A DNA stretch of 64,000 nucleotides from Candidatus Rokuibacteriota bacterium (GTDB taxonomy: Bacteria > Methylomirabilota > Methylomirabilia > Rokubacteriales > CSP1-6). Made by a program: the position numbers and the translations under genes. Below are positions 1 to 64,000 of the stretch, piece by piece. The number at the start of each line of letters is the position of its first letter. Within the stretch, counting starts at the first letter, position 1. The DNA is taken from positions 1 through 64,000 of the forward strand of contig JAUSJX010000124.1 of assembly GCA_030647435.1 (NCBI GenBank), given 5' to 3'. The notes beneath the pieces were generated by a model. The model saw only the letters and a list, made by a program, of their open reading frames with translations. It did no database searches and had not been told where the DNA came from.

Positions 1-53
1 ACCTGGGTGGCGAGCGTGCGCACCCGGGCCGGAACGACGGCGGCATTGGCCAT
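1..53 (-). CDS. 5' end of a leftward gene, product unknown
   Basis: An ATG at 53-51 on the minus strand opens a frame that runs off the left edge. The 17 visible residues read MANAAVVPARVRTLATQ. A strong ribosome binding site (AAGGAGGG) lies 4 nt upstream, which supports a real start. Too little is present to assign a family. The palindrome at 63-85 overlaps its ribosome binding site, so it could encode the repressor that binds there, but that is a guess. It diverges from the cytochrome gene at 115. Confidence 0.5.
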   Translation of the reverse strand, partial: MANAAVVPARVRTLATQ

Positions 54-62
54 AGCACCCTC

Positions 63-85
63 CTTACGGCCATTACGGCCGTAAG
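63..85. promoter_or_regulatory. perfect inverted repeat, probable operator
   Basis: CTTACGGCC and GGCCGTAAG form a perfect 9-bp inverted repeat around ATTAC. The repeat lies between two divergent genes and overlaps the ribosome binding site of the leftward one. TTAC...GTAA ends are common in TetR-type operators. No terminator-like T-run follows, so an operator is more likely than a terminator. The binding protein is unknown. Confidence 0.45.
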
Positions 86-114
86 ACAACCATACCATAC
101 CGCTGCCCATCCGT

Positions 115-1353
115 ATGTCTCACCCTGGTGTCGTGCACCCCGGCGCGCCCCACCGCTCGGGAGAGCTGGAGTGCCGCAACTGCCACGAGGCGACCCATCA
201 GGGCGTGGCCCTCATGTACGTCGGCATGGGCGGGCGCGGCACGCCCATGATCCCGAGCCACATGTTCCAGGTTCGCGTCGAGTGTGTCGCCTGCCACACC
301 TTGCCAAAGCGGGAAGGGGCTGTCGCCAAGATCGCGGGGCAGACCTTCAGGCCCACAGAGCAGGCCTGCGTCAACTGCCACAGCGAAAAGTACCGCGGCA
401 TGCTCCAGCGATGGATCGACACCCTGGTCAAGATGCGCGAGGTCGTCGTGCCGAAGCTTGAGGCCGCCCGCACGGCGCTCATCAACGCCGACCCGAAGAA
501 CCCGAAGCACGCTCGCGCCAAGGCACTGGCCGGCGACGCCGAATTCAACATGGAGTTCGTCACCTTCGGGAAGGGTATCCACAATGTCTTCTACGCCGCC
601 GACCTGCTCAAGCTGTCCAACAGCTGGCTCGAAGAAGCGCTCGGCCTGCTCGGCCGGCCGCCCGTGAAGGGGGATGACACGCTGGTCCGGGGCGGATACT
701 GCGCTGTCCTCTGCCACGAGCAGGCCGGGGTGAAGCAGCTCGAGACGGTGTCGTTCCGGAAGCAGAAGATTCCCCATGTCCGTCACGTCACCGAGTTCGG
801 CGCGACGTGCACCGCCTGCCACTCGGCCGAGGCCCACAAGGCGGTCACGGCCACGCCGGCCACCTGCAGCTCGTGCCACCACAGCCCCCAGAACGAGCGC
901 TGCGAATCCTGCCACCGCCCCCAGAGCGCCTTCTACCGGGGGCAGGAGAAGACCGACCTAATCAAGCTCGAGCCGAACGCGATGGTGAACGCCGTCGCCT
1001 GCACCGGCTGCCACGACTGGTCAAGGAAACACTCGCGCCAGGCGGTGGGCGAGAAGTGCGTCGGCTGCCACGACCGTGCCTACACGAGCTTCATGTCGGA
1101 GTGGACGATCGGGCTCGACAAGGAGGCGACGGCGGCGCGGGACGCGCTCAAGCGCGCCGACGCCGCGCTCGCGCGCCACCGCCGCGCCGGACGCCCGGAC
1201 TCCGACGCCGACGCCCTCGTCAGGGAGGCACGCGAGGCCCTGGCCTTGGTCCAGAAGGCGCGCGGTGTCCACAACCCCCCGGCTGCCGAGGCCCTTCTGC
1301 AGCTCGCGCGCAAGAAGGCCGAGGAAGCCCTGGCCCGCTCCGCCCAGCGGTAG
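115..1353 (+). CDS. nine-heme c-type cytochrome lacking a signal peptide
   Basis: The 412-residue protein has eight CXXCH motifs and one CX3CH (CAVLCH, about residue 200), so up to nine hemes. Two helical stretches carry a G-[VI]-HN-x3-A-x2-LL pattern that resembles the helical parts of NrfA/HAO-type cytochromes. The C-terminal 90 residues are charged and predicted helical. Heme attachment needs export, yet the frame opens just before the first heme motif, has no signal peptide and meets an in-frame TAA at 82-84. The gene therefore looks 5'-truncated, or its start lies elsewhere. It precedes the conduit operon at 1683. A role in periplasmic electron transfer is inferred. Confidence 0.75.
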   Translation: MSHPGVVHPGAPHRSGELECRNCHEATHQGVALMYVGMGGRGTPMIPSHMFQVRVECVACHTLPKREGAVAKIAGQTFRPTEQACVNCHSEKYRGMLQRWIDTLVKMREVVVPKLEAARTALINADPKNPKHARAKALAGDAEFNMEFVTFGKGIHNVFYAADLLKLSNSWLEEALGLLGRPPVKGDDTLVRGGYCAVLCHEQAGVKQLETVSFRKQKIPHVRHVTEFGATCTACHSAEAHKAVTATPATCSSCHHSPQNERCESCHRPQSAFYRGQEKTDLIKLEPNAMVNAVACTGCHDWSRKHSRQAVGEKCVGCHDRAYTSFMSEWTIGLDKEATAARDALKRADAALARHRRAGRPDSDADALVREAREALALVQKARGVHNPPAAEALLQLARKKAEEALARSAQR

Positions 1354-1533
1354 CTCAGCCTTCGCGCCAGGTCCGGGGCGCCGCCGGCCCGCCGCGACCC
1401 TGGATCCTGGTGTGGCCTCGCGGCCCCGGTGTGGCAAGCCGACCCCACTGCGTGAGGGTGTTGTCGGGCCCTTCGTAGGACGTTCTCCCTAGATCCATCC
1501 TCTGAATGCTCTGGTTCTGCGCGCGGGCGGCGC

Positions 1534-1548
1534 TGGCACCCCGCTTGC
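1534..1548 (+). promoter_or_regulatory. sigma-54 (-24/-12) promoter for the conduit operon
   Basis: TGGCACCCCGCTTGC matches the sigma-54 consensus TGGCAC-N5-TTGC at every fixed position and keeps the GG-N10-GC spacing. It lies 135 nt upstream of the ATG at 1683. The GGGGAA-type palindrome found near other sigma-54-like promoters in this window was not found upstream, so the activator may differ. The rest of 1354-1682 shows no gene; a GGTGTGGC direct repeat (about 1415-1440) is the only other structure seen. Confidence 0.6.
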
Positions 1549-1682
1549 CTCACCGTTGCCTAATGGTTTCGTTTGTTCGGACCCCGGGCATGAGTGTGCG
1601 GCAGAGGCCGCTGCAGGCTCTCTCTTTCGCGCGGCGCTCCACCGATGCCAACCGTGATTTCAGTCCCACCGGAGATAGGGCC

Positions 1683-2390
1683 ATGGCACTCACTCCGCGC
1701 CGCGTCGGCTGCGAAGGAACAGGTTATTCCCGGACCGGCGTGAGGCGACGCCTCACGCTGCTCCTGATCGGCGCGTGCACGGCCGCCCTCGCCGCCGCCG
1801 GCGCGGCCGCCGCGGATCCGGGAGATCCGGAGAAAGGCCGCGCGGTCTTCGCGGACAAGCAGTGTGCCCGCTGCCATCTGCCCCGGGGGGCCTCGCGACC
1901 CGGGCCGGCGCTCGAGGAGCTTCGGAGGCCCCAGGGGGGGATGGAACTGGCCGGCAGGCTCTGGAACCACGTGCCCGGCATGCTCGCGGCCCTCGCCGAG
2001 GGCGGCTCCACGTGGCCGCAGATCGATGTCGGCGAGATGGCCGATCTCATGTCGTATCTGCAGGCCGATGCGGCTCGTGACCCAGCGCCGGACTTTTTCA
2101 AGGGACACCTCCTGTTGCTCCGGAAGGGATGCCTCAAGTGCCACAGCCTGGCGCGGGAAGGGGGGCGGGTCGAGCCCGATCTCGCCGAGCCGCGCGCCGA
2201 CTATGAATCGGCCTCAGCGTGGGCGGCGGCGATGTGGGCGCATACGCCGGGCATGGTGGCGATGGCCTTGAAGAAGGGGATCCCGTACCCGCGCTTTTCG
2301 GGCGACGAGATGGGAAACCTCGTCGGCTTCCTCAAACACGCGGCTGCGACAACACCCCAGCGTCGGAGACAGGCTGCGCCGAGCCAGTGA
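1683..2390 (+). CDS. diheme cytochrome c with two WNHxPxM domains
   Basis: I chose the ATG at 1683 because it follows a GGAG ribosome binding site and gives a clean signal peptide (two Arg, hydrophobic stretch, then AAAA). The longer frame from 1506 adds non-signal sequence. The 235-residue product has two similar domains, each with one CXXCH (CARCH, CLKCH) and a later W-[NA]-H-x-P-G-M segment, then an acidic-Met-x2-L motif. The Met is a candidate axial heme ligand. The same repeat occurs four times in each of the proteins at 42453 and 45412. It is probably a periplasmic electron carrier in the conduit operon. Confidence 0.8.
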   Translation: MALTPRRVGCEGTGYSRTGVRRRLTLLLIGACTAALAAAGAAAADPGDPEKGRAVFADKQCARCHLPRGASRPGPALEELRRPQGGMELAGRLWNHVPGMLAALAEGGSTWPQIDVGEMADLMSYLQADAARDPAPDFFKGHLLLLRKGCLKCHSLAREGGRVEPDLAEPRADYESASAWAAAMWAHTPGMVAMALKKGIPYPRFSGDEMGNLVGFLKHAAATTPQRRRQAAPSQ

Positions 2391-2423
2391 TGCCCAGGCG
2401 CCGGGGGACCACGGAGGTCGCAC

Positions 2424-3158
2424 ATGAGGATTCCTGAGCAGGTCAAACGGCTCGCGGTCGTGGTCGCGGTCATCATCGCCGGCGTCCTGGTGACGCGGTT
2501 CTACGCGATCCCTCGCTCGCTCGTCTCGACCGACCTGCACCGCTCTTCCACCGTCCAACGGGAGCTCGCCAAGCCCGTGAAGTTTGCCGGATCGGAGATC
2601 TGCCAGGGGTGCCACGAAGCCGAGGGCATCAAGAAGAACAGGAGCTTTCACAGGAATCTCTCGTGCGAGGGGTGTCACGGGCCCGCGACGCAGCACACCG
2701 AGGATCCCATGGCCGTGAAGCCGCCCGCGCCGCGCGATCGCAAGTTCTGCCCGGTCTGCCATGCCTATGACGCCTCGAGGCCGACGGGCTTTCCGCAGAT
2801 CAATCCGACGGTCCACAATCCCCTCAAGCCGTGTATCGCGTGCCATAACCCCCACGATCCGACACCGCCCCAGACACCCCGGGCCTGCTCAGCCTGCCAC
2901 GCGCAGATCGAGCGGACGAAGGCGGTGTCCAGCCACGCGCTCCTGGTCTGCACGACGTGCCACACGGTATCCGAGCAGCACAAGAAAGCGCCCAGGACCG
3001 CGCTGCCGTCCAAGCCGCAGACCCGGGAGTTCTGCGCCAAGTGCCACGGGAAGGACTCTCCGCAGAAGGATCCGCCGAAGATCGACGTCACGACTCACGG
3101 CACGCCCTATCTGTGCTGGCAATGCCACTATCCGCACCTGCCGGAGGGACGGGGATGA
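2424..3158 (+). CDS. membrane-anchored octaheme c-type cytochrome
   Basis: The 244-residue protein has one N-terminal membrane segment (about residues 8-26) and eight CXXCH motifs: CQGCH, CEGCH, CPVCH, CIACH, CSACH, CTTCH, CAKCH and CWQCH. The lack of a clear cleavage site suggests an anchored periplasmic domain. Its stop overlaps the start of the ferredoxin gene (ATGA). It most likely takes electrons from the NrfD/ferredoxin module and passes them to the periplasmic decaheme. The NapC/NrfH fold was considered, but the heme count and spacing are closer to c3-like multiheme proteins. Confidence 0.85.
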   Translation: MRIPEQVKRLAVVVAVIIAGVLVTRFYAIPRSLVSTDLHRSSTVQRELAKPVKFAGSEICQGCHEAEGIKKNRSFHRNLSCEGCHGPATQHTEDPMAVKPPAPRDRKFCPVCHAYDASRPTGFPQINPTVHNPLKPCIACHNPHDPTPPQTPRACSACHAQIERTKAVSSHALLVCTTCHTVSEQHKKAPRTALPSKPQTREFCAKCHGKDSPQKDPPKIDVTTHGTPYLCWQCHYPHLPEGRG

Positions 3159-3949
3159 ACAAGCGCGACTTCTTGAAGGGCCTCATTCTGTTCTTCCCTG
3201 CGGGCGGTGTGCTGGGCGCCCTGGCCGGGGAGCTGGACGCCAAAGAGACGGCCCCCGCGCAGACGGGAACCGCGGGCGCCGCTCCCAAGCCAGGGCCCAA
3301 GGCGTACGACCCGAAGGCCCACTACTACGGCATGGGCATCGAGATCGACAAGTGCATCGGCTGCAACCGGTGCGTCGAGGCGTGCAAGGCGGAAAACGAC
3401 GTGCCGCGGGAGCCGTTCTTCTTCCGCACGTGGATCGAGCGCTACGTGATCAAGAAGGACGGCGACGTGGTCGTGGAAAGCATCAGCGTCAAGAGCAAGG
3501 CCTCGAAGGAGACGGCGCAGGAGGACTCTGACGTGCTGCGGACGTTCTTCGTGCCCAAGCTCTGCAACCACTGCGTGCATCCCCCGTGCGTCCAGGTGTG
3601 CCCGGTCGGCGCGACATTCGCGACGGAGGACGGAGTGGTGCTCATCGACTCCAAGCGGTGCATCGGGTGCCGGTACTGCATCCAGGCGTGTCCGTACGGG
3701 GCCAGGTATCTCGACCCGCGGACCAAGACGGCAGACAAGTGCAGCTTCTGCTACCACCGGGTGCGCCAGGGGCTGCTGCCGGCCTGCGTCGAGGTCTGCC
3801 CGACCCAGGCGCGCATCTTCGGCGACCTCAAGAGCAAGGCGAGCCGCCTCGTGCGCTTCGCGCGGATGAACAAGATCCACGTCCTCAAGCCGTCGCTCAA
3901 CACCGAGCCCAAGGTGTACTACGCCCAGCTCGACGGAGAAGTGCGATGA
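3155..3949 (+). CDS. four-cluster [4Fe-4S] ferredoxin subunit of a quinone oxidoreductase
   Basis: The 264-residue protein carries four cysteine groups for [4Fe-4S] clusters: CIGCNRCVEAC, CNHCVHPPCVQVC, CIGCRYCIQAC and a split CSFC...CVEVC. This is the NrfC/PsrB/DmsB layout. The N-terminus (NKRDFLKG plus a hydrophobic stretch) resembles a Tat signal with Lys in place of the first Arg, so export is likely but not certain. Four-base overlaps with both neighbours point to translational coupling. It should wire the NrfD protein at 3946 to the cytochromes. No molybdopterin subunit is encoded beside it. Confidence 0.9.
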   Translation: MNKRDFLKGLILFFPAGGVLGALAGELDAKETAPAQTGTAGAAPKPGPKAYDPKAHYYGMGIEIDKCIGCNRCVEACKAENDVPREPFFFRTWIERYVIKKDGDVVVESISVKSKASKETAQEDSDVLRTFFVPKLCNHCVHPPCVQVCPVGATFATEDGVVLIDSKRCIGCRYCIQACPYGARYLDPRTKTADKCSFCYHRVRQGLLPACVEVCPTQARIFGDLKSKASRLVRFARMNKIHVLKPSLNTEPKVYYAQLDGEVR

Positions 3950-5154
3950 GCGCGGAGATGACGGAGGGCCTGTCCGAGCTGCTGGAGCAGATCACCGGAT
4001 TCATCTATCCCAACGAGATCGAGATCCACTGGTCGATTCTGATCGTGGTGTATCCCTACATCACGGGCCTCGTCGCGGGGGCCTTCATCCTGGCGTCTCT
4101 CGTGAAGGTCTTCAACGTCAAGGATGTTCAGCCGACATACCGGCTGGCCCTGCTCACGGCGCTCGCCTTTCTGCTGGTGGCGCCCCTGCCCCTCCTCCTG
4201 CACCTCGGCCGCCCCGAGCTATTCTACGAGATTCTGCTCACCCCGAACGTGACCTCCGCGATGGCCATGTTCGGGTTCGTGTATGCGTGGTACCTCATGG
4301 GCGTCCTGCTGCTCGAGGTCTGGTTCGAGTACCGGCGGGATCTCATCGTCATGGCGGGGCGGGAGCGGGGGCTGATGCGGTGGATCCACCGCGCGCTCTC
4401 GCTGTTCTCGACCGACACCAGCGAGGCGGCGCTGGCGTTCGACCGTAAGGCCATCCGGGCCATCACCATCGTCGGGATCCCGTCGGCCTTCCTGCTCCAC
4501 GGCTACGTGGGCTTCATCTTCGGATCGGTGAAGGCGAACCCCTGGTGGAGCAGCGTGCTGATGCCGATCGTGTTCCTCATGTCGGCCATCGTCTCCGGGA
4601 TCGCGCTCGTCATCTTCCTTTACATGATGCTGGCCGCGATCCGGAAGGAGCCCGTCGACATGCGCTGCCTCGACACGGTCACCTCGTATCTGTTCTACGC
4701 CGTGATCGTGGACTTCTCCCTCGAGGCGCTCGACTTCATCCACCGCCTCTACGAGAGCGAGGAGTCGGTGAAGATCCTGGGCAAGCTCATCACGCACAAG
4801 CTGTTCATGAGCCTGTTCGTGCTGCAGATCCTGATCGGCATGTTCATCCCGCTGGGCATCCTGGTCGTCGCGAAGTGGCGGAAGCTCAACGAGGACGGCC
4901 GGAAGCTGCTGTACTTCACGGCGGTCATCCTGATCCAGCTGGGCATTTTCAGCACGCGCTGGAACGTCGTGATCGGCGGGCAGCTCTTCTCGAAGAGCTT
5001 CAGGGGGCTGATGGCATACAAGATGGAGGTCATGGGCATCGAGGGCTTTCTCGCCGCGATAGTGCTCCTCGCGCTGCCGTTCGTGATTCTGGCGGTGCTG
5101 ATCCGCGTGCTGCCGACGAAGCGGCTTGTGGACGAGGCGCCCGGGCCCGCGTGA
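3946..5154 (+). CDS. NrfD/PsrC-type integral membrane quinone subunit
   Basis: The 402-residue protein has eight or more hydrophobic segments and an LHLGRPELFY motif typical of NrfD/HmeB/DsrP-type proteins. These subunits exchange electrons between the quinone pool and a partner ferredoxin. It overlaps the ferredoxin gene by ATGA, so the two should form one inner-membrane module. With the octaheme upstream and the MtrA/MtrB-type pair downstream, it could feed quinol electrons outward or run in reverse. The direction cannot be read from sequence. Confidence 0.9.
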   Translation: MSAEMTEGLSELLEQITGFIYPNEIEIHWSILIVVYPYITGLVAGAFILASLVKVFNVKDVQPTYRLALLTALAFLLVAPLPLLLHLGRPELFYEILLTPNVTSAMAMFGFVYAWYLMGVLLLEVWFEYRRDLIVMAGRERGLMRWIHRALSLFSTDTSEAALAFDRKAIRAITIVGIPSAFLLHGYVGFIFGSVKANPWWSSVLMPIVFLMSAIVSGIALVIFLYMMLAAIRKEPVDMRCLDTVTSYLFYAVIVDFSLEALDFIHRLYESEESVKILGKLITHKLFMSLFVLQILIGMFIPLGILVVAKWRKLNEDGRKLLYFTAVILIQLGIFSTRWNVVIGGQLFSKSFRGLMAYKMEVMGIEGFLAAIVLLALPFVILAVLIRVLPTKRLVDEAPGPA

Positions 5155-5647
5155 GGCCGGCGCGGGCTACGCCTCATGGGGCGGCGCCACCCTGATGGGG
5201 CGGGGCCCGCCCAATCAGGTACATAGGCACACCTAAGGTTTTGGCATCCCCGTTGCCCCCTGCTGGCGGAAGGGCGCAGCGCGCCGTCCGAGAGGGGGCC
5301 GCCGTGGAGCGGATGAGGATGTCCAGCGGTTTGCTCGAGTGCCTCGAGGCGATCGGGCGCCTCGGGCACGAGCGGCCGTCAAGGGCCCTCGAGTCGCTGG
5401 CCGTCGGACTCGTCCTGATCCGGCTGATCATCGCCACGGCGATCAGGTAAGCCCAGAGGAGCCCGTGGAAACGCCCCAGGCGGCCGCGCTGGCCGGGGGG
5501 CGCCAGGCTGGGCATTGGCAAAATGATGCAAAAAGCCTATTGGATTATCCCGCGCCCGTGACGCATAGTGTCCGCTGACGAAGGACACCTCCGCCGCTGG
5601 CCGGCAGACGTCGGCCTCATGTACCAGCAGGAGAGAGGAGTCACGCG
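5155..5647. other. 493-bp intergenic stretch before the decaheme gene
   Basis: I see no convincing gene here. It holds the palindrome GGGCGGGGCCCGCCC (about 5198-5214) and, near 5511-5560, an AT-richer patch unlike its surroundings. A 69-codon frame at 5241-5450 has no clear ribosome binding site and no recognisable motif. The gap suggests the decaheme and porin genes can be transcribed separately from the quinone module. Confidence 0.5.
5515..5543 (+). promoter_or_regulatory. possible promoter before the decaheme-porin pair
   Basis: TTGGCA and TATTGG are 17 nt apart in an AT-rich patch, a fair sigma-70-like pair about 105 nt before the decaheme start. The same stretch also contains a weak GG-N10-GC pattern (5506-5519) that could be read as sigma-54, but no GGGGAA palindrome lies upstream. 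Either reading is tentative. Confidence 0.3.
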
Positions 5648-6625
5648 ATGACCGGTAGGCGTTGGCGGCTGTTCGCGGGGATCGCCTCGGCGGCGGCGGT
5701 GGTCTGCGCCGGGATCGTCCTCGGCCTTCCTTTCTCCTCCCGTGCCCAGCAGCCGGCACAGCCGGCCGCCGCCGCGGCCGCACCCGCGGACGGCAACTAT
5801 GTCGGCGCGGAGGTTTGCAAGGCCTGTCACGACGAGGCGTTCAGCAAGTTCTCCAAGACCAAGATGGGGCGCCTTTTCCTCCTCCAGGCGCGGAGTCCCA
5901 AGGAGGCCAACGCCTGCGAGACCTGCCACGGCCCCGGCAAGGCGCACGTGGACGCGGGCGGCGGCAAGGGCAAGGGTGGGCTGATCACCTTCGCGAAGAA
6001 CGACAAGACCCCCGTGGAGAAGCGCAACCAGGTGTGCCTGGGCTGCCACACCAAGGGCGCTCGGCTCTTCTGGCAGGGAAGCGCCCACGAGTCGCGCGAC
6101 GTCGCGTGCACCAACTGCCACAAGATCATGGAACAGGTCTCGTCCAAGGCGCAGCTCGCGAAGGCGACCGAGATCGAGACCTGCGGCACGTGCCACCTGC
6201 AGAAGCGGGCGCAGACAATGCGGTCCTCGCACATGCCGGTCCGCGAGGGCAAGATGACCTGCACCTCGTGCCACAACCCGCACGGGACGGTCACTCAAAC
6301 CCTCCTCAAGGAGCAGGGGGTCAACGAGACCTGCTATACCTGCCACGCGGAGAAGCGCGGACCGTTCCTCTGGAACCACGCGCCGGTCCAGGAGAGCTGC
6401 GTGAACTGCCACGACCCGCACGGCTCGAACTGGGAGAGGATGCTGAAGGCCGCCAAGCCGCGGCTCTGCCAGCAGTGCCATTCCCCGGGAAGCGGCCACC
6501 CGAGCAACATGTACGGTCGCGGTGACACGGCATCGCTCAAGTTCGTGATGGGCCATCAATGCACGAACTGCCATGCCCTTATCCACGGCTCCAACCATCC
6601 GTCCGGCCGCGTCTTCGAGCGCTAG
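5648..6625 (+). CDS. DmsE/MtrA-type periplasmic decaheme cytochrome c
   Basis: The 325-residue protein has a signal peptide (two Arg, hydrophobic core, Ala-Gln cleavage region near 33) and exactly ten CXXCH motifs. Heme number, length and the NYVGAEVCKACH start fit the DmsE/MtrA decaheme family. MtrA-type proteins insert into an MtrB-type outer-membrane barrel and carry electrons across it. The porin gene follows 10 nt downstream, the usual pairing. A GGAGAGAGGAG ribosome binding site supports the start. No outer-surface OmcA/MtrC-type decaheme or DMSO-reductase gene is seen nearby, so the external partner is unknown. Confidence 0.93.
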   Translation: MTGRRWRLFAGIASAAAVVCAGIVLGLPFSSRAQQPAQPAAAAAAPADGNYVGAEVCKACHDEAFSKFSKTKMGRLFLLQARSPKEANACETCHGPGKAHVDAGGGKGKGGLITFAKNDKTPVEKRNQVCLGCHTKGARLFWQGSAHESRDVACTNCHKIMEQVSSKAQLAKATEIETCGTCHLQKRAQTMRSSHMPVREGKMTCTSCHNPHGTVTQTLLKEQGVNETCYTCHAEKRGPFLWNHAPVQESCVNCHDPHGSNWERMLKAAKPRLCQQCHSPGSGHPSNMYGRGDTASLKFVMGHQCTNCHALIHGSNHPSGRVFER

Positions 6626-6635
6626 GAGGCCAGGG

Positions 6636-8888
6636 ATGATACTGACCCGGACAACGCCGTGTTTCCTCTCAGCCCTCCTGGTTCTGGGCGCGGCGGGAAG
6701 CGCGCCGGCCCAGACTCAATTCGCCGGGATGAACGTCGAAGGCAGCGTCGAGGCGGGAGGCCAGGTCTTCTTGACCGATGGCCCCAAGAACAAGGAGAGG
6801 GGCAAATTCGAGGAGTACCGCGACATCGAGGCGGGGCCCTTCCTCCGGCAGCTCGAGTTGAGGCTCTTCACCCCCGACGGGAGCTACTCAGGCGAGTTCC
6901 TCGGATCCAAGTGGGGGCGGGAGGACCAGGAGTTCTCGCTGGGCGCCGGGCGCACCGGCCTCTGGCGGTTCCAGTTCGACTGGGACCAGACCCCGCACAC
7001 CTTCTCGACGACTTCCCGCACGCTCTTGCACGAGATTTCGCGCGGGGTATGGGCGGCCCCGACAATCACGAGCCTGAGCGACTTCAACGGCCAGGCCACC
7101 TCGCGGGAGCTCCACGACGTCTCCGTCCGCTGGGACACCGCCCGCCTCCATTTCACGCTGACGCCGACACCGGACCTGGAGCTCAACGCCAAGTACACGA
7201 GAATCCGGAAGGAAGGCGACCGGCCGTTCGGCATGTCGTTCGGCTCGCCGGGCAGCAACTTCCTGGAGTTGCTCCAGCCCATCGAGGAGACCGTCCATGA
7301 CTTCCGCCTGGGCGGGACGCTCGCGCGCGAGACGTGGCAGCTCCAGTTCGGCTACACCCTGTCGGTCTACCAGAACGACCTAAGCCGGATGAGGTTCGAC
7401 AACCCCTGCTTCCAGGCCCCCGTGGGCGGGAGCGTCGCCTTCGGCTGCTCGGCCAGCGAGTCGCGCACCGCGGTGAACAGTGTGGTGCCCCAGAGCGGCC
7501 AGAGTTCCCTCCCGCCGAGCAACATGGCGCACACCTTCAATATCGCCGGTGGCGTGAGCCTGCCGCTTCGGACCCGTATCACCGGCAGCTTGATCTACAG
7601 CCTCGCGCTCCAGAACGCGGACTTCCTCCCGCACACGATCAACCCCACGATCGCCGGGGATGTGGACCTCAGGTTGCCGCAGCAGAGCCTGAACGGTAAC
7701 GTGCAGACCTTCAACCTCAACCTCCAGGCGACCTCTCGCCCGCTCCCGCTTCCGCTGACGCTCTCGGCCAAGTACCGCCTGTACGACCTCGTTGACGATA
7801 GCGATCAGATCTCCTTCCCGGCTGAGGTCGTCTCCGACCGCGCGACCGTCGTCGGCGGCGTCCTCAGCCCCTCTCGCGGTGTCGAAGTCGCCAAACGGCA
7901 GAGCTTCGCGCGCCACAACGCGGACGTCGACGCGCGGTACCAGATCGCCCAACCCGTGGCCATGACGATCGGCGCCGGCTGGGAGCGCTGGAACCGGGGC
8001 CCGCACCGCGAGGTCCGGGAGAGCGACGAATACTTCGCCAAGGCGGCGATCGACGCCACGCCGTTCGACTGGCTCATGGCCCGGCTCACCTACAAGCCGT
8101 CGTTCCGGCGGGACTCCGACTACAGCCGCTGGAAGGTGGCCCCCGTGAACGGGTTCCTGTTCCGCAAGGTCGACGAGGCCGAGCGTGATCGTCACCGCGT
8201 GGATCTCCTGCTCCAGTTCACGCTGCTCGACACCCTCTCGGTGACGCCCGTGGCCAGCTATCGCTACGACGACTACCTCCGTTCCGCGTTCGGCCTGCTG
8301 TGGGAAACGAGCTGGTCGGCGGGGATCGACTTCGGCTGGAGTCCGTCCGAGCGCCTCTCGTTCTCGGCCGGCTACGTGCACGAGGTGGACGACCGGAATC
8401 TGAAGAACCGTGGCGCCGGGGGTTTTGACAATCCCTCAAGCATCAACTCTGACTGGATCACGAACATGAAGGACACCGTCGACACCTTCCATGTCGAGGG
8501 CAAGGCGGCGCTGATCCCGAACGTGCTCGACTGGACCTTCGGCGCGAACTACTCGACGTCGTCCGGAACCCGAGAAACGCGCCTGACGAGCGCCACCCTT
8601 CCGGGCGCGGTCCTCGCCGTTCCCGGCTTGCTGCCGAAACGGATGCCGGCGGCCGACGATCTGCTCGTCATGTTCACCACCGCGCTCCGCTACCACTTCT
8701 CGAAATCGTGGACGGCCTCGCTCTTCTACACCTTCGAGCAGTTCAGGAAGAACGACTGGCGCACCGACGACCTGACGCCATTCATTCCGCAACTGGCCGG
8801 CACCACGGGCTCGATCTGGCTCGGCAACGACGCCAGGAACTACGACGCCCATATCCTGGGCCTGACGCTCGCCTACAGCTTCAAGTAG
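6636..8888 (+). CDS. MtrB/PioB-family outer-membrane porin
   Basis: The 750-residue protein has a signal peptide ending in APAQ. Long alternating beta-strand sequence follows, and it ends in aromatic/hydrophobic residues (LAYSFK), as expected for an outer-membrane barrel. Late motifs such as SAGYVHEVDDRN and DTVDTFHVEGKA are typical of MtrB/PioB porins and recur in the broken copy at 47161. The N-terminal CXXC of Shewanella MtrB is absent, as in PioB-like members. I chose the ATG at 6636, behind GGAGGCCAGGG. It should sheath the decaheme at 5648 and complete an electron path across the outer membrane. Confidence 0.92.
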   Translation: MILTRTTPCFLSALLVLGAAGSAPAQTQFAGMNVEGSVEAGGQVFLTDGPKNKERGKFEEYRDIEAGPFLRQLELRLFTPDGSYSGEFLGSKWGREDQEFSLGAGRTGLWRFQFDWDQTPHTFSTTSRTLLHEISRGVWAAPTITSLSDFNGQATSRELHDVSVRWDTARLHFTLTPTPDLELNAKYTRIRKEGDRPFGMSFGSPGSNFLELLQPIEETVHDFRLGGTLARETWQLQFGYTLSVYQNDLSRMRFDNPCFQAPVGGSVAFGCSASESRTAVNSVVPQSGQSSLPPSNMAHTFNIAGGVSLPLRTRITGSLIYSLALQNADFLPHTINPTIAGDVDLRLPQQSLNGNVQTFNLNLQATSRPLPLPLTLSAKYRLYDLVDDSDQISFPAEVVSDRATVVGGVLSPSRGVEVAKRQSFARHNADVDARYQIAQPVAMTIGAGWERWNRGPHREVRESDEYFAKAAIDATPFDWLMARLTYKPSFRRDSDYSRWKVAPVNGFLFRKVDEAERDRHRVDLLLQFTLLDTLSVTPVASYRYDDYLRSAFGLLWETSWSAGIDFGWSPSERLSFSAGYVHEVDDRNLKNRGAGGFDNPSSINSDWITNMKDTVDTFHVEGKAALIPNVLDWTFGANYSTSSGTRETRLTSATLPGAVLAVPGLLPKRMPAADDLLVMFTTALRYHFSKSWTASLFYTFEQFRKNDWRTDDLTPFIPQLAGTTGSIWLGNDARNYDAHILGLTLAYSFK

Positions 8889-8902
8889 CCTCTGCGGCCG
8901 GG

Positions 8903-8933
8903 CGGGATCGTCGAGAATCATTCGACGATCCCG
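8903..8933 (+). terminator. hairpin terminator after the MtrB-type gene
   Basis: A perfect 12-bp stem (CGGGATCGTCGA / TCGACGATCCCG) encloses a 7-nt loop, 14 nt after the porin stop. Only a weak T-rich stretch follows, so termination may be partial. It closes the rightward conduit operon. Confidence 0.65.
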
Positions 8934-9388
8934 TCGCGCTGTTTCCTTTCGCTCTCGCCCCTGCTGTCTCGAAATCCTGGCGCCGCGGCGCTCAGCCCGG
9001 GCCACAACTCTTGACAATACCTCCGGGCAGATGAGGGCCATGTCGAGAACCATTGTGATGCGGGAGAGCACCAGAAGCCGCCCGGGGCGGAGCGCGTTGA
9101 CGGGGTCCAGGTTGATCGGCGACGAAGCCCTCGATCAAGCCGCTGGTCCGCGCGGGTGACGGCGCCTTCGCGAGTGGACCGGATGGGCGCATCGCCTTGT
9201 GGGCGCATAGAAGGACGGACAAACGCTGTTCCCTCGGCTCCCTCGCCGCGCGATGCGGGCGGGCGACATGCGGCCTCCCCTGCGGGCCCCAGCTTGACAG
9301 CCGGAATTGCTCGCGTCACCGGGGCGAAGGCGAGCGTCAGGCCTCAGTCCGCCCTCGGTCGAACCCCGAGCGGGTGAACGCCGAGTCG
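8934..9388. other. intergenic DNA containing a regulator remnant
   Basis: Apart from the PAS remnant at 9115-9217, I see no gene, repeat or promoter that I can support here. Frames on both strands are short and lack ribosome binding sites. Confidence 0.4.
9115..9217 (+). pseudogene. decayed fragment of a PAS-LuxR regulator
   Basis: From 9143 the DNA reads LVRAGDGAFASGPDGR, then IALW. This matches LARAGDGAFAVGPDGR, then VAVW, in the PAS domain of the protein at 47746. Just upstream, another frame reads DEALDQA, matching DEALERA of the same protein, so a frameshift separates the two parts. The rest of the PAS and LuxR domains is missing. It is a relic of a third copy of the regulators at 47746 and 48673. 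Confidence 0.65.
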
Positions 9389-9931
9389 CTATCGCTGCTC
9401 GGGATTGCGACGGGACGAGGGTGCGCCACCGTGAGGGCTGGGCCAGGAAGACAATAGTTCGTCGGACAGGGCCAGGAGCGCCCATGCCGACTTGCCTTGC
9501 CCCCTGACGGGACGCCTGTACTTCAGCAACATGAAGACGGTCCCGCCGGGGATCGGCCACACATGAACGGTCACCGCCCTGACCCGGAGTATTTCACGCC
9601 AGTTGACTACCCGTGTCTCGAAGGCGAGGGACAGGTAGAGATTGTCTCCATCCCAGCTCGCTTCACTCACCAGCGACGTGATTATGAGGAGTCCGGCGCC
9701 GAGCCAGACCGGCGCGATCGGCAGCGCGAAGAGGACGAAGAGTGGCTCGTCGGCTCTCACGGCCGCCACAAGGCCCGCGACGACAATCAGTCCCGCGCCG
9801 GCGATCAGGTACGTGCCGGCGAGGCGGAGAAACCCTCTAACAATGAACGTCCGCGATCGCCATGCCGAGGGCCGACCGCGCTTCGGTCCAGTGTGGTGCG
9901 ATCGATCGAGACGCCTAAGGAAGTGAGTCAT
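9389..9931 (-). CDS. small membrane protein with a possible PH-like domain
   Basis: The 180-residue protein starts at the ATG at 9931, behind GGAGGCAGCA. Two hydrophobic segments (about residues 38-85) are followed by a short beta-rich part with a WREILRVRAV motif. This order resembles bacterial PH-domain membrane proteins, whose function is mostly unknown. It stands alone between the PAS remnant and hemA. Function not assigned. Confidence 0.5.
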   Translation of the reverse strand: MTHFLRRLDRSHHTGPKRGRPSAWRSRTFIVRGFLRLAGTYLIAGAGLIVVAGLVAAVRADEPLFVLFALPIAPVWLGAGLLIITSLVSEASWDGDNLYLSLAFETRVVNWREILRVRAVTVHVWPIPGGTVFMLLKYRRPVRGQGKSAWALLALSDELLSSWPSPHGGAPSSRRNPEQR

Positions 9932-10001
9932 TGCTGCCTCCATGGCGCGCCGGGGAGTGGCCGGGACCATCAAGGGCGAGCGATTCCAGCTCGGAGGGTT
10001 G

Positions 10002-11348
10002 TCACCGGGCGGCTACCGTGATGGGCCCGGATCCGTTCGGCCCGTCCGCGCGATCCGTCCGCCGAGCCGCGCGCCCGGGTACGGCGGCCGGCGATAGAGC
10101 GAAGAGCTGCGAGACTGCCTCCGCCCATTCCCGCCCGCCACCGGCACCGGCGGCCTCACGGAGTTTGACCGTGGGGGGATGCAGAATCTTGTTCACGATG
10201 CCGGCCACCAGGGTCTCGAACGCCTCGTGAGTCTCGCGTGAGGCGTGTGGCAGTTCCCGGAGCGCGCGCTCCAGGTCGGTGCGGCTCATGGCTTCCACTT
10301 GGCGGCGCAACGCGACGATGGCCGGGACGACGTCGAGGTCCCTGAGGGAGGTGAGGAATCTGTCCACCTCGCCCATGATCAGGAACTCGGCCCGAGCGGC
10401 TTCGCGCTGCCGCTCTTCGAGATTCGAGGCCACGACGCGCTGCAGGTCGTCGACGTCGTAGCAGAAGACGTTCTCGAGCTGTGCCACGCCGGGCTCGACG
10501 TTCCGGGGTACCGCGATGTCGATGAAGAAGATGGGGCGGGCCCTTCGCCGGGAGAGATCTCCCCGGATCCCGTCCACGGTGACGAGGGGCTGGGACGAGC
10601 GGGCCGAGGTGATCACAATGTCCACGTGAGCCAGCTCCTCGGGCCAACGGCCGAACGGCACCGGAGTGCCCGAGAGCAAGCGTGACAGTTCAACGGCCCG
10701 CGCCCAGGTCCGGTTTGTGACGTGGAGGGAGGAAATCCCCTGACGCACCAGGTGTCGCGCGGCCAGCTCACCCATGTCCCCCGCGCCGATGAGGAGCGCG
10801 GCGCGGCCCTCGAGCCGGCCGAAAATCTTCCCCGCCAACTCGACGGCTCCGGACGGGATCGACACTGCGTGCTTTGCAACCGCAGTCTCGGTCCGGACCC
10901 GCTTTGCAACGGCAAAGGCCTGGCTCAGCAGCCGGTGGAGCAGGGGGCCCACGGTGCCCGCTCGGCGGGCCAGTTCGAAGGCGTCCTTGACCTGTCCCAG
11001 GATCTGCGGCTCGCCGACGATCATCGAATCCAGGCTTGCGGCTACCCGGAAGCAATGGAGGACGGCGTCGCGGTCGGCCTTGACGTCGACGAGCCCTCGC
11101 AGCCTTGCCGGCATCACGCCACGCTGCTGGCAGAGCCAGTCGAAGGCCTCTACGAGGCCCGAACGCTCCCCGACGGCGTAGAGCTCCACGCGGTTGCAAG
11201 TGGAGAGGAGCATGGCCTCGTCCACTTGGGTCCGTGCCAGGCAGCCGGGGAGCACAGCGGAAATCTCCCCCGGCGCGAATGCCAACTGCTCGCGCAGCGC
11301 TACTGGAGCCGAGCGGTAACTGATGCCCGCCACCAGTATCGCTGTCAT
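10002..11348 (-). CDS. hemA: glutamyl-tRNA reductase (first step of C5 heme synthesis)
   Basis: HemA reduces glutamyl-tRNA to glutamate-1-semialdehyde with NADPH. The 448-residue length is typical. Cys51 in the STCNRVELY motif is the catalytic nucleophile, GEPQILGQVK lies near residue 112, and the nucleotide-binding GAGDMG spans about 188-193, followed by the helical dimerisation domain. I chose the ATG at 11348 because homologues begin with the same short strand. The upstream TTG at 11366 falls inside a sigma-54-like promoter, and that promoter would start the mRNA only a few bases before 11348. The GGGGAA palindrome at 11474 suggests co-regulation with the cytochrome operons. Confidence 0.95.
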   Translation of the reverse strand: MTAILVAGISYRSAPVALREQLAFAPGEISAVLPGCLARTQVDEAMLLSTCNRVELYAVGERSGLVEAFDWLCQQRGVMPARLRGLVDVKADRDAVLHCFRVAASLDSMIVGEPQILGQVKDAFELARRAGTVGPLLHRLLSQAFAVAKRVRTETAVAKHAVSIPSGAVELAGKIFGRLEGRAALLIGAGDMGELAARHLVRQGISSLHVTNRTWARAVELSRLLSGTPVPFGRWPEELAHVDIVITSARSSQPLVTVDGIRGDLSRRRARPIFFIDIAVPRNVEPGVAQLENVFCYDVDDLQRVVASNLEERQREAARAEFLIMGEVDRFLTSLRDLDVVPAIVALRRQVEAMSRTDLERALRELPHASRETHEAFETLVAGIVNKILHPPTVKLREAAGAGGGREWAEAVSQLFALSPAAVPGRAARRTDRADGPNGSGPITVAAR

Positions 11349-11361
11349 CGCCAAGGGGGAC

Positions 11362-11377
11362 CGCAAGCGACATGCCA
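11362..11377 (-). promoter_or_regulatory. sigma-54-like promoter of hemA
   Basis: On the minus strand the sequence reads TGGCATGTCGCTTGCG, which matches TGGCAC-N5-TTGC at all but one fixed position with GG-N10-GC spacing. A start point about 12 nt beyond the -12 GC would fall near 11351, three bases before the hemA ATG. The palindrome at 11474-11487 lies about 100 bp upstream, a usual enhancer distance. Confidence 0.6.
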
Positions 11378-11473
11378 GCCCACGCCGGTCAGGGCACGCC
11401 TGAGGGTTCCCGCTAAGGTCGCGCGAAATCGGGGCGCGTGTCCTGTGTCTAACGGATCACTGCGGGCCGGGCT

Positions 11474-11487
11474 GGGGAATTTTCCCC
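11474..11487. promoter_or_regulatory. GGGGAA-TT-TTCCCC palindrome, putative activator site
   Basis: GGGGAATTTTCCCC has perfect 6-bp arms. A further GGGGAA half-site follows at 11493-11498. The same palindrome, with AA or TT at its centre, occurs at 27322, 27343, 34087 and 36767, each upstream of a sigma-54-like promoter. I infer binding by the response regulator encoded at 27355. The rest of 11349-11653 shows no gene. Confidence 0.6.
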
Positions 11488-11653
11488 GGAATCGGGGAAG
11501 AGTACGCGGTGCAGCGAGAGCCGGCTCAGGCCTGGGTGCGGGTGGAGCCGTCCTGGCGATGCCTCGAATTGCTCATGCCGCCAGTCAGGATGGCGTGGGG
11601 CAGCCCGGACCAGAGGTTGCAGAGCGATTGCGCGATCGAGAACAATGCGCGGC

Positions 11654-13459
11654 TTATCCGCGCTCCCCGCCTCCGCGCCCCGCGGCCTGGTCTGCCCACA
11701 GGCGCTCAAGATCCAGCATGGTCAGGCGGCCCACGTACGGCGTCCCGTTGGTGCGCTGCAGATCGGGCAGCCGCCTGACGAGGCGCTCGATCTTCCGAAT
11801 CTCGCCCTCAGCCTCGGCGATGGCCGTGGCCTGCTCGGGCTTGCCGGCCGTTTCGGCCTTGAGCACCTGCAGAATCCCCAGGATCCCAGTGAGGGGGTTC
11901 AGGATCGCGTGGTGCAGCCCGACCACAAGCTGCCCCACGGCGGCCAGGCGCTCCTGCTCCACCAGCTGGACCTGAGCGTCGACGAGGGCTTGGTTCGCCT
12001 GCTTGAGGCGCTCCTCCATCTCGACCATATCCGTGATGTCGCGCGCCACCTCGAGGACCTGGTGGACCCGCCCGGAGGCATCGCGGAGCGGGGCGGTGAT
12101 GAGGTCCAGGTACTTGGTCTTCCCGTCCGGGCAGGTCCGCGCGCGCATGCCCCGTGCCACCGTGCCTGAGTGGAACGTGCGGACCGCCGGGCACCCCCGG
12201 CACGTCTCGGGCGTGCCGCCCATCAGCTCGAAGCACGCGAGCCCGACTGCGCTCCCGCCCACCTCCGCGGCGGTGGCCGAGTTGGCCCAGACCACGCGCA
12301 TCTCCCGGTCCAGGATCACCATCTGGTCAGTGACGCTCGCCATGATGGCCGCCAGTCGCTCGTGGGCCTCTCGGATCTCGGTGAACAGCTCCGCGTTGCC
12401 AAGCGCAATCGAGGCTTCCTGGAGCATGATCTCGAGCGGTCGGATCGCCGCAGGGCCCGGATCCGCTCCCGACTGCGACCGCTCGCCGGCAAACAGATGG
12501 GCCGATCCCTTTGGGGTGAACAGGGCGACGGCGACCGTGCCGGCGCGCAGGAGCGGTGCCCGCGCCGCCAGGGCGTCGGCCACGAGGTCGGCGGCCGGCG
12601 CCGCCCCCGAGGAGCCAGGTGGGTACTCGGCCAGCAGGGTCAGGCCCTCGTTCCCCTCGACCCGATACAGCGCGGCTCTCGAGAACCCGAGGCCGGCGCC
12701 GGCGCTCTCCACCACAGCGGCCGCCACCTGCCCAAGGTCAACCGGGCGGAGCATGGACTGGGCGAACTGCTGGAGTAACGTGAGCTCCCGGTTCTGGCGC
12801 TCCAGCCGGCTTATCGCCCGGCGCTCCCCGGCCGAGGAGTTCCAGGCGAGGAGTCCCAGGGCCCCGTAGAGGAAGAGCCCGATCCCGCCGGCGACGGCCC
12901 AGATGATCCGCTGGGTGCGCTGCACATCCATCATGGTGGCCGTCATGTCCTTGTACGTCTCAAGCACCCCGGCCACGCCGGCAGACCCCTGGAACTCAAC
13001 GGGCACGTACGCCTCGGCGATGTACCGGTGACTCCGCTCGAAAACGTGCTCCTCGCGGCTGGGTGTCCCCAGCACCGTCGTGACCCGACCGCTCAGGGCG
13101 TTCTGGAGAAAGGTGTCGTCCGGGAAGCTCATGCCGATGAGCCGAGACTCATTGGACCACACGATCCGCCCCGTCGTGTCGTAGGCCTTGATTCGGAAGA
13201 CTCCGGGCAGCCCCTCGAGGAACACCCGAAAGTTCCGATCCCGCTCCGCGGGGTCGCCTGCCACGAGGTTAAGGTCTCGGGCGCTTAGATGCTGTCGAGC
13301 CTGGCTCCGGACGATCTCGGCCGTCCTGGTTTCCTCCTCCCCCAGCAGGTGGCGCTCGAAAAAAGCCCCCACGATCACGCCGGCCGTGATGCCCACGGCG
13401 GCGATCAGTACCGCGCTCAGCAGCAGGAAGCCCTGAAAGCGGCCGGGGCGCAAGCTCAT
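11654..13459 (-). CDS. membrane GAF-PAS sensor with a HisKA-like helix but no ATPase domain
   Basis: The 601-residue protein has a first membrane segment (about 10-34), an extracytoplasmic sensor region, a second membrane segment (about 195-218), a GAF-like domain (about 235-375) and a PAS domain (about 385-500) with a CFELMGGTPETCRGCP cysteine motif. A dimerisation helix with GLHHAILNPL follows. The protein ends about 80 residues later, with no N, G1 or G2 box, and no ATPase domain appears in other frames downstream. It is either a truncated kinase or a sensor that works through another kinase. The cysteines suggest redox or metal sensing, which is inference. Confidence 0.75.
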   Translation of the reverse strand: MSLRPGRFQGFLLLSAVLIAAVGITAGVIVGAFFERHLLGEEETRTAEIVRSQARQHLSARDLNLVAGDPAERDRNFRVFLEGLPGVFRIKAYDTTGRIVWSNESRLIGMSFPDDTFLQNALSGRVTTVLGTPSREEHVFERSHRYIAEAYVPVEFQGSAGVAGVLETYKDMTATMMDVQRTQRIIWAVAGGIGLFLYGALGLLAWNSSAGERRAISRLERQNRELTLLQQFAQSMLRPVDLGQVAAAVVESAGAGLGFSRAALYRVEGNEGLTLLAEYPPGSSGAAPAADLVADALAARAPLLRAGTVAVALFTPKGSAHLFAGERSQSGADPGPAAIRPLEIMLQEASIALGNAELFTEIREAHERLAAIMASVTDQMVILDREMRVVWANSATAAEVGGSAVGLACFELMGGTPETCRGCPAVRTFHSGTVARGMRARTCPDGKTKYLDLITAPLRDASGRVHQVLEVARDITDMVEMEERLKQANQALVDAQVQLVEQERLAAVGQLVVGLHHAILNPLTGILGILQVLKAETAGKPEQATAIAEAEGEIRKIERLVRRLPDLQRTNGTPYVGRLTMLDLERLWADQAAGRGGGERG

Positions 13460-13843
13460 GACCGCCTCATTCGCAGTACCTCGGCCGCCAGGCCGGCGTG
13501 GAGGCGCGAAGAGTTGACGGCCGTCATATCACGGCTCGCTTGGGCTGGGACGCCGCGGGGCGCCAACCGATCTGTCCGTTCACAGGCCCTCCCACCCTCT
13601 CCTGGAGCATCTCTCGCCCGGCGCCGAGGCTCGCTCTTCGGCTCACCCCAAGAGCAACCATCTCATGCGCATACTGTGCCACAGCGGCGCCCGCGTAGGA
13701 ACCACGCTCTGTCAAAGCCTTTCTCTGCCGCGTCGCCCCGAGAAGCGTCCCAACGACCGGTGACTTTCGCCCACGCCTGGGGAAGACTCACCAGATCTCC
13801 CCGCAGACACAAGGCACCAGGGGACGGCGGGTCCGCGAGGGGA
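13460..13843. other. intergenic stretch with one weak sigma-54-like element
   Basis: No gene is supported here. On the minus strand, 13681-13666 reads TGGCACAGTATGCGCA, which has the TGGCAC and GG-N10-GC spacing of sigma-54 promoters but a poor -12 box. A single GGGGAA half-site at 13779-13784 lies about 100 bp upstream of it. Together they could serve the sensor gene at 13459, but each part is weaker than the four main cases. Confidence 0.3.
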
Positions 13844-15592
13844 TCAGTAGCTGCGAGGGTTGTGCTCCTCGCCGTGACACTTGAGGTAGCAGCTGCCCCG
13901 GCCGGGACGGGCGAGATCCGGGACGAACTCCAACCGCCCGCTGCTGCTCGCCGTGACCACGGTGCTCCCGGTCTTCGTGCGGAGCATGAAGTTGATCAGG
14001 CGGATGTTCTGGCGGGAGCCGTGGATGTCGTGGCACACGGCGCAGGACGCATTCTTCTCGACAACGTGCTTCTTGTGAGGGAAGCGCCCCGAGCCGTCGA
14101 TCAGCGTCGACCGGTTGTGGCACTTGTAGCAGAGCGCGTAGCTCGCGGGTGACTCGGCGGCGGGATCTCCCGCCTGGAACTCGCGCTCGAGAATGGGCTC
14201 GTACCGCGAGCCGTGGGGCCCGCGAGGACGCGTCCCTTGCGGCGTCCACTCGTCGTTGTTGTGGCAGTCGGTGCAGTAGATGAAGCTCGACGGCGTGTAG
14301 CCCGGCTCGAGGCCGACGATGGTCGTGTTCTTCCCTTGTGCTGCGACCGGATGGTACGAGGGGTTTGCCGGGTTGATTTTCAACCTGACGTTGCGGACGG
14401 CGTCGCGGCGCAGGATGCCCGGCGTCGTCGATTCATTGACCCCGTGGCACTTGAGGCAAACCTCGTACTCGAAGCTCACCTCATCAACGCGGGCGCCCTG
14501 GATGGACACCCCGCGGGAGCCCCGGGTTCGGCCCGTGGCCGTGGGAGCCGTCGCCGGCGCGGGAGTCACGGCGTGGGGGTTGTGGCAGTCCACGCACGCG
14601 ACGTGCCGCGGCATCACGGCCGGCTCCTCCTTGGGGTCGTGGGTCCACTCGCTACTGTCAATGGGGTGGCGGAACGGCTTGAGGAACTCCGCCTCGATGC
14701 TCTTGGGCGCCACCGCGCCATTGTGGCAGATGGTGCAGACGACGGGCTCCGCGCTCTGGGCCAGCAGGCGCTGGGGGTGGCCGGCGGCATGGGGGCGGTG
14801 GCAGTTGATGCACGCGTTCTCCCCCACCGTGGGGAACGCCCCAGGGGGCCAGGGGTTCGAACCCGTGCCGTTCCAGGTGGCGGTTGCGACCGAATGGGTC
14901 GAGCCCGTCCAGTTGCGCGGCCGGTGACAGGAGGTGCAGAGGGCGCCGAACCGATTGTCCAGCCGGAGGAACTTGGGGTTGCGGTCCTCGTGTGGGTCGT
15001 GGCACGAGGTGCACTGGAGCTGGCGCGTGTCGTCCAGGCGAATGGTGCGCGGCAGCGTCAGCGGGTCGGCGAGCTGGCCGCGACGGAGTGCCAGCGCGCT
15101 GTCGTAGACGAACGAGATCGGATGGTCGTCCGAGAGATCGGTTCCCAGGACGGCCCTCCCCGTGAGCGGTCCCAGAGTAAAGCGGCTGCCCCGTGGCGGG
15201 ACCCGGAGGTTCCCCAGCGCCAAGGTCCCGTCATGACAGGACAGGCAGAGGCGCGAGGAGCCCGTGGGCTGGCTGAGCTGCGCCTCGAGCGTGCTGCTCT
15301 CGTAGAGCTTGTAGGTGACGCCGGAGACCTCCCGGTTCCACAGGGCCCGTGTCGGGCTGGCGTTGTGTGGGGTGTGGCAGAACACGCAGAGCCCCGCCGC
15401 CTCGCTCACGCGGAACGTCCCCGGACCCGAGGAAGTCAGGTTGTGAACCGTCCGGGCGATCTGAGTCTGAGCCGCCGCCGCCGTCGCGGAGAGCAGCGCC
15501 CAGGCCAGCATGAGCGCGAGCCCCGCGGCGCGACATGCGATGCGCGCGAACGTTCCACGCTCCCGGTGATCCCCGTCGCTCCTGGCTCCCAC
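13844..15592 (-). CDS. twelve-heme c-type cytochrome
   Basis: The 582-residue protein has a signal peptide (residues about 17-40, ending AAAAQ), eleven CXXCH motifs and a C-terminal CX3CH (CYLKCH). Several motifs continue as CHTPH, CHDPH, CHNPH or CHRPH, the pattern of doubled-CXXCH multiheme cytochromes. The N-terminal part (VCFCHTPHNAS-like start and CLSCHDGTLALG) resembles the tetraheme at 24802, which also follows an NHL lipoprotein gene. It closes the 21049-13844 operon and probably acts in the periplasm or at the outer membrane as an electron relay. Confidence 0.88.
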   Translation of the reverse strand: MGARSDGDHRERGTFARIACRAAGLALMLAWALLSATAAAAQTQIARTVHNLTSSGPGTFRVSEAAGLCVFCHTPHNASPTRALWNREVSGVTYKLYESSTLEAQLSQPTGSSRLCLSCHDGTLALGNLRVPPRGSRFTLGPLTGRAVLGTDLSDDHPISFVYDSALALRRGQLADPLTLPRTIRLDDTRQLQCTSCHDPHEDRNPKFLRLDNRFGALCTSCHRPRNWTGSTHSVATATWNGTGSNPWPPGAFPTVGENACINCHRPHAAGHPQRLLAQSAEPVVCTICHNGAVAPKSIEAEFLKPFRHPIDSSEWTHDPKEEPAVMPRHVACVDCHNPHAVTPAPATAPTATGRTRGSRGVSIQGARVDEVSFEYEVCLKCHGVNESTTPGILRRDAVRNVRLKINPANPSYHPVAAQGKNTTIVGLEPGYTPSSFIYCTDCHNNDEWTPQGTRPRGPHGSRYEPILEREFQAGDPAAESPASYALCYKCHNRSTLIDGSGRFPHKKHVVEKNASCAVCHDIHGSRQNIRLINFMLRTKTGSTVVTASSSGRLEFVPDLARPGRGSCYLKCHGEEHNPRSY

Positions 15593-15614
15593 GCTGATCC
15601 CCCTGTCTGCTTCC

Positions 15615-16643
15615 CTACTCCGGGCCTCGGAGGAAGTCGAAGACCTGCACCCGCTGGTTGAAGGAGTCGGCCACGTAGACCTTGTCCTGCCCGCTGATGA
15701 AGATCCCTCCGGGGAGCCAGAACTGTCCCGGGCGCACCCCCCGTTCCCCGAAGCCGAGCAGGAAGGCCCCGTCCCGGTCGAAGATCTGCACCGCGTCGAA
15801 GAGCGCGTCTACGACGTACAGATGACCTCGGCTGTCGGTCGCTACGCCCTTTGGGCCGGCGAAGTCCCCCGAGCCGTCGCCGGGACGCCCCATCTTCCAG
15901 AGGAACCGTCCCTCGCGATCAAACGCCTGGACGCGGAAGTTGAGGGCGTCGGTTACGAGAAGAGTCCCCGACCTATCCAGCGCCACGTGGGTTGGATAGT
16001 TGAACTCCCCATCCCCGATCCCCCTCTTCCCCCAGCTGAGGATCTGTGCGCCGTCCGGGCCGTAGGCGGCGACCCGGTGCCCAGCCGAGTCGGCGACATA
16101 GAGCCGGCCGCTGCCCTCGTCATAGGCGACTGCCGCTGGTCGCTCGAGGCCGACCTCGGCGGCCGTCCGGAGCAGCTTGCCTTCGCGGTCCACCAGGAAG
16201 ACCTTCTTCAGCCAGGAGTCCGCGACGAAGACCGTGTCGGCGGGCCCGACGGCAACGGCCACCGGAGAAGCGAGCGTTATCCCCCCCAGCCGGCCCACTT
16301 TCGTGAACCTCTGATTCGCGAGGTCGAAGATCCAGAGGGCCTGAGCGCCCGGATCGGCGACATAGAGCAGATCCTCGCGCCCCGCGACGCCGGTTGGCCG
16401 GATCAGGAACTCGTCGCTCTTGCCGAAGAGAGCGTCGGTGAGCCGTCCGAAAAACGATCTCTGAATGCCCGCGTCCTGGGGGCCCGACACGCTTCGCACG
16501 TATCGGATCCGCGCCTCCGCGGGTGGCTTGGGCCAGACCAGGGGTTCCGCGAGCGGAACCGGTGGGGCGGGCGGGCGCACCCCACAGGCTCCCGCGAGGA
16601 GGAGCAGGGTGAGCGCGCTGACGACGCGGAGGCGCACGCGCAT
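15615..16643 (-). CDS. NHL beta-propeller lipoprotein
   Basis: The 342-residue protein has a lipoprotein signal (LLLLAGAC, lipid-bearing Cys near 20) and then about six NHL repeats with G-x-L-Y-V-[AV]-D motifs. These form a beta-propeller that usually mediates protein contacts. I chose the ATG at 16643 because it lies one base after the upstream stop and gives the lipobox. It is a paralogue of the protein at 25536, and both are followed by a CxxCHTPH multiheme gene. A scaffold role at the membrane for the neighbouring cytochrome is inferred. Confidence 0.85.
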   Translation of the reverse strand: MRVRLRVVSALTLLLLAGACGVRPPAPPVPLAEPLVWPKPPAEARIRYVRSVSGPQDAGIQRSFFGRLTDALFGKSDEFLIRPTGVAGREDLLYVADPGAQALWIFDLANQRFTKVGRLGGITLASPVAVAVGPADTVFVADSWLKKVFLVDREGKLLRTAAEVGLERPAAVAYDEGSGRLYVADSAGHRVAAYGPDGAQILSWGKRGIGDGEFNYPTHVALDRSGTLLVTDALNFRVQAFDREGRFLWKMGRPGDGSGDFAGPKGVATDSRGHLYVVDALFDAVQIFDRDGAFLLGFGERGVRPGQFWLPGGIFISGQDKVYVADSFNQRVQVFDFLRGPE

Positions 16644-16644
16644 C

Positions 16645-18660
16645 TCAGAACCGCCGAGTGACCTTGAGTTCGAAACGCATATCGGTGGACTGGGTCGTTC
16701 CGCGTTCTCGATCGACCCACGTGAAGGTCGGCGCCACATCCATCTTGCCGCGGGTCCAGCGGATCCTGATGCCCGTCTCACGGATGGTCTCCGAGGGGAG
16801 CCCGCTGTCCTCGGAGGTCCGCAGCGAGGCGAACGCGTTCACGAAGAGGCCGGCCAGCGGAGACCACGTCAGGTCCCCCCGCGTCGAGAGGCTCGTGCTC
16901 CGCCGCACCGGGATCGTGTAGTTGGCGAACGTCTCTTGCGCTGTGAGGCTCAGCACGAGATCTGACAGCGGCTGGACGGTCAGGAGCTGACCGTACTGCC
17001 ACGACGTGAACGCAAGCCGCGTGCTCTCCTGAACCTGGTATTGCGCGCTGGCGGACGCCCGAACCCTCTCCCAGTCCCCCCGCAGCTCGAGCCGCGCCGT
17101 ATCCACCGTCCGGTCGTCCAGAAACCGGTCGTCCCGCCCCGACAGCAGCGACTGCTCGGACTGCTCGTGGGCGAGAGACATGGCGATCCACCTGAAGTCC
17201 GCGCCGAGCTGGGCGCGCCAGGACACCGTCGAGAACCTGAGGCTCGGAGCCACCTCGTAAGAATAGCTGACCGCCAGGGGATCACCGGGAAGGATGACCG
17301 GACTTGCCGCGAGAGGAACGATCTTCGTCAAGTCCCCTTCTTGGACGATCAGGTAGTCCACGCCGAGCGTCGTCGGGAGCCGCGCCCCACCCCGCGTGTC
17401 CACCATCACGATCGTCGAGACGATGACGAATGGGTTGCCAAGGAGGAAGCCGGCGTTCCCGCCGAGCGGATTTGGCGCCGTGTGGGACTCGTCGACCACG
17501 TCGATGCGTGACGTGTCGATCTGGTTGTCGTCGATCTGGTAGCGGGCGCCGGCCCCCGCGAAGATGCGTCCGTTCCAGGGAATCGCCCGCTGGTAGTCGA
17601 GGTCGAGCTGGCCGGCATAGCTCTTCCGTTCGCCATCGGGGAGGTCCTGGAGTGTGGCTAGAGCGGTCGCGGCCGTGGTGAGGTTCTGGTAGAGCCGGTG
17701 CTGGACCTTGGCGGTCCCATTCTGGGTCGTCGTGGCCCCGGCATCGGTCTCGATCCGCGAGACGAGGTAACGGTAATCCGTGAACAGGTTCTCGTAATGG
17801 TCGATCCGAAGCTGCTCGTCAACCGAGAGATACGTGCTCCGCGCGAGCCCGCTCCTGGCGAAGTAGTTGAGGCGCGAGCTCCACCGGCGGTTCAGATTCT
17901 CGCCAAAGTCCAAGCTGTAGCCGAGCTCGGCTGTCTGGCTCCGGAAGTCGCCGGTGCTGCGCTCTTTGTCCTGCAGGTCGATGAACTCGTACCGGGCGTT
18001 GAAATCGGACGTCTCGAAGCCCTTGCTAGCCTCGTAACTGAAGATGTTCCGGGTCTCGTCGCGCCTGAAAGTCTGGTCCAGGATCTTGGTGTCTTCCTTC
18101 GTGTGCTCCTGCCGCGCGCCCACGGTTGACGAGAAATACCGCACCCCGAGATCCTGGAGGATGCTGTCCTCCCGGAGCCGGAATGTGCCGCCGCGGTTTT
18201 CGAAGCTGAGCTCGCTCCTGCCGCCGAACTCGCGACTGAGGACATTCTCGGTCCGGCTGGCGAAGGTCGAGAGGCTGTACGGCTTCTCGGACAGGATCAC
18301 GGTGTCGAAGGTGTAGCCGAGGAGCGTCCCGCTCGTCGAGGACTCCTTGTTGTCAAACCGGTCCTGCTCCTGGAAGAGGCCGAAGCTCCCGCTGAAGCTC
18401 GTGGATACGAGGCGCGGGTCCAGGTAATAGGCTCCGGTGTTGCGGACCGTCAGCCGCTCGTCGTAGCGGGTCCTCCCGGACTTGGTATTAGAGCCGCTGT
18501 CTCCTTTCGTCTCCTGGCGGTCCCAGGCATAGCCGGCCTCCAGGGCACCGTCCCAGGTCCCCAAGCCGATCCAGGGCTGGGCGCCGACTTCACCCGAGGC
18601 AAGCACGACCGCGCCCCCCAGGATCGCGCCGAACACCAGCCGCCGTGACCATCGGCTCAT
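16645..18660 (-). CDS. large outer-membrane beta-barrel, probable conduit porin
   Basis: The 671-residue protein has a signal peptide (ending VGAQ near 28), long stretches of alternating polar/hydrophobic beta-strands and a C-terminal Phe (VTRRF), all typical of outer-membrane barrels. I do not see MtrB/PioB motifs, so it is a different porin type, possibly analogous to the OmbB-like porins of Geobacter conduits. It lies between c7-type periplasmic cytochromes and the NHL/12-heme pair, which suggests it houses a cytochrome in the outer membrane. Function is inferred from context. Confidence 0.75.
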   Translation of the reverse strand: MSRWSRRLVFGAILGGAVVLASGEVGAQPWIGLGTWDGALEAGYAWDRQETKGDSGSNTKSGRTRYDERLTVRNTGAYYLDPRLVSTSFSGSFGLFQEQDRFDNKESSTSGTLLGYTFDTVILSEKPYSLSTFASRTENVLSREFGGRSELSFENRGGTFRLREDSILQDLGVRYFSSTVGARQEHTKEDTKILDQTFRRDETRNIFSYEASKGFETSDFNARYEFIDLQDKERSTGDFRSQTAELGYSLDFGENLNRRWSSRLNYFARSGLARSTYLSVDEQLRIDHYENLFTDYRYLVSRIETDAGATTTQNGTAKVQHRLYQNLTTAATALATLQDLPDGERKSYAGQLDLDYQRAIPWNGRIFAGAGARYQIDDNQIDTSRIDVVDESHTAPNPLGGNAGFLLGNPFVIVSTIVMVDTRGGARLPTTLGVDYLIVQEGDLTKIVPLAASPVILPGDPLAVSYSYEVAPSLRFSTVSWRAQLGADFRWIAMSLAHEQSEQSLLSGRDDRFLDDRTVDTARLELRGDWERVRASASAQYQVQESTRLAFTSWQYGQLLTVQPLSDLVLSLTAQETFANYTIPVRRSTSLSTRGDLTWSPLAGLFVNAFASLRTSEDSGLPSETIRETGIRIRWTRGKMDVAPTFTWVDRERGTTQSTDMRFELKVTRRF

Positions 18661-18669
18661 TCGCAGGCG

Positions 18670-18996
18670 TCATTCGCGGTGGCATCGTTGGCACGTCTCA
18701 AATCCCACGGGAAAGGCCGTCTTCCCGTCGTGACACGCGCCACAGAACTTGCCTTCGAGGATCGTGTCCATCGACACGGGGTTGGCGCCGGCCTTCATCT
18801 GGAAGATCGCGTCGTGGCAGACATAGCACTTGAACCGGATGCGGTGCGCCCAGTGGGGAAACTGAGCCGGCGGCGTGTCTTTGTCGGCAGCGCCCTTCCG
18901 CTGAAAGACGATGTCCCCCTCGACCGCCGCTCCCAGACCTACGAGGGCAGCGAGCAAGAGGCCTGCTCCGATCACAGAGACGGCGAGCCGCATCAT
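18670..18996 (-). CDS. triheme c7-type cytochrome
   Basis: The 108-residue protein has a signal peptide and three CXXCH motifs: CYVCH, CGACH and CQRCH. The FPHWAH...FQMK...FCGACHDG pattern matches the c(7)-type triheme domain found in cytochromes that can carry several such units. Its start overlaps the stop of the hexaheme gene (ATGATGA), and the barrel gene follows 9 nt after its stop. It should be a small periplasmic electron carrier. Confidence 0.88.
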   Translation of the reverse strand: MMRLAVSVIGAGLLLAALVGLGAAVEGDIVFQRKGAADKDTPPAQFPHWAHRIRFKCYVCHDAIFQMKAGANPVSMDTILEGKFCGACHDGKTAFPVGFETCQRCHRE

Positions 18997-20075
18997 CGGG
19001 CTCCCGCCAGCGCGGGGTGACAACGCGGACAGCCTGTGGGAACAGCAAAGGCCACCGTGCCGTGGCACACCCCGCAGTACTGGCCGGCGAAGATGGCCCC
19101 CATGTTGATGGGCGTGGCGCCCCGCTTCATCTGGAAGATTCCCGGGTGGCAATTGGCGCAGGCAAGCCACTCGGTGTGGACCGAGTGCGGGAACACGACC
19201 CGAAAAACTGGCTGGCCCTCCGGGATGCGCTCGACGTCGAGGGCCAGGGGAGGAAGGCCCGGGGCCTTCGGGTCCAGCGCGGATCGTGGAGCGACGAGTC
19301 CATCGGCGATCGCCTTGACCCAGTCCACGCCTCCGGTCGTCGCATTCGGAAGCGCCTTCGCGACCTCTTCCCAGGTCTTCAGCTTCTCGACGGCGGGCGC
19401 CGCGGCTGGGGCTACTGGGGCAGGAGCCGCGGCCGTCCTGGGGCCGGCCAGCGCCAGATGGCAGCGTGGGCAGCCGGTTGGGACCGCGAAGGAAACCTTC
19501 CCATGGCAGCGGCCGCAATACTCCCCGGCGTAGATCTTCGCCATGGTGATCGGGGCAGCCCCCCGCTGCATCTGGAAGATGCCCGGATGACAGTTCGTGC
19601 AGGCGAGCCACCGGGTGTGGGCCTCATGGGGGAACGTCACCTTGAAGAGGGGCTGCCCTTCGGGCGTCAACTCCACGTCGAGGGGAAACACCGGCTGGTC
19701 CTGTGCCTCGGGTTCGAGCCCCGCCCGCGGCTCGATCGCCTTTTCCTCCAACGCGCGGACCCAGTCCACGCCTCCCGCCGCGTCCTTCGGGAGCTGCTGG
19801 AGGAGATCCCGCCACGTACGCAACGCGGCCGGGCGCACCGGCTCGGGTGGTGGAAGCGAGGCCTCGACAACGGCCGGCTGGGATCCGGGCTTGGGGGGCG
19901 GCACCCGGCGAGGGCTCCGGACCACCGGCTTGACGCGGAGTTCCTCTCCAGGCTTCGGCACCCCTTCGAAGAGCGTCGAGAGGACACGGTGCCGGGCCTC
20001 TGGGCTGCAGCCGTGGGCAGCCACCGCTCCCAACAGACCTACCATGGAGAGGAGCAGCGCGACCCGTCCCCGCAT
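18993..20075 (-). CDS. hexaheme cytochrome with two c7-type triheme domains
   Basis: The 360-residue protein begins at the ATG at 20075. A hydrophobic N-terminus ends AHGC, a weak lipobox, so it may be a lipoprotein. A proline-rich linker follows. Two repeats of about 130 residues each have a W-[RE]-[DE] helix segment ending in GGVDWV and then three CXXCH motifs (CTNCH/CGRCH/CPRCH and CANCH/CGVCH/CPRCH). Both have the FPH..HT.WLAC and IFQM.RGA motifs of the triheme domain. The repeats are close to each other, pointing to recent duplication. It probably works with the barrel at 16645. Confidence 0.88.
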   Translation of the reverse strand: MRGRVALLLSMVGLLGAVAAHGCSPEARHRVLSTLFEGVPKPGEELRVKPVVRSPRRVPPPKPGSQPAVVEASLPPPEPVRPAALRTWRDLLQQLPKDAAGGVDWVRALEEKAIEPRAGLEPEAQDQPVFPLDVELTPEGQPLFKVTFPHEAHTRWLACTNCHPGIFQMQRGAAPITMAKIYAGEYCGRCHGKVSFAVPTGCPRCHLALAGPRTAAAPAPVAPAAAPAVEKLKTWEEVAKALPNATTGGVDWVKAIADGLVAPRSALDPKAPGLPPLALDVERIPEGQPVFRVVFPHSVHTEWLACANCHPGIFQMKRGATPINMGAIFAGQYCGVCHGTVAFAVPTGCPRCHPALAGAR

Positions 20076-20080
20076 GGCAC

Positions 20081-21049
20081 CTATCGGGCGCCCTGGAACG
20101 TCCTGCGGATGAAAAGGATCACCCGCCGAACGTCTTCGCCGTTCAGAATGCCTCCCCACGGGGCCATGGCCGTTCCCGGAATGCCGTGGATGATCCGCTG
20201 GGCCATCTCCCTGTCGCTGAGCCGCGCCATCTCCTGGGCGTTGGTAAAGTTGCGGGGACGCGGAACCAGGCTTTGGCCGATCGGAGTCTGCCCGTCCCCA
20301 CGCTCGCCGTGGCATGGGGTGCAGTCCTGCTGGTAGATTTGTCCGCCCACCAGGACATCGAGTCCGGCGCGCGTCATGCCGGCGGGCAGCGGTTGCTGGA
20401 GGCTCCGGATGTAGCGCATCAAGTCGATGATCTCCGCCGGGCTCTCCAGCTCTCCCCAGCCGCCCATGGCCGTCCCGGGGCGGCCCAGCTTGATCGCCGT
20501 ATACATTCGCCCGTCATCCACCCGCGCCATCTCGATCGGGTCGGCAAACTTGCGGGGGCGCGGACGGAGCACCTTTGCCGCCTCCGTGTCGGCGCGCCCG
20601 TCGGCCCCGTGGCACATCGCGCACTGCTTCTCGTAGATGCGGCGGCCGACCTGGAGGCTCAGCTGGTCTATGGAGAGCGCGGCAGGGAGCGGCGGGGTCA
20701 GGCTCCGAACGTAGTCGATGATGTCGCCCATCTGGGGTTCACTCAGCACCTGCCCCCACGGAGCCATGGCCGTCCCCGGCCGGCCCATCCTGAGGGCACG
20801 ATACATCCGGTCGTCGGTCACACGGGCCATCTCCACCGGGTCCGTGAAATTCCTCGGCCGCGGCTCCAAGAGCCGGGCGACCGGTGTGTCGGCGCGCCCG
20901 TCGACCCCGTGGCAGAACGCGCAGTACGTGTCGTAGAGCGTCTTGCCCCGCTCGTGCACCCCTTGGGAGGCAGGCTGGGCCGCGAGCGGGGCGGCCCACA
21001 CCAGGCTGACTCCGAGCACGAGAAGCTCCAGGATTCGGCGCATGCTCAT
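20081..21049 (-). CDS. three-domain class I cytochrome c
   Basis: The 322-residue protein starts at 21049 behind GGAGGTGG, has a signal peptide ending PLAAQ, and contains three repeated cytochrome c domains. Each has one heme motif (CAFCH, CAMCH, CTPCH) and a later GTAM[AG]xWG or equivalent segment whose Met is the expected axial ligand. It is the first cytochrome of the 21049-13844 operon; its stop lies 5 nt from the next start. It is likely a periplasmic electron carrier, similar in domain type to CccA/CcoP-like cytochromes. Confidence 0.87.
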   Translation of the reverse strand: MSMRRILELLVLGVSLVWAAPLAAQPASQGVHERGKTLYDTYCAFCHGVDGRADTPVARLLEPRPRNFTDPVEMARVTDDRMYRALRMGRPGTAMAPWGQVLSEPQMGDIIDYVRSLTPPLPAALSIDQLSLQVGRRIYEKQCAMCHGADGRADTEAAKVLRPRPRKFADPIEMARVDDGRMYTAIKLGRPGTAMGGWGELESPAEIIDLMRYIRSLQQPLPAGMTRAGLDVLVGGQIYQQDCTPCHGERGDGQTPIGQSLVPRPRNFTNAQEMARLSDREMAQRIIHGIPGTAMAPWGGILNGEDVRRVILFIRRTFQGAR

Positions 21050-21143
21050 CAGCCCCACCTCCCGTCTGGATGAAAGCGTGAAAATCAGTCTACGGCCGAG
21101 GGCCCGCAAGAAAGAGCGAATTGTCCGGGCCCGTGGGCGCTCC

Positions 21144-24100
21144 TTACCTGGCGGGTGCCTCCAATGCGCCGAGCCTCTGGAGGTTCAGCCGCGGAAGCGC
21201 CCAGCTCGGCTGGAGGCTGAGGGCCAATCGGTACTCTCGCGCGGCGGCCTCGAGGGCGCCTTGCCGCTCGTAGACCAGCCCCAGGTTGAAGTGGGCCTGG
21301 GGGAGGCCTGGCTTCAGTACGAGCACACGCCGATATGCCTCGGCCGCCTCTCCGAGTCGTTGCAGCTCGAAGTAGGCGTTGCCCAGGTTATTGAGGGCCG
21401 CGTACGCCTGCGGCTCGATGCGCAGCGCCGCGTCGATCGAGTCCACGGCGAGCTCGAAAAAAGCCGGCTCCCCGGACCGGATCCCCATGCGCGTGTAGAA
21501 GACGCCCAGGTTATTGTGGGCCTCGGCCGGATTCGGATCGCCGAGACGGGTCCGCCCATGCTCAGACACCGCCTCCTCGGCCTTCAACTCGCGCAAGATA
21601 GCCCCGGCCTTCAGATAGCTCGCGATCAAGCGATTCTGGGACCGACCCCGCGCCAGCGCGGCAAGCCTCTCTGTCGCCTGGCCAACTTCCCCCAGCGAGA
21701 AGAGCAGCTTCGCTCGATCAAGCTGCGAAGCGACGTCCCTCGAATCTGGCCACGGCGCCTTCCGAAGCTGGTCGAGGGCCTCTTCCCTCTCCCCGCCGGC
21801 CCAGTAGATCCGAGCGAAGTGAGCCCGCCTTGCCCCCAGCAGGCCGGCGGGCAAATTGTCGACGGGAGGGAACTCAGTCGTCCGGGTCTCCCTGAGCAGC
21901 CTGTGGTTCTCGTCGGTGGTCTTACGGTAGAGGGCCAGGGGCGCCCTGAACTCGAGGAGAGGCCGGTCGTCGGTGTTCTCGGGCGCCCCCTGGGCGAACC
22001 TGGCCAGATCAGTCTCATCGAGGAAGAAAAGGGTGAGCACATCCAGGGGGGAGGCCAACCAGATGCTCGCCATGTCCTCCCGGACCGCCGCCGAGGCGGC
22101 GATCCTGCGCTCCAGCAGCGCGTAGTCGATGCGCAGGGGCGATCGCGTGCCGACCAAGAGGTAATCGCCCCGAAGCGTCCGCCAGAGGGTTGCGTGGGGG
22201 AAGCTCTGCATGAACGTCCTGACGATCATCCTCAAGTCCCCCGGGAAGAGGGAATACCCGTGGACCCACTGAATCATGATCCCGTCATCGGCCAGCCGCT
22301 CCCGGGCCAGGCGGTAGAACTCGCGGGAAAACAGATTGGCGACACCGGCCATCCAGGGGTTGGACGGCTCCGAAGAGATCACGTCAAACCGCTTCTCGCT
22401 GGCCAGGATGTAGTTCCTCCCGTCTCCTACCACCAGCCGTACCCGCGGATCGCGGAGGACGGCTCGGTTCTCCTCCACGAAGAAGCGCGACGCGTCCACG
22501 ACAGCCGGCTCCAGTTCGACCACGTCGATCTCCCGAACGACGGGGTGCTGGGCGACGGCTCCCGCCGTGACGCCGCTGCCCAGCCCGATGACGAGCACCC
22601 GCTCCGGATTCGCGTGGAGCAAGAGCGGCAGATGGCCCAGCATGAGCTGCGTTGCCATATCTGCGCCGTTGCTGGCGTCCACCTTCCCGTCAACCCTCAG
22701 CGCGGTCATTCGCTCCGTCCGCTCGACGGCCACCGTGGAGTTGATCCCCTCGCGGTAGTAGAGAAGCCGCCGCGCAGCCGCCGCTTCCCGGAACAATGCC
22801 GCCGGATCCGGCGCCGCGGTGAACCGTTCGACGTAGATGGACACTCCTCCCGCCATCACGCGCGGATCCCATCTGGGGAGGAACAGCACGCCCGCCACGA
22901 AGAGCAGAGCCAGCGGGACGAGCGCCACCCGCCGCCAAAGGGGACGGGATGCGCCGGGCGCGGCGAGGACGGCGACCCCCACGGCGGTGTTCACTGCCGC
23001 GGCCACCACCAAGGACGCGCGCGCCCCGATCCAGGGGACGAGCAGGAACCCGGCGAGGAGCGCGCCCGCGATCGTGCCGACGGTATTGGCTGAATAGACC
23101 CGCCCGATGTCGCGGCCCAGCCGCGTGAGGGCGCCTCCGCAGATCTGAACCGCGCAGGGAAAGGCGGCTCCGATAATGGTGGTCGGAATGATCATGATGA
23201 GGAAGCTTGAGGCGAATTGGGCGAGCAAGGCCCCACCGGCTGAGGGAGTCATGCGCGTGAGGATCGCCAGGACGAGATCAGGGAGCCGTTCAAAGGCCGG
23301 GATCAGAGCCAAGGCGATGAGCCCGATGGCGACCTCGAGCGTTCCGAACAGAGCGGCGTCTACCCGCCGCCTGCCCCAGATCCTGGCGAAGAGAAAGCTC
23401 CCCAGGGCGAGGCCGACGAGAAAGGTCGTGAGCATGGCGCTGAAGGCGTAAATCGAGCTGCCGATCATGAGGCTGAGGGCCCGCGTCCAGGCCACCTCGT
23501 AGACCATGGCAGCCCCCCCCGAGAGGCCGGTGCCGGCCAGGACCAGCCAGGTCACAAGGGGGGTGGACCCGCTTGACTGAGCTTCGAGACCCGGAGGTTC
23601 CACCGTCAGCGGAGGGGAGGACGAGAGCGCTTCGACAGGCGCGGCCGCCGATCTAGCCAGGATGAAGGCCCAGGCGCCGATTCCGAGATTGGCCGCCGCC
23701 GCCAGCCCGATGGTAGCCCTGACCCCGATGGCCGGAAGCAGAAAGAAGCCGGCGGCCACGGAGCCCAGCACCGCACCCAGAGTGTTGAGCGCGTAGAGAT
23801 CGCCCACCTTTCGGCCCAGGCTCTCCGGGCGGTTCACGAAGAACTTGGCCAGCACGGGCAGGCTGGCGCCCATGAGCGTGGTGGGGACCAGCAGGATGAG
23901 AAAGACAAGGGCAAACTGGACCAGGCTCAAAGCGAAGGAAGAAAGCTTCACAGAGCGGTACAGAGCGAGGTAGACGATCTGGACTTGGGTCAAGAGGAGT
24001 GGGACCAGCAAGGCCCAGGCGCCAATCCCGGCTTCCAGAAAGCCATACACCTGGAGCGGCCGACCTCGCCGGTCGATCAGGCGGCCGAACAGGAAGGCCC

Positions 24101-24326
24101 CGAGGGCCAAGCCGGCCATGAAGGCGGCCAGGACCGTGGTGACGGCGTACACCGTGTGGCCGAAGACAAGGCCCAGCATCCGCATCCAGACGATCTCGTA
24201 GACTAGGCCGGCCGCACCCGACAGGAAGAAACAGACCCAGACCGAGGCCGAGACGAAGGTCGGCTGCCGCCCTCTTGGGTTAAGCACCTCGGGCCTCCCG
24301 GGCCGCCTCGCGGAGCTGTCGAACAA
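21144..24326 (-). CDS. fused transporter-like / spermidine synthase-like / TPR protein
   Basis: The 1060-residue protein has two blocks of about six membrane segments each (roughly 25-225 and 255-480), each starting G-x-x-[AG]-x-[VM]-YE[IV]-x-W. A soluble Rossmann domain follows with LGSGVTAGAV, VVELEPAVVD, VGDGRNY and SSEPSNPW motifs of spermidine synthase-like enzymes, then TPR repeats with NNLG and HFNLG. The catalytic D-x-S-D-P of true spermidine synthases is replaced by SSEPSNPW, so polyamine synthesis is doubtful. Such fusions are widespread and their substrate is not known. It overlaps the zinc-ribbon gene by 47 nt. The true start could lie slightly downstream of 24326. Confidence 0.8.
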   Translation of the reverse strand: MFDSSARRPGRPEVLNPRGRQPTFVSASVWVCFFLSGAAGLVYEIVWMRMLGLVFGHTVYAVTTVLAAFMAGLALGAFLFGRLIDRRGRPLQVYGFLEAGIGAWALLVPLLLTQVQIVYLALYRSVKLSSFALSLVQFALVFLILLVPTTLMGASLPVLAKFFVNRPESLGRKVGDLYALNTLGAVLGSVAAGFFLLPAIGVRATIGLAAAANLGIGAWAFILARSAAAPVEALSSSPPLTVEPPGLEAQSSGSTPLVTWLVLAGTGLSGGAAMVYEVAWTRALSLMIGSSIYAFSAMLTTFLVGLALGSFLFARIWGRRRVDAALFGTLEVAIGLIALALIPAFERLPDLVLAILTRMTPSAGGALLAQFASSFLIMIIPTTIIGAAFPCAVQICGGALTRLGRDIGRVYSANTVGTIAGALLAGFLLVPWIGARASLVVAAAVNTAVGVAVLAAPGASRPLWRRVALVPLALLFVAGVLFLPRWDPRVMAGGVSIYVERFTAAPDPAALFREAAAARRLLYYREGINSTVAVERTERMTALRVDGKVDASNGADMATQLMLGHLPLLLHANPERVLVIGLGSGVTAGAVAQHPVVREIDVVELEPAVVDASRFFVEENRAVLRDPRVRLVVGDGRNYILASEKRFDVISSEPSNPWMAGVANLFSREFYRLARERLADDGIMIQWVHGYSLFPGDLRMIVRTFMQSFPHATLWRTLRGDYLLVGTRSPLRIDYALLERRIAASAAVREDMASIWLASPLDVLTLFFLDETDLARFAQGAPENTDDRPLLEFRAPLALYRKTTDENHRLLRETRTTEFPPVDNLPAGLLGARRAHFARIYWAGGEREEALDQLRKAPWPDSRDVASQLDRAKLLFSLGEVGQATERLAALARGRSQNRLIASYLKAGAILRELKAEEAVSEHGRTRLGDPNPAEAHNNLGVFYTRMGIRSGEPAFFELAVDSIDAALRIEPQAYAALNNLGNAYFELQRLGEAAEAYRRVLVLKPGLPQAHFNLGLVYERQGALEAAAREYRLALSLQPSWALPRLNLQRLGALEAPAR

Positions 24327-24675
24327 GCCCAGGCCTCGCCAGGGCCGCTGCCAGCCGGCGCTGCAGTTGGACTGACGTGTCCCATTTCACCCGAAGCTCT
24401 CTGGCAAGCCCGGAGGTGCTGCGTCCCTCCCCCATGAGGCGAAGGCATCGGAACCAGGTGGCCAGCGGGAGGTTCGTGCGAGCGAAGGGTGTCCCCGTCA
24501 GGTCGGTGAAGGTCCGCCGGCAGCCCAGGCAGAGGTATCGCCGCCAAGACGTCCCGGCGGACTTGGAATGCGTGGTCACCCGCCTTTGGCCGCAGCGGGG
24601 ACAGGTGATCCCGTTCGGCCACCGCGCTGTTCGCAGCACCTCGTAGCACCAATCCTCGCTCAGCTCCGCCCTCAC
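24280..24675 (-). CDS. orphan IS1595-type zinc-ribbon protein
   Basis: The 131-residue protein has CPRC...CLGC cysteine pairs of the IS1595 transposase zinc ribbon, then the RTFTDLTGTPF motif and a helix-turn-helix-like segment (STSGLARELRV). The DDE catalytic domain of IS1595/ISXO2 transposases is absent, because the frame ends and overlaps the start of the next gene. It is either a 3'-truncated transposase or a domesticated DNA-binding protein. No terminal inverted repeats were recognised. Its 47-nt overlap with the downstream gene argues for a settled gene rather than a fresh insertion. Confidence 0.65.
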   Translation of the reverse strand: MRAELSEDWCYEVLRTARWPNGITCPRCGQRRVTTHSKSAGTSWRRYLCLGCRRTFTDLTGTPFARTNLPLATWFRCLRLMGEGRSTSGLARELRVKWDTSVQLQRRLAAALARPGLVRQLREAAREARGA

Positions 24676-24746
24676 GTCGTTCTCCTTGCTCTCTCCCCTT
24701 CCAGACCAGCGTGATCACGCCGGGCTGGAAAACGCCGGGGAAGAAA

Positions 24747-24783
24747 AGAGGCCTGGCCTCTTCACCCCCCTGACCAGGCCTCT
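24747..24783 (-). terminator. rho-independent terminator after the tetraheme gene
   Basis: Read on the minus strand, AGAGGCCTGG and CCAGGCCTCT form a perfect 10-bp stem around a 17-nt loop, followed directly by TTTTC. It lies 19 nt after the stop of the tetraheme gene at 24802 and ends the leftward 27087-24802 operon before the zinc-ribbon gene. Confidence 0.85.
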
Positions 24784-24801
24784 CCGTGCTTCAGGTCCGG
24801 G

Positions 24802-25539
24802 TTACTTGATATGGCACTTCATGCAGATGTAGGCGGTGGTATTCCCCCCAAGCGTCCCGCGGAGGAAGAGATCGTCCACGGAAGCCTTGTTGTGCGGGTC
24901 GTGGCAGGACGAGCACTCCAGGCCGGTCTTCGCCGCAACAGCCCCGGCGGTGATATTCCCCGACCCGTCGTCGTTGAAAATGCGAATCGGGCTCAACGGA
25001 GTCAACTGGTACTCGCTGAGCTCGGCCGCATTACCGGTGGTGACCCCGTTGTACGTGTTCTTGGCATTCTGGTACGGGTACGGCATGGCGACCGGGTGGT
25101 TCCCCTTCATGGCGCCGCCGAAGCCGACGTTGTACTTGTCCCCCAATCCGTGCTTGGTATTGTCGAGCCCGACGGGCTTGCCTCCGTTGAACCACGCGAT
25201 ATCACCGACAGCCACGCTGCCGTCGTGGCAGCTCAGGCACTTCGCCGTGGGCCCATTGTACGTGTCGCCCTTGAAAGTCGGGAACAGGGTGCCGGCTGTG
25301 GTCGCGGGCACGTCCCAGCTGAAGGTGTTCGTCGAAAGGGTGTGGTTCCACAGCAGGAGCGTCGAGAGCGCCTTGTGCGGCGTGTGGCAGAACGTGCACA
25401 GACCGGTCGGTGGGGTGCCTTTACCCGAGAAGTCGTGGTCCGTGCCCGCGATCCCGGTGCCGCCAGTGGCCGCCCACGAGGCGGTCGGCAACAGCAGCGC
25501 GACGACCGCAAGGAACAGTGCGAACCTTAGGACTTTCAT
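24802..25539 (-). CDS. tetraheme c-type cytochrome, CxxCHTPH type
   Basis: The 245-residue protein has a signal peptide ending SWAA and four CXXCH motifs: CTFCHTPH, CLSCHDG, CSSCHDPH and a C-terminal CMKCH. The first two motifs and their spacing match the N-terminal third of the 12-heme protein at 13844, so it looks like a short relative. Its ATG overlaps the stop of the NHL gene. It is probably a periplasmic or surface electron carrier tethered near the NHL lipoprotein. Confidence 0.9.
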   Translation of the reverse strand: MKVLRFALFLAVVALLLPTASWAATGGTGIAGTDHDFSGKGTPPTGLCTFCHTPHKALSTLLLWNHTLSTNTFSWDVPATTAGTLFPTFKGDTYNGPTAKCLSCHDGSVAVGDIAWFNGGKPVGLDNTKHGLGDKYNVGFGGAMKGNHPVAMPYPYQNAKNTYNGVTTGNAAELSEYQLTPLSPIRIFNDDGSGNITAGAVAAKTGLECSSCHDPHNKASVDDLFLRGTLGGNTTAYICMKCHIK

Positions 25540-26717
25540 TTGACGTCATCTCCTTTCGCTGACTTCTCATTCCGCTGAGTAGCCTTCTCTGCGACTCCAT
25601 TTGGGCGCTCTGAATCACCCCCTTTGGTCTCGGCGACCGGGTTCAGAAAGCTGTCCTCCGCCCGCGTGTTCACGAGCTGGTACACTTCCACCCGGTGGTT
25701 GAGGTAGTCGGCCACGTAGATGCGGTTGCTCTTGTCGATGACGATGGCAGTGGGGTTCTTCAGCATCCCGGGGATCGGCCCGCGGCCGCCGAAGAAGAGG
25801 AGCACCTGGCCCTTCGGGTTGAAGATCTGGACATTGCTCCAGCCACCATCCGCCACGTACACGTTCCCGAAGCTGTCGAGGGCCACCCCCTTGGGCTTGT
25901 CGAACATCCCCCAGGCGGAGCCCCGCTGGCCAACGGTCTTCACGTACTTGCCGTCGGGATCGAATACCTGGACCCGCGAATTCAGCGTATCGGTGACGTA
26001 GAGATTGCCCGTGTCATCCACCGCCAGGTAGGTCGGGAACAGGAACTGGCCGGGCCCCTCGCCTCTCTCCCCGCCGATGGTGCCGATGAGATCGCCAGCC
26101 ATGTTGAAGACCTTGATGGTGTGTTTCTCGGACTTGGTGTGCGCGGTGTCGGCGAGATAGATCTTCCCGCGCTCCCGGTCGAGGGCGATCCCGGTGGGGC
26201 GCTCCACACTCGGATGCGTGAAGAACCGGACCCGTTTGCCTTGCCGGTCGAATACGCTGACCCCCCGCTTCTCCTGCTCGACCACGTAGAGCTGCTCTTG
26301 AGCGTCCAGAGCCAAGCCCACGGGTCGGGCCAGCTTTTCCGCCTCGCCGATCTTGGAGAACTTCTTCTGCCCGAAGTCGAAGACGAAGACCTCCAGCCGG
26401 GCGAAGTCCGACACGTAAAGACGTTGCCCGTCATCGGAGATCGCGAGCCCCATCGGCTCGATGATCCGGTTGGGCGCCGGCTTGTCGCCGGCGAGGAAGG
26501 CGAAGAGCTTCTGGGAAAAGGTCGTATCCCGGCCGAGGTCCACGTCGCTGACGATGCTCCGAACGAACTCGACGCGCGCCGTCAGCGGAGGCGGCGGCCA
26601 GACGAGGCGCACCGGCTCCTCTCTCTTCGGCGCCGTGGCGCAGCCACTCAGGGCGACGAGGAGGACCCCGACCGCTACCCGTCCATACCGTCTGCGAACC
26701 GCCGAGCTCGTCGACAT
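25536..26717 (-). CDS. NHL beta-propeller lipoprotein
   Basis: The 393-residue protein has a lipoprotein signal with LSGC (Cys near 26) and about six NHL repeats (LYVSDFARLEVFVFD-type blades), then a charged C-terminal tail. It is a paralogue of the protein at 15615, with the same WPPPP...ARVEFVRS region after the lipid-bearing Cys. It lies between a monoheme and a tetraheme cytochrome gene and overlaps the latter by ATGA. A docking or scaffold role for the cytochrome is inferred. Confidence 0.87.
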   Translation of the reverse strand: MSTSSAVRRRYGRVAVGVLLVALSGCATAPKREEPVRLVWPPPPLTARVEFVRSIVSDVDLGRDTTFSQKLFAFLAGDKPAPNRIIEPMGLAISDDGQRLYVSDFARLEVFVFDFGQKKFSKIGEAEKLARPVGLALDAQEQLYVVEQEKRGVSVFDRQGKRVRFFTHPSVERPTGIALDRERGKIYLADTAHTKSEKHTIKVFNMAGDLIGTIGGERGEGPGQFLFPTYLAVDDTGNLYVTDTLNSRVQVFDPDGKYVKTVGQRGSAWGMFDKPKGVALDSFGNVYVADGGWSNVQIFNPKGQVLLFFGGRGPIPGMLKNPTAIVIDKSNRIYVADYLNHRVEVYQLVNTRAEDSFLNPVAETKGGDSERPNGVAEKATQRNEKSAKGDDVK

Positions 26718-26727
26718 GATGGCCTCG

Positions 26728-27087
26728 CTACTTCGCCAGGCTCCTGACGAAGGTGATCACGTCCCGGATCTGGTCGTCCTTCATCGCGGCACCCCACGGC
26801 GGCATCGCGGCGGACTTGCCGACGGCGGCGCCACCCTTCTTGACGATGTCGATGAGGTACTCGTCCTTGAGCCCTCCCAGGTACGCCTTGTCGGTGAGGT
26901 CCCTGGGCTTTGGGTTCAGCGCCGCGGCGGCAGCGCCGTCGCCCTTCCCGGCCGGACCATGGCAGGGAGCGCAGTTCTGGACGAATTGCGCCTTGCCTTT
27001 CTCGGCGTTCCCCTGAGCCACTGCGAGGCTCGGAAGCGCCACACCCACGAGCAAAGCCGCCAAACCAATCTGTACCGCTCGCCGCAT
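26728..27087 (-). CDS. small monoheme cytochrome c
   Basis: The 119-residue protein has a signal peptide ending AVAQ, one heme motif (CAPCH) followed by GPAGKGDG, and a candidate axial Met in AAMPPWG. This is a class I cytochrome c. It is first in the operon with the NHL and tetraheme genes, and AAGGAGG precedes its start. A close paralogue lies at 46686, sharing GPAGKGDG, NPKP and KKGGAAVGKS-like segments. It probably shuttles electrons in the periplasm. A sigma-54-like promoter and two GGGGAA palindromes lie upstream. Confidence 0.93.
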   Translation of the reverse strand: MRRAVQIGLAALLVGVALPSLAVAQGNAEKGKAQFVQNCAPCHGPAGKGDGAAAAALNPKPRDLTDKAYLGGLKDEYLIDIVKKGGAAVGKSAAMPPWGAAMKDDQIRDVITFVRSLAK

Positions 27088-27122
27088 GGGGCCTCCTTGT
27101 TAGCGGAATCGCTTGCCGAGAG

Positions 27123-27138
27123 TGCAAGGAGCGTTCCG
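27123..27138 (-). promoter_or_regulatory. sigma-54-like promoter of the 27-kb cytochrome operon
   Basis: The minus strand reads CGGAACGCTCCTTGCA. The -12 TTGCA is a full match and the GG-N10-GC spacing is exact, while the -24 box (CGGAAC) is weaker. The expected start point is about 25 nt before the ATG at 27087, leaving room for the ribosome binding site. Two palindromes lie 185-230 bp upstream. Confidence 0.5.
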
Positions 27139-27321
27139 ATCCTGGGATCAGTCGCGTCGCGGTCTACCGGGGCGGACCAGCTCTGGAGTGAGGCCTTCTA
27201 ACCGATTGATTTTCACGCCGGACAGGGATTGTGTCCGGCAGGCGGACGGCTGGAAGTGTCGGAAAAGCTTACGATACGCTCGCGGAATAGCCGAAGCGAG
27301 CCGCTCGGCCTAATCCGAAGC

Positions 27322-27355
27322 TGGGAATTTTCCCCGCGGGATGGGGAAAATTCCT
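27322..27355. promoter_or_regulatory. paired GGGGAA-type palindromes, putative activator sites
   Basis: TGGGAATTTTCCCC (27322-27335) and GGGGAAAATTCCT (27343-27355) sit 7 nt apart, just beyond the stop of the response regulator gene and upstream of the cytochrome operon. The second overlaps that stop codon. Centre-to-centre distance is about 20 bp, two helical turns, which would place two dimers on one DNA face. Confidence 0.6.
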
Positions 27356-28743
27356 CAGTCGCCCTCTTCGGTCCGGTGGCCGAGGTCGAACTTCTTGACC
27401 CGGTACCGCAGCTCGTCGCGCGTGAGCCCAAGCAGCCGGGCCGCCCGGGTTTGATTGCCATGCGTGAGATCGAGCGCCTGCCGGACGAAGTCCCGCTCCA
27501 CGTCCTCGAAGACGATCCCCGAGGGCGGCAGCTGGAAGGAGGGTGCCTCTCGAGGCCCACCCGCGGCATGACCGGCGATCTCCGGTGCCAGGTCCCCGGG
27601 TGACAGATCGCCCTCGTCGGCCAGGATCATGGCGCGCTCGATCACGTTCCGCAGCTCGCGCACGTTACCCGGCCAATCGTACTGCACCAGCAGGCGCACG
27701 ACCTCGGGAGTGAGGCGCGGCTGGCGCTTCTTGAACTCGCGGCTGAAGTGCTCGAGGAAGTGCTGCGCCAGGAGCGGGATGTCCTCCCGCCGCTCGCGGA
27801 GCGGCGGGATCGTGATCGTGACGACCTGGAGCCGGTAGTACAGGTCCTTGCGGAACGTCCCGTCCTGCACCGCCGCCCGCAAGTCCCTGTTCGTCGCCGC
27901 AACGATCCGGATATCCACGCTGATGTCCTTCGTCCCGCCCACGCGCCGGAACCGCCGCTCTTCGAGCACTCGGAGCAGCTTGGCCTGGAGCGCCGGCGTC
28001 ATGTCCCCGATCTCGTCCAGGAAGAGTGTCCCGCCGTGGGCGAGCTCCAGGAGGCCCCTCTTCTGCACCTTGGCATCCGTGAAAGCGCCCCGCTCGTGGC
28101 CGAACAGCTCGGACTCCAGCAGCGTCTCCGGCATGGCCGTGCAGGTGATCTCCATGAACGGCTCCTCGGCCCGACTGCTCTCGTAGTGGAACGCCTTGGC
28201 CAGGACGTCCTTGCCGGTCCCGCTCTCGCCCTGAATCAGCACCATGGTGGCACCGCTCGCGCTCACCTTCCGCGCCAGCGCGACGACGTCCTGGATGGTC
28301 CGGCTCTTCCCGACGATGCGGTCGAAGTGGAACGGGTAGAGGTGCTTCTCCCGCAAGAACTCGACCTTCTGGCGGAGCTGCCGCGTCTCGAGCGCATTCC
28401 GGAGAGTCACCGCCAGGTTGTCGAAGTCAATGGGCTTGGGGATGTAATCGTAAGCCCCGAGCCGCATGGCCTCCACGGCAGTCGCCACGTCGGCATACGC
28501 CGTCATGATGACCACCTGGATGTCCGGATGAGCCTCCTTGATCTGCCGGATCACCTGGATCCCGTCGGTGTCGGGCAGCTTGAGGTCGAGCAGCACCAGG
28601 TCCGGGCTGTCGTCCCGCACCGCCGCCAGGGCGGTCGCCCCGTCCTCGGCCGTCTCTACGGTGTAGCCGCCCTTCTCGAGCATCTGCTCGAGGGACCAAC
28701 GGATCAATCGCTCGTCGTCAACGACCAGCACTCTGGGCGACAT
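27355..28743 (-). CDS. NtrC-family sigma-54 response regulator
   Basis: The 462-residue protein has a receiver domain (phosphoacceptor Asp53, Lys103), an AAA+ domain with Walker A GESGTGKD (172-179), GAFTDA (219-224, a variant of the sigma-54-contacting GAFTGA loop) and Walker B FLDEIG (241-246), then a Fis-type helix-turn-helix (NQTRAARLLGLTRDELRYRV). The ATG at 28743 follows GGAGGGGGAAAC. It overlaps the kinase gene by 26 nt and is last in the ccm operon. I infer that it binds the GGGGAAAATTCCCC palindromes near hemA, its own operon and two cytochrome operons. Confidence 0.95.
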   Translation of the reverse strand: MSPRVLVVDDERLIRWSLEQMLEKGGYTVETAEDGATALAAVRDDSPDLVLLDLKLPDTDGIQVIRQIKEAHPDIQVVIMTAYADVATAVEAMRLGAYDYIPKPIDFDNLAVTLRNALETRQLRQKVEFLREKHLYPFHFDRIVGKSRTIQDVVALARKVSASGATMVLIQGESGTGKDVLAKAFHYESSRAEEPFMEITCTAMPETLLESELFGHERGAFTDAKVQKRGLLELAHGGTLFLDEIGDMTPALQAKLLRVLEERRFRRVGGTKDISVDIRIVAATNRDLRAAVQDGTFRKDLYYRLQVVTITIPPLRERREDIPLLAQHFLEHFSREFKKRQPRLTPEVVRLLVQYDWPGNVRELRNVIERAMILADEGDLSPGDLAPEIAGHAAGGPREAPSFQLPPSGIVFEDVERDFVRQALDLTHGNQTRAARLLGLTRDELRYRVKKFDLGHRTEEGD

Positions 28744-29995
28744 GTTTCCCCCTCCCGCCGCGGTCGGCCGGCAGTGCGCTTGGCGGTGCGGTCGGCAGCG
28801 CGATCGTGAAGGCAGTGCCTTTGCCCACGACGCTCTCGACCGTGATGCGGCCCCCGTGCTCCTCGACGACCCGGGCCGTGATGGCGAGCCCCAGCCCGGT
28901 GCCCTGGGCCTTCGTCGTGAAGAAGGGCTGGAAAATGCGGCCGATCTGATCCTCGGGAATCCCGGCGCCCGTGTCGGCGATGCGGATCTGCACCGGCCGC
29001 CCGTTGCCCGGGAGCGTGCGTGTCTCGATCGTGAGGCGGCCGCCATGAGGCATGGCTTGCCGGGCATTCACCAGGATGTTGAGCAGCGCTTGGTGGAGCA
29101 GGTTGGGGTCCACGGAGACGGGCGGCAGCGAGCTGTCCAGGCGGCGGACCACCTCGATGTCCCCGCGGGGCAAGAACTTCAGGCTCTGCTCCAGGAGGCC
29201 ATTGATCTCCACGAGGAGACGCTGTGGCTTTTCCGGGCGCGCGTACTGCAGGAGGTCGGTCAGCGTGCGGTTCATGCGCGCGATCTGGGCCTGGAGGTCG
29301 GCGAGCAGCGCCCGCCGCTCGTCGTCCGGCTGGAACTGGCCGCCGAGCACGTGCAGCGCGCCCGAGATGCCCGCCAGCGGGTTCCGCAGCTCGTGGGCGA
29401 GACCCGCTGCCAGCTCCCCCACTGTCGCCAGACGGTCCCATCGCAGCAGCTGCTCCTGCTGCCGCTCGAGCGCCTCCCGCCGCCGGCGCGCCTGCTCGGC
29501 CACCATCCCCATGCACAGCCCGACCAGGCCGAAGAACGCCACGCGGAGCGCGACGCCGGGCATGGGCGGCGGCCACGTCCCCGCCAGCAGGTAGAGGGCC
29601 GACGCGGCTACGGCGGTCAGCAGTCCGGTGCGGAGGCCGAAGTAGAAGGCGTGGAGCGCGATCAGCAGGATGAACGCCAGGTGCAGGTCGCTGGCGAACC
29701 CCCCCGTGATGCGGACGAGGAAAAAGATGGTTCCCAGGTCGAATACGAGCGCGATCCGGTAGAGGAGCGCTATCCGGCCCGGGTGCACCGCGTTCAGGAG
29801 GTAGATCCCCACGCTGAAGACGAAGAACATGGACAGGATCGGGAGCTGCGGAGCCCTGGTCCAGTCCGGAGCCACAGCCCACCACGCCACGCCGGCGGCC
29901 AGGGCCCCCGCGCGCAGCCCGAGGAACCAGAGGTCCAGGGGCTCGAGGCCCATGCGGTGCCCCCACTGCTCGACGTGGGTCCAGGTGTCGTTCAT
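28718..29995 (-). CDS. membrane histidine kinase, partner of the sigma-54 regulator
   Basis: The 425-residue protein has about five or six N-terminal membrane segments (20-165), a HisKA domain with His201 in LAHELRNPL, then N box (NILVNARQAM), DTGAGIP and GTGLGLAI motifs of the ATPase domain. It resembles NtrB/ZraS/PilS-type kinases without a separate PAS domain, so the signal may be sensed in the membrane, perhaps the quinone pool, which is speculative. Its ATG overlaps the upstream TPR gene stop (ATGA), which places it in the cytochrome maturation operon. Confidence 0.92.
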   Translation of the reverse strand: MNDTWTHVEQWGHRMGLEPLDLWFLGLRAGALAAGVAWWAVAPDWTRAPQLPILSMFFVFSVGIYLLNAVHPGRIALLYRIALVFDLGTIFFLVRITGGFASDLHLAFILLIALHAFYFGLRTGLLTAVAASALYLLAGTWPPPMPGVALRVAFFGLVGLCMGMVAEQARRRREALERQQEQLLRWDRLATVGELAAGLAHELRNPLAGISGALHVLGGQFQPDDERRALLADLQAQIARMNRTLTDLLQYARPEKPQRLLVEINGLLEQSLKFLPRGDIEVVRRLDSSLPPVSVDPNLLHQALLNILVNARQAMPHGGRLTIETRTLPGNGRPVQIRIADTGAGIPEDQIGRIFQPFFTTKAQGTGLGLAITARVVEEHGGRITVESVVGKGTAFTIALPTAPPSALPADRGGRGKHVAQSAGR

Positions 29996-30957
29996 CCGCG
30001 CCATCCGTGCGTCTCGTGGGCTCTCTGGTCCGCTTGAGCGACCTTCACTGGGAATCCCATGGCTGCTGCCGTTGCACCGGCGGGCACGACTGAGGACCGC
30101 GGAGTGCCCTCGGGCCGGACCGGCGGCGCGGCGGGTGATGGTGCCCCGCCGCGCCGCGCGCCCTGGGCCGCCTGGCGGCGCGCCTCGGCAAGCATGGAAC
30201 GCGCCCGCTCGGCGTCCGTGCCCGTCGGGACCAGAGCCAGGAAGCCCTCGAGGGCCCGCGCCGCGGCGGCGTAATCCTTCTTGCCCTCGAAGAGCATGTG
30301 CGCCCGGTCCCAGTGGGCGTGGGCGTACTTCGGGTCCGCTCGCAGGGCTTCGTCCATGCGCGCGAGTCCCTGATCCATGTGGCCACCCTGATAGAGGATG
30401 AGGCCCAAATGGGTAAGGGCCTCGGCGTTCTTCGGCTCCCGGCTGAGCACGCGCTGGTAGGCCCAGATGGCCGCTGGGACCTTGCCCTCGTCGAGCGCCT
30501 GATGGGCGAAGACGAGCAGCTTCCCCGTCGGCGCGGCCTCCGCCTCCACCTCCTTGCTGAGGGCCTCCAACGCGACGCTCACGCCGACGCCGGCGGGCGC
30601 TGCGGCCCCTCCCGCTGTCCGCCCTGCGGCCGGGCGCTTGTCGGTCGTGGATCGGCCGAGGAAGATGCCCACGCCCAGGCCCACGAGGAGGAGCGCCACC
30701 GCCCCCAGGGTGAGCGCGAGCGGGCTCCGGAGCCTGGCCCCGACCGGCGGGGGCGCGGCCTCGGACCGACTTCGGCGCCCCTCCTGCTCGGACTGGCGAA
30801 GGCGCTTGAGGAGCCCGGCCGCGCGCCGCTCCGAGCGCTGCTTGAGCTCGGCGTGGTCGCTCGGCCCGAGGCGCCCTGCCGCCAGGTCGTCGTCCAGCTC
30901 CCGGATCGCTGCGTACGCGGCCTCGAGCTGTCGCTTGAGGTCCTCCACGCTGCTCAC
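29992..30957 (-). CDS. CcmI-like TPR protein of cytochrome c maturation
   Basis: I chose the GTG at 30957, preceded by AAGGAGGGCGTC and overlapping the ccmH stop (GTGA). The 321-residue protein has an N-terminal charged helix, one membrane segment (about residues 78-100), and two or three TPR repeats with AEALTHLGLILYQGG and HAHWDRAHMLFEGK, then a low-complexity tail. CcmI/CycH proteins hold apocytochrome c for heme ligation and have the same membrane-plus-TPR design. Its place directly after ccmH fits that role. Confidence 0.8.
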   Translation of the reverse strand: MSSVEDLKRQLEAAYAAIRELDDDLAAGRLGPSDHAELKQRSERRAAGLLKRLRQSEQEGRRSRSEAAPPPVGARLRSPLALTLGAVALLLVGLGVGIFLGRSTTDKRPAAGRTAGGAAAPAGVGVSVALEALSKEVEAEAAPTGKLLVFAHQALDEGKVPAAIWAYQRVLSREPKNAEALTHLGLILYQGGHMDQGLARMDEALRADPKYAHAHWDRAHMLFEGKKDYAAAARALEGFLALVPTGTDAERARSMLAEARRQAAQGARRGGAPSPAAPPVRPEGTPRSSVVPAGATAAAMGFPVKVAQADQRAHETHGWRG

Positions 30958-31400
30958 GACGCCCTCCTTTCCAGTTCTCTCCGGACAGCCGCCAGCGCCT
31001 CTTCGTCCACCTCTGCCTCGTCCGTCATCCCGCCGCGGCGGCTCCAGCGCCTCAAGACCAGGAGCGCGCCCACTAAACCACCGACCAGGGCTCCGAGCGG
31101 CAGAACCCAGGCCAGGAGCGGGAAGCCCCGGGTGGGCGGTGAGAGCAGCACCCACTCGCCGTAGCGGCTCGCGAAGTACGCCTTGACCTGCTCGGGCGAC
31201 TCGCCCGCGGCCAGCCGCTCGCGGATGACCTCGCGCATCTGGCGCGCCATCTCGGACGGGGAGTCCGCCACGGACTGGTTCTGGCACACCACGCAGCGCA
31301 GCTCGCGCGCAACGGCGTCCACCTGGGCCTCGGTGGGCGCCGCTGCGGACACCCCCACGGCCGCGCCCAGGACCAGGATCAGGGCCAGGAGCACCCTCAT
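30954..31400 (-). CDS. ccmH: CcmH-type apocytochrome c thiol oxidoreductase
   Basis: The 148-residue protein has a signal peptide, the LRCVVCQNQS motif of CcmH/CycL (redox Cys pair near residues 36-39), a helical domain and one C-terminal membrane segment (about 95-115). The family reduces the CXXCH cysteines of apocytochromes before heme attachment. Its start overlaps the ccmG stop. Length is normal for the single-domain form. Confidence 0.95.
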   Translation of the reverse strand: MRVLLALILVLGAAVGVSAAAPTEAQVDAVARELRCVVCQNQSVADSPSEMARQMREVIRERLAAGESPEQVKAYFASRYGEWVLLSPPTRGFPLLAWVLPLGALVGGLVGALLVLRRWSRRGGMTDEAEVDEEALAAVRRELERRAS

Positions 31401-31921
31401 GATCCCGCCTCGAGGGCCGGCCGGATCTGCTCCGCAAGGGTCTCCACCGTCACGGCGCCCACCTGACGCGACCGGATGCGCCCGGCCCGGTCGATGACGA
31501 AGGTCTCAGGCACGCCGTAGATGCCGTAGGCAATGGAGGTGGCCCCGGTCGCGTCCGTGACGTTCGGATACGTCGTCCGGGTGTGGCCGACAAACGCGCG
31601 GGCCGTGGCCTCCCGGTCCTGAATGTTCACGCCCACCAGGATCAGCCCCGAGTCACGGTGGCGCCGCCACACGGCCTCCAGCGCCGCCGCCTCCTCGCGG
31701 CACGGCACGCACCACGAGGCCCAGAAGTTGACGACGACGACCTGGCCGCGGAGACTGGCCAAGCGCAGTTCGCCGCCGTCCAAGCCCGGCAGCGCGAACT
31801 CCGGCGCGGGCGCGCCCACCAGCGGCGAGGACACCGCGCGGGGATTGCTTCGAAGCCCCTGTGCCAGGAGCGCCACCGGGAGGAGCACGACCACACCCAC
31901 CAGCAGCAGCCGGCGCCACAT
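31397..31921 (-). CDS. ccmG: CcmG/DsbE thioredoxin-like protein
   Basis: The 174-residue protein starts at 31921 behind GGGGAGGGG, has an N-terminal membrane anchor and a thioredoxin fold with active site WCVPC after VVVNFWAS, plus the cis-Pro segment GVPETFVID. It is the periplasmic reductant in system I cytochrome c maturation. It follows ccmF by 2 nt and overlaps ccmH. Confidence 0.95.
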   Translation of the reverse strand: MWRRLLLVGVVVLLPVALLAQGLRSNPRAVSSPLVGAPAPEFALPGLDGGELRLASLRGQVVVVNFWASWCVPCREEAAALEAVWRRHRDSGLILVGVNIQDREATARAFVGHTRTTYPNVTDATGATSIAYGIYGVPETFVIDRAGRIRSRQVGAVTVETLAEQIRPALEAGS

Positions 31922-31923
31922 TC

Positions 31924-33906
<1,983 letters not shown>

Positions 33907-33961
33907 GCTGTCCGCGTTGACCGGGTATCCATGGTTCGGCGCTTCCCCCGCGGCCGTGACA

Positions 33962-33977
33962 TGCCAGAACGATGCCA
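33962..33977 (-). promoter_or_regulatory. sigma-54-like promoter of the ccm-kinase-regulator operon
   Basis: The minus strand reads TGGCATCGTTCTGGCA: TGGCA in the -24 box, GGCA in the -12 box, with exact GG-N10-GC spacing. The expected start point is about 44 nt before the GTG at 33906. A perfect GTGGGGAAAATTCCCCAC palindrome lies about 120 bp upstream, which would make the operon autoregulated. Confidence 0.55.
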
Positions 33978-34086
33978 CAGAGCATCGCGCTGCACGAAAC
34001 CCTTGCAAGTCGGTCTGTTGGGCGCCAGCCTAGAGCGAATGAGCCAGATCCGCAGGGGTCGGAAGTGTGGCAGACGTGGCCCACGT

Positions 34087-34104
34087 GTGGGGAAAATTCC
34101 CCAC
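34087..34104. promoter_or_regulatory. GTGGGGAAAATTCCCCAC palindrome, best activator site
   Basis: Perfect 8-bp arms (GTGGGGAA / TTCCCCAC) flank AA. This is the longest match among the sites in this window. It lies upstream of the ccm operon promoter at 33962-33977. I infer binding by the regulator encoded at the far end of that same operon. Confidence 0.65.
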
Positions 34105-34249
34105 CGCTCGGGCTGGGCTTACGCGGAGGCTTGGCCAGCCGGCACCCGGGGAAACATGGCGAACGAACGGAGGGAGATGAGCGTCGCGCTCACCTCGACA
34201 TTCCCCTGGTTCGAAACGGACGTCCTCACTGAAGAGCGCAACTGCCAAG

Positions 34250-34786
34250 GGCTCGCGTGCCTCAATACGGACCTGGTGCAGCACGAGGCGACGCGATCGC
34301 TCACCCAGCGCGTGCCCCTCGATGTCGACAGCTCCGAGAGTCCTGTTCACGACGCGCAGGAGCAGTCGGCCTACAACGGCCACTTCGAGTCCGTCTGCTA
34401 CCATCCCCTCTTCGTCTTCAACGAGGACGGCGACTGCCTCGCTGCCACGCTCCGGCCTGGCCGTGCTGAGCGGGCCATCGAGGACTTGCTCACCCGGCCC
34501 CGCGGCAGACCCAGCCACGCCCCGCTGGTGCGCTACCGGAGCTTTCAATATTAGGCCACCTCCTGGGACCTGCCTCGGCGGGTGATCGCCACGGTCGAGC
34601 ATCACCTGGCGGAGCTCTTTCCCCGGGTGGGCTTCATCGTCACCACGTTGACCGGGACGAACCGGCGGGTGGCTCATCCGACATGCCCGGTACTGTATCC
34701 TCCAGCTAGCCGAGAGCCACTTGACGCGGCGCCTGTTTGGACAGATCCTCGGGCGCATCGAGCGACTCGCGTGGCATCCGACCTGA
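34250..34786 (+). pseudogene. degenerate IS1380-family transposase
   Basis: Three segments match IS1380 transposases. The first has VPLDVDSSESPVH (with a catalytic-type Asp) and GHFESVCYHPLFVFNEDGD. The second has a stop (TAG 34552-34554) followed by SWDLPRRVIATVEHHL and TTLTGTNRR. The third, in another frame from about 34670, has RHARYCILQLAESHLTRRLF and ends RIERLAWHPT-stop at 34786. The N-terminus and middle are deleted, so it is inactive. It shows past insertion next to the ccm promoter. Terminal inverted repeats were not identified. From 34787 to 35071 I see nothing else. Confidence 0.8.
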
Positions 34787-35071
34787 TCGAGCGGACGGGA
34801 CTCGAAGGGAGGGAGACGCGGAACGGCTCAATCCCGGCGGGGGTGTCTCTGAGGTGGGGGACTCAAGGGTGGCACCCCCCGAAACACTCGGGGTCAGCAG
34901 GGCATGAATATCGAGAACCCACCTTGTCGTCTATTCCACCCCGGCGGAACGGCGAGGTGGAGCGCGCGCGGCTCGCTGAGCAGCATCGGAGGCAGCGAAG
35001 AATGGTCCCTATCGGGAATCCCGCCTGAAGACGCTGGTATTGCACTTGAGGTGACACAAGAGGAGATCCAG

Positions 35072-35515
35072 ATGGACATGCTCTTCGGGACCTTCGCCTC
35101 GAAGTCTCTCCTGATCGTGCGAGTCGTTCTCGGTGTCATTTTCTTCGGGCACGGAGCCCAGAAGACGTTCGGGTGGTTTGGAGGCCCCGGGCTTCGGGGA
35201 GTCATCAGCTCCTTCAGGCAGTCGCTCGGTATCCCGGCCCCCTTCACGGTCCTCGCGGCCTTCACCGAATGCTTCGGGGGGCTGGCGATGATCGTAGGCG
35301 TGCTTGTTCGTCCCACCGCCGTTGGGCTCGTCCTGGTGATGGTGGTGGCCATCGCCACGGTGCACTGGCGCAACGGATTCTTTCTGAATTGGTCACTGGA
35401 GCCCGGCAAGGGACACGGCTTCGAGATGAACTTTGCCCTGATCGGCATGGCGCTGGCCGTGCTCATCGGTGGCGCAGGATTCCTCTCAATCGACCGGATG
35501 ATCCGGCCTTGGTGA
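35072..35515 (+). CDS. DoxX-family membrane protein
   Basis: The 147-residue protein begins at the ATG at 35072, behind GAGGAG. It has four hydrophobic segments and the DoxX signature GHGAQKTFGWFGG near residue 26, with the family's usual length. DoxX proteins are small membrane proteins linked in some organisms to thiosulfate:quinone oxidoreductase and in others to redox stress. No DoxD/DoxA or sulfur gene is nearby, so the role here is open. It stands alone between two gene remnants. Confidence 0.88.
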   Translation: MDMLFGTFASKSLLIVRVVLGVIFFGHGAQKTFGWFGGPGLRGVISSFRQSLGIPAPFTVLAAFTECFGGLAMIVGVLVRPTAVGLVLVMVVAIATVHWRNGFFLNWSLEPGKGHGFEMNFALIGMALAVLIGGAGFLSIDRMIRPW

Positions 35516-35605
35516 GTCCGAGTTCCGTCGTGCGATGACAGATTATCTCGGGCGGGCCGCTGGGCGTCCGATCGAGGCTACGGACGAACCGGGCAGCTGA
35601 GCAGC

Positions 35606-35770
35606 ATGGTGACGTTCGGCGGAACTGGAATCGGACGGGTTAAGCAGGACGTGGCGGACCGCTCGATCGAAGTCGCACTGGCCCACGGAGTCAATGAGAT
35701 CGACGTCGGCCCGCGCTATCGGGATGCCGACTTTCGGTTGAGGCCGTGGATGGCGAGGATCCGGACTTAA
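35606..35770 (+). pseudogene. N-terminal scrap of an aldo/keto reductase
   Basis: An ATG at 35606 opens 54 codons ending in TAA at 35768-35770. GGTGIGRVKQDVADRSIEVA, ALAHGVNEIDVGPRY and FRLRPWMAR match the first strand and the D-x-x-P-x-Y active-site region of aldo/keto reductases. The protein is about 250 residues too short and the catalytic Tyr region is altered, so it is a relic. Nothing else is seen in 35516-35854. Confidence 0.6.
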
Positions 35771-35854
35771 TCAACGGATCCTGTCCGGACGTGGCGATGG
35801 GAATGTGTCTTGAATCGCACGACGGCGACCCTCTTGTCCTCGTGTTTTTCGGGG

Positions 35855-36286
35855 TCACATGGGCGCTCGGCGGGAGCCGCCCTGATCACCCTTTCTGACC
35901 ACGCGGTGGCGCATGATCGCGCTCACGCTGGGGAAGACCCTCTGCGCCGCCGCCGGCACCGGCTGCCAGTCCGCCGTGCCGGGTTTGCCCTTGAAGTAGT
36001 CGAAGGGCAGCGCGCCGGGGCCGCCCGGCCGGCCCACCACGATACGTCCCACCATCCCGGCGATTTCGTGGGGCATGCAGAAGTAGTCGTACACGCCCTC
36101 GGCAGTGAGCGTCACCTCGAAGTAGTTGCCGGGCCGAACGAGGTAGCGGGAGTCCCACGGCTCGGCTCCTTCGGGAATTCGGAGCGAGTGCCGGGCGTTG
36201 CGCGGGTGATAGACCGTCGTCGTGTGGACGTTATCGTGGACCATCCAGCGTACCCGCTGGCCAGGCTCCATGTAGGCGCGTAACAT
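35855..36286 (-). CDS. cupredoxin (plastocyanin-like) without a visible signal peptide
   Basis: The 143-residue protein has the type I copper ligands in order: His in DNVHTTTVYH, then Cys, His and Met in YDYFCMPHEIAGM. WMVHDNVH and GRIVVGRPG are typical of small plastocyanin/amicyanin-like electron carriers. The start at 36286 lacks a ribosome binding site and no signal peptide is encoded upstream in frame before a stop, so the gene may be 5'-truncated. If exported it could accept electrons from the local cytochromes. Confidence 0.75.
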   Translation of the reverse strand: MLRAYMEPGQRVRWMVHDNVHTTTVYHPRNARHSLRIPEGAEPWDSRYLVRPGNYFEVTLTAEGVYDYFCMPHEIAGMVGRIVVGRPGGPGALPFDYFKGKPGTADWQPVPAAAQRVFPSVSAIMRHRVVRKGDQGGSRRAPM

Positions 36287-36373
36287 AACGCCTGTTCTCG
36301 GACCCGGCGGCCCTGGGGGGCCGTGTCACACAGTTGCTCGCGGCCGCCCGGACTGCGCCAAGCGGGCGCTCCG

Positions 36374-36619
36374 CTACCAGCCGACGGCGTACTCGAGCCG
36401 GAGATAGCCGACGAGCTGCCAGAAGATTCCGATCGTGAAAAGCGTGAAGGCGACCGCCGTCAAGGCCCGGAACGCAGGTGGCGGAGGCCCGCTGTCCAGC
36501 CATTCCCGCGCCTGGACCCACCAGCCCGCCGCCACGAGGGACAGCAAGGCGCCCAGCAGGGTCAGCAGATACCCGGCGATGATGTTCACGGTGAAGGCTT
36601 GGCTGTAGGCTATTCGCAT
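36374..36619 (-). CDS. small two-segment membrane protein
   Basis: The 81-residue protein has two hydrophobic segments (about residues 12-35 and 53-75) joined by a short Pro-rich loop. GAGGAC-type sequence precedes the ATG at 36619. No family is recognised. It lies just downstream of the divergent 37-kb operon control region and may be unrelated to it. Confidence 0.5.
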   Translation of the reverse strand: MRIAYSQAFTVNIIAGYLLTLLGALLSLVAAGWWVQAREWLDSGPPPPAFRALTAVAFTLFTIGIFWQLVGYLRLEYAVGW

Positions 36620-36766
36620 GACGCGTCCTCCTTCGCCGCAGAGCCTACACCGCAGCGTTGACGCGGGGTAGTCCGAAGCGCGCAGCCCCTCTGGAGAGCA
36701 CGATCGAGATGTTGGCGGACTGGCTCGGTGAAGTATTCACTCAAGAATGGGACCCCCAAGTGGACG

Positions 36767-36783
36767 GTGGGGAAAATCCCCAC
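36767..36783. promoter_or_regulatory. GTGGGGAAAATCCCCAC palindrome, putative activator site
   Basis: The arms GTGGGGA and TCCCCAC are perfect, but the centre is one base shorter than in the 34087 site. It lies about 120 bp upstream of the promoter at 36893 and is the same motif family as at 11474, 27322 and 34087. Confidence 0.55.
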
Positions 36784-36892
36784 AGATGAGGCGGACTCTC
36801 CTCAGTCGGGAGCCTTCTGAAGGGGACAACCTCCCGTCATGGCCATGTTCAAGTACGTAATTTCCCGACAGAATGGCTTTCGGAATCTGTCC

Positions 36893-36907
36893 TGGTACAG
36901 GGTTTGC
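36893..36907 (+). promoter_or_regulatory. sigma-54-like promoter of the 37-46 kb operon
   Basis: TGGTACAGGGTTTGC matches TGGCAC-N5-TTGC at all but one fixed position with exact spacing. It points toward the nine-gene + strand operon beginning at 37202. The palindrome at 36767 is at a normal enhancer distance. Confidence 0.6.
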
Positions 36908-37201
36908 TCTTCATCCGTGTGAGGCAATTGGCCCATTCACCCCAATCACGACCCGAAAGCCGCCTCGATGAGAGAGGCGGAGTGGGAGAGTGCGGTGGAG
37001 ACGGTGATGAGAGTAAGGCAGGAGCCCATTCAGGTGCCGATTGCTTGAGGCGAACCATTCGCCAAACCACGCCCCGGACAAGTGCCACGCCTCCGGGCGC
37101 CGCCGGCCGGCGATCCGCCGGATGCAGGTCCCACCGGAACTCGGGCAAGCGCTGCGGCGCTTCAACCCGCTCACGGTCTCGAGAGTATTAGCGTGCCCGA
37201 G

Positions 37202-37744
37202 ATGAAGTGGGTCGGAGTCATCGGGGTGGTTGCCGTGGCCCTCTTGACGTGGGGTTTCTGGTGGGGGGAGCCCGCCGTCAAGCAGCCGATCGAATATCCG
37301 CACAAGACCCACGTGGAACAACTGAAACTCCCGTGTACGGGCTGCCATCAGCGCGCAGAGAAGGATAACGTCGCAGGCCGCCCGCCCACAGCGCTCTGTC
37401 TTGCCTGCCACGCGGGAGGAGAGACCAAGAGCGAAGAGGTGAAGAAGATCCGGGCCTTCGGTGAGAAGGGCCAAGAGATCCCGTGGAAGCGCGTCTGGCG
37501 GCTCCCCTCTCATGTCTTCTTCTCCCATCGCACTCATGTCGCGGTTGCGAACGTGAAGTGCCAGACCTGTCATGGGCCGATGGAGACCCTCGCCCGCCCG
37601 CCGGCGCGCCCTCTCAAGACGCTCGCGATGAACAACTGCATCGGCTGTCACGAGCAGTGGGAGCGCCCCAACGAAAAGGGAGCCGGAGTGGTGAAGACCG
37701 GGGCGAGGCACGTCTCCACGGACTGCAACACCTGCCATCACTGA
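37202..37744 (+). CDS. pentaheme cytochrome subunit (QrcA/ActA-like)
   Basis: The 180-residue protein has one N-terminal membrane segment and five CXXCH motifs: CTGCH, CLACH, CQTCH, CIGCH and CNTCH. The HKTH...LPCTGCH start and the SHVFFSHRTHV segment are typical of the cytochrome subunits of Qrc and alternative complex III. The start is either the ATG at 37202 or the GTG at 37193; neither has a strong ribosome binding site. It leads an operon with molybdopterin, ferredoxin and NrfD subunits, which fits a quinone:cytochrome oxidoreductase. Confidence 0.87.
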   Translation: MKWVGVIGVVAVALLTWGFWWGEPAVKQPIEYPHKTHVEQLKLPCTGCHQRAEKDNVAGRPPTALCLACHAGGETKSEEVKKIRAFGEKGQEIPWKRVWRLPSHVFFSHRTHVAVANVKCQTCHGPMETLARPPARPLKTLAMNNCIGCHEQWERPNEKGAGVVKTGARHVSTDCNTCHH

Positions 37745-37752
37745 GGGAGAAC

Positions 37753-40167
37753 ATGCGAGTCACGCGACGGGGCTTTTTTCAAACGGTCGGGGTAGCGGCC
37801 GGGGCCGCGGCCCTGGTCAAGGGCAAGCTCGCCAGGGCCGAGCAGGCGGGGGAGGACCTCAGACGGTGGGCCACTCCCGAAGAGGTCTTGGTCCCGTCCG
37901 TCTGCCAGCAGTGTCCGGGGGGATGTGGGCTCATGGTCCGGACACTCGATGGCGAGGTGGCAGGGCTCTCGGGGAATCCCCTCCATCCCATCAACCGGGG
38001 AGCGCTTTGCCCCAAGGCATTTGGGGGGCTTCAGCTCCTCTACGATCCGAACCGCCTGAAGGGGCCGATGGCGCGCGCGGGTGAGCGCGGGCGCTTCCGC
38101 TCCATCGGATGGGATGAAGCCCTGTCGATGGTGGCGGGCCGCTTGTCCGAGCTCAGAGCCAAGGGTCTCTCTCACACAGTAGCCATCCTGGGCGGGCAGT
38201 ATCGCGGCTATCGGGACACGCTCTGGAAGCGCTTTGCCGAGGCGTACGGCACTCCGAACTATATCCGGGTCCGCTGCCTCCCGCCGGAGAAACCCGCCCT
38301 CGCTCATCAGCTCATGCAGGGAGTGACGACCCCTCTGAGCTACGACCTCGGGGAAGCCCAGTTCATCCTGTCCTTCGGGGCCGGCCTCTTGGAGGCCTGG
38401 CTCGGTCCAGTCCATGTCTCGCAGGCCTTTGCGCGTTTGCGGCGAAGTGGCGAACGTCCCCGCGGCAGATTCGTCCAGGTGGATCCACGACGTTCGCCGA
38501 CCGCGGTCAAGGCGGACCGGTGGGTCCCCATCGTGCCCGGAACCGACGGGATCCTCGCGCTGGGGATCGCCAATGCCCTTATCCGGGAGGAGCTCTACGA
38601 CAAAGAGTTCATTGAGCGGCATACCTTCGGCTTCGACGACTGGGTAGGCCAGCGCGGGGAAGCGCATGAAGGATTCAAGAACTTCGTTCTCAGAGAATAT
38701 GGGCTCATCACCGTGTCAACCGCCACCGGAGTCCCCGTCAGGACCATCCTCGAGATTGCCCGGGACCTAGGGACGACCAAGCCCGCCGTGGTGGTTGGTG
38801 AGCGGGGCCCCGCGTACGGTCCCGACGATCTCCACACCCGGATGGCCATCCACAGCCTCAACGCCCTCATCGGCAGCATCGGCGTCCGGGGCGGGCTCCT
38901 CATCCAGGGCGAACTGCCATTGAGCCCGCTTCGACCGGTTCAGAAAGATGAGGCGGCAGCGCGCGGGCTGGAGCATCCCAGGATTGACGGGGCGGGACGG
39001 GGCGAATACTTCCTGGCCTCCGATGCTCCGCAGGCCCTTCCAGAGCGGATCCTGAGCGCGACGCCGTACCCGATTAACGCGCTCCTCCTTTTTGCCACCA
39101 ACCCGCTGGCCAATCATCCGGCGAAGGAAGCGTTCGCCAGGGCCTTCGACCGCATCCCCTTCATCGTGAGCTTTTCGCCCTTTCTCGATGAGAGCTCCTC
39201 CAGAGCCGACCTGATCCTTCCCGACCACACCTATCTCGAGCGGTGGCAGGACGATCAGGTGACGCACCTCGCCGGCTTTACCTGTTTCAGTCTGGCCCGG
39301 CCGGCCGCGGCGCCTCTTCAGCAGACGCGCAACACCGCGGACGTGGTGCTTCAGATCGCCACCGCGACGGGCGGGAGTGTCGCGAAGAACCTGCCATGGC
39401 GGAAGTTCGAAGATTTTCTCTTCGAGAGAGTGCGAGGGCTCTACGAGGCCGGGCGCGGGTATGTGGTCTCTGCTCCGGCTGAGGAGTCGCTGAGGAAGAT
39501 CCTGGAGCGCCAGGGGTACTGGACTCCGGAGTTCAAGTCTTACGATGAGTTCTGGGCCGCGCTCGGCAAGCGTGGCGCCTGGTGGGATCCCACGGGACTG
39601 CCCGTCAGCCTGGAGGCGCTTCTGGCAACACCGTCTCGAAAGTTCGAGTTCTATGCCAGCGGTCTCAAGCGGCTGGTGGACGAGGCCGTGAAACGGGATG
39701 GAACGGGCGAGGCCTTGGTCCAGGCGCTGGGGGGACGGGACCGGGGCGATCTCCTCTATCTCCCTGCCGTGGCGATCCCTGCCGCGCGGAAGCCCGAGGC
39801 GTTCCCGCTCCGCCTCAACACCTATCGCCTGATGAGCCGGCCCTTGGGGGGTGGAGGGAACCAGCCTTGGCTCCTGGAGCAGCCGGCGGTTCACGTCCGA
39901 GCCTCCTGGGAAGCGTGGGTCGAGATCCATCCCAAGACGGCGGCGGGGGTGGGAGTGAAGGGCGGGGACTGGGTCTGGGTGGAATCGGCCAAGGGGAAAA
40001 TCAGGCTCAAGGCCAAGCTCTATACCGGCACCCTCCCCGAGATCGTTCACATTCCCCTCTTCGGCGGCGAAGGGGCCAAACCGAACGACCTCATCGCCAA
40101 CGAAACCGATCCCTTCAGGGGCTTCGGTCTCCTCAACACCACCCGCGTCCGGCTCCTCAAGGCCTGA
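37753..40167 (+). CDS. molybdopterin oxidoreductase-family subunit (QrcB/PsrA-like)
   Basis: The 804-residue protein has a Tat signal (TRRGFFQTVGVAAG), a [4Fe-4S] site (Cys51, Cys54, Cys58, Cys86) and the molybdopterin-binding and C-terminal cap domains of the DMSO reductase superfamily. The region that usually supplies the metal ligand reads YGTPN...RVRC (Cys175), so a Cys could bind molybdenum. Related QrcB subunits are structural and lack the metal. Whether this one is catalytic cannot be told here. It follows the pentaheme gene by 8 nt and should be exported with the ferredoxin. Confidence 0.87.
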   Translation: MRVTRRGFFQTVGVAAGAAALVKGKLARAEQAGEDLRRWATPEEVLVPSVCQQCPGGCGLMVRTLDGEVAGLSGNPLHPINRGALCPKAFGGLQLLYDPNRLKGPMARAGERGRFRSIGWDEALSMVAGRLSELRAKGLSHTVAILGGQYRGYRDTLWKRFAEAYGTPNYIRVRCLPPEKPALAHQLMQGVTTPLSYDLGEAQFILSFGAGLLEAWLGPVHVSQAFARLRRSGERPRGRFVQVDPRRSPTAVKADRWVPIVPGTDGILALGIANALIREELYDKEFIERHTFGFDDWVGQRGEAHEGFKNFVLREYGLITVSTATGVPVRTILEIARDLGTTKPAVVVGERGPAYGPDDLHTRMAIHSLNALIGSIGVRGGLLIQGELPLSPLRPVQKDEAAARGLEHPRIDGAGRGEYFLASDAPQALPERILSATPYPINALLLFATNPLANHPAKEAFARAFDRIPFIVSFSPFLDESSSRADLILPDHTYLERWQDDQVTHLAGFTCFSLARPAAAPLQQTRNTADVVLQIATATGGSVAKNLPWRKFEDFLFERVRGLYEAGRGYVVSAPAEESLRKILERQGYWTPEFKSYDEFWAALGKRGAWWDPTGLPVSLEALLATPSRKFEFYASGLKRLVDEAVKRDGTGEALVQALGGRDRGDLLYLPAVAIPAARKPEAFPLRLNTYRLMSRPLGGGGNQPWLLEQPAVHVRASWEAWVEIHPKTAAGVGVKGGDWVWVESAKGKIRLKAKLYTGTLPEIVHIPLFGGEGAKPNDLIANETDPFRGFGLLNTTRVRLLKA

Positions 40168-40171
40168 CGCC

Positions 40172-40855
40172 ATGGCGCTCTGGGGGATGGTGATTGACCT
40201 CGACCGCTGCACGGGCTGCCAGGCCTGCGTCGTGGCCTGCAAGGCGGAGAATAACGTGCCTCCCGTCGGGGCGAAGGAGGCGGTCCGGGGGCGGATCATC
40301 AGCTGGATGCAGGTCCTCACCGAGGAAGACGAGGAACACGACGGGGAGGTGAAGCGGTTCGTCCCGCGACCGTGTCTTCAGTGCGATGACCCCCCCTGCA
40401 CCAAGGTCTGTCCCGTCTATGCCACGTACCGGAACCCAGAGGGGATCGTGGCGCAGATCTATGCCCGCTGCATCGGCTGCCGGTTCTGCATGGCGGCCTG
40501 CCCCTACAACGCGAAATACTTCAACTGGCACCGCTACCAGAAGGAAGCTCCCGGTCAGAATCCTGACGTCTCGCTGCGCCCCAAGGGCGTCGTGGAGAAG
40601 TGTACCTTCTGCCACCATCGTCTTCAGAAAGCGCGGGAGCGGGCCTTGGCTGAGCGGCGAGAGCTGGCCCCGGGGGAGTATGTCACGGCCTGCGCCGAAG
40701 TCTGCCCGGCGCGCGCCATCGTCTTCGGAGATCTCTCCGACCCCGGCAGCGAAGTCCATCGGCTGGCTCGAAGCCCCCGGGCCTTCAGGCTTCTGGAGGC
40801 GTTGGGGACCAAGCCGAAGGTGATCTATCTCTCCGAAGGAGAAGGCCGTGGCTGA
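40172..40855 (+). CDS. four-cluster ferredoxin subunit (QrcC/PsrB-like)
   Basis: The 227-residue protein has four [4Fe-4S] cysteine groups: CTGCQACVVAC, CLQCDDPPCTKVC, CIGCRFCMAAC and a split CTFC...CAEVC. It has no signal peptide, as usual for subunits carried across by a Tat partner. It links the molybdopterin-type subunit to the NrfD protein. Its stop overlaps the NrfD start. Confidence 0.93.
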   Translation: MALWGMVIDLDRCTGCQACVVACKAENNVPPVGAKEAVRGRIISWMQVLTEEDEEHDGEVKRFVPRPCLQCDDPPCTKVCPVYATYRNPEGIVAQIYARCIGCRFCMAACPYNAKYFNWHRYQKEAPGQNPDVSLRPKGVVEKCTFCHHRLQKARERALAERRELAPGEYVTACAEVCPARAIVFGDLSDPGSEVHRLARSPRAFRLLEALGTKPKVIYLSEGEGRG

Positions 40856-42203
40856 TCCCGCCGATAGCCGTGATGCCGCGCTCCTCGCTCCTATCGAGCG
40901 GACGGGGCGGGGGTTCTATGTGACCGTGGGCATTCTCGCTGCCCTCATCCTCTGGGGGGCCATCGCCTACTGGACTCAGTTCAACGAGGGGCTGGGGGTC
41001 ACCGGCCTCCACCAGCCGGTCTCCTGGGGGTTCTACGTCACCAACTTCGTCTTCTTCATTGGGATCAGCCACGCGGGCACTCTGATCTCGGCCATCCTCC
41101 GGCTCTCGAAGGCCGAGTGGCGACGGCCGATCACCCGGATGGCCGAGGTCATCACGGTGATGGTCCTCTTCATCGGCGCCGGTCAGATTCTTGTGGACCT
41201 GGGGCGTCCCGACCGGATGCTGAACATCATCCGCTATGGCCGCTACCAGTCCCCGCTCCTCTGGGATGCCACCAGCATCAGCGCCTACCTGACCGCCAGC
41301 ATCGTGTATCTGTACATCCCCATGATCCCCGACATCGCCATCCTGAGAGACCGTGTGGGCAAGCGGAAGTTTTTCTACAGCGTCCTGGCCCTGGGCTGGC
41401 AGGGGACCGAGCATCAGCAGAAGGTCTTGAACCGCGCCATCGCCATCATGGCGGTCCTGGTGATCCCGATCGCCGTCTCGGTTCACTCGGTGGTGTCCTT
41501 CGTCTTCTCCATGACCCTCCAGCCCGGTTGGCACTCGACGATTTTCGGCCCCTACTTCGTGGTCGGGGCGATCTTCTCAGGGATCGCGGCCCTCATCGTG
41601 GCGATGATCGCTTTCAGGAAAGCCTACGGGCTCCAGAGCTACCTCAAGCCGATCCACTTCCGTTATCTGGGACAGCTCCTCCTGGTCATGTCGCTCCTCT
41701 GGTTCTACTTCACGTTCGCCGAGTACCTGACGGGATACTACGGGAGCGAGCCGGAGGAGATGAAGGTTTTCTGGTCAAAGTTCACCGGTCCCTTCTGGCC
41801 GTTCTTCTGGGGGATGGTTCTCACCAACGTCGCCATCCCGCTCCTCTGCCTCGTGAGGCTCGGCCGCCGCACCATCGGGAAGGTCCTCATCGCGTCCCTG
41901 TCGGTAAGCGTGGGGATGTGGCTCGAGCGCTTCATCATCGTCGTCCCGACGCTGTCCAACCCACGGCTGCCGTTCGGGGAGGGAATCTACTTCCCGACCT
42001 GGGTGGAATGGGGGGAAATGGCGGGGAGCTTTGCCCTCTTCGCCCTCTTCTACGTTCTCTTCACCAAGCTTTTTCCCGTCATCTCCATCTGGGAGATCCG
42101 GGAGGGACGGGAGGTCGGGCTCAAAGAGGTCGAGGAACGGCTCCTGACCTACCTGCCGGACGTGGCCGAGCCGGAAGTCGTCCCGGCGAAGCGAGGCCGC
42201 TGA
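40848..42203 (+). CDS. NrfD-type membrane quinone subunit (QrcD/ActC-like)
   Basis: The 451-residue protein starts at a GTG (40848) behind AAGGAGAAGGCC, overlapping the ferredoxin stop. It has about ten membrane segments, with SHAGTLISAILRL and LVDLGRPDRM motifs of the NrfD/ActC family, which bind quinone and can couple to proton translocation. It completes a four-subunit complex with the three upstream genes. Its length is that of the long NrfD forms (about ten segments) rather than the short eight-segment form at 3946. Confidence 0.92.
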   Translation: MADPADSRDAALLAPIERTGRGFYVTVGILAALILWGAIAYWTQFNEGLGVTGLHQPVSWGFYVTNFVFFIGISHAGTLISAILRLSKAEWRRPITRMAEVITVMVLFIGAGQILVDLGRPDRMLNIIRYGRYQSPLLWDATSISAYLTASIVYLYIPMIPDIAILRDRVGKRKFFYSVLALGWQGTEHQQKVLNRAIAIMAVLVIPIAVSVHSVVSFVFSMTLQPGWHSTIFGPYFVVGAIFSGIAALIVAMIAFRKAYGLQSYLKPIHFRYLGQLLLVMSLLWFYFTFAEYLTGYYGSEPEEMKVFWSKFTGPFWPFFWGMVLTNVAIPLLCLVRLGRRTIGKVLIASLSVSVGMWLERFIIVVPTLSNPRLPFGEGIYFPTWVEWGEMAGSFALFALFYVLFTKLFPVISIWEIREGREVGLKEVEERLLTYLPDVAEPEVVPAKRGR

Positions 42204-42204
42204 C

Positions 42205-42456
42205 ATGGCGGACCGGCGCTCAGCGCCTGATCGAACGGTGAGGGCCATCCAGTGGGCCATGGCGGGGGTGGCCGTTGTCTTCATCGGGGGGATCATCACC
42301 TGGATCACTCACCTGATCCGCACCGCCTGGCGCCTCGGCGATGTCCCCTCTGCCTCCATCGGGATCTCGATCGTGGCGATCCCCGTCTTCCTGACTCTTC
42401 TGGGTGTGATCCTCTATGTCATCGTGGGGATTCTCGGAGATCGAGGCGAGCAATGA
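42205..42456 (+). CDS. small two-segment membrane protein of the Qrc-like operon
   Basis: The 83-residue protein has two hydrophobic segments (about 15-38 and 48-76). Its ATG lies one base after the NrfD stop, and its own stop overlaps the next start (ATGA), so it belongs to the operon. No family is recognised. It may be an accessory membrane subunit of the complex. Confidence 0.7.
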   Translation: MADRRSAPDRTVRAIQWAMAGVAVVFIGGIITWITHLIRTAWRLGDVPSASIGISIVAIPVFLTLLGVILYVIVGILGDRGEQ

Positions 42457-43694
42457 ACTCACGACTTGTCATGATCGGGCTGATTCTGCTCTCAGGGGTG
42501 GGGCTCGCAGTCAGTCCCGCCTTCGCCAGCCACGAGAGTCTCTCCGTTCTGCTCCCCGCCGATCCCCTGGAGGGGAGCCGACTCTTTACCGGCAAGGGGT
42601 GCCTCCGCTGTCACGCCGTCCATGGAGTGGGAGGAACCACGGGACCCGATCTGGGCCGAAGGATCCTGAACCGCCCGCTCCTCGAGATCGCCGGGGTGAT
42701 GTGGAATCACTCGCCCGCGATGGAGCATGTCTTCCAGGAAAAACGGGTTCCCCGGCCCAGGTTCGAGCCGGGGGAGATGGCAAGCCTGCTCTCCTTTCTC
42801 TACTACCTCGGCTCTCTGGATCCTCCCGGCAATGCGGCGACCGGGGCCCGCCTCTTCAGCCAGAAAGGATGCGAGACCTGCCACTCGCTGGGAGGCAAAG
42901 GCGGGAGCGTGGGCCCTCGGCTCGACAAATACAGCCGGTACACGTCCCCGCTCTTCCTGACCGCTGCCCTCTGGGACCGTGGAAAGCCAATGGCCGAGGC
43001 AATGGAGCGGCTGAAGGTTCCCCGCCCGACCTTCCAGGGAACCGACATTGCCGACCTCCTGGCCTATATCCGGAGTGCTGGTGGAGGGACGGAGCGCGTG
43101 TACATCCCGCCGGGGAAGCCAAAGGACGGGGAGGCGCTCTTCACGAAAAAGCGCTGCGTCGAATGCCACTCGGTCAGGGGCCATGGCGGCAGCGTCGGGC
43201 CCGACCTCGGGCTCACCCTCAAGGGGAGCCTCATGCGGATCGCCGGGTCCATGTGGAACCACGGCCCCCAAATGTGGGCGAAGATGACCGAGCGCGGGAT
43301 TGAGGTGCCGGTCCTCAGCACCCAGGAGATGTCGGATCTCATCGGCTATCTTTATTTCCTCCAGTTCATCGACCCGCCCGGCGATGCCAGAAGAGGGTTG
43401 GTGGTTTACAAGGAAAAACGCTGTGGCACCTGCCACGCCCTCCGGGGGGTCGGCGAAAAGGTGGGACCCGATCTCGCGACCGTGAAAAACCTCGACACGT
43501 CCTTGGAGGTCATCACCGGCATGTGGAATCACGCAGCCACAATGGAGCAGGTGATGGTTGGGGCGAATGTCACGTGGCCGGTTCTCCAGGGAGGCGAAAT
43601 GGCCGACCTGATCGCCTATCTGCTCCAGGCCCGCGGCGGAGCGCCCCGGCCGGCCGCCGCCAAGGGCCCTGAGCCCAAGGGCAACCTGCGCTGA
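42453..43694 (+). CDS. tetraheme cytochrome with four WNHxPxM repeats
   Basis: The 413-residue protein has a signal peptide (ending AFAS) and four repeats of about 95 residues. Each has a CXXCH (CLRCH, CETCH, CVECH, CGTCH), a GPDLG-type turn and a W-x5-M segment such as MWNHSPAM or MWNHGPQM. The Met six residues after Trp is present in all four. The second repeat has WDRGKPM, losing the Asn-His. It is homologous to the proteins at 1683 and 45412. It probably accepts electrons from the Qrc-like complex. Confidence 0.85.
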   Translation: MNSRLVMIGLILLSGVGLAVSPAFASHESLSVLLPADPLEGSRLFTGKGCLRCHAVHGVGGTTGPDLGRRILNRPLLEIAGVMWNHSPAMEHVFQEKRVPRPRFEPGEMASLLSFLYYLGSLDPPGNAATGARLFSQKGCETCHSLGGKGGSVGPRLDKYSRYTSPLFLTAALWDRGKPMAEAMERLKVPRPTFQGTDIADLLAYIRSAGGGTERVYIPPGKPKDGEALFTKKRCVECHSVRGHGGSVGPDLGLTLKGSLMRIAGSMWNHGPQMWAKMTERGIEVPVLSTQEMSDLIGYLYFLQFIDPPGDARRGLVVYKEKRCGTCHALRGVGEKVGPDLATVKNLDTSLEVITGMWNHAATMEQVMVGANVTWPVLQGGEMADLIAYLLQARGGAPRPAAAKGPEPKGNLR

Positions 43695-43719
43695 GAACCC
43701 AACTCGAAGGAGGGACACG

Positions 43720-44508
43720 ATGAAATGGCCGACAGGACGCTTTGTGATGTTCTCGATCGTCGCGCTGATCGTTGCGGGAGCGGCGTGCTCGCTGCCAACC
43801 GCGCCGGCTCCCACAGCCTCACCAAAAGTTGACGTGGCCAGCGTCGCCCAGGGGGGGCTGCTCTACGACAAGTGGTGGAAGGTCGTCCCGGGGGCGAGCG
43901 AGCCCAAGGGGAATCATCCTCTCTGGGCGTCCCAGAGCACCAACAAGTCCACCGGGAGCGCGACGTGGCGCTGCAAGGAGTGCCACGGGTGGGATTACAA
44001 GGGCAAGGACGGCGCGTACGGCAAGGGATCCCACTACACTGGCTTCCCGGGGGCCTGGGGCGCGGCCCAGAAGAAGACCGTCGCGGAGCTCGCCGCCTTC
44101 CTCGGGGACAGGGCTAACCCGAAGCACAACGCCTTCACCGCCTTCCGACCCGCCGACATCGCTGACCTGGCGAACTTTCTGAAGTACGGGCTGGTGGACA
44201 TGACGAAGTACGTGGACTACGCCACCAAGAAGCCCATCCGGGCAGACGCCGCCCGCGGCAAGTCGGCCTACGACGGATTGTGCGCTGGCTGCCATGGCGC
44301 TGACGGCAAGAAGTTGAACTTCGGCGACGCCAGCAAGCCCGAATACATCGGGACGTTGGCGAAGGACAACCCGCAAGAGTTTCTCCACAAGACCTGGGTG
44401 GGCCAGCCGGGCGGCCAACCGCCCATGCCCTCGGCGCTGGTCTCGGGCTGGAGAATCGAGCAGGCCGTTGACGTGCTGGCCTATGCCCAGACGCTGCCGG
44501 AGAAGTAG
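43720..44508 (+). CDS. diheme cytochrome c lipoprotein
   Basis: The 262-residue protein has a signal with a lipobox-like AGAAC (Cys near 23) and two CXXCH motifs: CKECHGWDYKG near 85 and CAGCHGADGK near 191. The first domain, with CHGWDYKGKDGAYGKGSHYTG, is of a type seen in small membrane-linked cytochromes. AAGGAGGGACACG precedes the start. It lies between the tetraheme and barrel genes in the operon, so it is probably an envelope electron carrier. Confidence 0.82.
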   Translation: MKWPTGRFVMFSIVALIVAGAACSLPTAPAPTASPKVDVASVAQGGLLYDKWWKVVPGASEPKGNHPLWASQSTNKSTGSATWRCKECHGWDYKGKDGAYGKGSHYTGFPGAWGAAQKKTVAELAAFLGDRANPKHNAFTAFRPADIADLANFLKYGLVDMTKYVDYATKKPIRADAARGKSAYDGLCAGCHGADGKKLNFGDASKPEYIGTLAKDNPQEFLHKTWVGQPGGQPPMPSALVSGWRIEQAVDVLAYAQTLPEK

Positions 44509-44530
44509 GCCTCGCGAAGATGGTCAACAG

Positions 44531-45370
44531 GTGAACGCGGGGACAGTACTGTTTGCCGTTGGCCTTTTTCTGCTGGTTCCCGTCGGCTCATCCTCCGCCC
44601 TTGCCGCAGAGGGGGGTGAGAACGCCGAGCAGGAGGTGAGCCTTCCCCCGACCCTCATCACCGAGGGGGCCACGCCCGCCACCGAGGTGGAGGGGACGTT
44701 CACAACCTCGAAATCAAAGACAGAGCGGGGGTACGTGTTCGGCCTGAGCAGCGTCCAGTATTCGCCCGTGCCCTCGTTCGGCATCAAGCTGGCGATCCCG
44801 TTCGCGGTCCGCGATCCGAGAGACTCCGAGCCCACCGTGGGCGGGATCGGCGACGTCAGCGTGATGGCGAAGTACGCTCCTCTGCTGCTCCCCGCCCGGC
44901 AGTTCGCCCTTTCGGGAGGTGTCACGCTGACCTTCCCCACTGGGAGCGAGCGGCGTGAGCTGGGCGGGCAGTTCGCCGTCGCACCGTTCCTGGCAGTCGG
45001 CAAGGGGTTCGGTCCGTTCAGCCTCCAGGCCGACGCAGCCTATCGCTGGCAGCTCAACGAACCCCGAAGGCTCGAGCCTGAAGAGGAAGGGGCGGAAGCC
45101 GTAAGGCCCCACAAGGGGGAGGGAGTCACCGCCAATTTGACGGCGACCTACTCTCCCGTGAAGCGGTTGTTCCTGATTCTGGAACTGAACAGCGTCACCG
45201 TGATGAGGGGCGATGAAGAGCTGAAGGAGCGGGTGCAGCTCTATGTCACCCCGGGCGTGAGCGTGGAACCGGCCGAGGGCTGGAATCTCCGGGCTGGGGT
45301 CCACCTACCCGTGACGAGCACCAAGGAGCTCGACTGGAGCCTCATCGTCATCGTCACGAAAGGATTTTAG
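44531..45370 (+). CDS. small outer-membrane beta-barrel protein
   Basis: I chose the GTG at 44531, which gives a signal peptide ending ALAA. The 279-residue protein then has repeated amphipathic strands (for example YVFGLSSVQYSPVP and LALSGGVTLTFPTGS-type) and ends in KGF, as expected for an outer-membrane barrel. It resembles transporter-like or phenol-degradation MetA-like barrels. The ribosome binding site is weak. In a cytochrome operon it might form or support an outer-membrane passage; this is inference. Confidence 0.65.
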   Translation: MNAGTVLFAVGLFLLVPVGSSSALAAEGGENAEQEVSLPPTLITEGATPATEVEGTFTTSKSKTERGYVFGLSSVQYSPVPSFGIKLAIPFAVRDPRDSEPTVGGIGDVSVMAKYAPLLLPARQFALSGGVTLTFPTGSERRELGGQFAVAPFLAVGKGFGPFSLQADAAYRWQLNEPRRLEPEEEGAEAVRPHKGEGVTANLTATYSPVKRLFLILELNSVTVMRGDEELKERVQLYVTPGVSVEPAEGWNLRAGVHLPVTSTKELDWSLIVIVTKGF

Positions 45371-45411
45371 CGAAGTACGTTGCTCCTGTCGCGGAGCGGG
45401 AGGCTAGGGCC

Positions 45412-46593
45412 ATGAAGTGGATGGTCATCGCGGTGTCCTTCCTGCTTCTTTGGGGTTCCCAGGCGGCCTTCGCCCAGTCCCTCTTTAGCCCCACGCAAGA
45501 CCCGCTGGCAGGCTCGCGGGTCTTCGGGACCAAGGGCTGCGTCAAGTGTCACGCGGTCAACGGCGTGGGCGGCAAGGTCGGGCCTGATCTTGGCCGAAAC
45601 CTGCGTCCCCGATCGTTCTACGACCTCGCCGCCGGGATGTGGAACCACTTGCCGAAGATGGGCGAGCGCATGCGAGAGCTCGGGATCGCTCGCCCTCAGC
45701 TGGACCCGCGAGAGACCGGCGACCTCATCGGGTTTCTCTACACACTCGACTACTTTGATCCCCCAGGGAATGTCGAGGCCGGCCGGCGGTTTTTCACGGA
45801 GAAAAAGTGCGTCGTCTGCCACCAGGCGGGCGGGACCGGCGGGGTGGCAGGCCCGAACCTGGACTTCCTCAAGCAGTTCGGTTCCCCCATCCTGATCGCG
45901 GCCGAGCTGTGGAACCACGGCCCGGCCATGGCCGAGACCATGCGCGACAAGGGGATCGCGCGCCCCACATTCAAAGACGCGGAGCTGCGCGACCTGATCT
46001 CCTACCTCAAAGCCACCTCCCAGACCCGCTCCGAGGAGCCGCTCTACGTCCTGCCCGGCCGCGCCGACGAGGGCCGCCGGCTGTTCAGGGATAAGGGCTG
46101 CATCCTTTGCCACAGCGTGGGGGGGGAGGGCGGCCGAGTGGGACCTGACCTGGCTGAGCGCGGGCTGCACTGGAGCCTCACCCAGTTCGCGGCGGCCATG
46201 TGGAATAAGGCCCCCGCGATGATGAAGGAGATGAAGGCGCGATCCATCTCAGTCCCTCGCCTTCAAGCGAGCGAAATGGCCGACCTCGTCGCTTACCTCT
46301 ACGCCGTCCGCTATCTCGCCGAGCTGGGCGACCCCACGAAGGGGCGGGAACTGGCGACGGCCAAAGGGTGCCTGGGCTGCCACTCGCTCGAGAGCACGGG
46401 CGGCAAGGTCGGCCCGGACCTCGCAAAGGTGAAGGGTCTCGACTCGGCCGCTGCCGTCATCGCGGTGCTGTGGAACCACGGCTTCATCATGGCGGAGCGT
46501 GCCGAGCGCCGGCAGGTGGCCTGGCCCCGGTTCCGCCCAGAAGAGATGGCCCACCTCGTCGCCTTCCTCCAAATGCTCGGCCGGGCTCGATGA
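45412..46593 (+). CDS. tetraheme cytochrome with four WNHxPxM repeats
   Basis: The 393-residue protein has a signal peptide ending AFAQ and four repeats with CVKCH, CVVCH, CILCH and CLGCH, each followed by W-N-[HK]-x3-M. It is a paralogue of the protein at 42453 and shares the same repeat order and spacing. GGAG precedes the ATG. It ends the nine-gene operon. The converging monoheme gene at 46686 lies 92 nt downstream. Confidence 0.87.
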   Translation: MKWMVIAVSFLLLWGSQAAFAQSLFSPTQDPLAGSRVFGTKGCVKCHAVNGVGGKVGPDLGRNLRPRSFYDLAAGMWNHLPKMGERMRELGIARPQLDPRETGDLIGFLYTLDYFDPPGNVEAGRRFFTEKKCVVCHQAGGTGGVAGPNLDFLKQFGSPILIAAELWNHGPAMAETMRDKGIARPTFKDAELRDLISYLKATSQTRSEEPLYVLPGRADEGRRLFRDKGCILCHSVGGEGGRVGPDLAERGLHWSLTQFAAAMWNKAPAMMKEMKARSISVPRLQASEMADLVAYLYAVRYLAELGDPTKGRELATAKGCLGCHSLESTGGKVGPDLAKVKGLDSAAAVIAVLWNHGFIMAERAERRQVAWPRFRPEEMAHLVAFLQMLGRAR

Positions 46594-46685
46594 AGGGCCG
46601 GCGGGGGGCCGGTCAAATCGGGGAATCAGGCATGGTTACCGTCAGGATGGTTCCAACCGATGCCAAGAGAAATACCGCGCGCCCT

Positions 46686-47045
46686 CTACTTGGTTAAGCT
46701 CCTAACGTACGCGATCACATCCTGGATCTCTCCATCCTTGAGCTTTGAGCCGAAGGGGGTCATGAGCGGGGATTTCCCGACGGCGGCCCCGCCTTTCTGG
46801 ATGAGGTCGAAGAGATACTGGTCCTTGAGCGCCGTCATCTGGGCTTTATTCGTGATGTCCGTGGGCTTCGGGTTGATCGCGGCGGCTGCTGGGCCGTCCC
46901 CTTTGCCGGCCGGCCCGTGGCAGCCGGCGCACTGCTTGGCATAGAGGTCCTTGCCTTTCGCTGGGCTCCCCTGCGCCAGAGCGAAAGTGGGAAGAAGCAC
47001 CACCGCAGCCAGGATCGCCATGTATTTCGTTGTCGCTCCGCTCAT
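46686..47045 (-). CDS. small monoheme cytochrome c
   Basis: The 119-residue protein starts at 47045 behind AAGGAGGACGGT and has a signal peptide ending ALAQ, one CAGCH motif followed by GPAGKGDG, and a candidate axial Met in KSPLMTPFG. It is a close paralogue of the protein at 26728. It faces the Qrc-like operon from the opposite strand, and no GGGGAA palindrome lies upstream, so its control probably differs from that of the paralogue. Confidence 0.93.
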   Translation of the reverse strand: MSGATTKYMAILAAVVLLPTFALAQGSPAKGKDLYAKQCAGCHGPAGKGDGPAAAAINPKPTDITNKAQMTALKDQYLFDLIQKGGAAVGKSPLMTPFGSKLKDGEIQDVIAYVRSLTK

Positions 47046-47160
47046 ACCGTCCTCCTTGGCCAGAGATGTCCCACACGACAACCTTCTAATCTAGGATCTC
47101 GTCCGCCTCGACTTCTTCCTCAGACCGCGAACCCCAGACACCCACATCATATATTATCAT

Positions 47161-47521
47161 CCCGAGCTTGGAAGGCAGTGCAGGACAACGGCAACACGGT
47201 CAACCGGGTGCAGCAGGCCCTCCAGCAGGTGGTCAGCTGGTCGGCGGGGATGGACGTCAACTGGGCTCCGACGGACCGGATCTCCTTCTCGACGGGCTAC
47301 GTGCACGAGTCCAATTTCCAGAAGCAGCGCAGCTCCGTCGAGAATCCGCTCGATCCTTCCCTGGACTGGCTCTCGGACAGCACGGACACCGTGGACACCT
47401 TCCACGGGTCCATCAAGGCGACGATCATCCCCCAGAAGCTCGACTTCACCTTCAACGGGTCCTACTCCTACGCGCTGGGCCGGGTCGAGCAGCGTCACCC
47501 TCAAGTACAAGTTCGAGTAGG
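47161..47521 (+). pseudogene. C-terminal remnant of an MtrB/PioB porin
   Basis: The frame reads SWSAGMDVNWAPTDRISFST, then GYVHESNFQKQR, then DTVDTFHGSIKATIIPQKLD. This matches SWSAGIDFGWSPSERLSFSA, GYVHEVDDRN and DTVDTFHVEGKAALIPNVLD in the intact porin at 6636. About 600 N-terminal residues are missing. The last strand (VTLKYKFE-stop at 47519-47521) is in a different frame, with a deletion before it. It is a dead relic of a second porin. Confidence 0.8.
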
Positions 47522-47532
47522 GCAGGTGCGCC

Positions 47533-47557
47533 GGGGCGGGCCATGGCTGCCCGCCCC
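47533..47557 (+). terminator. hairpin after the porin remnant
   Basis: GGGGCGGGC and GCCCGCCCC form a perfect 9-bp stem with a 7-nt loop, 11 nt after the remnant's stop. Placement and loop size resemble the hairpin after the intact porin (8903-8933). It is probably the old terminator of the lost gene. No clear T-run follows. Confidence 0.5.
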
Positions 47558-47745
47558 GGAGTCTCCGAGTTGTGGATGCCCCACTGGGGCTTCGACGTCC
47601 CACGGTTCCCCCCACCACCAATCCGCGCCGGCTCGTAACCTCGCGAAAACACGCGGCGTCTCGGAGACGGCAGTCAGGCACGCGGCTTGCGAGAGCTCAG
47701 GCAAGCAAGGCTGCTCCTGACCCGTTCTCAAAAGGGGGTCGCTGG

Positions 47746-48390
47746 ATGAGTCCCAGCAGGGTTCCGGATGAGGCTCTTGAGCGAGCACTGGCCCGCGCGG
47801 GCGATGGCGCCTTCGCCGTAGGACCGGACGGGCGAGTCGCGGTGTGGAACCGGGCCGCTGAGCGGATCCTGGGCTGGAGCGCGACGGAGGTGCTCGGGCG
47901 GCCCTGCTGCGAGGTGTTGGCCGGCGGCGACGGTCACGGCAACAGCCTCTGCTACCAGGGCTGCGACGTCATGGGGCAGGTCAGGCTGGGCGAGCCCGTG
48001 GAGCACTTCGAGATGAAGTCCCGAACCAAGGGCGGTCGCGCCATCTGGCTCGACATCAGCATCCTCGAGGCGCCGGCGACGAACGGCACCCGTCCCGTGG
48101 CCGTCCATTTGTTCCGCGACATCACGGCCACCAAGAAGCTCCTGGAGATCGTCCAGGAGCGGACAGTCCGGGCCGCCCAGCCCAATGACAACGGGGCGTC
48201 CGGCCTCACCAAGCGGGAGTTCGAGATCCTGCGGCTCATGGCCGCCGGCGCCAACACGAAGGTGCTGGCTGAGCGGCTCCACGTGAGCCCGGCCACGGTC
48301 CGCAACCACGCCCAGAACATCTTCGCCAAACTCGACGTTCACAGCCGGCTCGAGGCCGTCGCGTGGGCCAACCAGCACCGCCTCGTCTAG
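47746..48390 (+). CDS. PAS-LuxR transcription regulator
   Basis: The 214-residue protein has a PAS domain (about 8-130) with a cysteine pattern GRPCCEVLAGGDGHGNSLCY, then QGC, and a C-terminal LuxR/GerE helix-turn-helix (LTKREFEILRLMAAGANTKV, then LAERLHVSPATVRNH). AGGGGG precedes the ATG at 47746. It is a close paralogue of the protein at 48673, and a decayed third copy lies at 9115. The cysteines may sense redox state or bind metal. The target genes are unknown, but it precedes the aromatic-acid cluster. Confidence 0.85.
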   Translation: MSPSRVPDEALERALARAGDGAFAVGPDGRVAVWNRAAERILGWSATEVLGRPCCEVLAGGDGHGNSLCYQGCDVMGQVRLGEPVEHFEMKSRTKGGRAIWLDISILEAPATNGTRPVAVHLFRDITATKKLLEIVQERTVRAAQPNDNGASGLTKREFEILRLMAAGANTKVLAERLHVSPATVRNHAQNIFAKLDVHSRLEAVAWANQHRLV

Positions 48391-48437
48391 GCGGCAGAGA
48401 GAGCGAGCGAAGCACCGCGCGGGAGGAGGAGCACGCC

Positions 48438-48650
48438 ATGGCGGATGCCGATGACCGATGCCCGTTCCTGGTTCCGGTGATGGCCGACCGCCTCTGGATG
48501 TACCCGATGCCGGCGTACTGCCGGCGGCCGGATGCGCATGTCAAGGTCCCGGCGCCCGAGACGTTCCTGCGCGTGTGCGCCTCGCCCAGGCATGTCCGCT
48601 GCCCGGGTTTTCTGGCGAGCGCGGGCCGCGGCGAGAGACCGGGCGCGTGA
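48438..48650 (+). CDS. small protein with four spaced cysteines
   Basis: The 70-residue protein starts at 48438, directly behind a very good GGAGGAGG-type ribosome binding site. It has Cys at about 8, 28, 47 and 55 (DRCPFL, AYCRRP, RVCASP, VRCPGF) and few charged repeats. The spacing could bind a metal or an iron-sulfur cluster, but I know of no matching family. It lies between two paralogous PAS-LuxR genes, so it may work with them as a redox partner. Function is not assigned. Confidence 0.6.
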   Translation: MADADDRCPFLVPVMADRLWMYPMPAYCRRPDAHVKVPAPETFLRVCASPRHVRCPGFLASAGRGERPGA

Positions 48651-48672
48651 GCGCGCCGGCGCCGCGGGGCAT

Positions 48673-49314
48673 ATGAAGAAGCCCAAGGCCGCTGAGCGGG
48701 GGCTCGAGCAGATTCTTGCCCGCAGCGGCGACGGCGTCTTCGCCGTCGGACCCGAGGGGCGGGTGGTCTTGTGGAACCGCGCGGCCGAGAAGATTCTCGG
48801 CTGGAGCGCCCGCGAGGTCATGGACCGGCCCTGCTGCGACGTGTTCGTGGGCGTCGACGACCACGGCAACCGCCTCTGCTACAAGGGCTGCCACGTCATG
48901 AGCCTGGTCAAGCTCGGCGAGCCTGTCCAGCACTTCGACATGCAGACGCGGACCAAGTTGGGCCGCCCCGTGTGGCTTGACATCAGCATCCTCGAGGCGC
49001 CGTCGAGTGGTCCCGGCGGGGCGCTGGCCATCCACCTCTTCCGCGACGTCACCGCCACGAGGGAGCTGCTACGCCTCGTCCACGAGCGGCTTCAAGCGCC
49101 CTCGGCCCCGCCCGACGAGGCGACGACGCTCACGCGCCGCGAGCTCGAAGTCCTGCGCTTCATGGCGGGCGGCGCCAACACCAAGGCGCTGGCCGAGCGC
49201 CTCCACGTCAGCCCCGCCACGGTTCGCAACCACGCCCAGAACATCTTCACCAAGCTGGGCGTCCACAGCCGGCTCGAGGCCGTGGCCTATGCGACCCAGC
49301 ACCGCCTGCTCTAG
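48673..49314 (+). CDS. PAS-LuxR transcription regulator
   Basis: The 213-residue protein repeats the design of the one at 47746: a PAS domain with DRPCCDVFVGVDDHGNRLCY, then KGC, and a LuxR-type helix-turn-helix (LAERLHVSPATVRNHAQNIF). The two differ mainly in the linker (about residues 125-150). The start ATG lacks a strong ribosome binding site. Its stop codon TAG lies inside the left arm of the repeat element at 49311. Duplication of the regulator with the small Cys protein between the copies is the notable feature. Confidence 0.83.
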   Translation: MKKPKAAERGLEQILARSGDGVFAVGPEGRVVLWNRAAEKILGWSAREVMDRPCCDVFVGVDDHGNRLCYKGCHVMSLVKLGEPVQHFDMQTRTKLGRPVWLDISILEAPSSGPGGALAIHLFRDVTATRELLRLVHERLQAPSAPPDEATTLTRRELEVLRFMAGGANTKALAERLHVSPATVRNHAQNIFTKLGVHSRLEAVAYATQHRLL

Positions 49315-49486
49315 CAGGCCGCCGATAAGGGCCCATCTGCATCGTTGGCTCGGTCGCTCCTCGCTCAACGTACGGAGAGTACGCCTCGCTCGTCGCATCC
49401 CTCGCCGCCTCGCAGCTGGACCCTTCTCGCCGCCCTGCTGCGTCGGGCGCCGCCTCGCATCTGGACCTTTTTGAGCGGCCTGCTAG
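49311..49486. repeat. 176-bp element with 12-bp terminal inverted repeats
   Basis: CTAGCAGGCCGC at 49311-49322 and GCGGCCTGCTAG at 49475-49486 are perfect inverted repeats. The interior has GCCCATCTGCATCGTTGGCT-like sequence and two CGCCTCGCA[GT]CTGGACC copies, a pattern like short palindromic or MITE-like elements seen in many copies in some proteobacterial-type genomes. No gene is inside. The left arm supplies the stop codon of the regulator gene at 48673. Nothing else is seen up to 49537. Confidence 0.6.
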
Positions 49487-49537
49487 GGACCCTCGACGAA
49501 CGACCCTAAGCGCGCTACCCTGTCGCGGCGAGATCCC

Positions 49538-51211
49538 ATGGGGACGAGAGTCGCGGAGGCACGGGTGCGGGAGTGTACGGAGGCTGGGCTCTGGCGGAAC
49601 GAGAGCCTCGAGACCTACCTCGACAGGTGGGCGACCGCCCGGCCGGACAAGACCGCCCTTGTGGACGGACAGGGCCGCTACACGTGGGCCGCGCTCGCAG
49701 GCAAAGTCGAGCGCGTGGCCCACGGGCTCCGCGCGCACGGTTTGGAGCCGGGCGGCGTCGTCTCCTGCCAGCTGCCGAACTGGAACGAGTTCGCCCTGGT
49801 TTTCCTGGCGGCGAGCCGCCTGGGCGCCGTCGTCAACCCGATCCCGCCGACCTATCGCGCCAGCGAGCTGCGCTTCATGCTGGGGCTCCTCGAATCCCAG
49901 GCGCTCGTCATTCCCGCGACCTTCCGCGGCTTCGACTACCGCGAGATGGCGGCGCAGCTACGAGGCGGCCTGCCGCGGCTGGAGCGGGTCTTCGTGGCGC
50001 GCGGGGACGCGCCCGCCGGCATGGAGCCGTTCGCGACGCTCACGGATACGGCCTGGGAAGCGAGGGCGGGCCGCCGGCCGCTGCCCGGCAGCGACCCGAA
50101 CACGGTCCACGAGGTGGTCTTCACGTCAGGGACGACGGGAGAGCCCAAGGGCGTGATGCACACGCCCAACACGACGCTGTCGACCATCTACACCGGGATC
50201 GAGCGGCTCGGCTTCACGGACCGTGACGTGCTGCTCATGGCCTCGACCCTCGGCCACCAGACGGGCTATCTCTACGGCTACTGCATGAATCTCCTGCTGG
50301 GCGCCACGGCGGTGTGGATGGACGTCTGGAACGCCGAGGAGGCGGCGCGGCTGATCGAGGCCGAGCGCGTGACCTTCACCATGGGCGCCACGCCGTTCCT
50401 CCGCGACCTGACGTACACGCAGGCGCCGCGCGACATGGGCTCGCTCCGCGTCTTCATCTCGGCCGGCGCGCCGATTCCGCGCCAGCTGGTGAAGGACGCG
50501 CGCGACCGGCTCAAGTGCGTGATCTCGGCCGGCTGGGGCATGACGGAGAACGGTCTCGTCAGCTGCAACGGTCTCGACGACCCCGAGGAGAAGGTGTTCA
50601 CCACCGACGGCGTGCCGCTTCCCGGCATGGAGCTCCGCGTGGTGGATGAGGCCGGGCGGGAGCTCCCCCGGGGCGGGGAGGGAGATCTTCTCGTCCGCGG
50701 CCCGGCCCAGTTCGAAGGCTACTTCAAGCGGCCCGAGTTCACGGCCGACGGCCACACGGCCGACGGCTGGTTCAAGACGGGCGACCGCGCCACGCTCGAC
50801 GGAGACGGCTACGTCTCCATCACGGGGCGGACCAAGGACGTGATCATTCGGGGCGGCGAGAACATCCCGGTGGTCGAGGTCGAGAACCTGCTCTTCACGC
50901 ACCCGAAGGTCGCGGGCGTCGCCATCGTGGCCATGGACGACGCGCGGCTTGGCGAGCGCGCCTGCGCCGTCGTCATCCCGCGCGAGGGGCAGTCTCTGAC
51001 GCTCTCCGAGATCATCGCATTCCTGGAAGATCAGCAGCTCGCCCGCCAGAAGTTCCCGGAGCGCCTCGAGATCGTCTCAGAGTTCCCGATGACCCCGAGC
51101 GGCAAGGTCCAGAAGTACCGTCTCCGCCAGCTGGTCGCCGAGCGCATCGCGAGCGCCTCCGCAGTCGATTCCCTCTCACCCGGAGGGGGAGAGGGCCGCA
51201 GTTCGAGCTGA
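49538..51211 (+). CDS. acyl-CoA ligase, cyclohexanecarboxylate-CoA ligase (AliA)-like
   Basis: The 557-residue protein is an AMP-forming ligase: P-loop SGTTGEPKGV near 200, GWGMTEN near 330, YFKRPEF...DGWFKTGDRA near 400 and PSGKVQKYRL near the end with the catalytic Lys. The early segment LPNWNEFALVFLAASRLGAV, then VNPIPPTYRASELRF, recalls AliA of Rhodopseudomonas alicyclic acid degradation. It would activate a cyclic or aromatic acid with CoA. Substrate is inferred from the downstream BadH-, hydratase- and dehydrogenase-like genes. Confidence 0.82.
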   Translation: MGTRVAEARVRECTEAGLWRNESLETYLDRWATARPDKTALVDGQGRYTWAALAGKVERVAHGLRAHGLEPGGVVSCQLPNWNEFALVFLAASRLGAVVNPIPPTYRASELRFMLGLLESQALVIPATFRGFDYREMAAQLRGGLPRLERVFVARGDAPAGMEPFATLTDTAWEARAGRRPLPGSDPNTVHEVVFTSGTTGEPKGVMHTPNTTLSTIYTGIERLGFTDRDVLLMASTLGHQTGYLYGYCMNLLLGATAVWMDVWNAEEAARLIEAERVTFTMGATPFLRDLTYTQAPRDMGSLRVFISAGAPIPRQLVKDARDRLKCVISAGWGMTENGLVSCNGLDDPEEKVFTTDGVPLPGMELRVVDEAGRELPRGGEGDLLVRGPAQFEGYFKRPEFTADGHTADGWFKTGDRATLDGDGYVSITGRTKDVIIRGGENIPVVEVENLLFTHPKVAGVAIVAMDDARLGERACAVVIPREGQSLTLSEIIAFLEDQQLARQKFPERLEIVSEFPMTPSGKVQKYRLRQLVAERIASASAVDSLSPGGGEGRSSS

Positions 51212-51322
51212 GCGGCTCAGCCGCGAGGCGAGGGCTGAGTAGATGAGGGGGAGCTAGCCCGTGGAGCAGCATGGTAAACGGCGCATGGTGACACACACAT
51301 CACGAGAGCGAGGGCACACAGG

Positions 51323-52120
51323 ATGGAGCTGAACCTCAAGGGTAAGAGCGTCATCGTCACGGGCGGCGGCTCGAATATCGGGCGGGGCATCGCCCTCGCC
51401 TTCGCCCGCGAGGGCGCGCACGTCACGATCGCCGAGATCGACGCGGGGCAGGGCGGGAAGGTGGTCGAAGAAGCGCGCAAGGCGGGAGCGGCGTCGGCTG
51501 CCGTGGTGGCGACCGACGTGACCAAGTGGGAGTCCGTCCAGGCCATGGTCCGCGAAGTCGAGGGGCGCGCCGGCGCGGTCGACGTGCTCGTCAACAACGT
51601 CGGCTGGACCCTCGACCGGCTCTTCGTCGAGAAGGAGCGCGCCGAGTGGGAGAAGGAGGTCCAGATCAATCTCTGGGGCATGATCAACTGCACGCGCGCG
51701 GTGCTCGACGGCATGATCGCGCGCAAGGGCGGCGTCATCGTGAGCCTGGGCTCGGACGCCGGCCGCATGGGCGAGTTCCGCGAGGCCGTGTACGGCGCCT
51801 GCAAGGCGGGCGTCATCGCGCTGACCAAGAGCGTCGCGCGCGAGGTCGGGCGCCACGGCATCCGGCTCAACGTGGTCTGCCCCGGCATGACCATGCCCGC
51901 GTCCGAGGAGGACTTCGGCAGCCTCAGCATGTGGGCGGCGGAGAGCAATAAGGCATGGGGCACGCCGGACATGCAGGCGCGCATTGCCAAGGCCTACCCG
52001 CTGCGCCGCATCGGGAAGCCGGAGGACGTGGCGGGCGCCGTCGTGTTCCTGGCTTCCGACGCTGCGAGCTTCATCACGGGCCAGACCCTGTCCGTGAGCG
52101 GCGGCTATACCATGATGTGA
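51323..52120 (+). CDS. short-chain dehydrogenase, BadH-like
   Basis: The 265-residue protein has the TGGGSNIGRG nucleotide motif, NNVGW after strand 4, and the catalytic Ser144, Tyr157 and Lys161 (YGACK). It has the length of classic short-chain dehydrogenases. In alicyclic acid pathways BadH oxidises 2-hydroxycyclohexanecarboxyl-CoA to the 2-keto form. The neighbours make that role plausible, but a general 3-hydroxyacyl-CoA activity is possible. Confidence 0.82.
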   Translation: MELNLKGKSVIVTGGGSNIGRGIALAFAREGAHVTIAEIDAGQGGKVVEEARKAGAASAAVVATDVTKWESVQAMVREVEGRAGAVDVLVNNVGWTLDRLFVEKERAEWEKEVQINLWGMINCTRAVLDGMIARKGGVIVSLGSDAGRMGEFREAVYGACKAGVIALTKSVAREVGRHGIRLNVVCPGMTMPASEEDFGSLSMWAAESNKAWGTPDMQARIAKAYPLRRIGKPEDVAGAVVFLASDAASFITGQTLSVSGGYTMM

Positions 52121-52172
52121 GGCAGGATGTGACGCGGCGCCGGGGCTCGTGCCCCCGCCGGAGGAGACGTCC

Positions 52173-52958
52173 ATGGAACTCGGCACCGTAAGCTACGCCG
52201 CGAAGGACGGCATCGCGCGCGTCGTGCTCAATCGCCCGGACCAGCTCAACGCCATCAGCCCGGCCCTGCTCGAGGACCTCGACAAAGTCTGCGCCGCCGT
52301 CGAGGGCAATCAGACGCTGCGCGTCGTCACGCTCACCGCCGCCGGCCGCGCCTTCTGCGCCGGCGCGGATCTCAAGGCCGTGCGGGAGCTGTCCCCAGAC
52401 CCGGACAAGTGGGCGCGCTTCATGCGGCTCTGGCACCGGGTCTTCAACCGCCTCGAGGCCCTGCCCGTGCCGGTCGTGGCGGGCGTGCACGGCTTAGCAC
52501 TGGCGGGCGGGCTCGAGCTGACGCTCGTGGCCGACCTCGTCGTCGCTGATGAGGCCGCGCGGCTGGGCGACCAGCACGCCAACTTCGGCCTGGTCGCGGG
52601 CGGCGGCGGCAGCCAGCGCCTGCCGAGGCTGATCGGCGCGCGGCGCGCCAAGGAGATGATGCTGCTGGGCGGCTGGCTCAGCGCCGCGCAGGCGCTCGAC
52701 TGGGGGCTTGTCAACCGCGTCGCGCCCAAAGGCACGCTCGGCGCCGTCGTGGACGAGATGGCGGGCGCGCTCGCCACCGGCAGCAGCTCGGCCGCGCGCA
52801 CGGTCAAGAGCCTCGTCAACCGGGCCTTCGACGCCGATCTCGCCGGCGGGCTCGAGCTGGAGCTGTCGCTGGTCGCCGCCCACATGCGCACGGCGGAGGC
52901 GGCCGAGGGGCTCCGCGCCTTCGCCGAAAAGCGCAAGCCCGTCTTCCACGCGTCGTAG
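52173..52958 (+). CDS. enoyl-CoA hydratase/isomerase-family protein
   Basis: The 261-residue crotonase-family protein starts at the ATG at 52173 behind GGAGGAGACGTCC. It has the oxyanion segment AFCAGADLKAV and ALAGGLEL with the first catalytic Glu (Glu115). The second Glu of typical hydratases is replaced by His135 in GDQHANFGL, so the reaction may differ from simple water addition. It lies between the BadH-like gene and an acyl-CoA dehydrogenase gene. A BadK-like ring hydratase role is possible. Confidence 0.8.
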   Translation: MELGTVSYAAKDGIARVVLNRPDQLNAISPALLEDLDKVCAAVEGNQTLRVVTLTAAGRAFCAGADLKAVRELSPDPDKWARFMRLWHRVFNRLEALPVPVVAGVHGLALAGGLELTLVADLVVADEAARLGDQHANFGLVAGGGGSQRLPRLIGARRAKEMMLLGGWLSAAQALDWGLVNRVAPKGTLGAVVDEMAGALATGSSSAARTVKSLVNRAFDADLAGGLELELSLVAAHMRTAEAAEGLRAFAEKRKPVFHAS

Positions 52959-52972
52959 GACACGAGGACACC

Positions 52973-54124
52973 ATGGACCTGTCGCTGACGCCCGAGCAGG
53001 AAGAGCTGGTCCGAACCCTCCGCGCCTTTGCCCGCAAAGAGCTCGCTCCGCACTCGCGCGAGTGGGACAGGAGCGGCGAGTTCCCCTGGCCGGCCTGGCG
53101 CCAGATGGGCGAGCTCGGGCTTCTCGGGCTCCGCATGCCGCCCGCGTACGGCGGGCAGGATTCGGACTACATGACCTTCGGCCTGGCGATGGAGGAGATC
53201 GCGCGCGGGGATTTCGGCTGCACCTACGGCCTCCAGCTCGCCGGGCTCGCGGGAGAGATCGTGGGCGCGAACGGGACGGAGGAAATCAAGAAGCGCTGGC
53301 TGCCGCCGACGGCGCGCGGCGAGGAGGTCATCGCGCTCGCGCTGACGGAGCCCGGCGTGGGCTCGGACGCCGCGCACCTGGCCTGCCGCGCCGAGCGCGA
53401 CGGCGACGGCTACCTGATCACCGGCGAGAAGTCGGGCATCAGCCTCGCCATGGTCGCCCAGTCGGCGGTGCTGTTCGCGCGCACGGGCGCAGGAGGCGGG
53501 GCAAACGGCGTGACGGCCTTCCTCGTCCCGCTCGATCTGCCCGGCGTCTCGCGGAGCCCCCTCCGCGACATGGGCTCGCACTCGGTCGGCCGCGGCGTCC
53601 TCGCCTTCGACCACGTGCGTATCCCCGCGTCCCACCGACTCGGAGACGAAGGCCAGGGCTTCTACCAGGTGATGCGCGGTTTCGATTACAACCGCGTCGG
53701 CATCGCGCTGGCGTGTCTCGGCGTCGCCCAGGTGTCTCTCGAAGAGACCATGGCCTACGTCAAGGAGCGCCGGGCCTTCGGCAAGCCGCTCGCGACGTTC
53801 GAGGGCGTGTCGTTCAAGATCGCCGAGGCCGCGACCCACATCGACGCGTGCCGCGGCCTCTGCTACCGGGCGCTCTGGCTCGCCGACCGCGGCCAGTCGC
53901 ACACGAAGGAGTCGGCGATGACGAAGTGGTGGGCGCCGAAGCTGGCCGTCGAGACCATTCACCAGTGCCTGCTCTTCCACGGCCACTACGGCTACACCGA
54001 CGAGCTGCCCTTCGAGCAGCGCATGCGGGATGTCATCGGCCTCGAGATCGGCGACGGCACGGCCGAGGTGATGAAGACCATCGTCGCCCGCGAGCTGATG
54101 GGCCGCGAGAGCCGGCCCTACTGA
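52973..54124 (+). CDS. acyl-CoA dehydrogenase (AliB-like role possible)
   Basis: The 383-residue flavoprotein has the usual three-domain layout: N-terminal helices, LTEPGVGSDAAHLACRAERD-type FAD/substrate strand near 125, and a C-terminal helical domain with QCLLFHGHYGYTDELPFEQR, then MRDV. Length and motifs are standard for acyl-CoA dehydrogenases. In this cluster it may oxidise cyclohexanecarboxyl-CoA to the 1-ene (AliB step). The stop overlaps the next frame by CTGA. Confidence 0.87.
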   Translation: MDLSLTPEQEELVRTLRAFARKELAPHSREWDRSGEFPWPAWRQMGELGLLGLRMPPAYGGQDSDYMTFGLAMEEIARGDFGCTYGLQLAGLAGEIVGANGTEEIKKRWLPPTARGEEVIALALTEPGVGSDAAHLACRAERDGDGYLITGEKSGISLAMVAQSAVLFARTGAGGGANGVTAFLVPLDLPGVSRSPLRDMGSHSVGRGVLAFDHVRIPASHRLGDEGQGFYQVMRGFDYNRVGIALACLGVAQVSLEETMAYVKERRAFGKPLATFEGVSFKIAEAATHIDACRGLCYRALWLADRGQSHTKESAMTKWWAPKLAVETIHQCLLFHGHYGYTDELPFEQRMRDVIGLEIGDGTAEVMKTIVARELMGRESRPY

Positions 54125-55365
54125 CCGCCCCCGGCCCGCCCCGCGAAGAGCCGGTCTACCGCCCCTTCGCGCTCCTCGCTTACGCCGCCGCGGTCGGTGG
54201 CGGCGCGCCGCTGGGTCTCGCCATGCTGGCGTGGCTGTACGCGGGCGCGCCGGCCGTCGCAGTCGAGTGGCGGCTCCTCCACGCGAGTCTCCAGATCTTC
54301 GGCTTTTTCGGGACGCTCATCGTGGGCGTGGCGCACCATCTCTTCGCGCGCTTCACGGGGCGCGTCACCGCGCGGTCGGCGGTCACCCATCCGGTGCTCG
54401 CGCTCTTGCTCGCGGCCCTGGCGCTCCGCGTCGCGGGGACGTGGGGCGGCTTGCCCGCGGCGGTGCTGGCCGGCGCGGTGCTGCAGGCTCTCGCCTTTCT
54501 TGTCTTCGCGGCGTGGGTCTGGCGCTGCCTCGACCCGCCGCCGCTCGGGCCGCTCCGCCGTCATCTCGCCGCCAGCAGCGGCTGGATCGCCGCCGCGTGT
54601 CTGTGCGAGACATTCCTACGGTTGCGGGCGGTCAATGCCGGGCTGGCCGTGCCCCCGCTCGACTCGATGCGTGCCGTGCACTCGATGGCGCTCCTGGGTG
54701 GCGTCATCGGCTGGGTAACCGGGGTGCTCCTCCGCGCCGGGCCCATGTTCGCGCCCCGCTGGAATGTCCCGGCCTCGCTCGCCCGCGCGCTCCCATGGAT
54801 GCTCGGTCTCGGCGCAGCGCTTGCCTCGGCAGGCGAGTGGGCCGGCGACGGTCGGGCGGCGAGGCTTGGCGAGCTGACGGTCCTCGGATCGGTCGCGGCG
54901 ATGCTGATCGCCGGAGGGGTGCTGAGACAGGCGGGAGGGATGCTGCCCATGGTGTCGCGGAGCGCTCCAGAGTCGCGCATTTTCCGCCTGGCCGTCGCGT
55001 CCCTCGGGGCGGCGGTCGTGGGCGCGGCCGCGGGGGTCGCGATCGCTTGGGGCGGCGGCGAGGCGCATCTCCTCACGGACGCCGTGAGGCACCTCGTCGC
55101 GGTGGGCTTCCTCACCGCAGTGGCCATCGCCATGACCTTCCGCCTCATCCCCGTCCTCGAGGGCCGGGCGCTGCCGTGGCCGCGGCTCCGCGCGGTGGCC
55201 CTCTGGGCTCTCGCGGCGGGGGTCGTGCTGAGAAGCGCCGAGACCCTGCTCGGGATCGGCTGGGGGTGGATGGCTCCCGCCGTGGCCCTCTCGGGTCTCT
55301 TCGTCTGGGCGGCGGTTCTCTGCGCGGGAACAAATCTGCTCGGGGCTGTCGTGAGGAGGAGCTAG
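54121..55365 (+). CDS. NnrS-like multi-span membrane protein
   Basis: The frame after 54121 encodes about 414 residues with some 11-12 hydrophobic segments. RLLHASLQIFGFFGTLIVGV, then AHHLFARFTGRV, and later MRAVHSMALLGG and DAVRHLVAVGFLT place His residues at the ends of helices, as in NnrS-family heme/copper membrane proteins. No ATG or GTG lies near the front; a CTG at 54121 overlapping the upstream stop is the best candidate, so the start is uncertain. NnrS proteins are linked to NO stress or respiratory regulation; the role here is unknown. Confidence 0.65.
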   Translation: MTAPGPPREEPVYRPFALLAYAAAVGGGAPLGLAMLAWLYAGAPAVAVEWRLLHASLQIFGFFGTLIVGVAHHLFARFTGRVTARSAVTHPVLALLLAALALRVAGTWGGLPAAVLAGAVLQALAFLVFAAWVWRCLDPPPLGPLRRHLAASSGWIAAACLCETFLRLRAVNAGLAVPPLDSMRAVHSMALLGGVIGWVTGVLLRAGPMFAPRWNVPASLARALPWMLGLGAALASAGEWAGDGRAARLGELTVLGSVAAMLIAGGVLRQAGGMLPMVSRSAPESRIFRLAVASLGAAVVGAAAGVAIAWGGGEAHLLTDAVRHLVAVGFLTAVAIAMTFRLIPVLEGRALPWPRLRAVALWALAAGVVLRSAETLLGIGWGWMAPAVALSGLFVWAAVLCAGTNLLGAVVRRS

Positions 55366-55767
55366 ATGAGCGAAGAGAGAAGCGACCCGGGCGTGGGGCC
55401 ATTCGCGGAGCTCCTGGGGGCGCGCCGCGCCCACATGGGGGAAGGGAGCTGCCGCTTCGAGCTGACGGCGGAGTCCCGCCACCTCAACCCGTACGGCGTC
55501 GTCCACGGCGGCGTCGTGTACTCGCTCGTGGACTACGCCATGGGCGGGGCGCTGACTTCGCGGCTGACTCCAGGCGAGCGCTGCGCGACGCTCGAGATCA
55601 AGATCAACTACCTGGCCCCGGCCGGCGCCGGGCCGCTCTTCGCCGAGGCGAAGGTTGCGGATCGGACCACCCGTATCGGTGTCCTCGAGGCGCGGGTGAC
55701 GGACGGCCCGGGCCGGCTCATCGCCCTCGCCACGGGCTCCTTCTACATCCAGGGCCCCCGGCCCTAG
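55366..55767 (+). CDS. PaaI-type hotdog thioesterase
   Basis: The 133-residue hotdog protein has the PaaI-type motif N-x2-G-x2-HGG (Asn41, Gly44, His47) and Asp56 as likely catalytic residue. PaaI thioesterases hydrolyse stalled phenylacetyl-CoA and related thioesters, which fits the aromatic-acid cluster. The ATG follows the membrane gene stop directly, behind GAGGAG. Confidence 0.87.
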   Translation: MSEERSDPGVGPFAELLGARRAHMGEGSCRFELTAESRHLNPYGVVHGGVVYSLVDYAMGGALTSRLTPGERCATLEIKINYLAPAGAGPLFAEAKVADRTTRIGVLEARVTDGPGRLIALATGSFYIQGPRP

Positions 55768-55789
55768 CCCCCCCCGGAAAGGACCTTCG

Positions 55790-56257
55790 ATGATAGGACG
55801 AGTGTTGCGCTGGATTCTGCTTGGGGCGGCGCTGCTGTTCCTTGCCATCCAGGTCGCTCCCTACGGCCGCCGGCACACCAATCCGCCGGTGCAGGTCGAG
55901 CCCCGCTGGGACAGCGCCGGGACGCGGGCGCTGGCGGTGCGGGCCTGCTTCGATTGTCACAGCAACGAGACCGTCTGGCCCTGGTACTCGCACGTCGCGC
56001 CCGTCTCATGGCTGAACCAGCGCGACGTGGACAAGGGGAGGCGGAAGGTCAACTTCTCTGAGTGGGACCAGCCCCAGAAGGAGGCGCATGAGTCAGCCAA
56101 GACCGTGCGCAAGGGCAAGATGCCGCCGTGGTTCTACAACGCGATTCATCCCGATGCCCGGCTGACACCGGCCGAGGCCCAGGCCCTCAGCCAGGGTCTT
56201 GAGGCGATATTGGGCGCGCGGGGGGCCAAGAGGGCCGGCAAGGGCCACGACGACTAG
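55790..56257 (+). CDS. haem-binding-domain protein, one CXXCH
   Basis: The 155-residue protein has an N-terminal membrane segment and the motif RACFDCHSNETVWPWYSHVA, then PVSWL, typical of the small haem_bd family that carries one c-type heme. GGAAAGGACC precedes the ATG. These proteins are membrane-anchored in the periplasm and of unknown function. It lies between the thioesterase and TetR genes. Confidence 0.87.
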   Translation: MIGRVLRWILLGAALLFLAIQVAPYGRRHTNPPVQVEPRWDSAGTRALAVRACFDCHSNETVWPWYSHVAPVSWLNQRDVDKGRRKVNFSEWDQPQKEAHESAKTVRKGKMPPWFYNAIHPDARLTPAEAQALSQGLEAILGARGAKRAGKGHDD

Positions 56258-56329
56258 TGCGGATGCACTAGAAAAATGAGGCGTCCGGCCGATTCCCAAG
56301 CCTGACCGAACCGCTTAGTGTAACGGCCA

Positions 56330-56347
56330 ACCGAACAATCGTTCGGT
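56330..56347. promoter_or_regulatory. TetR-type operator
   Basis: ACCGAAC and GTTCGGT form a perfect 7-bp inverted repeat around AATC, ending at the ribosome binding site of the TetR gene at 56360. A further half-site, ACCGAACC, lies at about 56305. Location and form fit autoregulation by the adjacent TetR protein, which would also control the bcr-pad genes downstream. Confidence 0.65.
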
Positions 56348-56359
56348 AGGAGGTTCGGG

Positions 56360-56980
56360 ATGGCGATCGGCGAGCGGTACGAAGGCATCCTGAAGGCGGC
56401 GTGCGACGTGATCGCGCGGCGGGGCTTCCACCAGGCCTCGATCCGCGAGATCGCCCGCGCCGCGGGGCTCTCGCTGGCAGGGCTCTATCACTACGTCGGC
56501 GGCAAGGAGGAGCTGCTCTTCCTCGTCCTCGACCGCTCGCTCGACCGCTTGATCGAAGAGCTCGACGACGCGCTCGCCGAGGCGCGCACGCCGGAGCTCA
56601 GGCTGCTCGCGCTGATCCGCACCCACTTCGGCTTCGGCTTCCGCCACGCCGCCGCGCTCAAGATCATCAACCGCGACTGGGAGCTGCTCTCCGGGCCGCG
56701 GCGCGACGAGATTTCGGCCAAGCGGCAGTCGTATCTCACGCGGGGCCTGGCGGTCCTGCGCGAGCTCGACCCCCACGGCCGCTCGGGCGACGAGCTGCTG
56801 TCGGCGACCAATCTCCTCCTCGGCATGCTCAACGGCATCGCAACCCGCCCCTTCGTGCGGTCGCCCGAGGACGCCCGGACGCTCGCGGCCGAGGTGGGGG
56901 CGCTCTTCCTCTACGGCTTCCTCGAGGCCACTCCCCGCAGTGCCGACCTCCAGGCCGCCGACATCAGGAGGCCGGCATGA
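56360..56980 (+). CDS. TetR-family regulator of the aromatic reductase cluster
   Basis: The 206-residue protein has an N-terminal TetR helix-turn-helix (HQASIREIARAAGLSLAGLY, then HYVGGKEELLF) and a helical ligand domain of usual length. AGGAGG precedes the ATG. Its stop overlaps the next start (ATGA), so it is co-transcribed with the BcrC-like gene. The ligand is probably an acyl-CoA, as for FadR/PaaR-like TetR proteins, by inference. Confidence 0.9.
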   Translation: MAIGERYEGILKAACDVIARRGFHQASIREIARAAGLSLAGLYHYVGGKEELLFLVLDRSLDRLIEELDDALAEARTPELRLLALIRTHFGFGFRHAAALKIINRDWELLSGPRRDEISAKRQSYLTRGLAVLRELDPHGRSGDELLSATNLLLGMLNGIATRPFVRSPEDARTLAAEVGALFLYGFLEATPRSADLQAADIRRPA

Positions 56981-58131
56981 CGGCTGACCAGGTCCTCGCA
57001 GAGTGTCGGGAGCTCGTGGCCCAGCCAATCGGCGCCGCCGCGGAGCGGTGGAAGGCGCAGCACCCCGACGGGCGGGCCGTGGCCTCCTACCCCGTCTGGG
57101 CGCCGGTCGAGATCATCCACGCGGCCGGGATGCTGCCGCTGGCGTTCCTGGGCGGCGGCACCTCCGTCGAGCTGACGCACGCCGACGCGCGCTTCCAGTC
57201 CTTCGTCTGCTCCATCGCCAAGTCGAGCCTGGAGCTGGGCTTCCAGGGGCTCTGCAAGGGTGTGGACGGCTTCGTCTTCTCCAACATCTGCGACGTCGCC
57301 CGCAACCTCTCGAGCATCTACCAGCGCAACTTCGGCGACGTCCTGGTCGAATACCTCCACCTGCCTCAGAACTCGACCTCGCCCGCCGTCGCGGCCTACA
57401 TGGCCGCGGAGCTCAAGCGCCTCGCGGCGCGCTTCGAGGACGCCTGGGGCCTCCGGGTGACGCCGACGGCGCTCGCCAAGAGCATCGAGACCTTCAACAC
57501 GCTCCGCACCGGCATCCGGGCGCTGTACGCCCTGAGGATCGCCGAGCCCCAGAAGCTCTCGACGGTGGAGCTCTACACCGCGCTCCGCGCGCTGACCATG
57601 GCGCCGCCCGAGGACGGCATCGCCTGGGTGAACGCGCTCCTCGAGGACATCCCGCGGCGGAGCGCGCGACAGCGCGACGGGCTGCGAGTGGTGATCGAGG
57701 GCGCCTTCTGCGAGCAGCCGCCGCTGGGGCTCCTCGAGGTGCTGGAAGAGGCCGGCTGCTACGTGGTCGAGGACGACCTCATGCTCGGCTGGCGCTGGTT
57801 CACCTCCGACGTGGCCACCGACGGCGACCCGTTCGCTCGGCTCGGGGCGGCCTACGTGGATCAGGCCGTGCCGTCCTCGACGAGGCACGAGGGCCGGGAG
57901 CACCGCTCGACCGGTCTCCTCGAGAAGGTGCGCCGCGCGCGCGCCGACGCGGTCATCTTCATGCCGGCCAAGTTCTGCGAGCCCGCGCTTTTCGACTACG
58001 TGCTGATGAAGCAGGGGCTCGAGAAGGCGGGCGTGCCGCATCTCCTGGTCGAATTCGAGGAAAAGATGTGGACCTTCGAGCGCACCCGGAACGAGATCGA
58101 AACCTTCGTCGAATCCATGCTCTTTGACTGA
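56977..58131 (+). CDS. benzoyl-CoA reductase/2-hydroxyacyl-CoA dehydratase subunit, BcrC-like
   Basis: The 384-residue protein belongs to the family of 2-hydroxyglutaryl-CoA dehydratase D subunits and BcrB/BcrC. It has conserved Cys in FVCSIAKSSLELGFQGLC and SNICDVARNL, and a C-terminal DAVIFMPAKFCEPALFDYVL segment. Length is that of BcrC. AGGAGG precedes the ATG. With the protein at 58236 it should form the [4Fe-4S] catalytic half of an ATP-driven aromatic-ring reductase. A non-aromatic dehydratase is the main alternative. Confidence 0.83.
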   Translation: MTADQVLAECRELVAQPIGAAAERWKAQHPDGRAVASYPVWAPVEIIHAAGMLPLAFLGGGTSVELTHADARFQSFVCSIAKSSLELGFQGLCKGVDGFVFSNICDVARNLSSIYQRNFGDVLVEYLHLPQNSTSPAVAAYMAAELKRLAARFEDAWGLRVTPTALAKSIETFNTLRTGIRALYALRIAEPQKLSTVELYTALRALTMAPPEDGIAWVNALLEDIPRRSARQRDGLRVVIEGAFCEQPPLGLLEVLEEAGCYVVEDDLMLGWRWFTSDVATDGDPFARLGAAYVDQAVPSSTRHEGREHRSTGLLEKVRRARADAVIFMPAKFCEPALFDYVLMKQGLEKAGVPHLLVEFEEKMWTFERTRNEIETFVESMLFD

Positions 58132-58134
58132 TCA

Positions 58135-58219
58135 CCCTCACCCCGACCCTCTCCCTCGACAAGGGAGAGGGGGCCCCTCAGTTACCCTCTCCCCTGTGGG
58201 GAGAGGGTAAGGGTGAGGG
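58135..58219. repeat. nested palindromic repeat between bcrC- and bcrB-like genes
   Basis: CCCTCTCCCT/AGGGAGAGGG (58147-58171) and TACCCTCTCCCC/GGGGAGAGGGTA (58183-58209) are two perfect hairpins, enclosed by CCCTCACCC (58135) and GGGTGAGGG (58211). Such CCCTC...GAGGG blocks are common dispersed repeats in GC-rich genomes. It may attenuate transcription or protect mRNA between the two genes. Confidence 0.6.
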
Positions 58220-58235
58220 GGGAAGGAGACGGTGT

Positions 58236-59501
58236 ATGGCGACTGCGGTGACGGAGCGGCAGTACCAGGGCCAGGTGCACGAGCACTCGCGGCGGCTCAT
58301 GTCCGCGTGGATGGACGAGCTCGGCCGCGCCGAAGCCGAGGGCGTGCCGACGGGCGCGCTCATGATCTCCGGGAACTGCGTGGAGCTCCTGCGCGCCTGC
58401 CACATCTTGCCGATGTTCCCCGAGGTGACAGCGCTCCAGGCCGCAATCCGGAAGAAGTCGCTGCCGCTGATCCTCAAGGCGGAGCAGGCGGGTTACTCCA
58501 GCGACAACTGCGCCTACGTCAAGGCCGACATCGGCCTGTTCCTCGACGGCGGCATGGGACCGGGCAAGCCCATCCCGTTCCCGACCATCACCGTGTGCAA
58601 CTACGTCGGCTGCAACGTGTACGTCAAGTGGTTCGAGCATCTGGCCGACCTCTCGGGATCAAAATTGTTCATGCTGGACGTCCCGTTCTGCCGGACCGCT
58701 CAGCCGAGCGCGGCCGACATCCAGTACGTGGTCGCCCAGCTCAAGGAGCTGATCGCGCTCTGCGAGTCGGTGTCCGGGAAGAAGTTCGACATCGACGAGC
58801 TGCGCGAGATCCTCGCCTACGCCGCGCGGGCCGAGGAGGGTTACGCGCGCTCCAAGGAGCTCTGCAAGCGCCATCCGGCGCCCTTCGACGCCTACTTCGA
58901 CGCCATCAACATGATGGGCCCGATCAACGTACTGCGCGGCATGCGGGAAGGCGCCGAGTTCTTCGACGCGGCGGTCGCCGAGTTCGAGAGCCTGGTCGCC
59001 CAGGGGCACGGACCGCTGTCGGAGGAGCGATTCCGCACCGTGGTCGAGGGACCGCCGCCCTACCCCTTCTACAGGAACTTCCGGAACCTCTTCGCCAAGT
59101 GGGGCGCCGTCGCGGTCCAGTCCACGTATTCCACCGTGGGCGGCATCTGGGAGTGGGGGTTCCGGCACGACCCCAGGCGCCCGCTGGAGTCGATCGCCGA
59201 GCAGATGATGACCGAGAACCTGACCAACCGGTCCATCGTCGCACGCTACGCGCAGATCAAGCGCTACGTGGAGGAGTGGGAGGCCGACGCGCTCATCATC
59301 CACTCGATCAAGTCCTGCCGGCTCTTCTCCGCCGGGCAGGGGGACATGCGCGACTACTTCACCCGCGAGCTTGGTGTCCCGACGCTCATGGTCGAGTCCG
59401 ATCTCGAGGACCCCCGCTACTACGCCGAGGCCCAGATCAAGAACCGCATCGACGCGTTTTTCGAATCGCTCGAGCATAAAAAGGTGGTCGCGGGGAGATG
59501 A
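58236..59501 (+). CDS. benzoyl-CoA reductase/2-hydroxyacyl-CoA dehydratase subunit, BcrB-like
   Basis: The 421-residue protein has Cys in SGNCVELLRACHILPMFPEV, AGYSSDNCAYVKADIG and TVCNYVGCNVYVKWFEHLA, matching BcrB and the dehydratase family, which share iron-sulfur clusters between subunits. Length fits BcrB. GGAGAC precedes the ATG. Its stop overlaps the PadB-like start (ATGA), so the reductase and oxidoreductase genes are coupled. Confidence 0.85.
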   Translation: MATAVTERQYQGQVHEHSRRLMSAWMDELGRAEAEGVPTGALMISGNCVELLRACHILPMFPEVTALQAAIRKKSLPLILKAEQAGYSSDNCAYVKADIGLFLDGGMGPGKPIPFPTITVCNYVGCNVYVKWFEHLADLSGSKLFMLDVPFCRTAQPSAADIQYVVAQLKELIALCESVSGKKFDIDELREILAYAARAEEGYARSKELCKRHPAPFDAYFDAINMMGPINVLRGMREGAEFFDAAVAEFESLVAQGHGPLSEERFRTVVEGPPPYPFYRNFRNLFAKWGAVAVQSTYSTVGGIWEWGFRHDPRRPLESIAEQMMTENLTNRSIVARYAQIKRYVEEWEADALIIHSIKSCRLFSAGQGDMRDYFTRELGVPTLMVESDLEDPRYYAEAQIKNRIDAFFESLEHKKVVAGR

Positions 59502-62245
59502 GCACTACCGAGCGGATCCCGACCTACTGCTACCAGTGCGTGGCGGGCCCTGACCTGCTCAAGGTCGTGGTCCGCGACGGCGTGGCCGTGGGCGTCGAGC
59601 CCAACTGCGACATGGCCGACACGCATCCGGCGGGCGGCAAGGTCTGCGTCCGCGCCTACGGCCTCGTCCAGAAGGTCTACAATCCCGCGCGCATCCAGAC
59701 GCCGCTCCGCCGGACCAATCCGAAGAAGGCGCGCGGCGAAGACCCGGGATGGGAGCCCATCTCGTGGGACGAGGCCCTCGGCCTCCTCGCGGGCAAGCTC
59801 AACGGCATCCGAGCCACGGGCCTCACCGACGCGAGCGGCTACCCGAGGCTCGCCGTCACCTTCGGCTCAGGCGGCATCGCGCCGGCCTATCTCGGCACCT
59901 TCGCCGCGCTGCTGGCGGCGTGGGGGCCCGTGGATCAGGGCATCGGCAGCGGGCAGGGCGTCAAGTGCTACCACTCCGAGCATCTCTACGGCGAGTTCTG
60001 GCACCGCGCCTTCACGGTGGCCGCCGACATGCCGCGCTGCGACTACGTCCTGTCCTTCGGCTACAACGGCGACGCCTCGGGCGGCGTCACCGGCGTCTTC
60101 CGCCACGCCGAGGCGCGGGCGCGGGGGCTTCACTGGGTGCAGCTCGAGCCTCACATGTCGATCACGGCGGCGGGGGCGCAGGAGTGGGTGCCCGTCAAGC
60201 CCAAGACCGACGCGGCCGTGCTCTTCGCCCTGATGCACTCGATCCTCCTGGAGCACGACTGGCGCGTGGTCTGCGACGTGGCGTTCCTCGAGCGGATGAC
60301 GAGCTCGCCGTACCTCGTCGGGCCCGGCGGCTACTACCTGCGCGACCCCGAGAGCGGCAAGCCGCTCGTCTGGGATCTCGACCTCGGGCGCCCCCTGCCG
60401 TTCGACGATCCGCGCTGCACCCGGCCGGCCATGGAGGGCGGGTACATCGCGGCGGGGGTTGAGATCGGCGCCGACGGCGCGCGGCGGAGCGTGAGCGATC
60501 GCGTCAAACCCGCCTTCCAGCTGCTGCTCGAACACGTCCGGCCCTATACGCCGGAGTGGGCGGCCGGGATCGCCGACGTGCCCGCGGCAACGATCAGGCG
60601 GATCGCCGCCGAGTACCTCGATCACTCCAAGGTAGGCGCCACCATCGAGATCGACGGCATCACCTATCCTCACCGGCCGGTGGCCGTGCTCCTCGGCAAG
60701 ACGGTGACGAACGGCTGGGGCGGCTACGAATGCTGCTGGGCGCGGACCATGCTGGCGGCGCTCGTCGGCGCGCTCGAGGTGCCCGGCGGCATCCTCGGCA
60801 CCACGGTCAGGCTCAACCGGCCCGCGCAGAACCGGCTCGACTCGGTCAAGCCCGGGCCCGACGGCTTCATGGAGCAGCCGCTCAACGCGACGGGCAAGGA
60901 CACGTGGAAGGGCTCCCCGCACATTCGCAACGCGTACCGCACCCTCGTGCCGCTGGCCGGCAACTCGCCGTGGTCGGCGGCGCTCGGCCCGGCGCATCTG
61001 CCGTGGCTCTTCATGGACAGCCCGCCGGAGCACTGGCCGGCGCCGACCCTGCCGGACGTGTGGATCATCTACCGGACCAACCCGGCCGTGTCTAACTGGG
61101 AGACGGGGCGCATCGAGCGGGAGCTCGAGCGCTTCCCCTTCGTCGCCGCCTTCGCCTACACGCAGGACGAGACCAACTGGTACGCCGACCTCCTGCTGCC
61201 GGAAGCGACCGACCTCGAGTCGCTCCAGCTGTACAGGGTCGGCGGCACCAAATACATCGAGCAGTACTGGCAGCATTCGGGCTGGGCGCTCCGGCAGCCG
61301 GCGGTCGCCTCGCCGTGCGACGTCCGCGACCTCACCGACGTCGCCACGGAGCTGGCGGCCCGCACCGATCTCCTGCCCGAGTACCTCGCTGCAATCAACC
61401 GCGGCTCGGGCACGACGGTGCCGCTCAAGGGCGTGGGCTACGACTATGCCTTTCCTGGCACCGGCACCGGCACCGGCACCGGCACCGGCGCGACGCTGCC
61501 CGTGGCGGCCGAGATCTGGGATCGCGTGTGCCGCGCGGCGACGCGCTCGCTGACCGGCGGCGCCGAGGAGCGCGACCTCGAGTGGTTCAAGCGCCACGGC
61601 GCCTTCTTCGTGCCGTTCGCGACCAAGCAGTACTTCCTGCACTCGACCATGGTCGCCAAGGGCCTCCGCTACGAGCTGCCCTACCAGGAGCGGATCAAGC
61701 GCATGGGCGAGGAGTTGGGGGCGCGGCTGCACGAGCGGGAAATCACGTGGTGGGACGTCCAGCTCGAGGAGTACCAGCCGCTGCCGAAGTGGAAGGACTT
61801 CCCGGGCATCTGGCTGGGCTCGGCGGAGATCCACGGGAAAAACGGGCGCGACTTCCCGTTCTGGCTGCTGACGAGCCGCAGCATGCAGTACTCCTGGGGC
61901 TCCAACGTCTCGCTGCCGATCATGGCCGACGTGGCGCGCCACGTGCGCGGCCACTTCGGCGTCATGCTCAACCGGGGCGCCGCGCGGCGGCTCGGCATCG
62001 CCGAGGGCGACCTGATCGAGGTCGAGTCGCCGACGGGCAAGACGCAGGGGCGCGCCATCCTGCGCGAGGGCGTCAGGCCCGACGTGGCCGTGATCCTCCA
62101 GCAGTTCGGCAACTGGGCGACGCCCTTCGCCCGCGACCTCGGGATGCCCAACCTGAACCAGGTGGCGAGCATGGACCTGGCGCTGACCGACGCGACGGGT
62201 TCCGGCGCCGACCTGGTCCCGGTGGCTATCCGGAGGGCGTCGTAA
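59498..62245 (+). CDS. phenylacetyl-CoA:acceptor oxidoreductase-like molybdenum subunit (PadB-like)
   Basis: The 915-residue protein belongs to the DMSO reductase superfamily. Its start resembles PadB of Thauera/Aromatoleum: TYCYQCVAGPDLL, then GGKVCVRAYGLVQKVYNPAR, with GSGQGVKCYHSEHLYGEFWH (Cys157, candidate Mo ligand). The iron-sulfur site has Cys11, Cys14 and Cys50, but the third position is Pro18/Asp19 instead of Cys. No Tat signal is present, so it faces the cytoplasm. PadBCD oxidises phenylacetyl-CoA to phenylglyoxylate with quinones. The two genes that follow encode the expected PadC and PadD partners. Assignment is from remembered motifs. Confidence 0.75.
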   Translation: MSTTERIPTYCYQCVAGPDLLKVVVRDGVAVGVEPNCDMADTHPAGGKVCVRAYGLVQKVYNPARIQTPLRRTNPKKARGEDPGWEPISWDEALGLLAGKLNGIRATGLTDASGYPRLAVTFGSGGIAPAYLGTFAALLAAWGPVDQGIGSGQGVKCYHSEHLYGEFWHRAFTVAADMPRCDYVLSFGYNGDASGGVTGVFRHAEARARGLHWVQLEPHMSITAAGAQEWVPVKPKTDAAVLFALMHSILLEHDWRVVCDVAFLERMTSSPYLVGPGGYYLRDPESGKPLVWDLDLGRPLPFDDPRCTRPAMEGGYIAAGVEIGADGARRSVSDRVKPAFQLLLEHVRPYTPEWAAGIADVPAATIRRIAAEYLDHSKVGATIEIDGITYPHRPVAVLLGKTVTNGWGGYECCWARTMLAALVGALEVPGGILGTTVRLNRPAQNRLDSVKPGPDGFMEQPLNATGKDTWKGSPHIRNAYRTLVPLAGNSPWSAALGPAHLPWLFMDSPPEHWPAPTLPDVWIIYRTNPAVSNWETGRIERELERFPFVAAFAYTQDETNWYADLLLPEATDLESLQLYRVGGTKYIEQYWQHSGWALRQPAVASPCDVRDLTDVATELAARTDLLPEYLAAINRGSGTTVPLKGVGYDYAFPGTGTGTGTGTGATLPVAAEIWDRVCRAATRSLTGGAEERDLEWFKRHGAFFVPFATKQYFLHSTMVAKGLRYELPYQERIKRMGEELGARLHEREITWWDVQLEEYQPLPKWKDFPGIWLGSAEIHGKNGRDFPFWLLTSRSMQYSWGSNVSLPIMADVARHVRGHFGVMLNRGAARRLGIAEGDLIEVESPTGKTQGRAILREGVRPDVAVILQQFGNWATPFARDLGMPNLNQVASMDLALTDATGSGADLVPVAIRRAS
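61457..61486 (+). repeat. GGCACC hexamer repeated five times inside the PadB-like gene
   Basis: Five tandem GGCACC units encode a Gly-Thr run near residue 655 of the PadB-like protein, followed by GGCGCG. The unit keeps the reading frame, so copy changes would only alter loop length. It looks like a flexible linker or a slippage-prone tract. Confidence 0.8.
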
Positions 62246-62883
62246 TGGCCAAGTGGGGCATGGTGATTGACACGCGGCGCTGCGTCGGCTGCCAGACCTG
62301 CACCATCGCCTGTATGCAGGAGCAGGGGCTGCCCGCGGGAACGGCGTGGCGCTTCGTCGCCGACTGCGAGATCGGCGAGTACCCCGACGTGCGCCGCGTC
62401 TTCCTGCCGATGCAGTGCATGCACTGCGCCGAGCCGCCCTGCGTGCCCGTCTGCCCCACGGGCGCCTCGCGCCAGCGGGCCGACGGCATCGTCTGGATCG
62501 AGTACAACGCCTGCGTCGGCTGCGGCTACTGCGCCGTGGCCTGCCCCTACCACGCGCGCCACCGCGTCCACGAGGCGCCCGGCTACTTCGGCGCGCTCAC
62601 GCCGTCTGAGACCGCCACGGCGCGGCCCGAGCGGCACGACGTCATGACCAAGTGCACCTTCTGCAAGGAGCGCGTGGACGAGGGGCTCGCCCAGGGGCTG
62701 ACTCCGGGTGTGGATGCGGCGGCCACGCCCATGTGCTCGGTCTCTTGCATCGCCAACGCGATCATCTTCGGAGACCTCGACGATCCCGCGAGCCCGGTGT
62801 CGAAGACGCTGGGCGAAGGCAAGGCCCAGCCGCTCATGCCCGAGTGCGGTACGCAGCCGAACGTCTTCTACGTGGTGGAGTGA
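62245..62883 (+). CDS. four-cluster ferredoxin subunit (PadC-like)
   Basis: The 212-residue protein has four cysteine groups: CVGCQTCTIAC, CMHCAEPPCVPVC, CVGCGYCAVAC and a split CTFC...CSVSC. It has no export signal, in line with the cytoplasmic PadB-like partner. The ATG overlaps the upstream stop (TAATG). It passes electrons from the molybdenum subunit to the NrfD-type protein at 62904. Confidence 0.88.
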   Translation: MAKWGMVIDTRRCVGCQTCTIACMQEQGLPAGTAWRFVADCEIGEYPDVRRVFLPMQCMHCAEPPCVPVCPTGASRQRADGIVWIEYNACVGCGYCAVACPYHARHRVHEAPGYFGALTPSETATARPERHDVMTKCTFCKERVDEGLAQGLTPGVDAAATPMCSVSCIANAIIFGDLDDPASPVSKTLGEGKAQPLMPECGTQPNVFYVVE

Positions 62884-62903
62884 CCCATGCGCGCGAGAGC
62901 GAG

Positions 62904-63767
62904 ATGACTCCTCCGGTCGAGCTGATTCCGGCGCAGCGCCAGCGGCTCTGGGGCTGGCAGGCCGTCGCCAACTTCACCTTGGGCGGGGTAGGGGCCGGGT
63001 TGTACGGCACAGCCGTCATGGTGGCGGGTTTCGAGCGGGGGCCGGCCGTGGCACTGGCGTCATGGCTGGCGCCCCTTCTCGTGCTCGCGGGTTTCGTCGC
63101 TGTAGCCGGCGAGGCTGGGCGGCCCCTCCGCGGGCCGCGGGTGCTCTGGAAGGTGCGGACCTCGTGGATGTCGCGCGAGCTCTGGATCGGCGGCATCTTC
63201 GTGCTGCTGGTCGCCGCGGACATCGCCTTCCCGCTGAGACTGCACCGCGCCCAGGCGCTCGCCGCGGCGGTCCTGCTCGCGCTGGCCCAGGGCATGATCC
63301 TCCGCCGCTCGCGGGGCATCGCCGCCTGGGACGCGGCCGTCATGCCGTGGCTCTTCCTGCTCTCGGCGGCGGTCTCGGGCGCGGGCGCCTACATGCTCCT
63401 CGAGGTCCTGGCGGGACGGACGGTCCCGCCCGCCGTCCTCACCGCGGGCATCCTGCTGGTCATTCTGACGTTCTGGGCGGGGCGCGCCTACGTCTCGACG
63501 CCCGCCGGCCACGCCTTCAGGGACGCGACGGCTTCCCTCCGGGGCGGCGCCGCGGGGCGCCTCGCCGCCGGCCTTGGCGGAGCGCTTCCGCTGGGGGCGC
63601 TCGCCGTGGCGCTGGCCTCGCCCCCTGCCGCCGCCACGGCCGCCGCGCTGGCGGGGCTCGCCATGGTCGCCGGCCAGGCCTACGTCAAGACCGAGCTCAT
63701 CGTGAGGGCCGGGCTCTTCCGCCCGATCACCGTGCCCACTCTCAGGATGTCGAGGAGGCTTTCATGA
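62904..63767 (+). CDS. NrfD-type membrane subunit (PadD-like)
   Basis: The 287-residue protein has about eight hydrophobic segments and an early WGWQAVANFTLGGVGAGLYG motif of small NrfD-type subunits. Start is the ATG at 62904 behind GAGAGCGAG. It should anchor the PadB/PadC-like pair in the membrane and pass electrons to quinone. Its stop overlaps the next start (ATGA). Confidence 0.83.
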   Translation: MTPPVELIPAQRQRLWGWQAVANFTLGGVGAGLYGTAVMVAGFERGPAVALASWLAPLLVLAGFVAVAGEAGRPLRGPRVLWKVRTSWMSRELWIGGIFVLLVAADIAFPLRLHRAQALAAAVLLALAQGMILRRSRGIAAWDAAVMPWLFLLSAAVSGAGAYMLLEVLAGRTVPPAVLTAGILLVILTFWAGRAYVSTPAGHAFRDATASLRGGAAGRLAAGLGGALPLGALAVALASPPAAATAAALAGLAMVAGQAYVKTELIVRAGLFRPITVPTLRMSRRLS

Positions 63768-64000
63768 TCTACGGCGGCGGAGTCGACGTCGGGTCCACCC
63801 AGACCAAGGCGGTCATCGTGGATGAATCGCGCACGATCCTCGCGCGCATCCTCATCCCGACGGGCGCCAACGTCTCACGCGCGGGCGAGAACTCCTTCGT
63901 CAAGGCGTGCGAGGCGGCCGGGCTGCCCCGTGAGGCCGTCGGTTACGTGGTCGGCACGGGTTACGGGCGGTACAAGATCCTCTTCGGCGACGCCCAGATC
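63764..64000 (+). CDS. BcrA/BcrD (BadF/BadG)-type activator ATPase, 5' part
   Basis: The first 79 residues are present before the window ends. They show the ASKHA ATPase start GVDVGSTQTKAVIVDE and the VVGTGYGRYKI motif of BadF/BadG/BcrA/BcrD and HgdC-type activators. These proteins use ATP to drive electrons into the BcrB/BcrC-type subunits. Its overlap with the PadD-like gene places reductase activator, PadBCD-like complex and reductase subunits in one transcript. BcrA versus BcrD cannot be told from the fragment. Confidence 0.87.
   Translation, partial: MIYGGGVDVGSTQTKAVIVDESRTILARILIPTGANVSRAGENSFVKACEAAGLPREAVGYVVGTGYGRYKILFGDAQI

Follow-up and report, generated by a model that had tools for sequence, protein, structure and literature searches.

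Candidatus Rokubacteria are abundant uncultured bacteria of soil and groundwater whose respiration is little known, and the locus at positions 1683–8888 of the DNA analysed here (the window, 64,000 nucleotides) raises the question of whether it encodes a path for electrons from the quinone pool to the outer membrane, and how new such a path would be. An NrfD subunit, a ferredoxin, an octaheme, a diheme, a DmsE/MtrA decaheme and an MtrB/PioB porin had been listed in a preliminary description, and all are real according to Pfam and NCBIfam matches and to heme and cysteine counts; the parts of the locus are not due to chance. By domain searches and CxxCH counts the cassette and conduit genes are all located on the + strand, at 1683–5154 and 5648–8888, but what had been described as one block is two tightly packed units, with a gap of 493 bp between the NrfD unit and the decaheme–porin unit. 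The first unit (1683–5154) consists of coupled genes:

1683–2390, + strand: exported diheme class I cytochrome c (two CxxCH; PF00034, 1.7e-10)
2424–3158, + strand: membrane-anchored octaheme cytochrome c (eight CxxCH; N-terminal membrane helix)
3155–3949, + strand: periplasmic 4x[4Fe-4S] protein, NrfC/PsrB/TtrB/DsrO-like (PF13247, 2.4e-29; 16 Cys; PsrB 2vpw_B, 7e-46)
3946–5154, + strand: predicted NrfD integral membrane quinol-oxidising subunit (PF03916, 1.1e-39; alignment)

The diheme gene is also located 5' of the cassette in several relatives, and its product is likely a periplasmic shuttle. Eight CxxCH motifs and eight further histidines of the octaheme are invariant among 26 proteins from many phyla; judged from these residues all its hemes are probably bis-His, and eight invariant distal histidines fit a role in electron transfer and not in catalysis. 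The AlphaFold2 model of the protein is poor (pLDDT 62, pTM 0.39). The 16 cysteines of the Fe-S protein correspond to four clusters, and it carries a KR-type Tat signal. NrfD, a four-cluster Fe-S protein and a multiheme cytochrome c are thus present without a Mo subunit, as in Cbc4-like complexes, and a futalosine-type menaquinone family gene is found in the genome.

The second unit encodes the conduit:

5648–6625, + strand: MtrA/PioA/DmsE-family decaheme cytochrome c (TIGR03508, 268.9 bits, cut-off 192.2; MtrA 6r2q_A, 6.9e-74)
6636–8888, + strand: MtrB/PioB outer-membrane beta-barrel (PF11854, 8.2e-101; TIGR03509, 264.4 bits, cut-off 240.05; 6r2q_B, 3.8e-9)

These genes adjoin with a gap of 10 bp, and both products score above the curated NCBIfam cut-offs. 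The decaheme has ten CxxCH motifs and ten other histidines, and the porin has no CXXC motif. TIGR03507, run over the whole genome (98.5% complete) for MtrC/OmcA, gave only a sub-cut-off match to the MtrA-type protein, and there is no PF01355 match for the HiPIP PioC in the genome. One more cytochrome gene, cut by the contig start, is also part of the locus:

115–1353, + strand: 8-heme periplasmic cytochrome, mhc115 family, mature part only (eight CxxCH; PF14522, 1.8e-10; alignment with full-length relatives)

The gene appears to be split, with its signal peptide on another contig, C129. The ends of C129 and the present contig (C124) do not overlap, and we infer their join from the split gene and from synteny, aided by a repeat at the end of C129. 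Because C129 encodes, beside the other end of the split gene, a cytochrome b as well as a NapC-type multiheme, a bc-like or NapC-like electron entry may be an alternative to NrfD. ACIII and cytochrome genes share the contig with the conduit locus.

Each of the two units is preceded by an exact sigma-54-type motif:

1534–1548, + strand: sigma-54-type -24/-12 motif TGGCACCCCGCTTGC (exact match; about 135 bp 5' of the diheme start)
5242–5256, + strand: sigma-54-type motif TGGCATCCCCGTTGC (exact match; in the gap between the NrfD and decaheme genes)

Exact motifs number three in the window against 0.22 expected for a motif that was chosen after viewing the upstream sequence, and 48 genome-wide against 6 for the reversed pattern. 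Elsewhere the motif is located upstream of 7 of 67 cassettes (0.6 expected), and NtrC-type regulators are encoded beside the loci of relatives. No sigma-70 promoter was found. The upstream sequences suggest that both units are possibly under shared sigma-54-dependent control.

An OmcE-type nanowire cluster spans 13844–27087, 5–18 kb from the conduit:

13844–15592, - strand: 11-heme cytochrome, N-terminal 200 residues OmcE-like (7tfs, OmcE-type filament cytochrome, 3.3e-28)
15615–16781, - strand: NHL beta-propeller protein (PF01436, 5.6e-26)
16645–18660, - strand: probable outer-membrane barrel (signal peptide, C-terminal Phe; syntenic in the relative G033)
18993–20315, - strand: 6-heme cytochrome (PF14522, 4.8e-25)
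20081–21109, - strand: cytochrome with three class I heme domains (PF13442, 5.3e-32, three stretches)
24802–25539, - strand: tetraheme OmcE-type nanowire cytochrome candidate (7tfs, 1e-12, nearly full length; 9yuq, 8.7e-10)
25536–26717, - strand: NHL beta-propeller lipoprotein (PF01436, 5.7e-33; lipobox-like N-terminus)

The earlier statement that no outer-surface cytochrome is encoded nearby is therefore wrong, since 24802–25539 and 13844–15592 encode homologues of OmcE-type nanowire cytochromes; of the surface cytochromes proposed for a genome search, the OmcA/MtrC type is missing by TIGR03507 and homologues of the nanowire type are present. The tetraheme resembles the OmcE nanowire protein (7tfs) over nearly its whole length, has a signal peptide-like N-terminus, shares 68% identity with its counterpart in the G033 cluster, and on gene evidence is a putative filament former, whereas the second homologue differs in being an 11-heme fusion. 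The barrel (671 residues) has no Pfam match even at an E-value of 1, and a homologue of it was found in one relative only.

Comparison of gene order in related genomes, as the preliminary description had proposed, shows that the linkage of cassette and conduit recurs. They are adjacent in about seven relatives; decaheme or porin shares a contig with the cassette in G025, G034, G042 and G051, by parts in G018 and G046, and linkage is probable also in G031 and G019. Of 13 family genomes with an NrfD of this type, 12 also carry the porin; the Fisher p of 8e-9 to 3e-8 is optimistic because the relatives are phylogenetically non-independent. Four genomes of the same genus lack both the cassette and the porin, and the trait is thus patchy. 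The octaheme–FeS–NrfD cassette is itself widespread, with more than 500 loci in many phyla, one of the matches being in Melioribacteraceae (L145). Within the best 80 of these loci the gene order is mostly preserved and a Mo subunit is normally missing, and outside the family the cassette is usually unlinked to a conduit (of the 80, 2 have a porin and 5 a decaheme). G072 is the one relative among those examined in which genes for a TtrA-like Mo enzyme and for an Fe-S protein are located immediately 3' of the porin; in others NapA, FDH-N or ArrA/TtrA-like enzymes are encoded near the cassette but apart from it, and in G018 and G046 the cassette converges on NapAB.

Similar parts are known from several systems. 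MtrAB, PioAB and MtoAB share the decaheme beside an MtrB/PioB porin, and the pair resembles the MtrAB structure 6r2q, but this locus is without MtrC/OmcA, the PioC HiPIP and the porin CXXC, and unlike in MtrAB systems with CymA the adjoining entry module is NrfD-type. Cbc4 (CbcSTU) of Geobacter, a menaquinol:ferricytochrome c oxidoreductase, is by its description likewise composed of a multiheme cytochrome c, an Fe-S protein and an NrfD-like subunit with no catalytic subunit, whereas linkage to an MtrAB conduit is absent from that description; SirCD of Shewanella, an Fe-S and NrfD quinol dehydrogenase that can stand in for CymA with DMSO, fumarate or ferric citrate, is described without a dedicated octaheme (PMC11434368). 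NrfCD-type modules without a Mo subunit are proposed to feed Fe(III) reduction in Melioribacter roseus and MBNT15 (SHF-111), with a multiheme cytochrome c in the MBNT15 module, and the available excerpts of these papers report no MtrB/PioB conduit beside the complexes (PMC3534657, PMC9386147). The nine-heme cytochrome complex NhcABCD also combines an NrfD-like subunit, a four-cluster Fe-S protein and a multiheme cytochrome, but has nine hemes, a fourth subunit and, in sulfate reducers, TpIc3 as partner (PMC8076601). DmsEFABGH has a DmsE/DmsF-type pair in common with this locus, where DmsA, DmsB, DmsG and DmsH are absent beside it. The proposal of a distinct type of extracellular electron-transfer system thus went too far, with NrfD–FeS–multiheme complexes lacking a catalytic subunit already described as quinol:cytochrome oxidoreductases for Cbc4, Melioribacter and MBNT15, and with SirCD able to replace CymA; given these descriptions a categorically new system was rejected. 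Known Mtr and Pio systems had been characterised as using CymA or bc1, and Mtr systems already vary in their inner-membrane partner (CymA, NetBCD; PMC8805035). Every part belongs to a known kind, and what is little described is the pairing of NrfD cassette and conduit, which is conserved among relatives.

Domain content, repeated linkage in relatives, co-occurrence in genomes and similar promoter motifs give good support to an electron path that starts at the quinone pool and crosses the outer membrane. We consider it fairly probable that the locus encodes a menaquinol:octaheme oxidoreductase together with an MtrAB-type conduit that it supplies with electrons; the flow is probably outward and may continue to OmcE-type filaments. 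From the genes we infer the electron route and its direction, acceptor or substrate, physical contacts, energy conservation and filament link. The first module would be a menaquinol:cytochrome c oxidoreductase of the cytoplasmic membrane, in which electrons should pass from menaquinol through NrfD and the four-cluster Fe-S relay to the anchored octaheme on the periplasmic side, and from there to the diheme as onward shuttle, a role that further periplasmic cytochromes may share. In the second, of MtrAB/PioAB type, the decaheme inside the porin would carry them to the cell surface. The flow is most likely outward, with minerals, humics or some other acceptor outside the cell, which the electrons would reach directly from the decaheme or via the OmcE-type filament system.

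The conduit might instead work inward like PioAB or MtoAB, oxidising extracellular Fe(II) or Mn(II) and passing electrons via the decaheme to an oxidase or, with NrfD reversed, to the quinone pool. MtrC/OmcA is likewise missing from Pio and Mto systems, ACIII and cytochrome genes are located on the same contig, and the Rokubacteria PioAB homologues published in 2023 are close to PioA and PioB of Rhodopseudomonas (about 43% identity), their hosts being proposed iron oxidisers (PMC10654088). We regard inward flow as rather unlikely: the futalosine-type menaquinone gene suggests a low-potential quinone, and Fe(II) electrons would therefore move uphill through NrfD; the genome has no HiPIP/PioC; and the nearby OmcE-type cluster better fits outward transfer.

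The convergence on NapAB in two relatives, the FDH-N, ArrA-like or TtrA-like enzymes near others, the mostly porin-free cassettes of many phyla and the multifunctional SirCD are consistent with a quinol:periplasmic cytochrome reductase of general use that supplies more than one terminal enzyme, e.g. Nap, its adjacency to the conduit being partly incidental. The strong co-occurrence within the family, the repeated porin linkage and the sigma-54-type motifs upstream of both units make this distinctly improbable, and such a role is compatible with feeding the conduit as well. It is very improbable that decaheme and porin serve an extracellular Mo reductase (DMSO, iodate, tetrathionate or similar) encoded elsewhere. 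The family name DmsE, the gene arrangement in G072 and other Mo enzymes of the genome, e.g. C81:47117–49945, point that way, but TIGR03508 also strongly matches MtrA and the name thus cannot separate Dms from Mtr. A DmsA/DmsB-type Mo-bisPGD pair is absent from positions 1–37000 of the window, which hold no Mo enzyme, and from beside the decaheme–porin pair in the family loci examined, where no Mo gene is located directly 3'; the Mo enzyme at 59498–62245 starts without a signal peptide and adjoins a benzoyl-CoA reductase-like gene. A DMSO reductase-type partner found consistently at homologous loci had been named as evidence for a Dms-like role, and a Mo-bisPGD enzyme directly 3' of the porin occurs in only one of the relatives examined. 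A Dms-like system was rejected as the main reading, with no linked Mo partner in the family loci examined.

If the proposed menaquinol-to-surface route is right, Rokubacteria would gain a concrete electron chain that can be put to the test, and the widespread, conserved octaheme–FeS–NrfD cassette would be the likely point at which electrons leave the quinones for periplasmic and extracellular transfer in many phyla. NrfD-type subunits, in contrast to CymA, may conserve energy, and the energy yield on extracellular acceptors could deviate from the Shewanella model. More tentatively, the NrfD–octaheme complex, the MtrAB/PioAB-type conduit and the OmcE-type filaments might form one sigma-54-controlled super-locus of Rokubacteria, joining Mtr-type and Geobacter-type machinery in one chain, and if so many uncultured phyla would feed extracellular respiration through this widespread octaheme–FeS–NrfD complex, possibly with conservation of energy.

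Every gene named in the preliminary description is present in the window, which covers the initial 64 kb of the 77.7-kb contig C124 in a 5.79 Mb source genome that is 98.5% complete. The description of a single plus-strand block holds for the strand, but a gap of 493 bp between the diheme-to-NrfD group and the decaheme-porin group makes it two units:

1683-2390, + strand, diheme cytochrome
2424-3158, + strand, octaheme cytochrome with an N-terminal membrane helix
3155-3949, + strand, Fe-S protein with 16 cysteines in four-cluster spacing
3946-5154, + strand, NrfD
5648-6625, + strand, decaheme, above the curated NCBIfam cut-off and matching the MtrAB structure 6r2q
6636-8888, + strand, porin, above the curated NCBIfam cut-off and matching 6r2q

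The octaheme, Fe-S and NrfD genes (the cassette) are joined by overlaps of a few bases and lie 33 bp after the diheme gene, and 10 bp separate decaheme and porin (the conduit). Matches to the 6r2q chains have E values of 6.9e-74 for the decaheme and 3.8e-9 for the porin, and the nearest PDB match of the Fe-S protein is PsrB. All eight CxxCH motifs of the octaheme, and eight more of its histidines, are conserved without exception in 26 proteins from many phyla. From this sequence pattern, the structure prediction having been poor, it is read as carrying eight bis-His hemes and no free catalytic site. A 90-residue fragment at 47229-47498 (+), 48% identical to porin residues 557-650, looks like the remnant of a second MtrB/PioB gene.

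A scan for the cassette found at least 536 relatives, and the octaheme-FeS-NrfD gene order is kept in most of the best 80 loci, listed under Rokubacteria, Acidobacteria, Deltaproteobacteria, Bacteroidetes/Ignavibacteria, Aminicenantes, Calditrichota, Marinimicrobia and others (names as deposited). Among these 80 a porin is linked to it in two and a decaheme in five. Within the Rokubacteria family the linkage to the conduit repeats: in G025, G034, G042 and G051 the cassette is on one contig with the decaheme or porin, in G018 and G046 the decaheme and part of the cassette are divergently oriented, and the order in G031 and G019 fits the same arrangement across contig breaks. In about 57 family genomes this NrfD is found in 13, the porin in 15 and both in 12 (Fisher p 8e-9 to 3e-8, which is optimistic since the genomes are related); four genomes of the same genus have neither. 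A 3-kb contig labelled Candidatus Eisenbacteria (L103), with an NrfD 93% identical to that of the window, is possibly mislabelled or misbinned.

Exact matches to the sigma-54 pattern TGGCAYNNNNNTTGC number three in the window against 0.22 expected, with motifs at

1534, + strand, before the diheme gene
5242, + strand, before the decaheme unit
11363-11377, - strand, directly at the start of hemA (glutamyl-tRNA reductase-like)

The whole genome has 48 sites against six for the reversed pattern, and 7 of 67 other cassettes are preceded by the pattern (0.6 expected, reversed pattern 0). NtrC-type regulators adjoin the locus in relatives (PF00158, 1.9e-74). As the pattern was chosen after first inspection of the sequence, these signals are support and not proof for sigma-54 control of both units; the motif at hemA raises the possibility that heme supply and the cytochromes are regulated together.

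OmcA/MtrC was not found in the source genome, a situation resembling that of the iron reducer Magnetospirillum AMB-1, where MtrAB is also known without MtrC (PMC7005843). The earlier statement that no outer-surface cytochrome is encoded nearby does not hold, as two nanowire-type, OmcE-like cytochromes are located within 13844-27087, a stretch that also encodes other cytochromes, a probable barrel and a pair of NHL propellers. Judged by its gene order, which is kept in G033, this cluster is a unit.

Several enzymes are found near the cassette or conduit of relatives, namely NapAB (G018, G046), FDH-N (G025), an ArrA-like (G044) and a TtrA-like enzyme (G033), and alternative complex III. Among the relatives' loci read, a Mo enzyme directly follows the porin only in G072, from another family, where decaheme and porin precede a TtrA-like enzyme, possibly an extracellular Mo reductase, and an Fe-S protein (L098:5058-12961, -). 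The window itself has an alternative complex III/Qrc-like cluster at 37483-46593 (+), with ActB/QrcB-like, Fe-S and NrfD-type ActC proteins and several cytochromes c, and at 58236-63767 (+) a gene resembling benzoyl-CoA reductase subunit B, after which come a Mo-bisPGD enzyme that lacks a signal peptide and a DmsC-like anchor protein.

A Rieske/cytochrome b/multiheme module is a recurrent neighbour of conduit or cassette. In the source genome, contig C129 encodes a cytochrome b (PF00033, 2e-51) and 13-heme and NapC/NirT-type 8-heme cytochromes, and one 8-heme gene appears split:

115-1353 of the window, mature part, opening C124
L197:1-330, on C129, apparent signal peptide at the contig end

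A repeat or insertion therefore probably lies between the two contigs; the final 120 bp of C129 are found again at the end of C130. With C129 probably next to C124, its cytochrome b and multiheme genes indicate that the locus may be served by more than one quinone entry. An EB_dh (ethylbenzene dehydrogenase-type heme subunit) gene lies near this module (L197:8697-9728, -), with no adjoining Mo catalytic subunit identified.

To call this a distinct type of system overstates the case. NrfD complexes that lack a catalytic subunit are already known or proposed in Geobacter and Shewanella (PMC11434368), in Desulfovibrio, and in Melioribacter and MBNT15 (PMC3534657, PMC9386147), and the inner-membrane partners of Mtr conduits are known to vary (PMC8805035). 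What is added here is the pairing of cassette and conduit, its conservation at family level, the sigma-54 signals and the neighbouring OmcE-type cluster, for none of which a published description was found in the open-licence literature searched.

Inward flow through the conduit is possible, and Rokubacteria proteins about 43% identical to PioA and PioB have been reported (PMC10654088), but a menaquinone-pathway gene is present and no HiPIP was found in the source genome, which favours outward flow. Electrons would then pass from menaquinol through NrfD, the Fe-S protein and the octaheme to the diheme, and from there to the decaheme inside the porin and an extracellular acceptor, the last step possibly through OmcE-type filaments.
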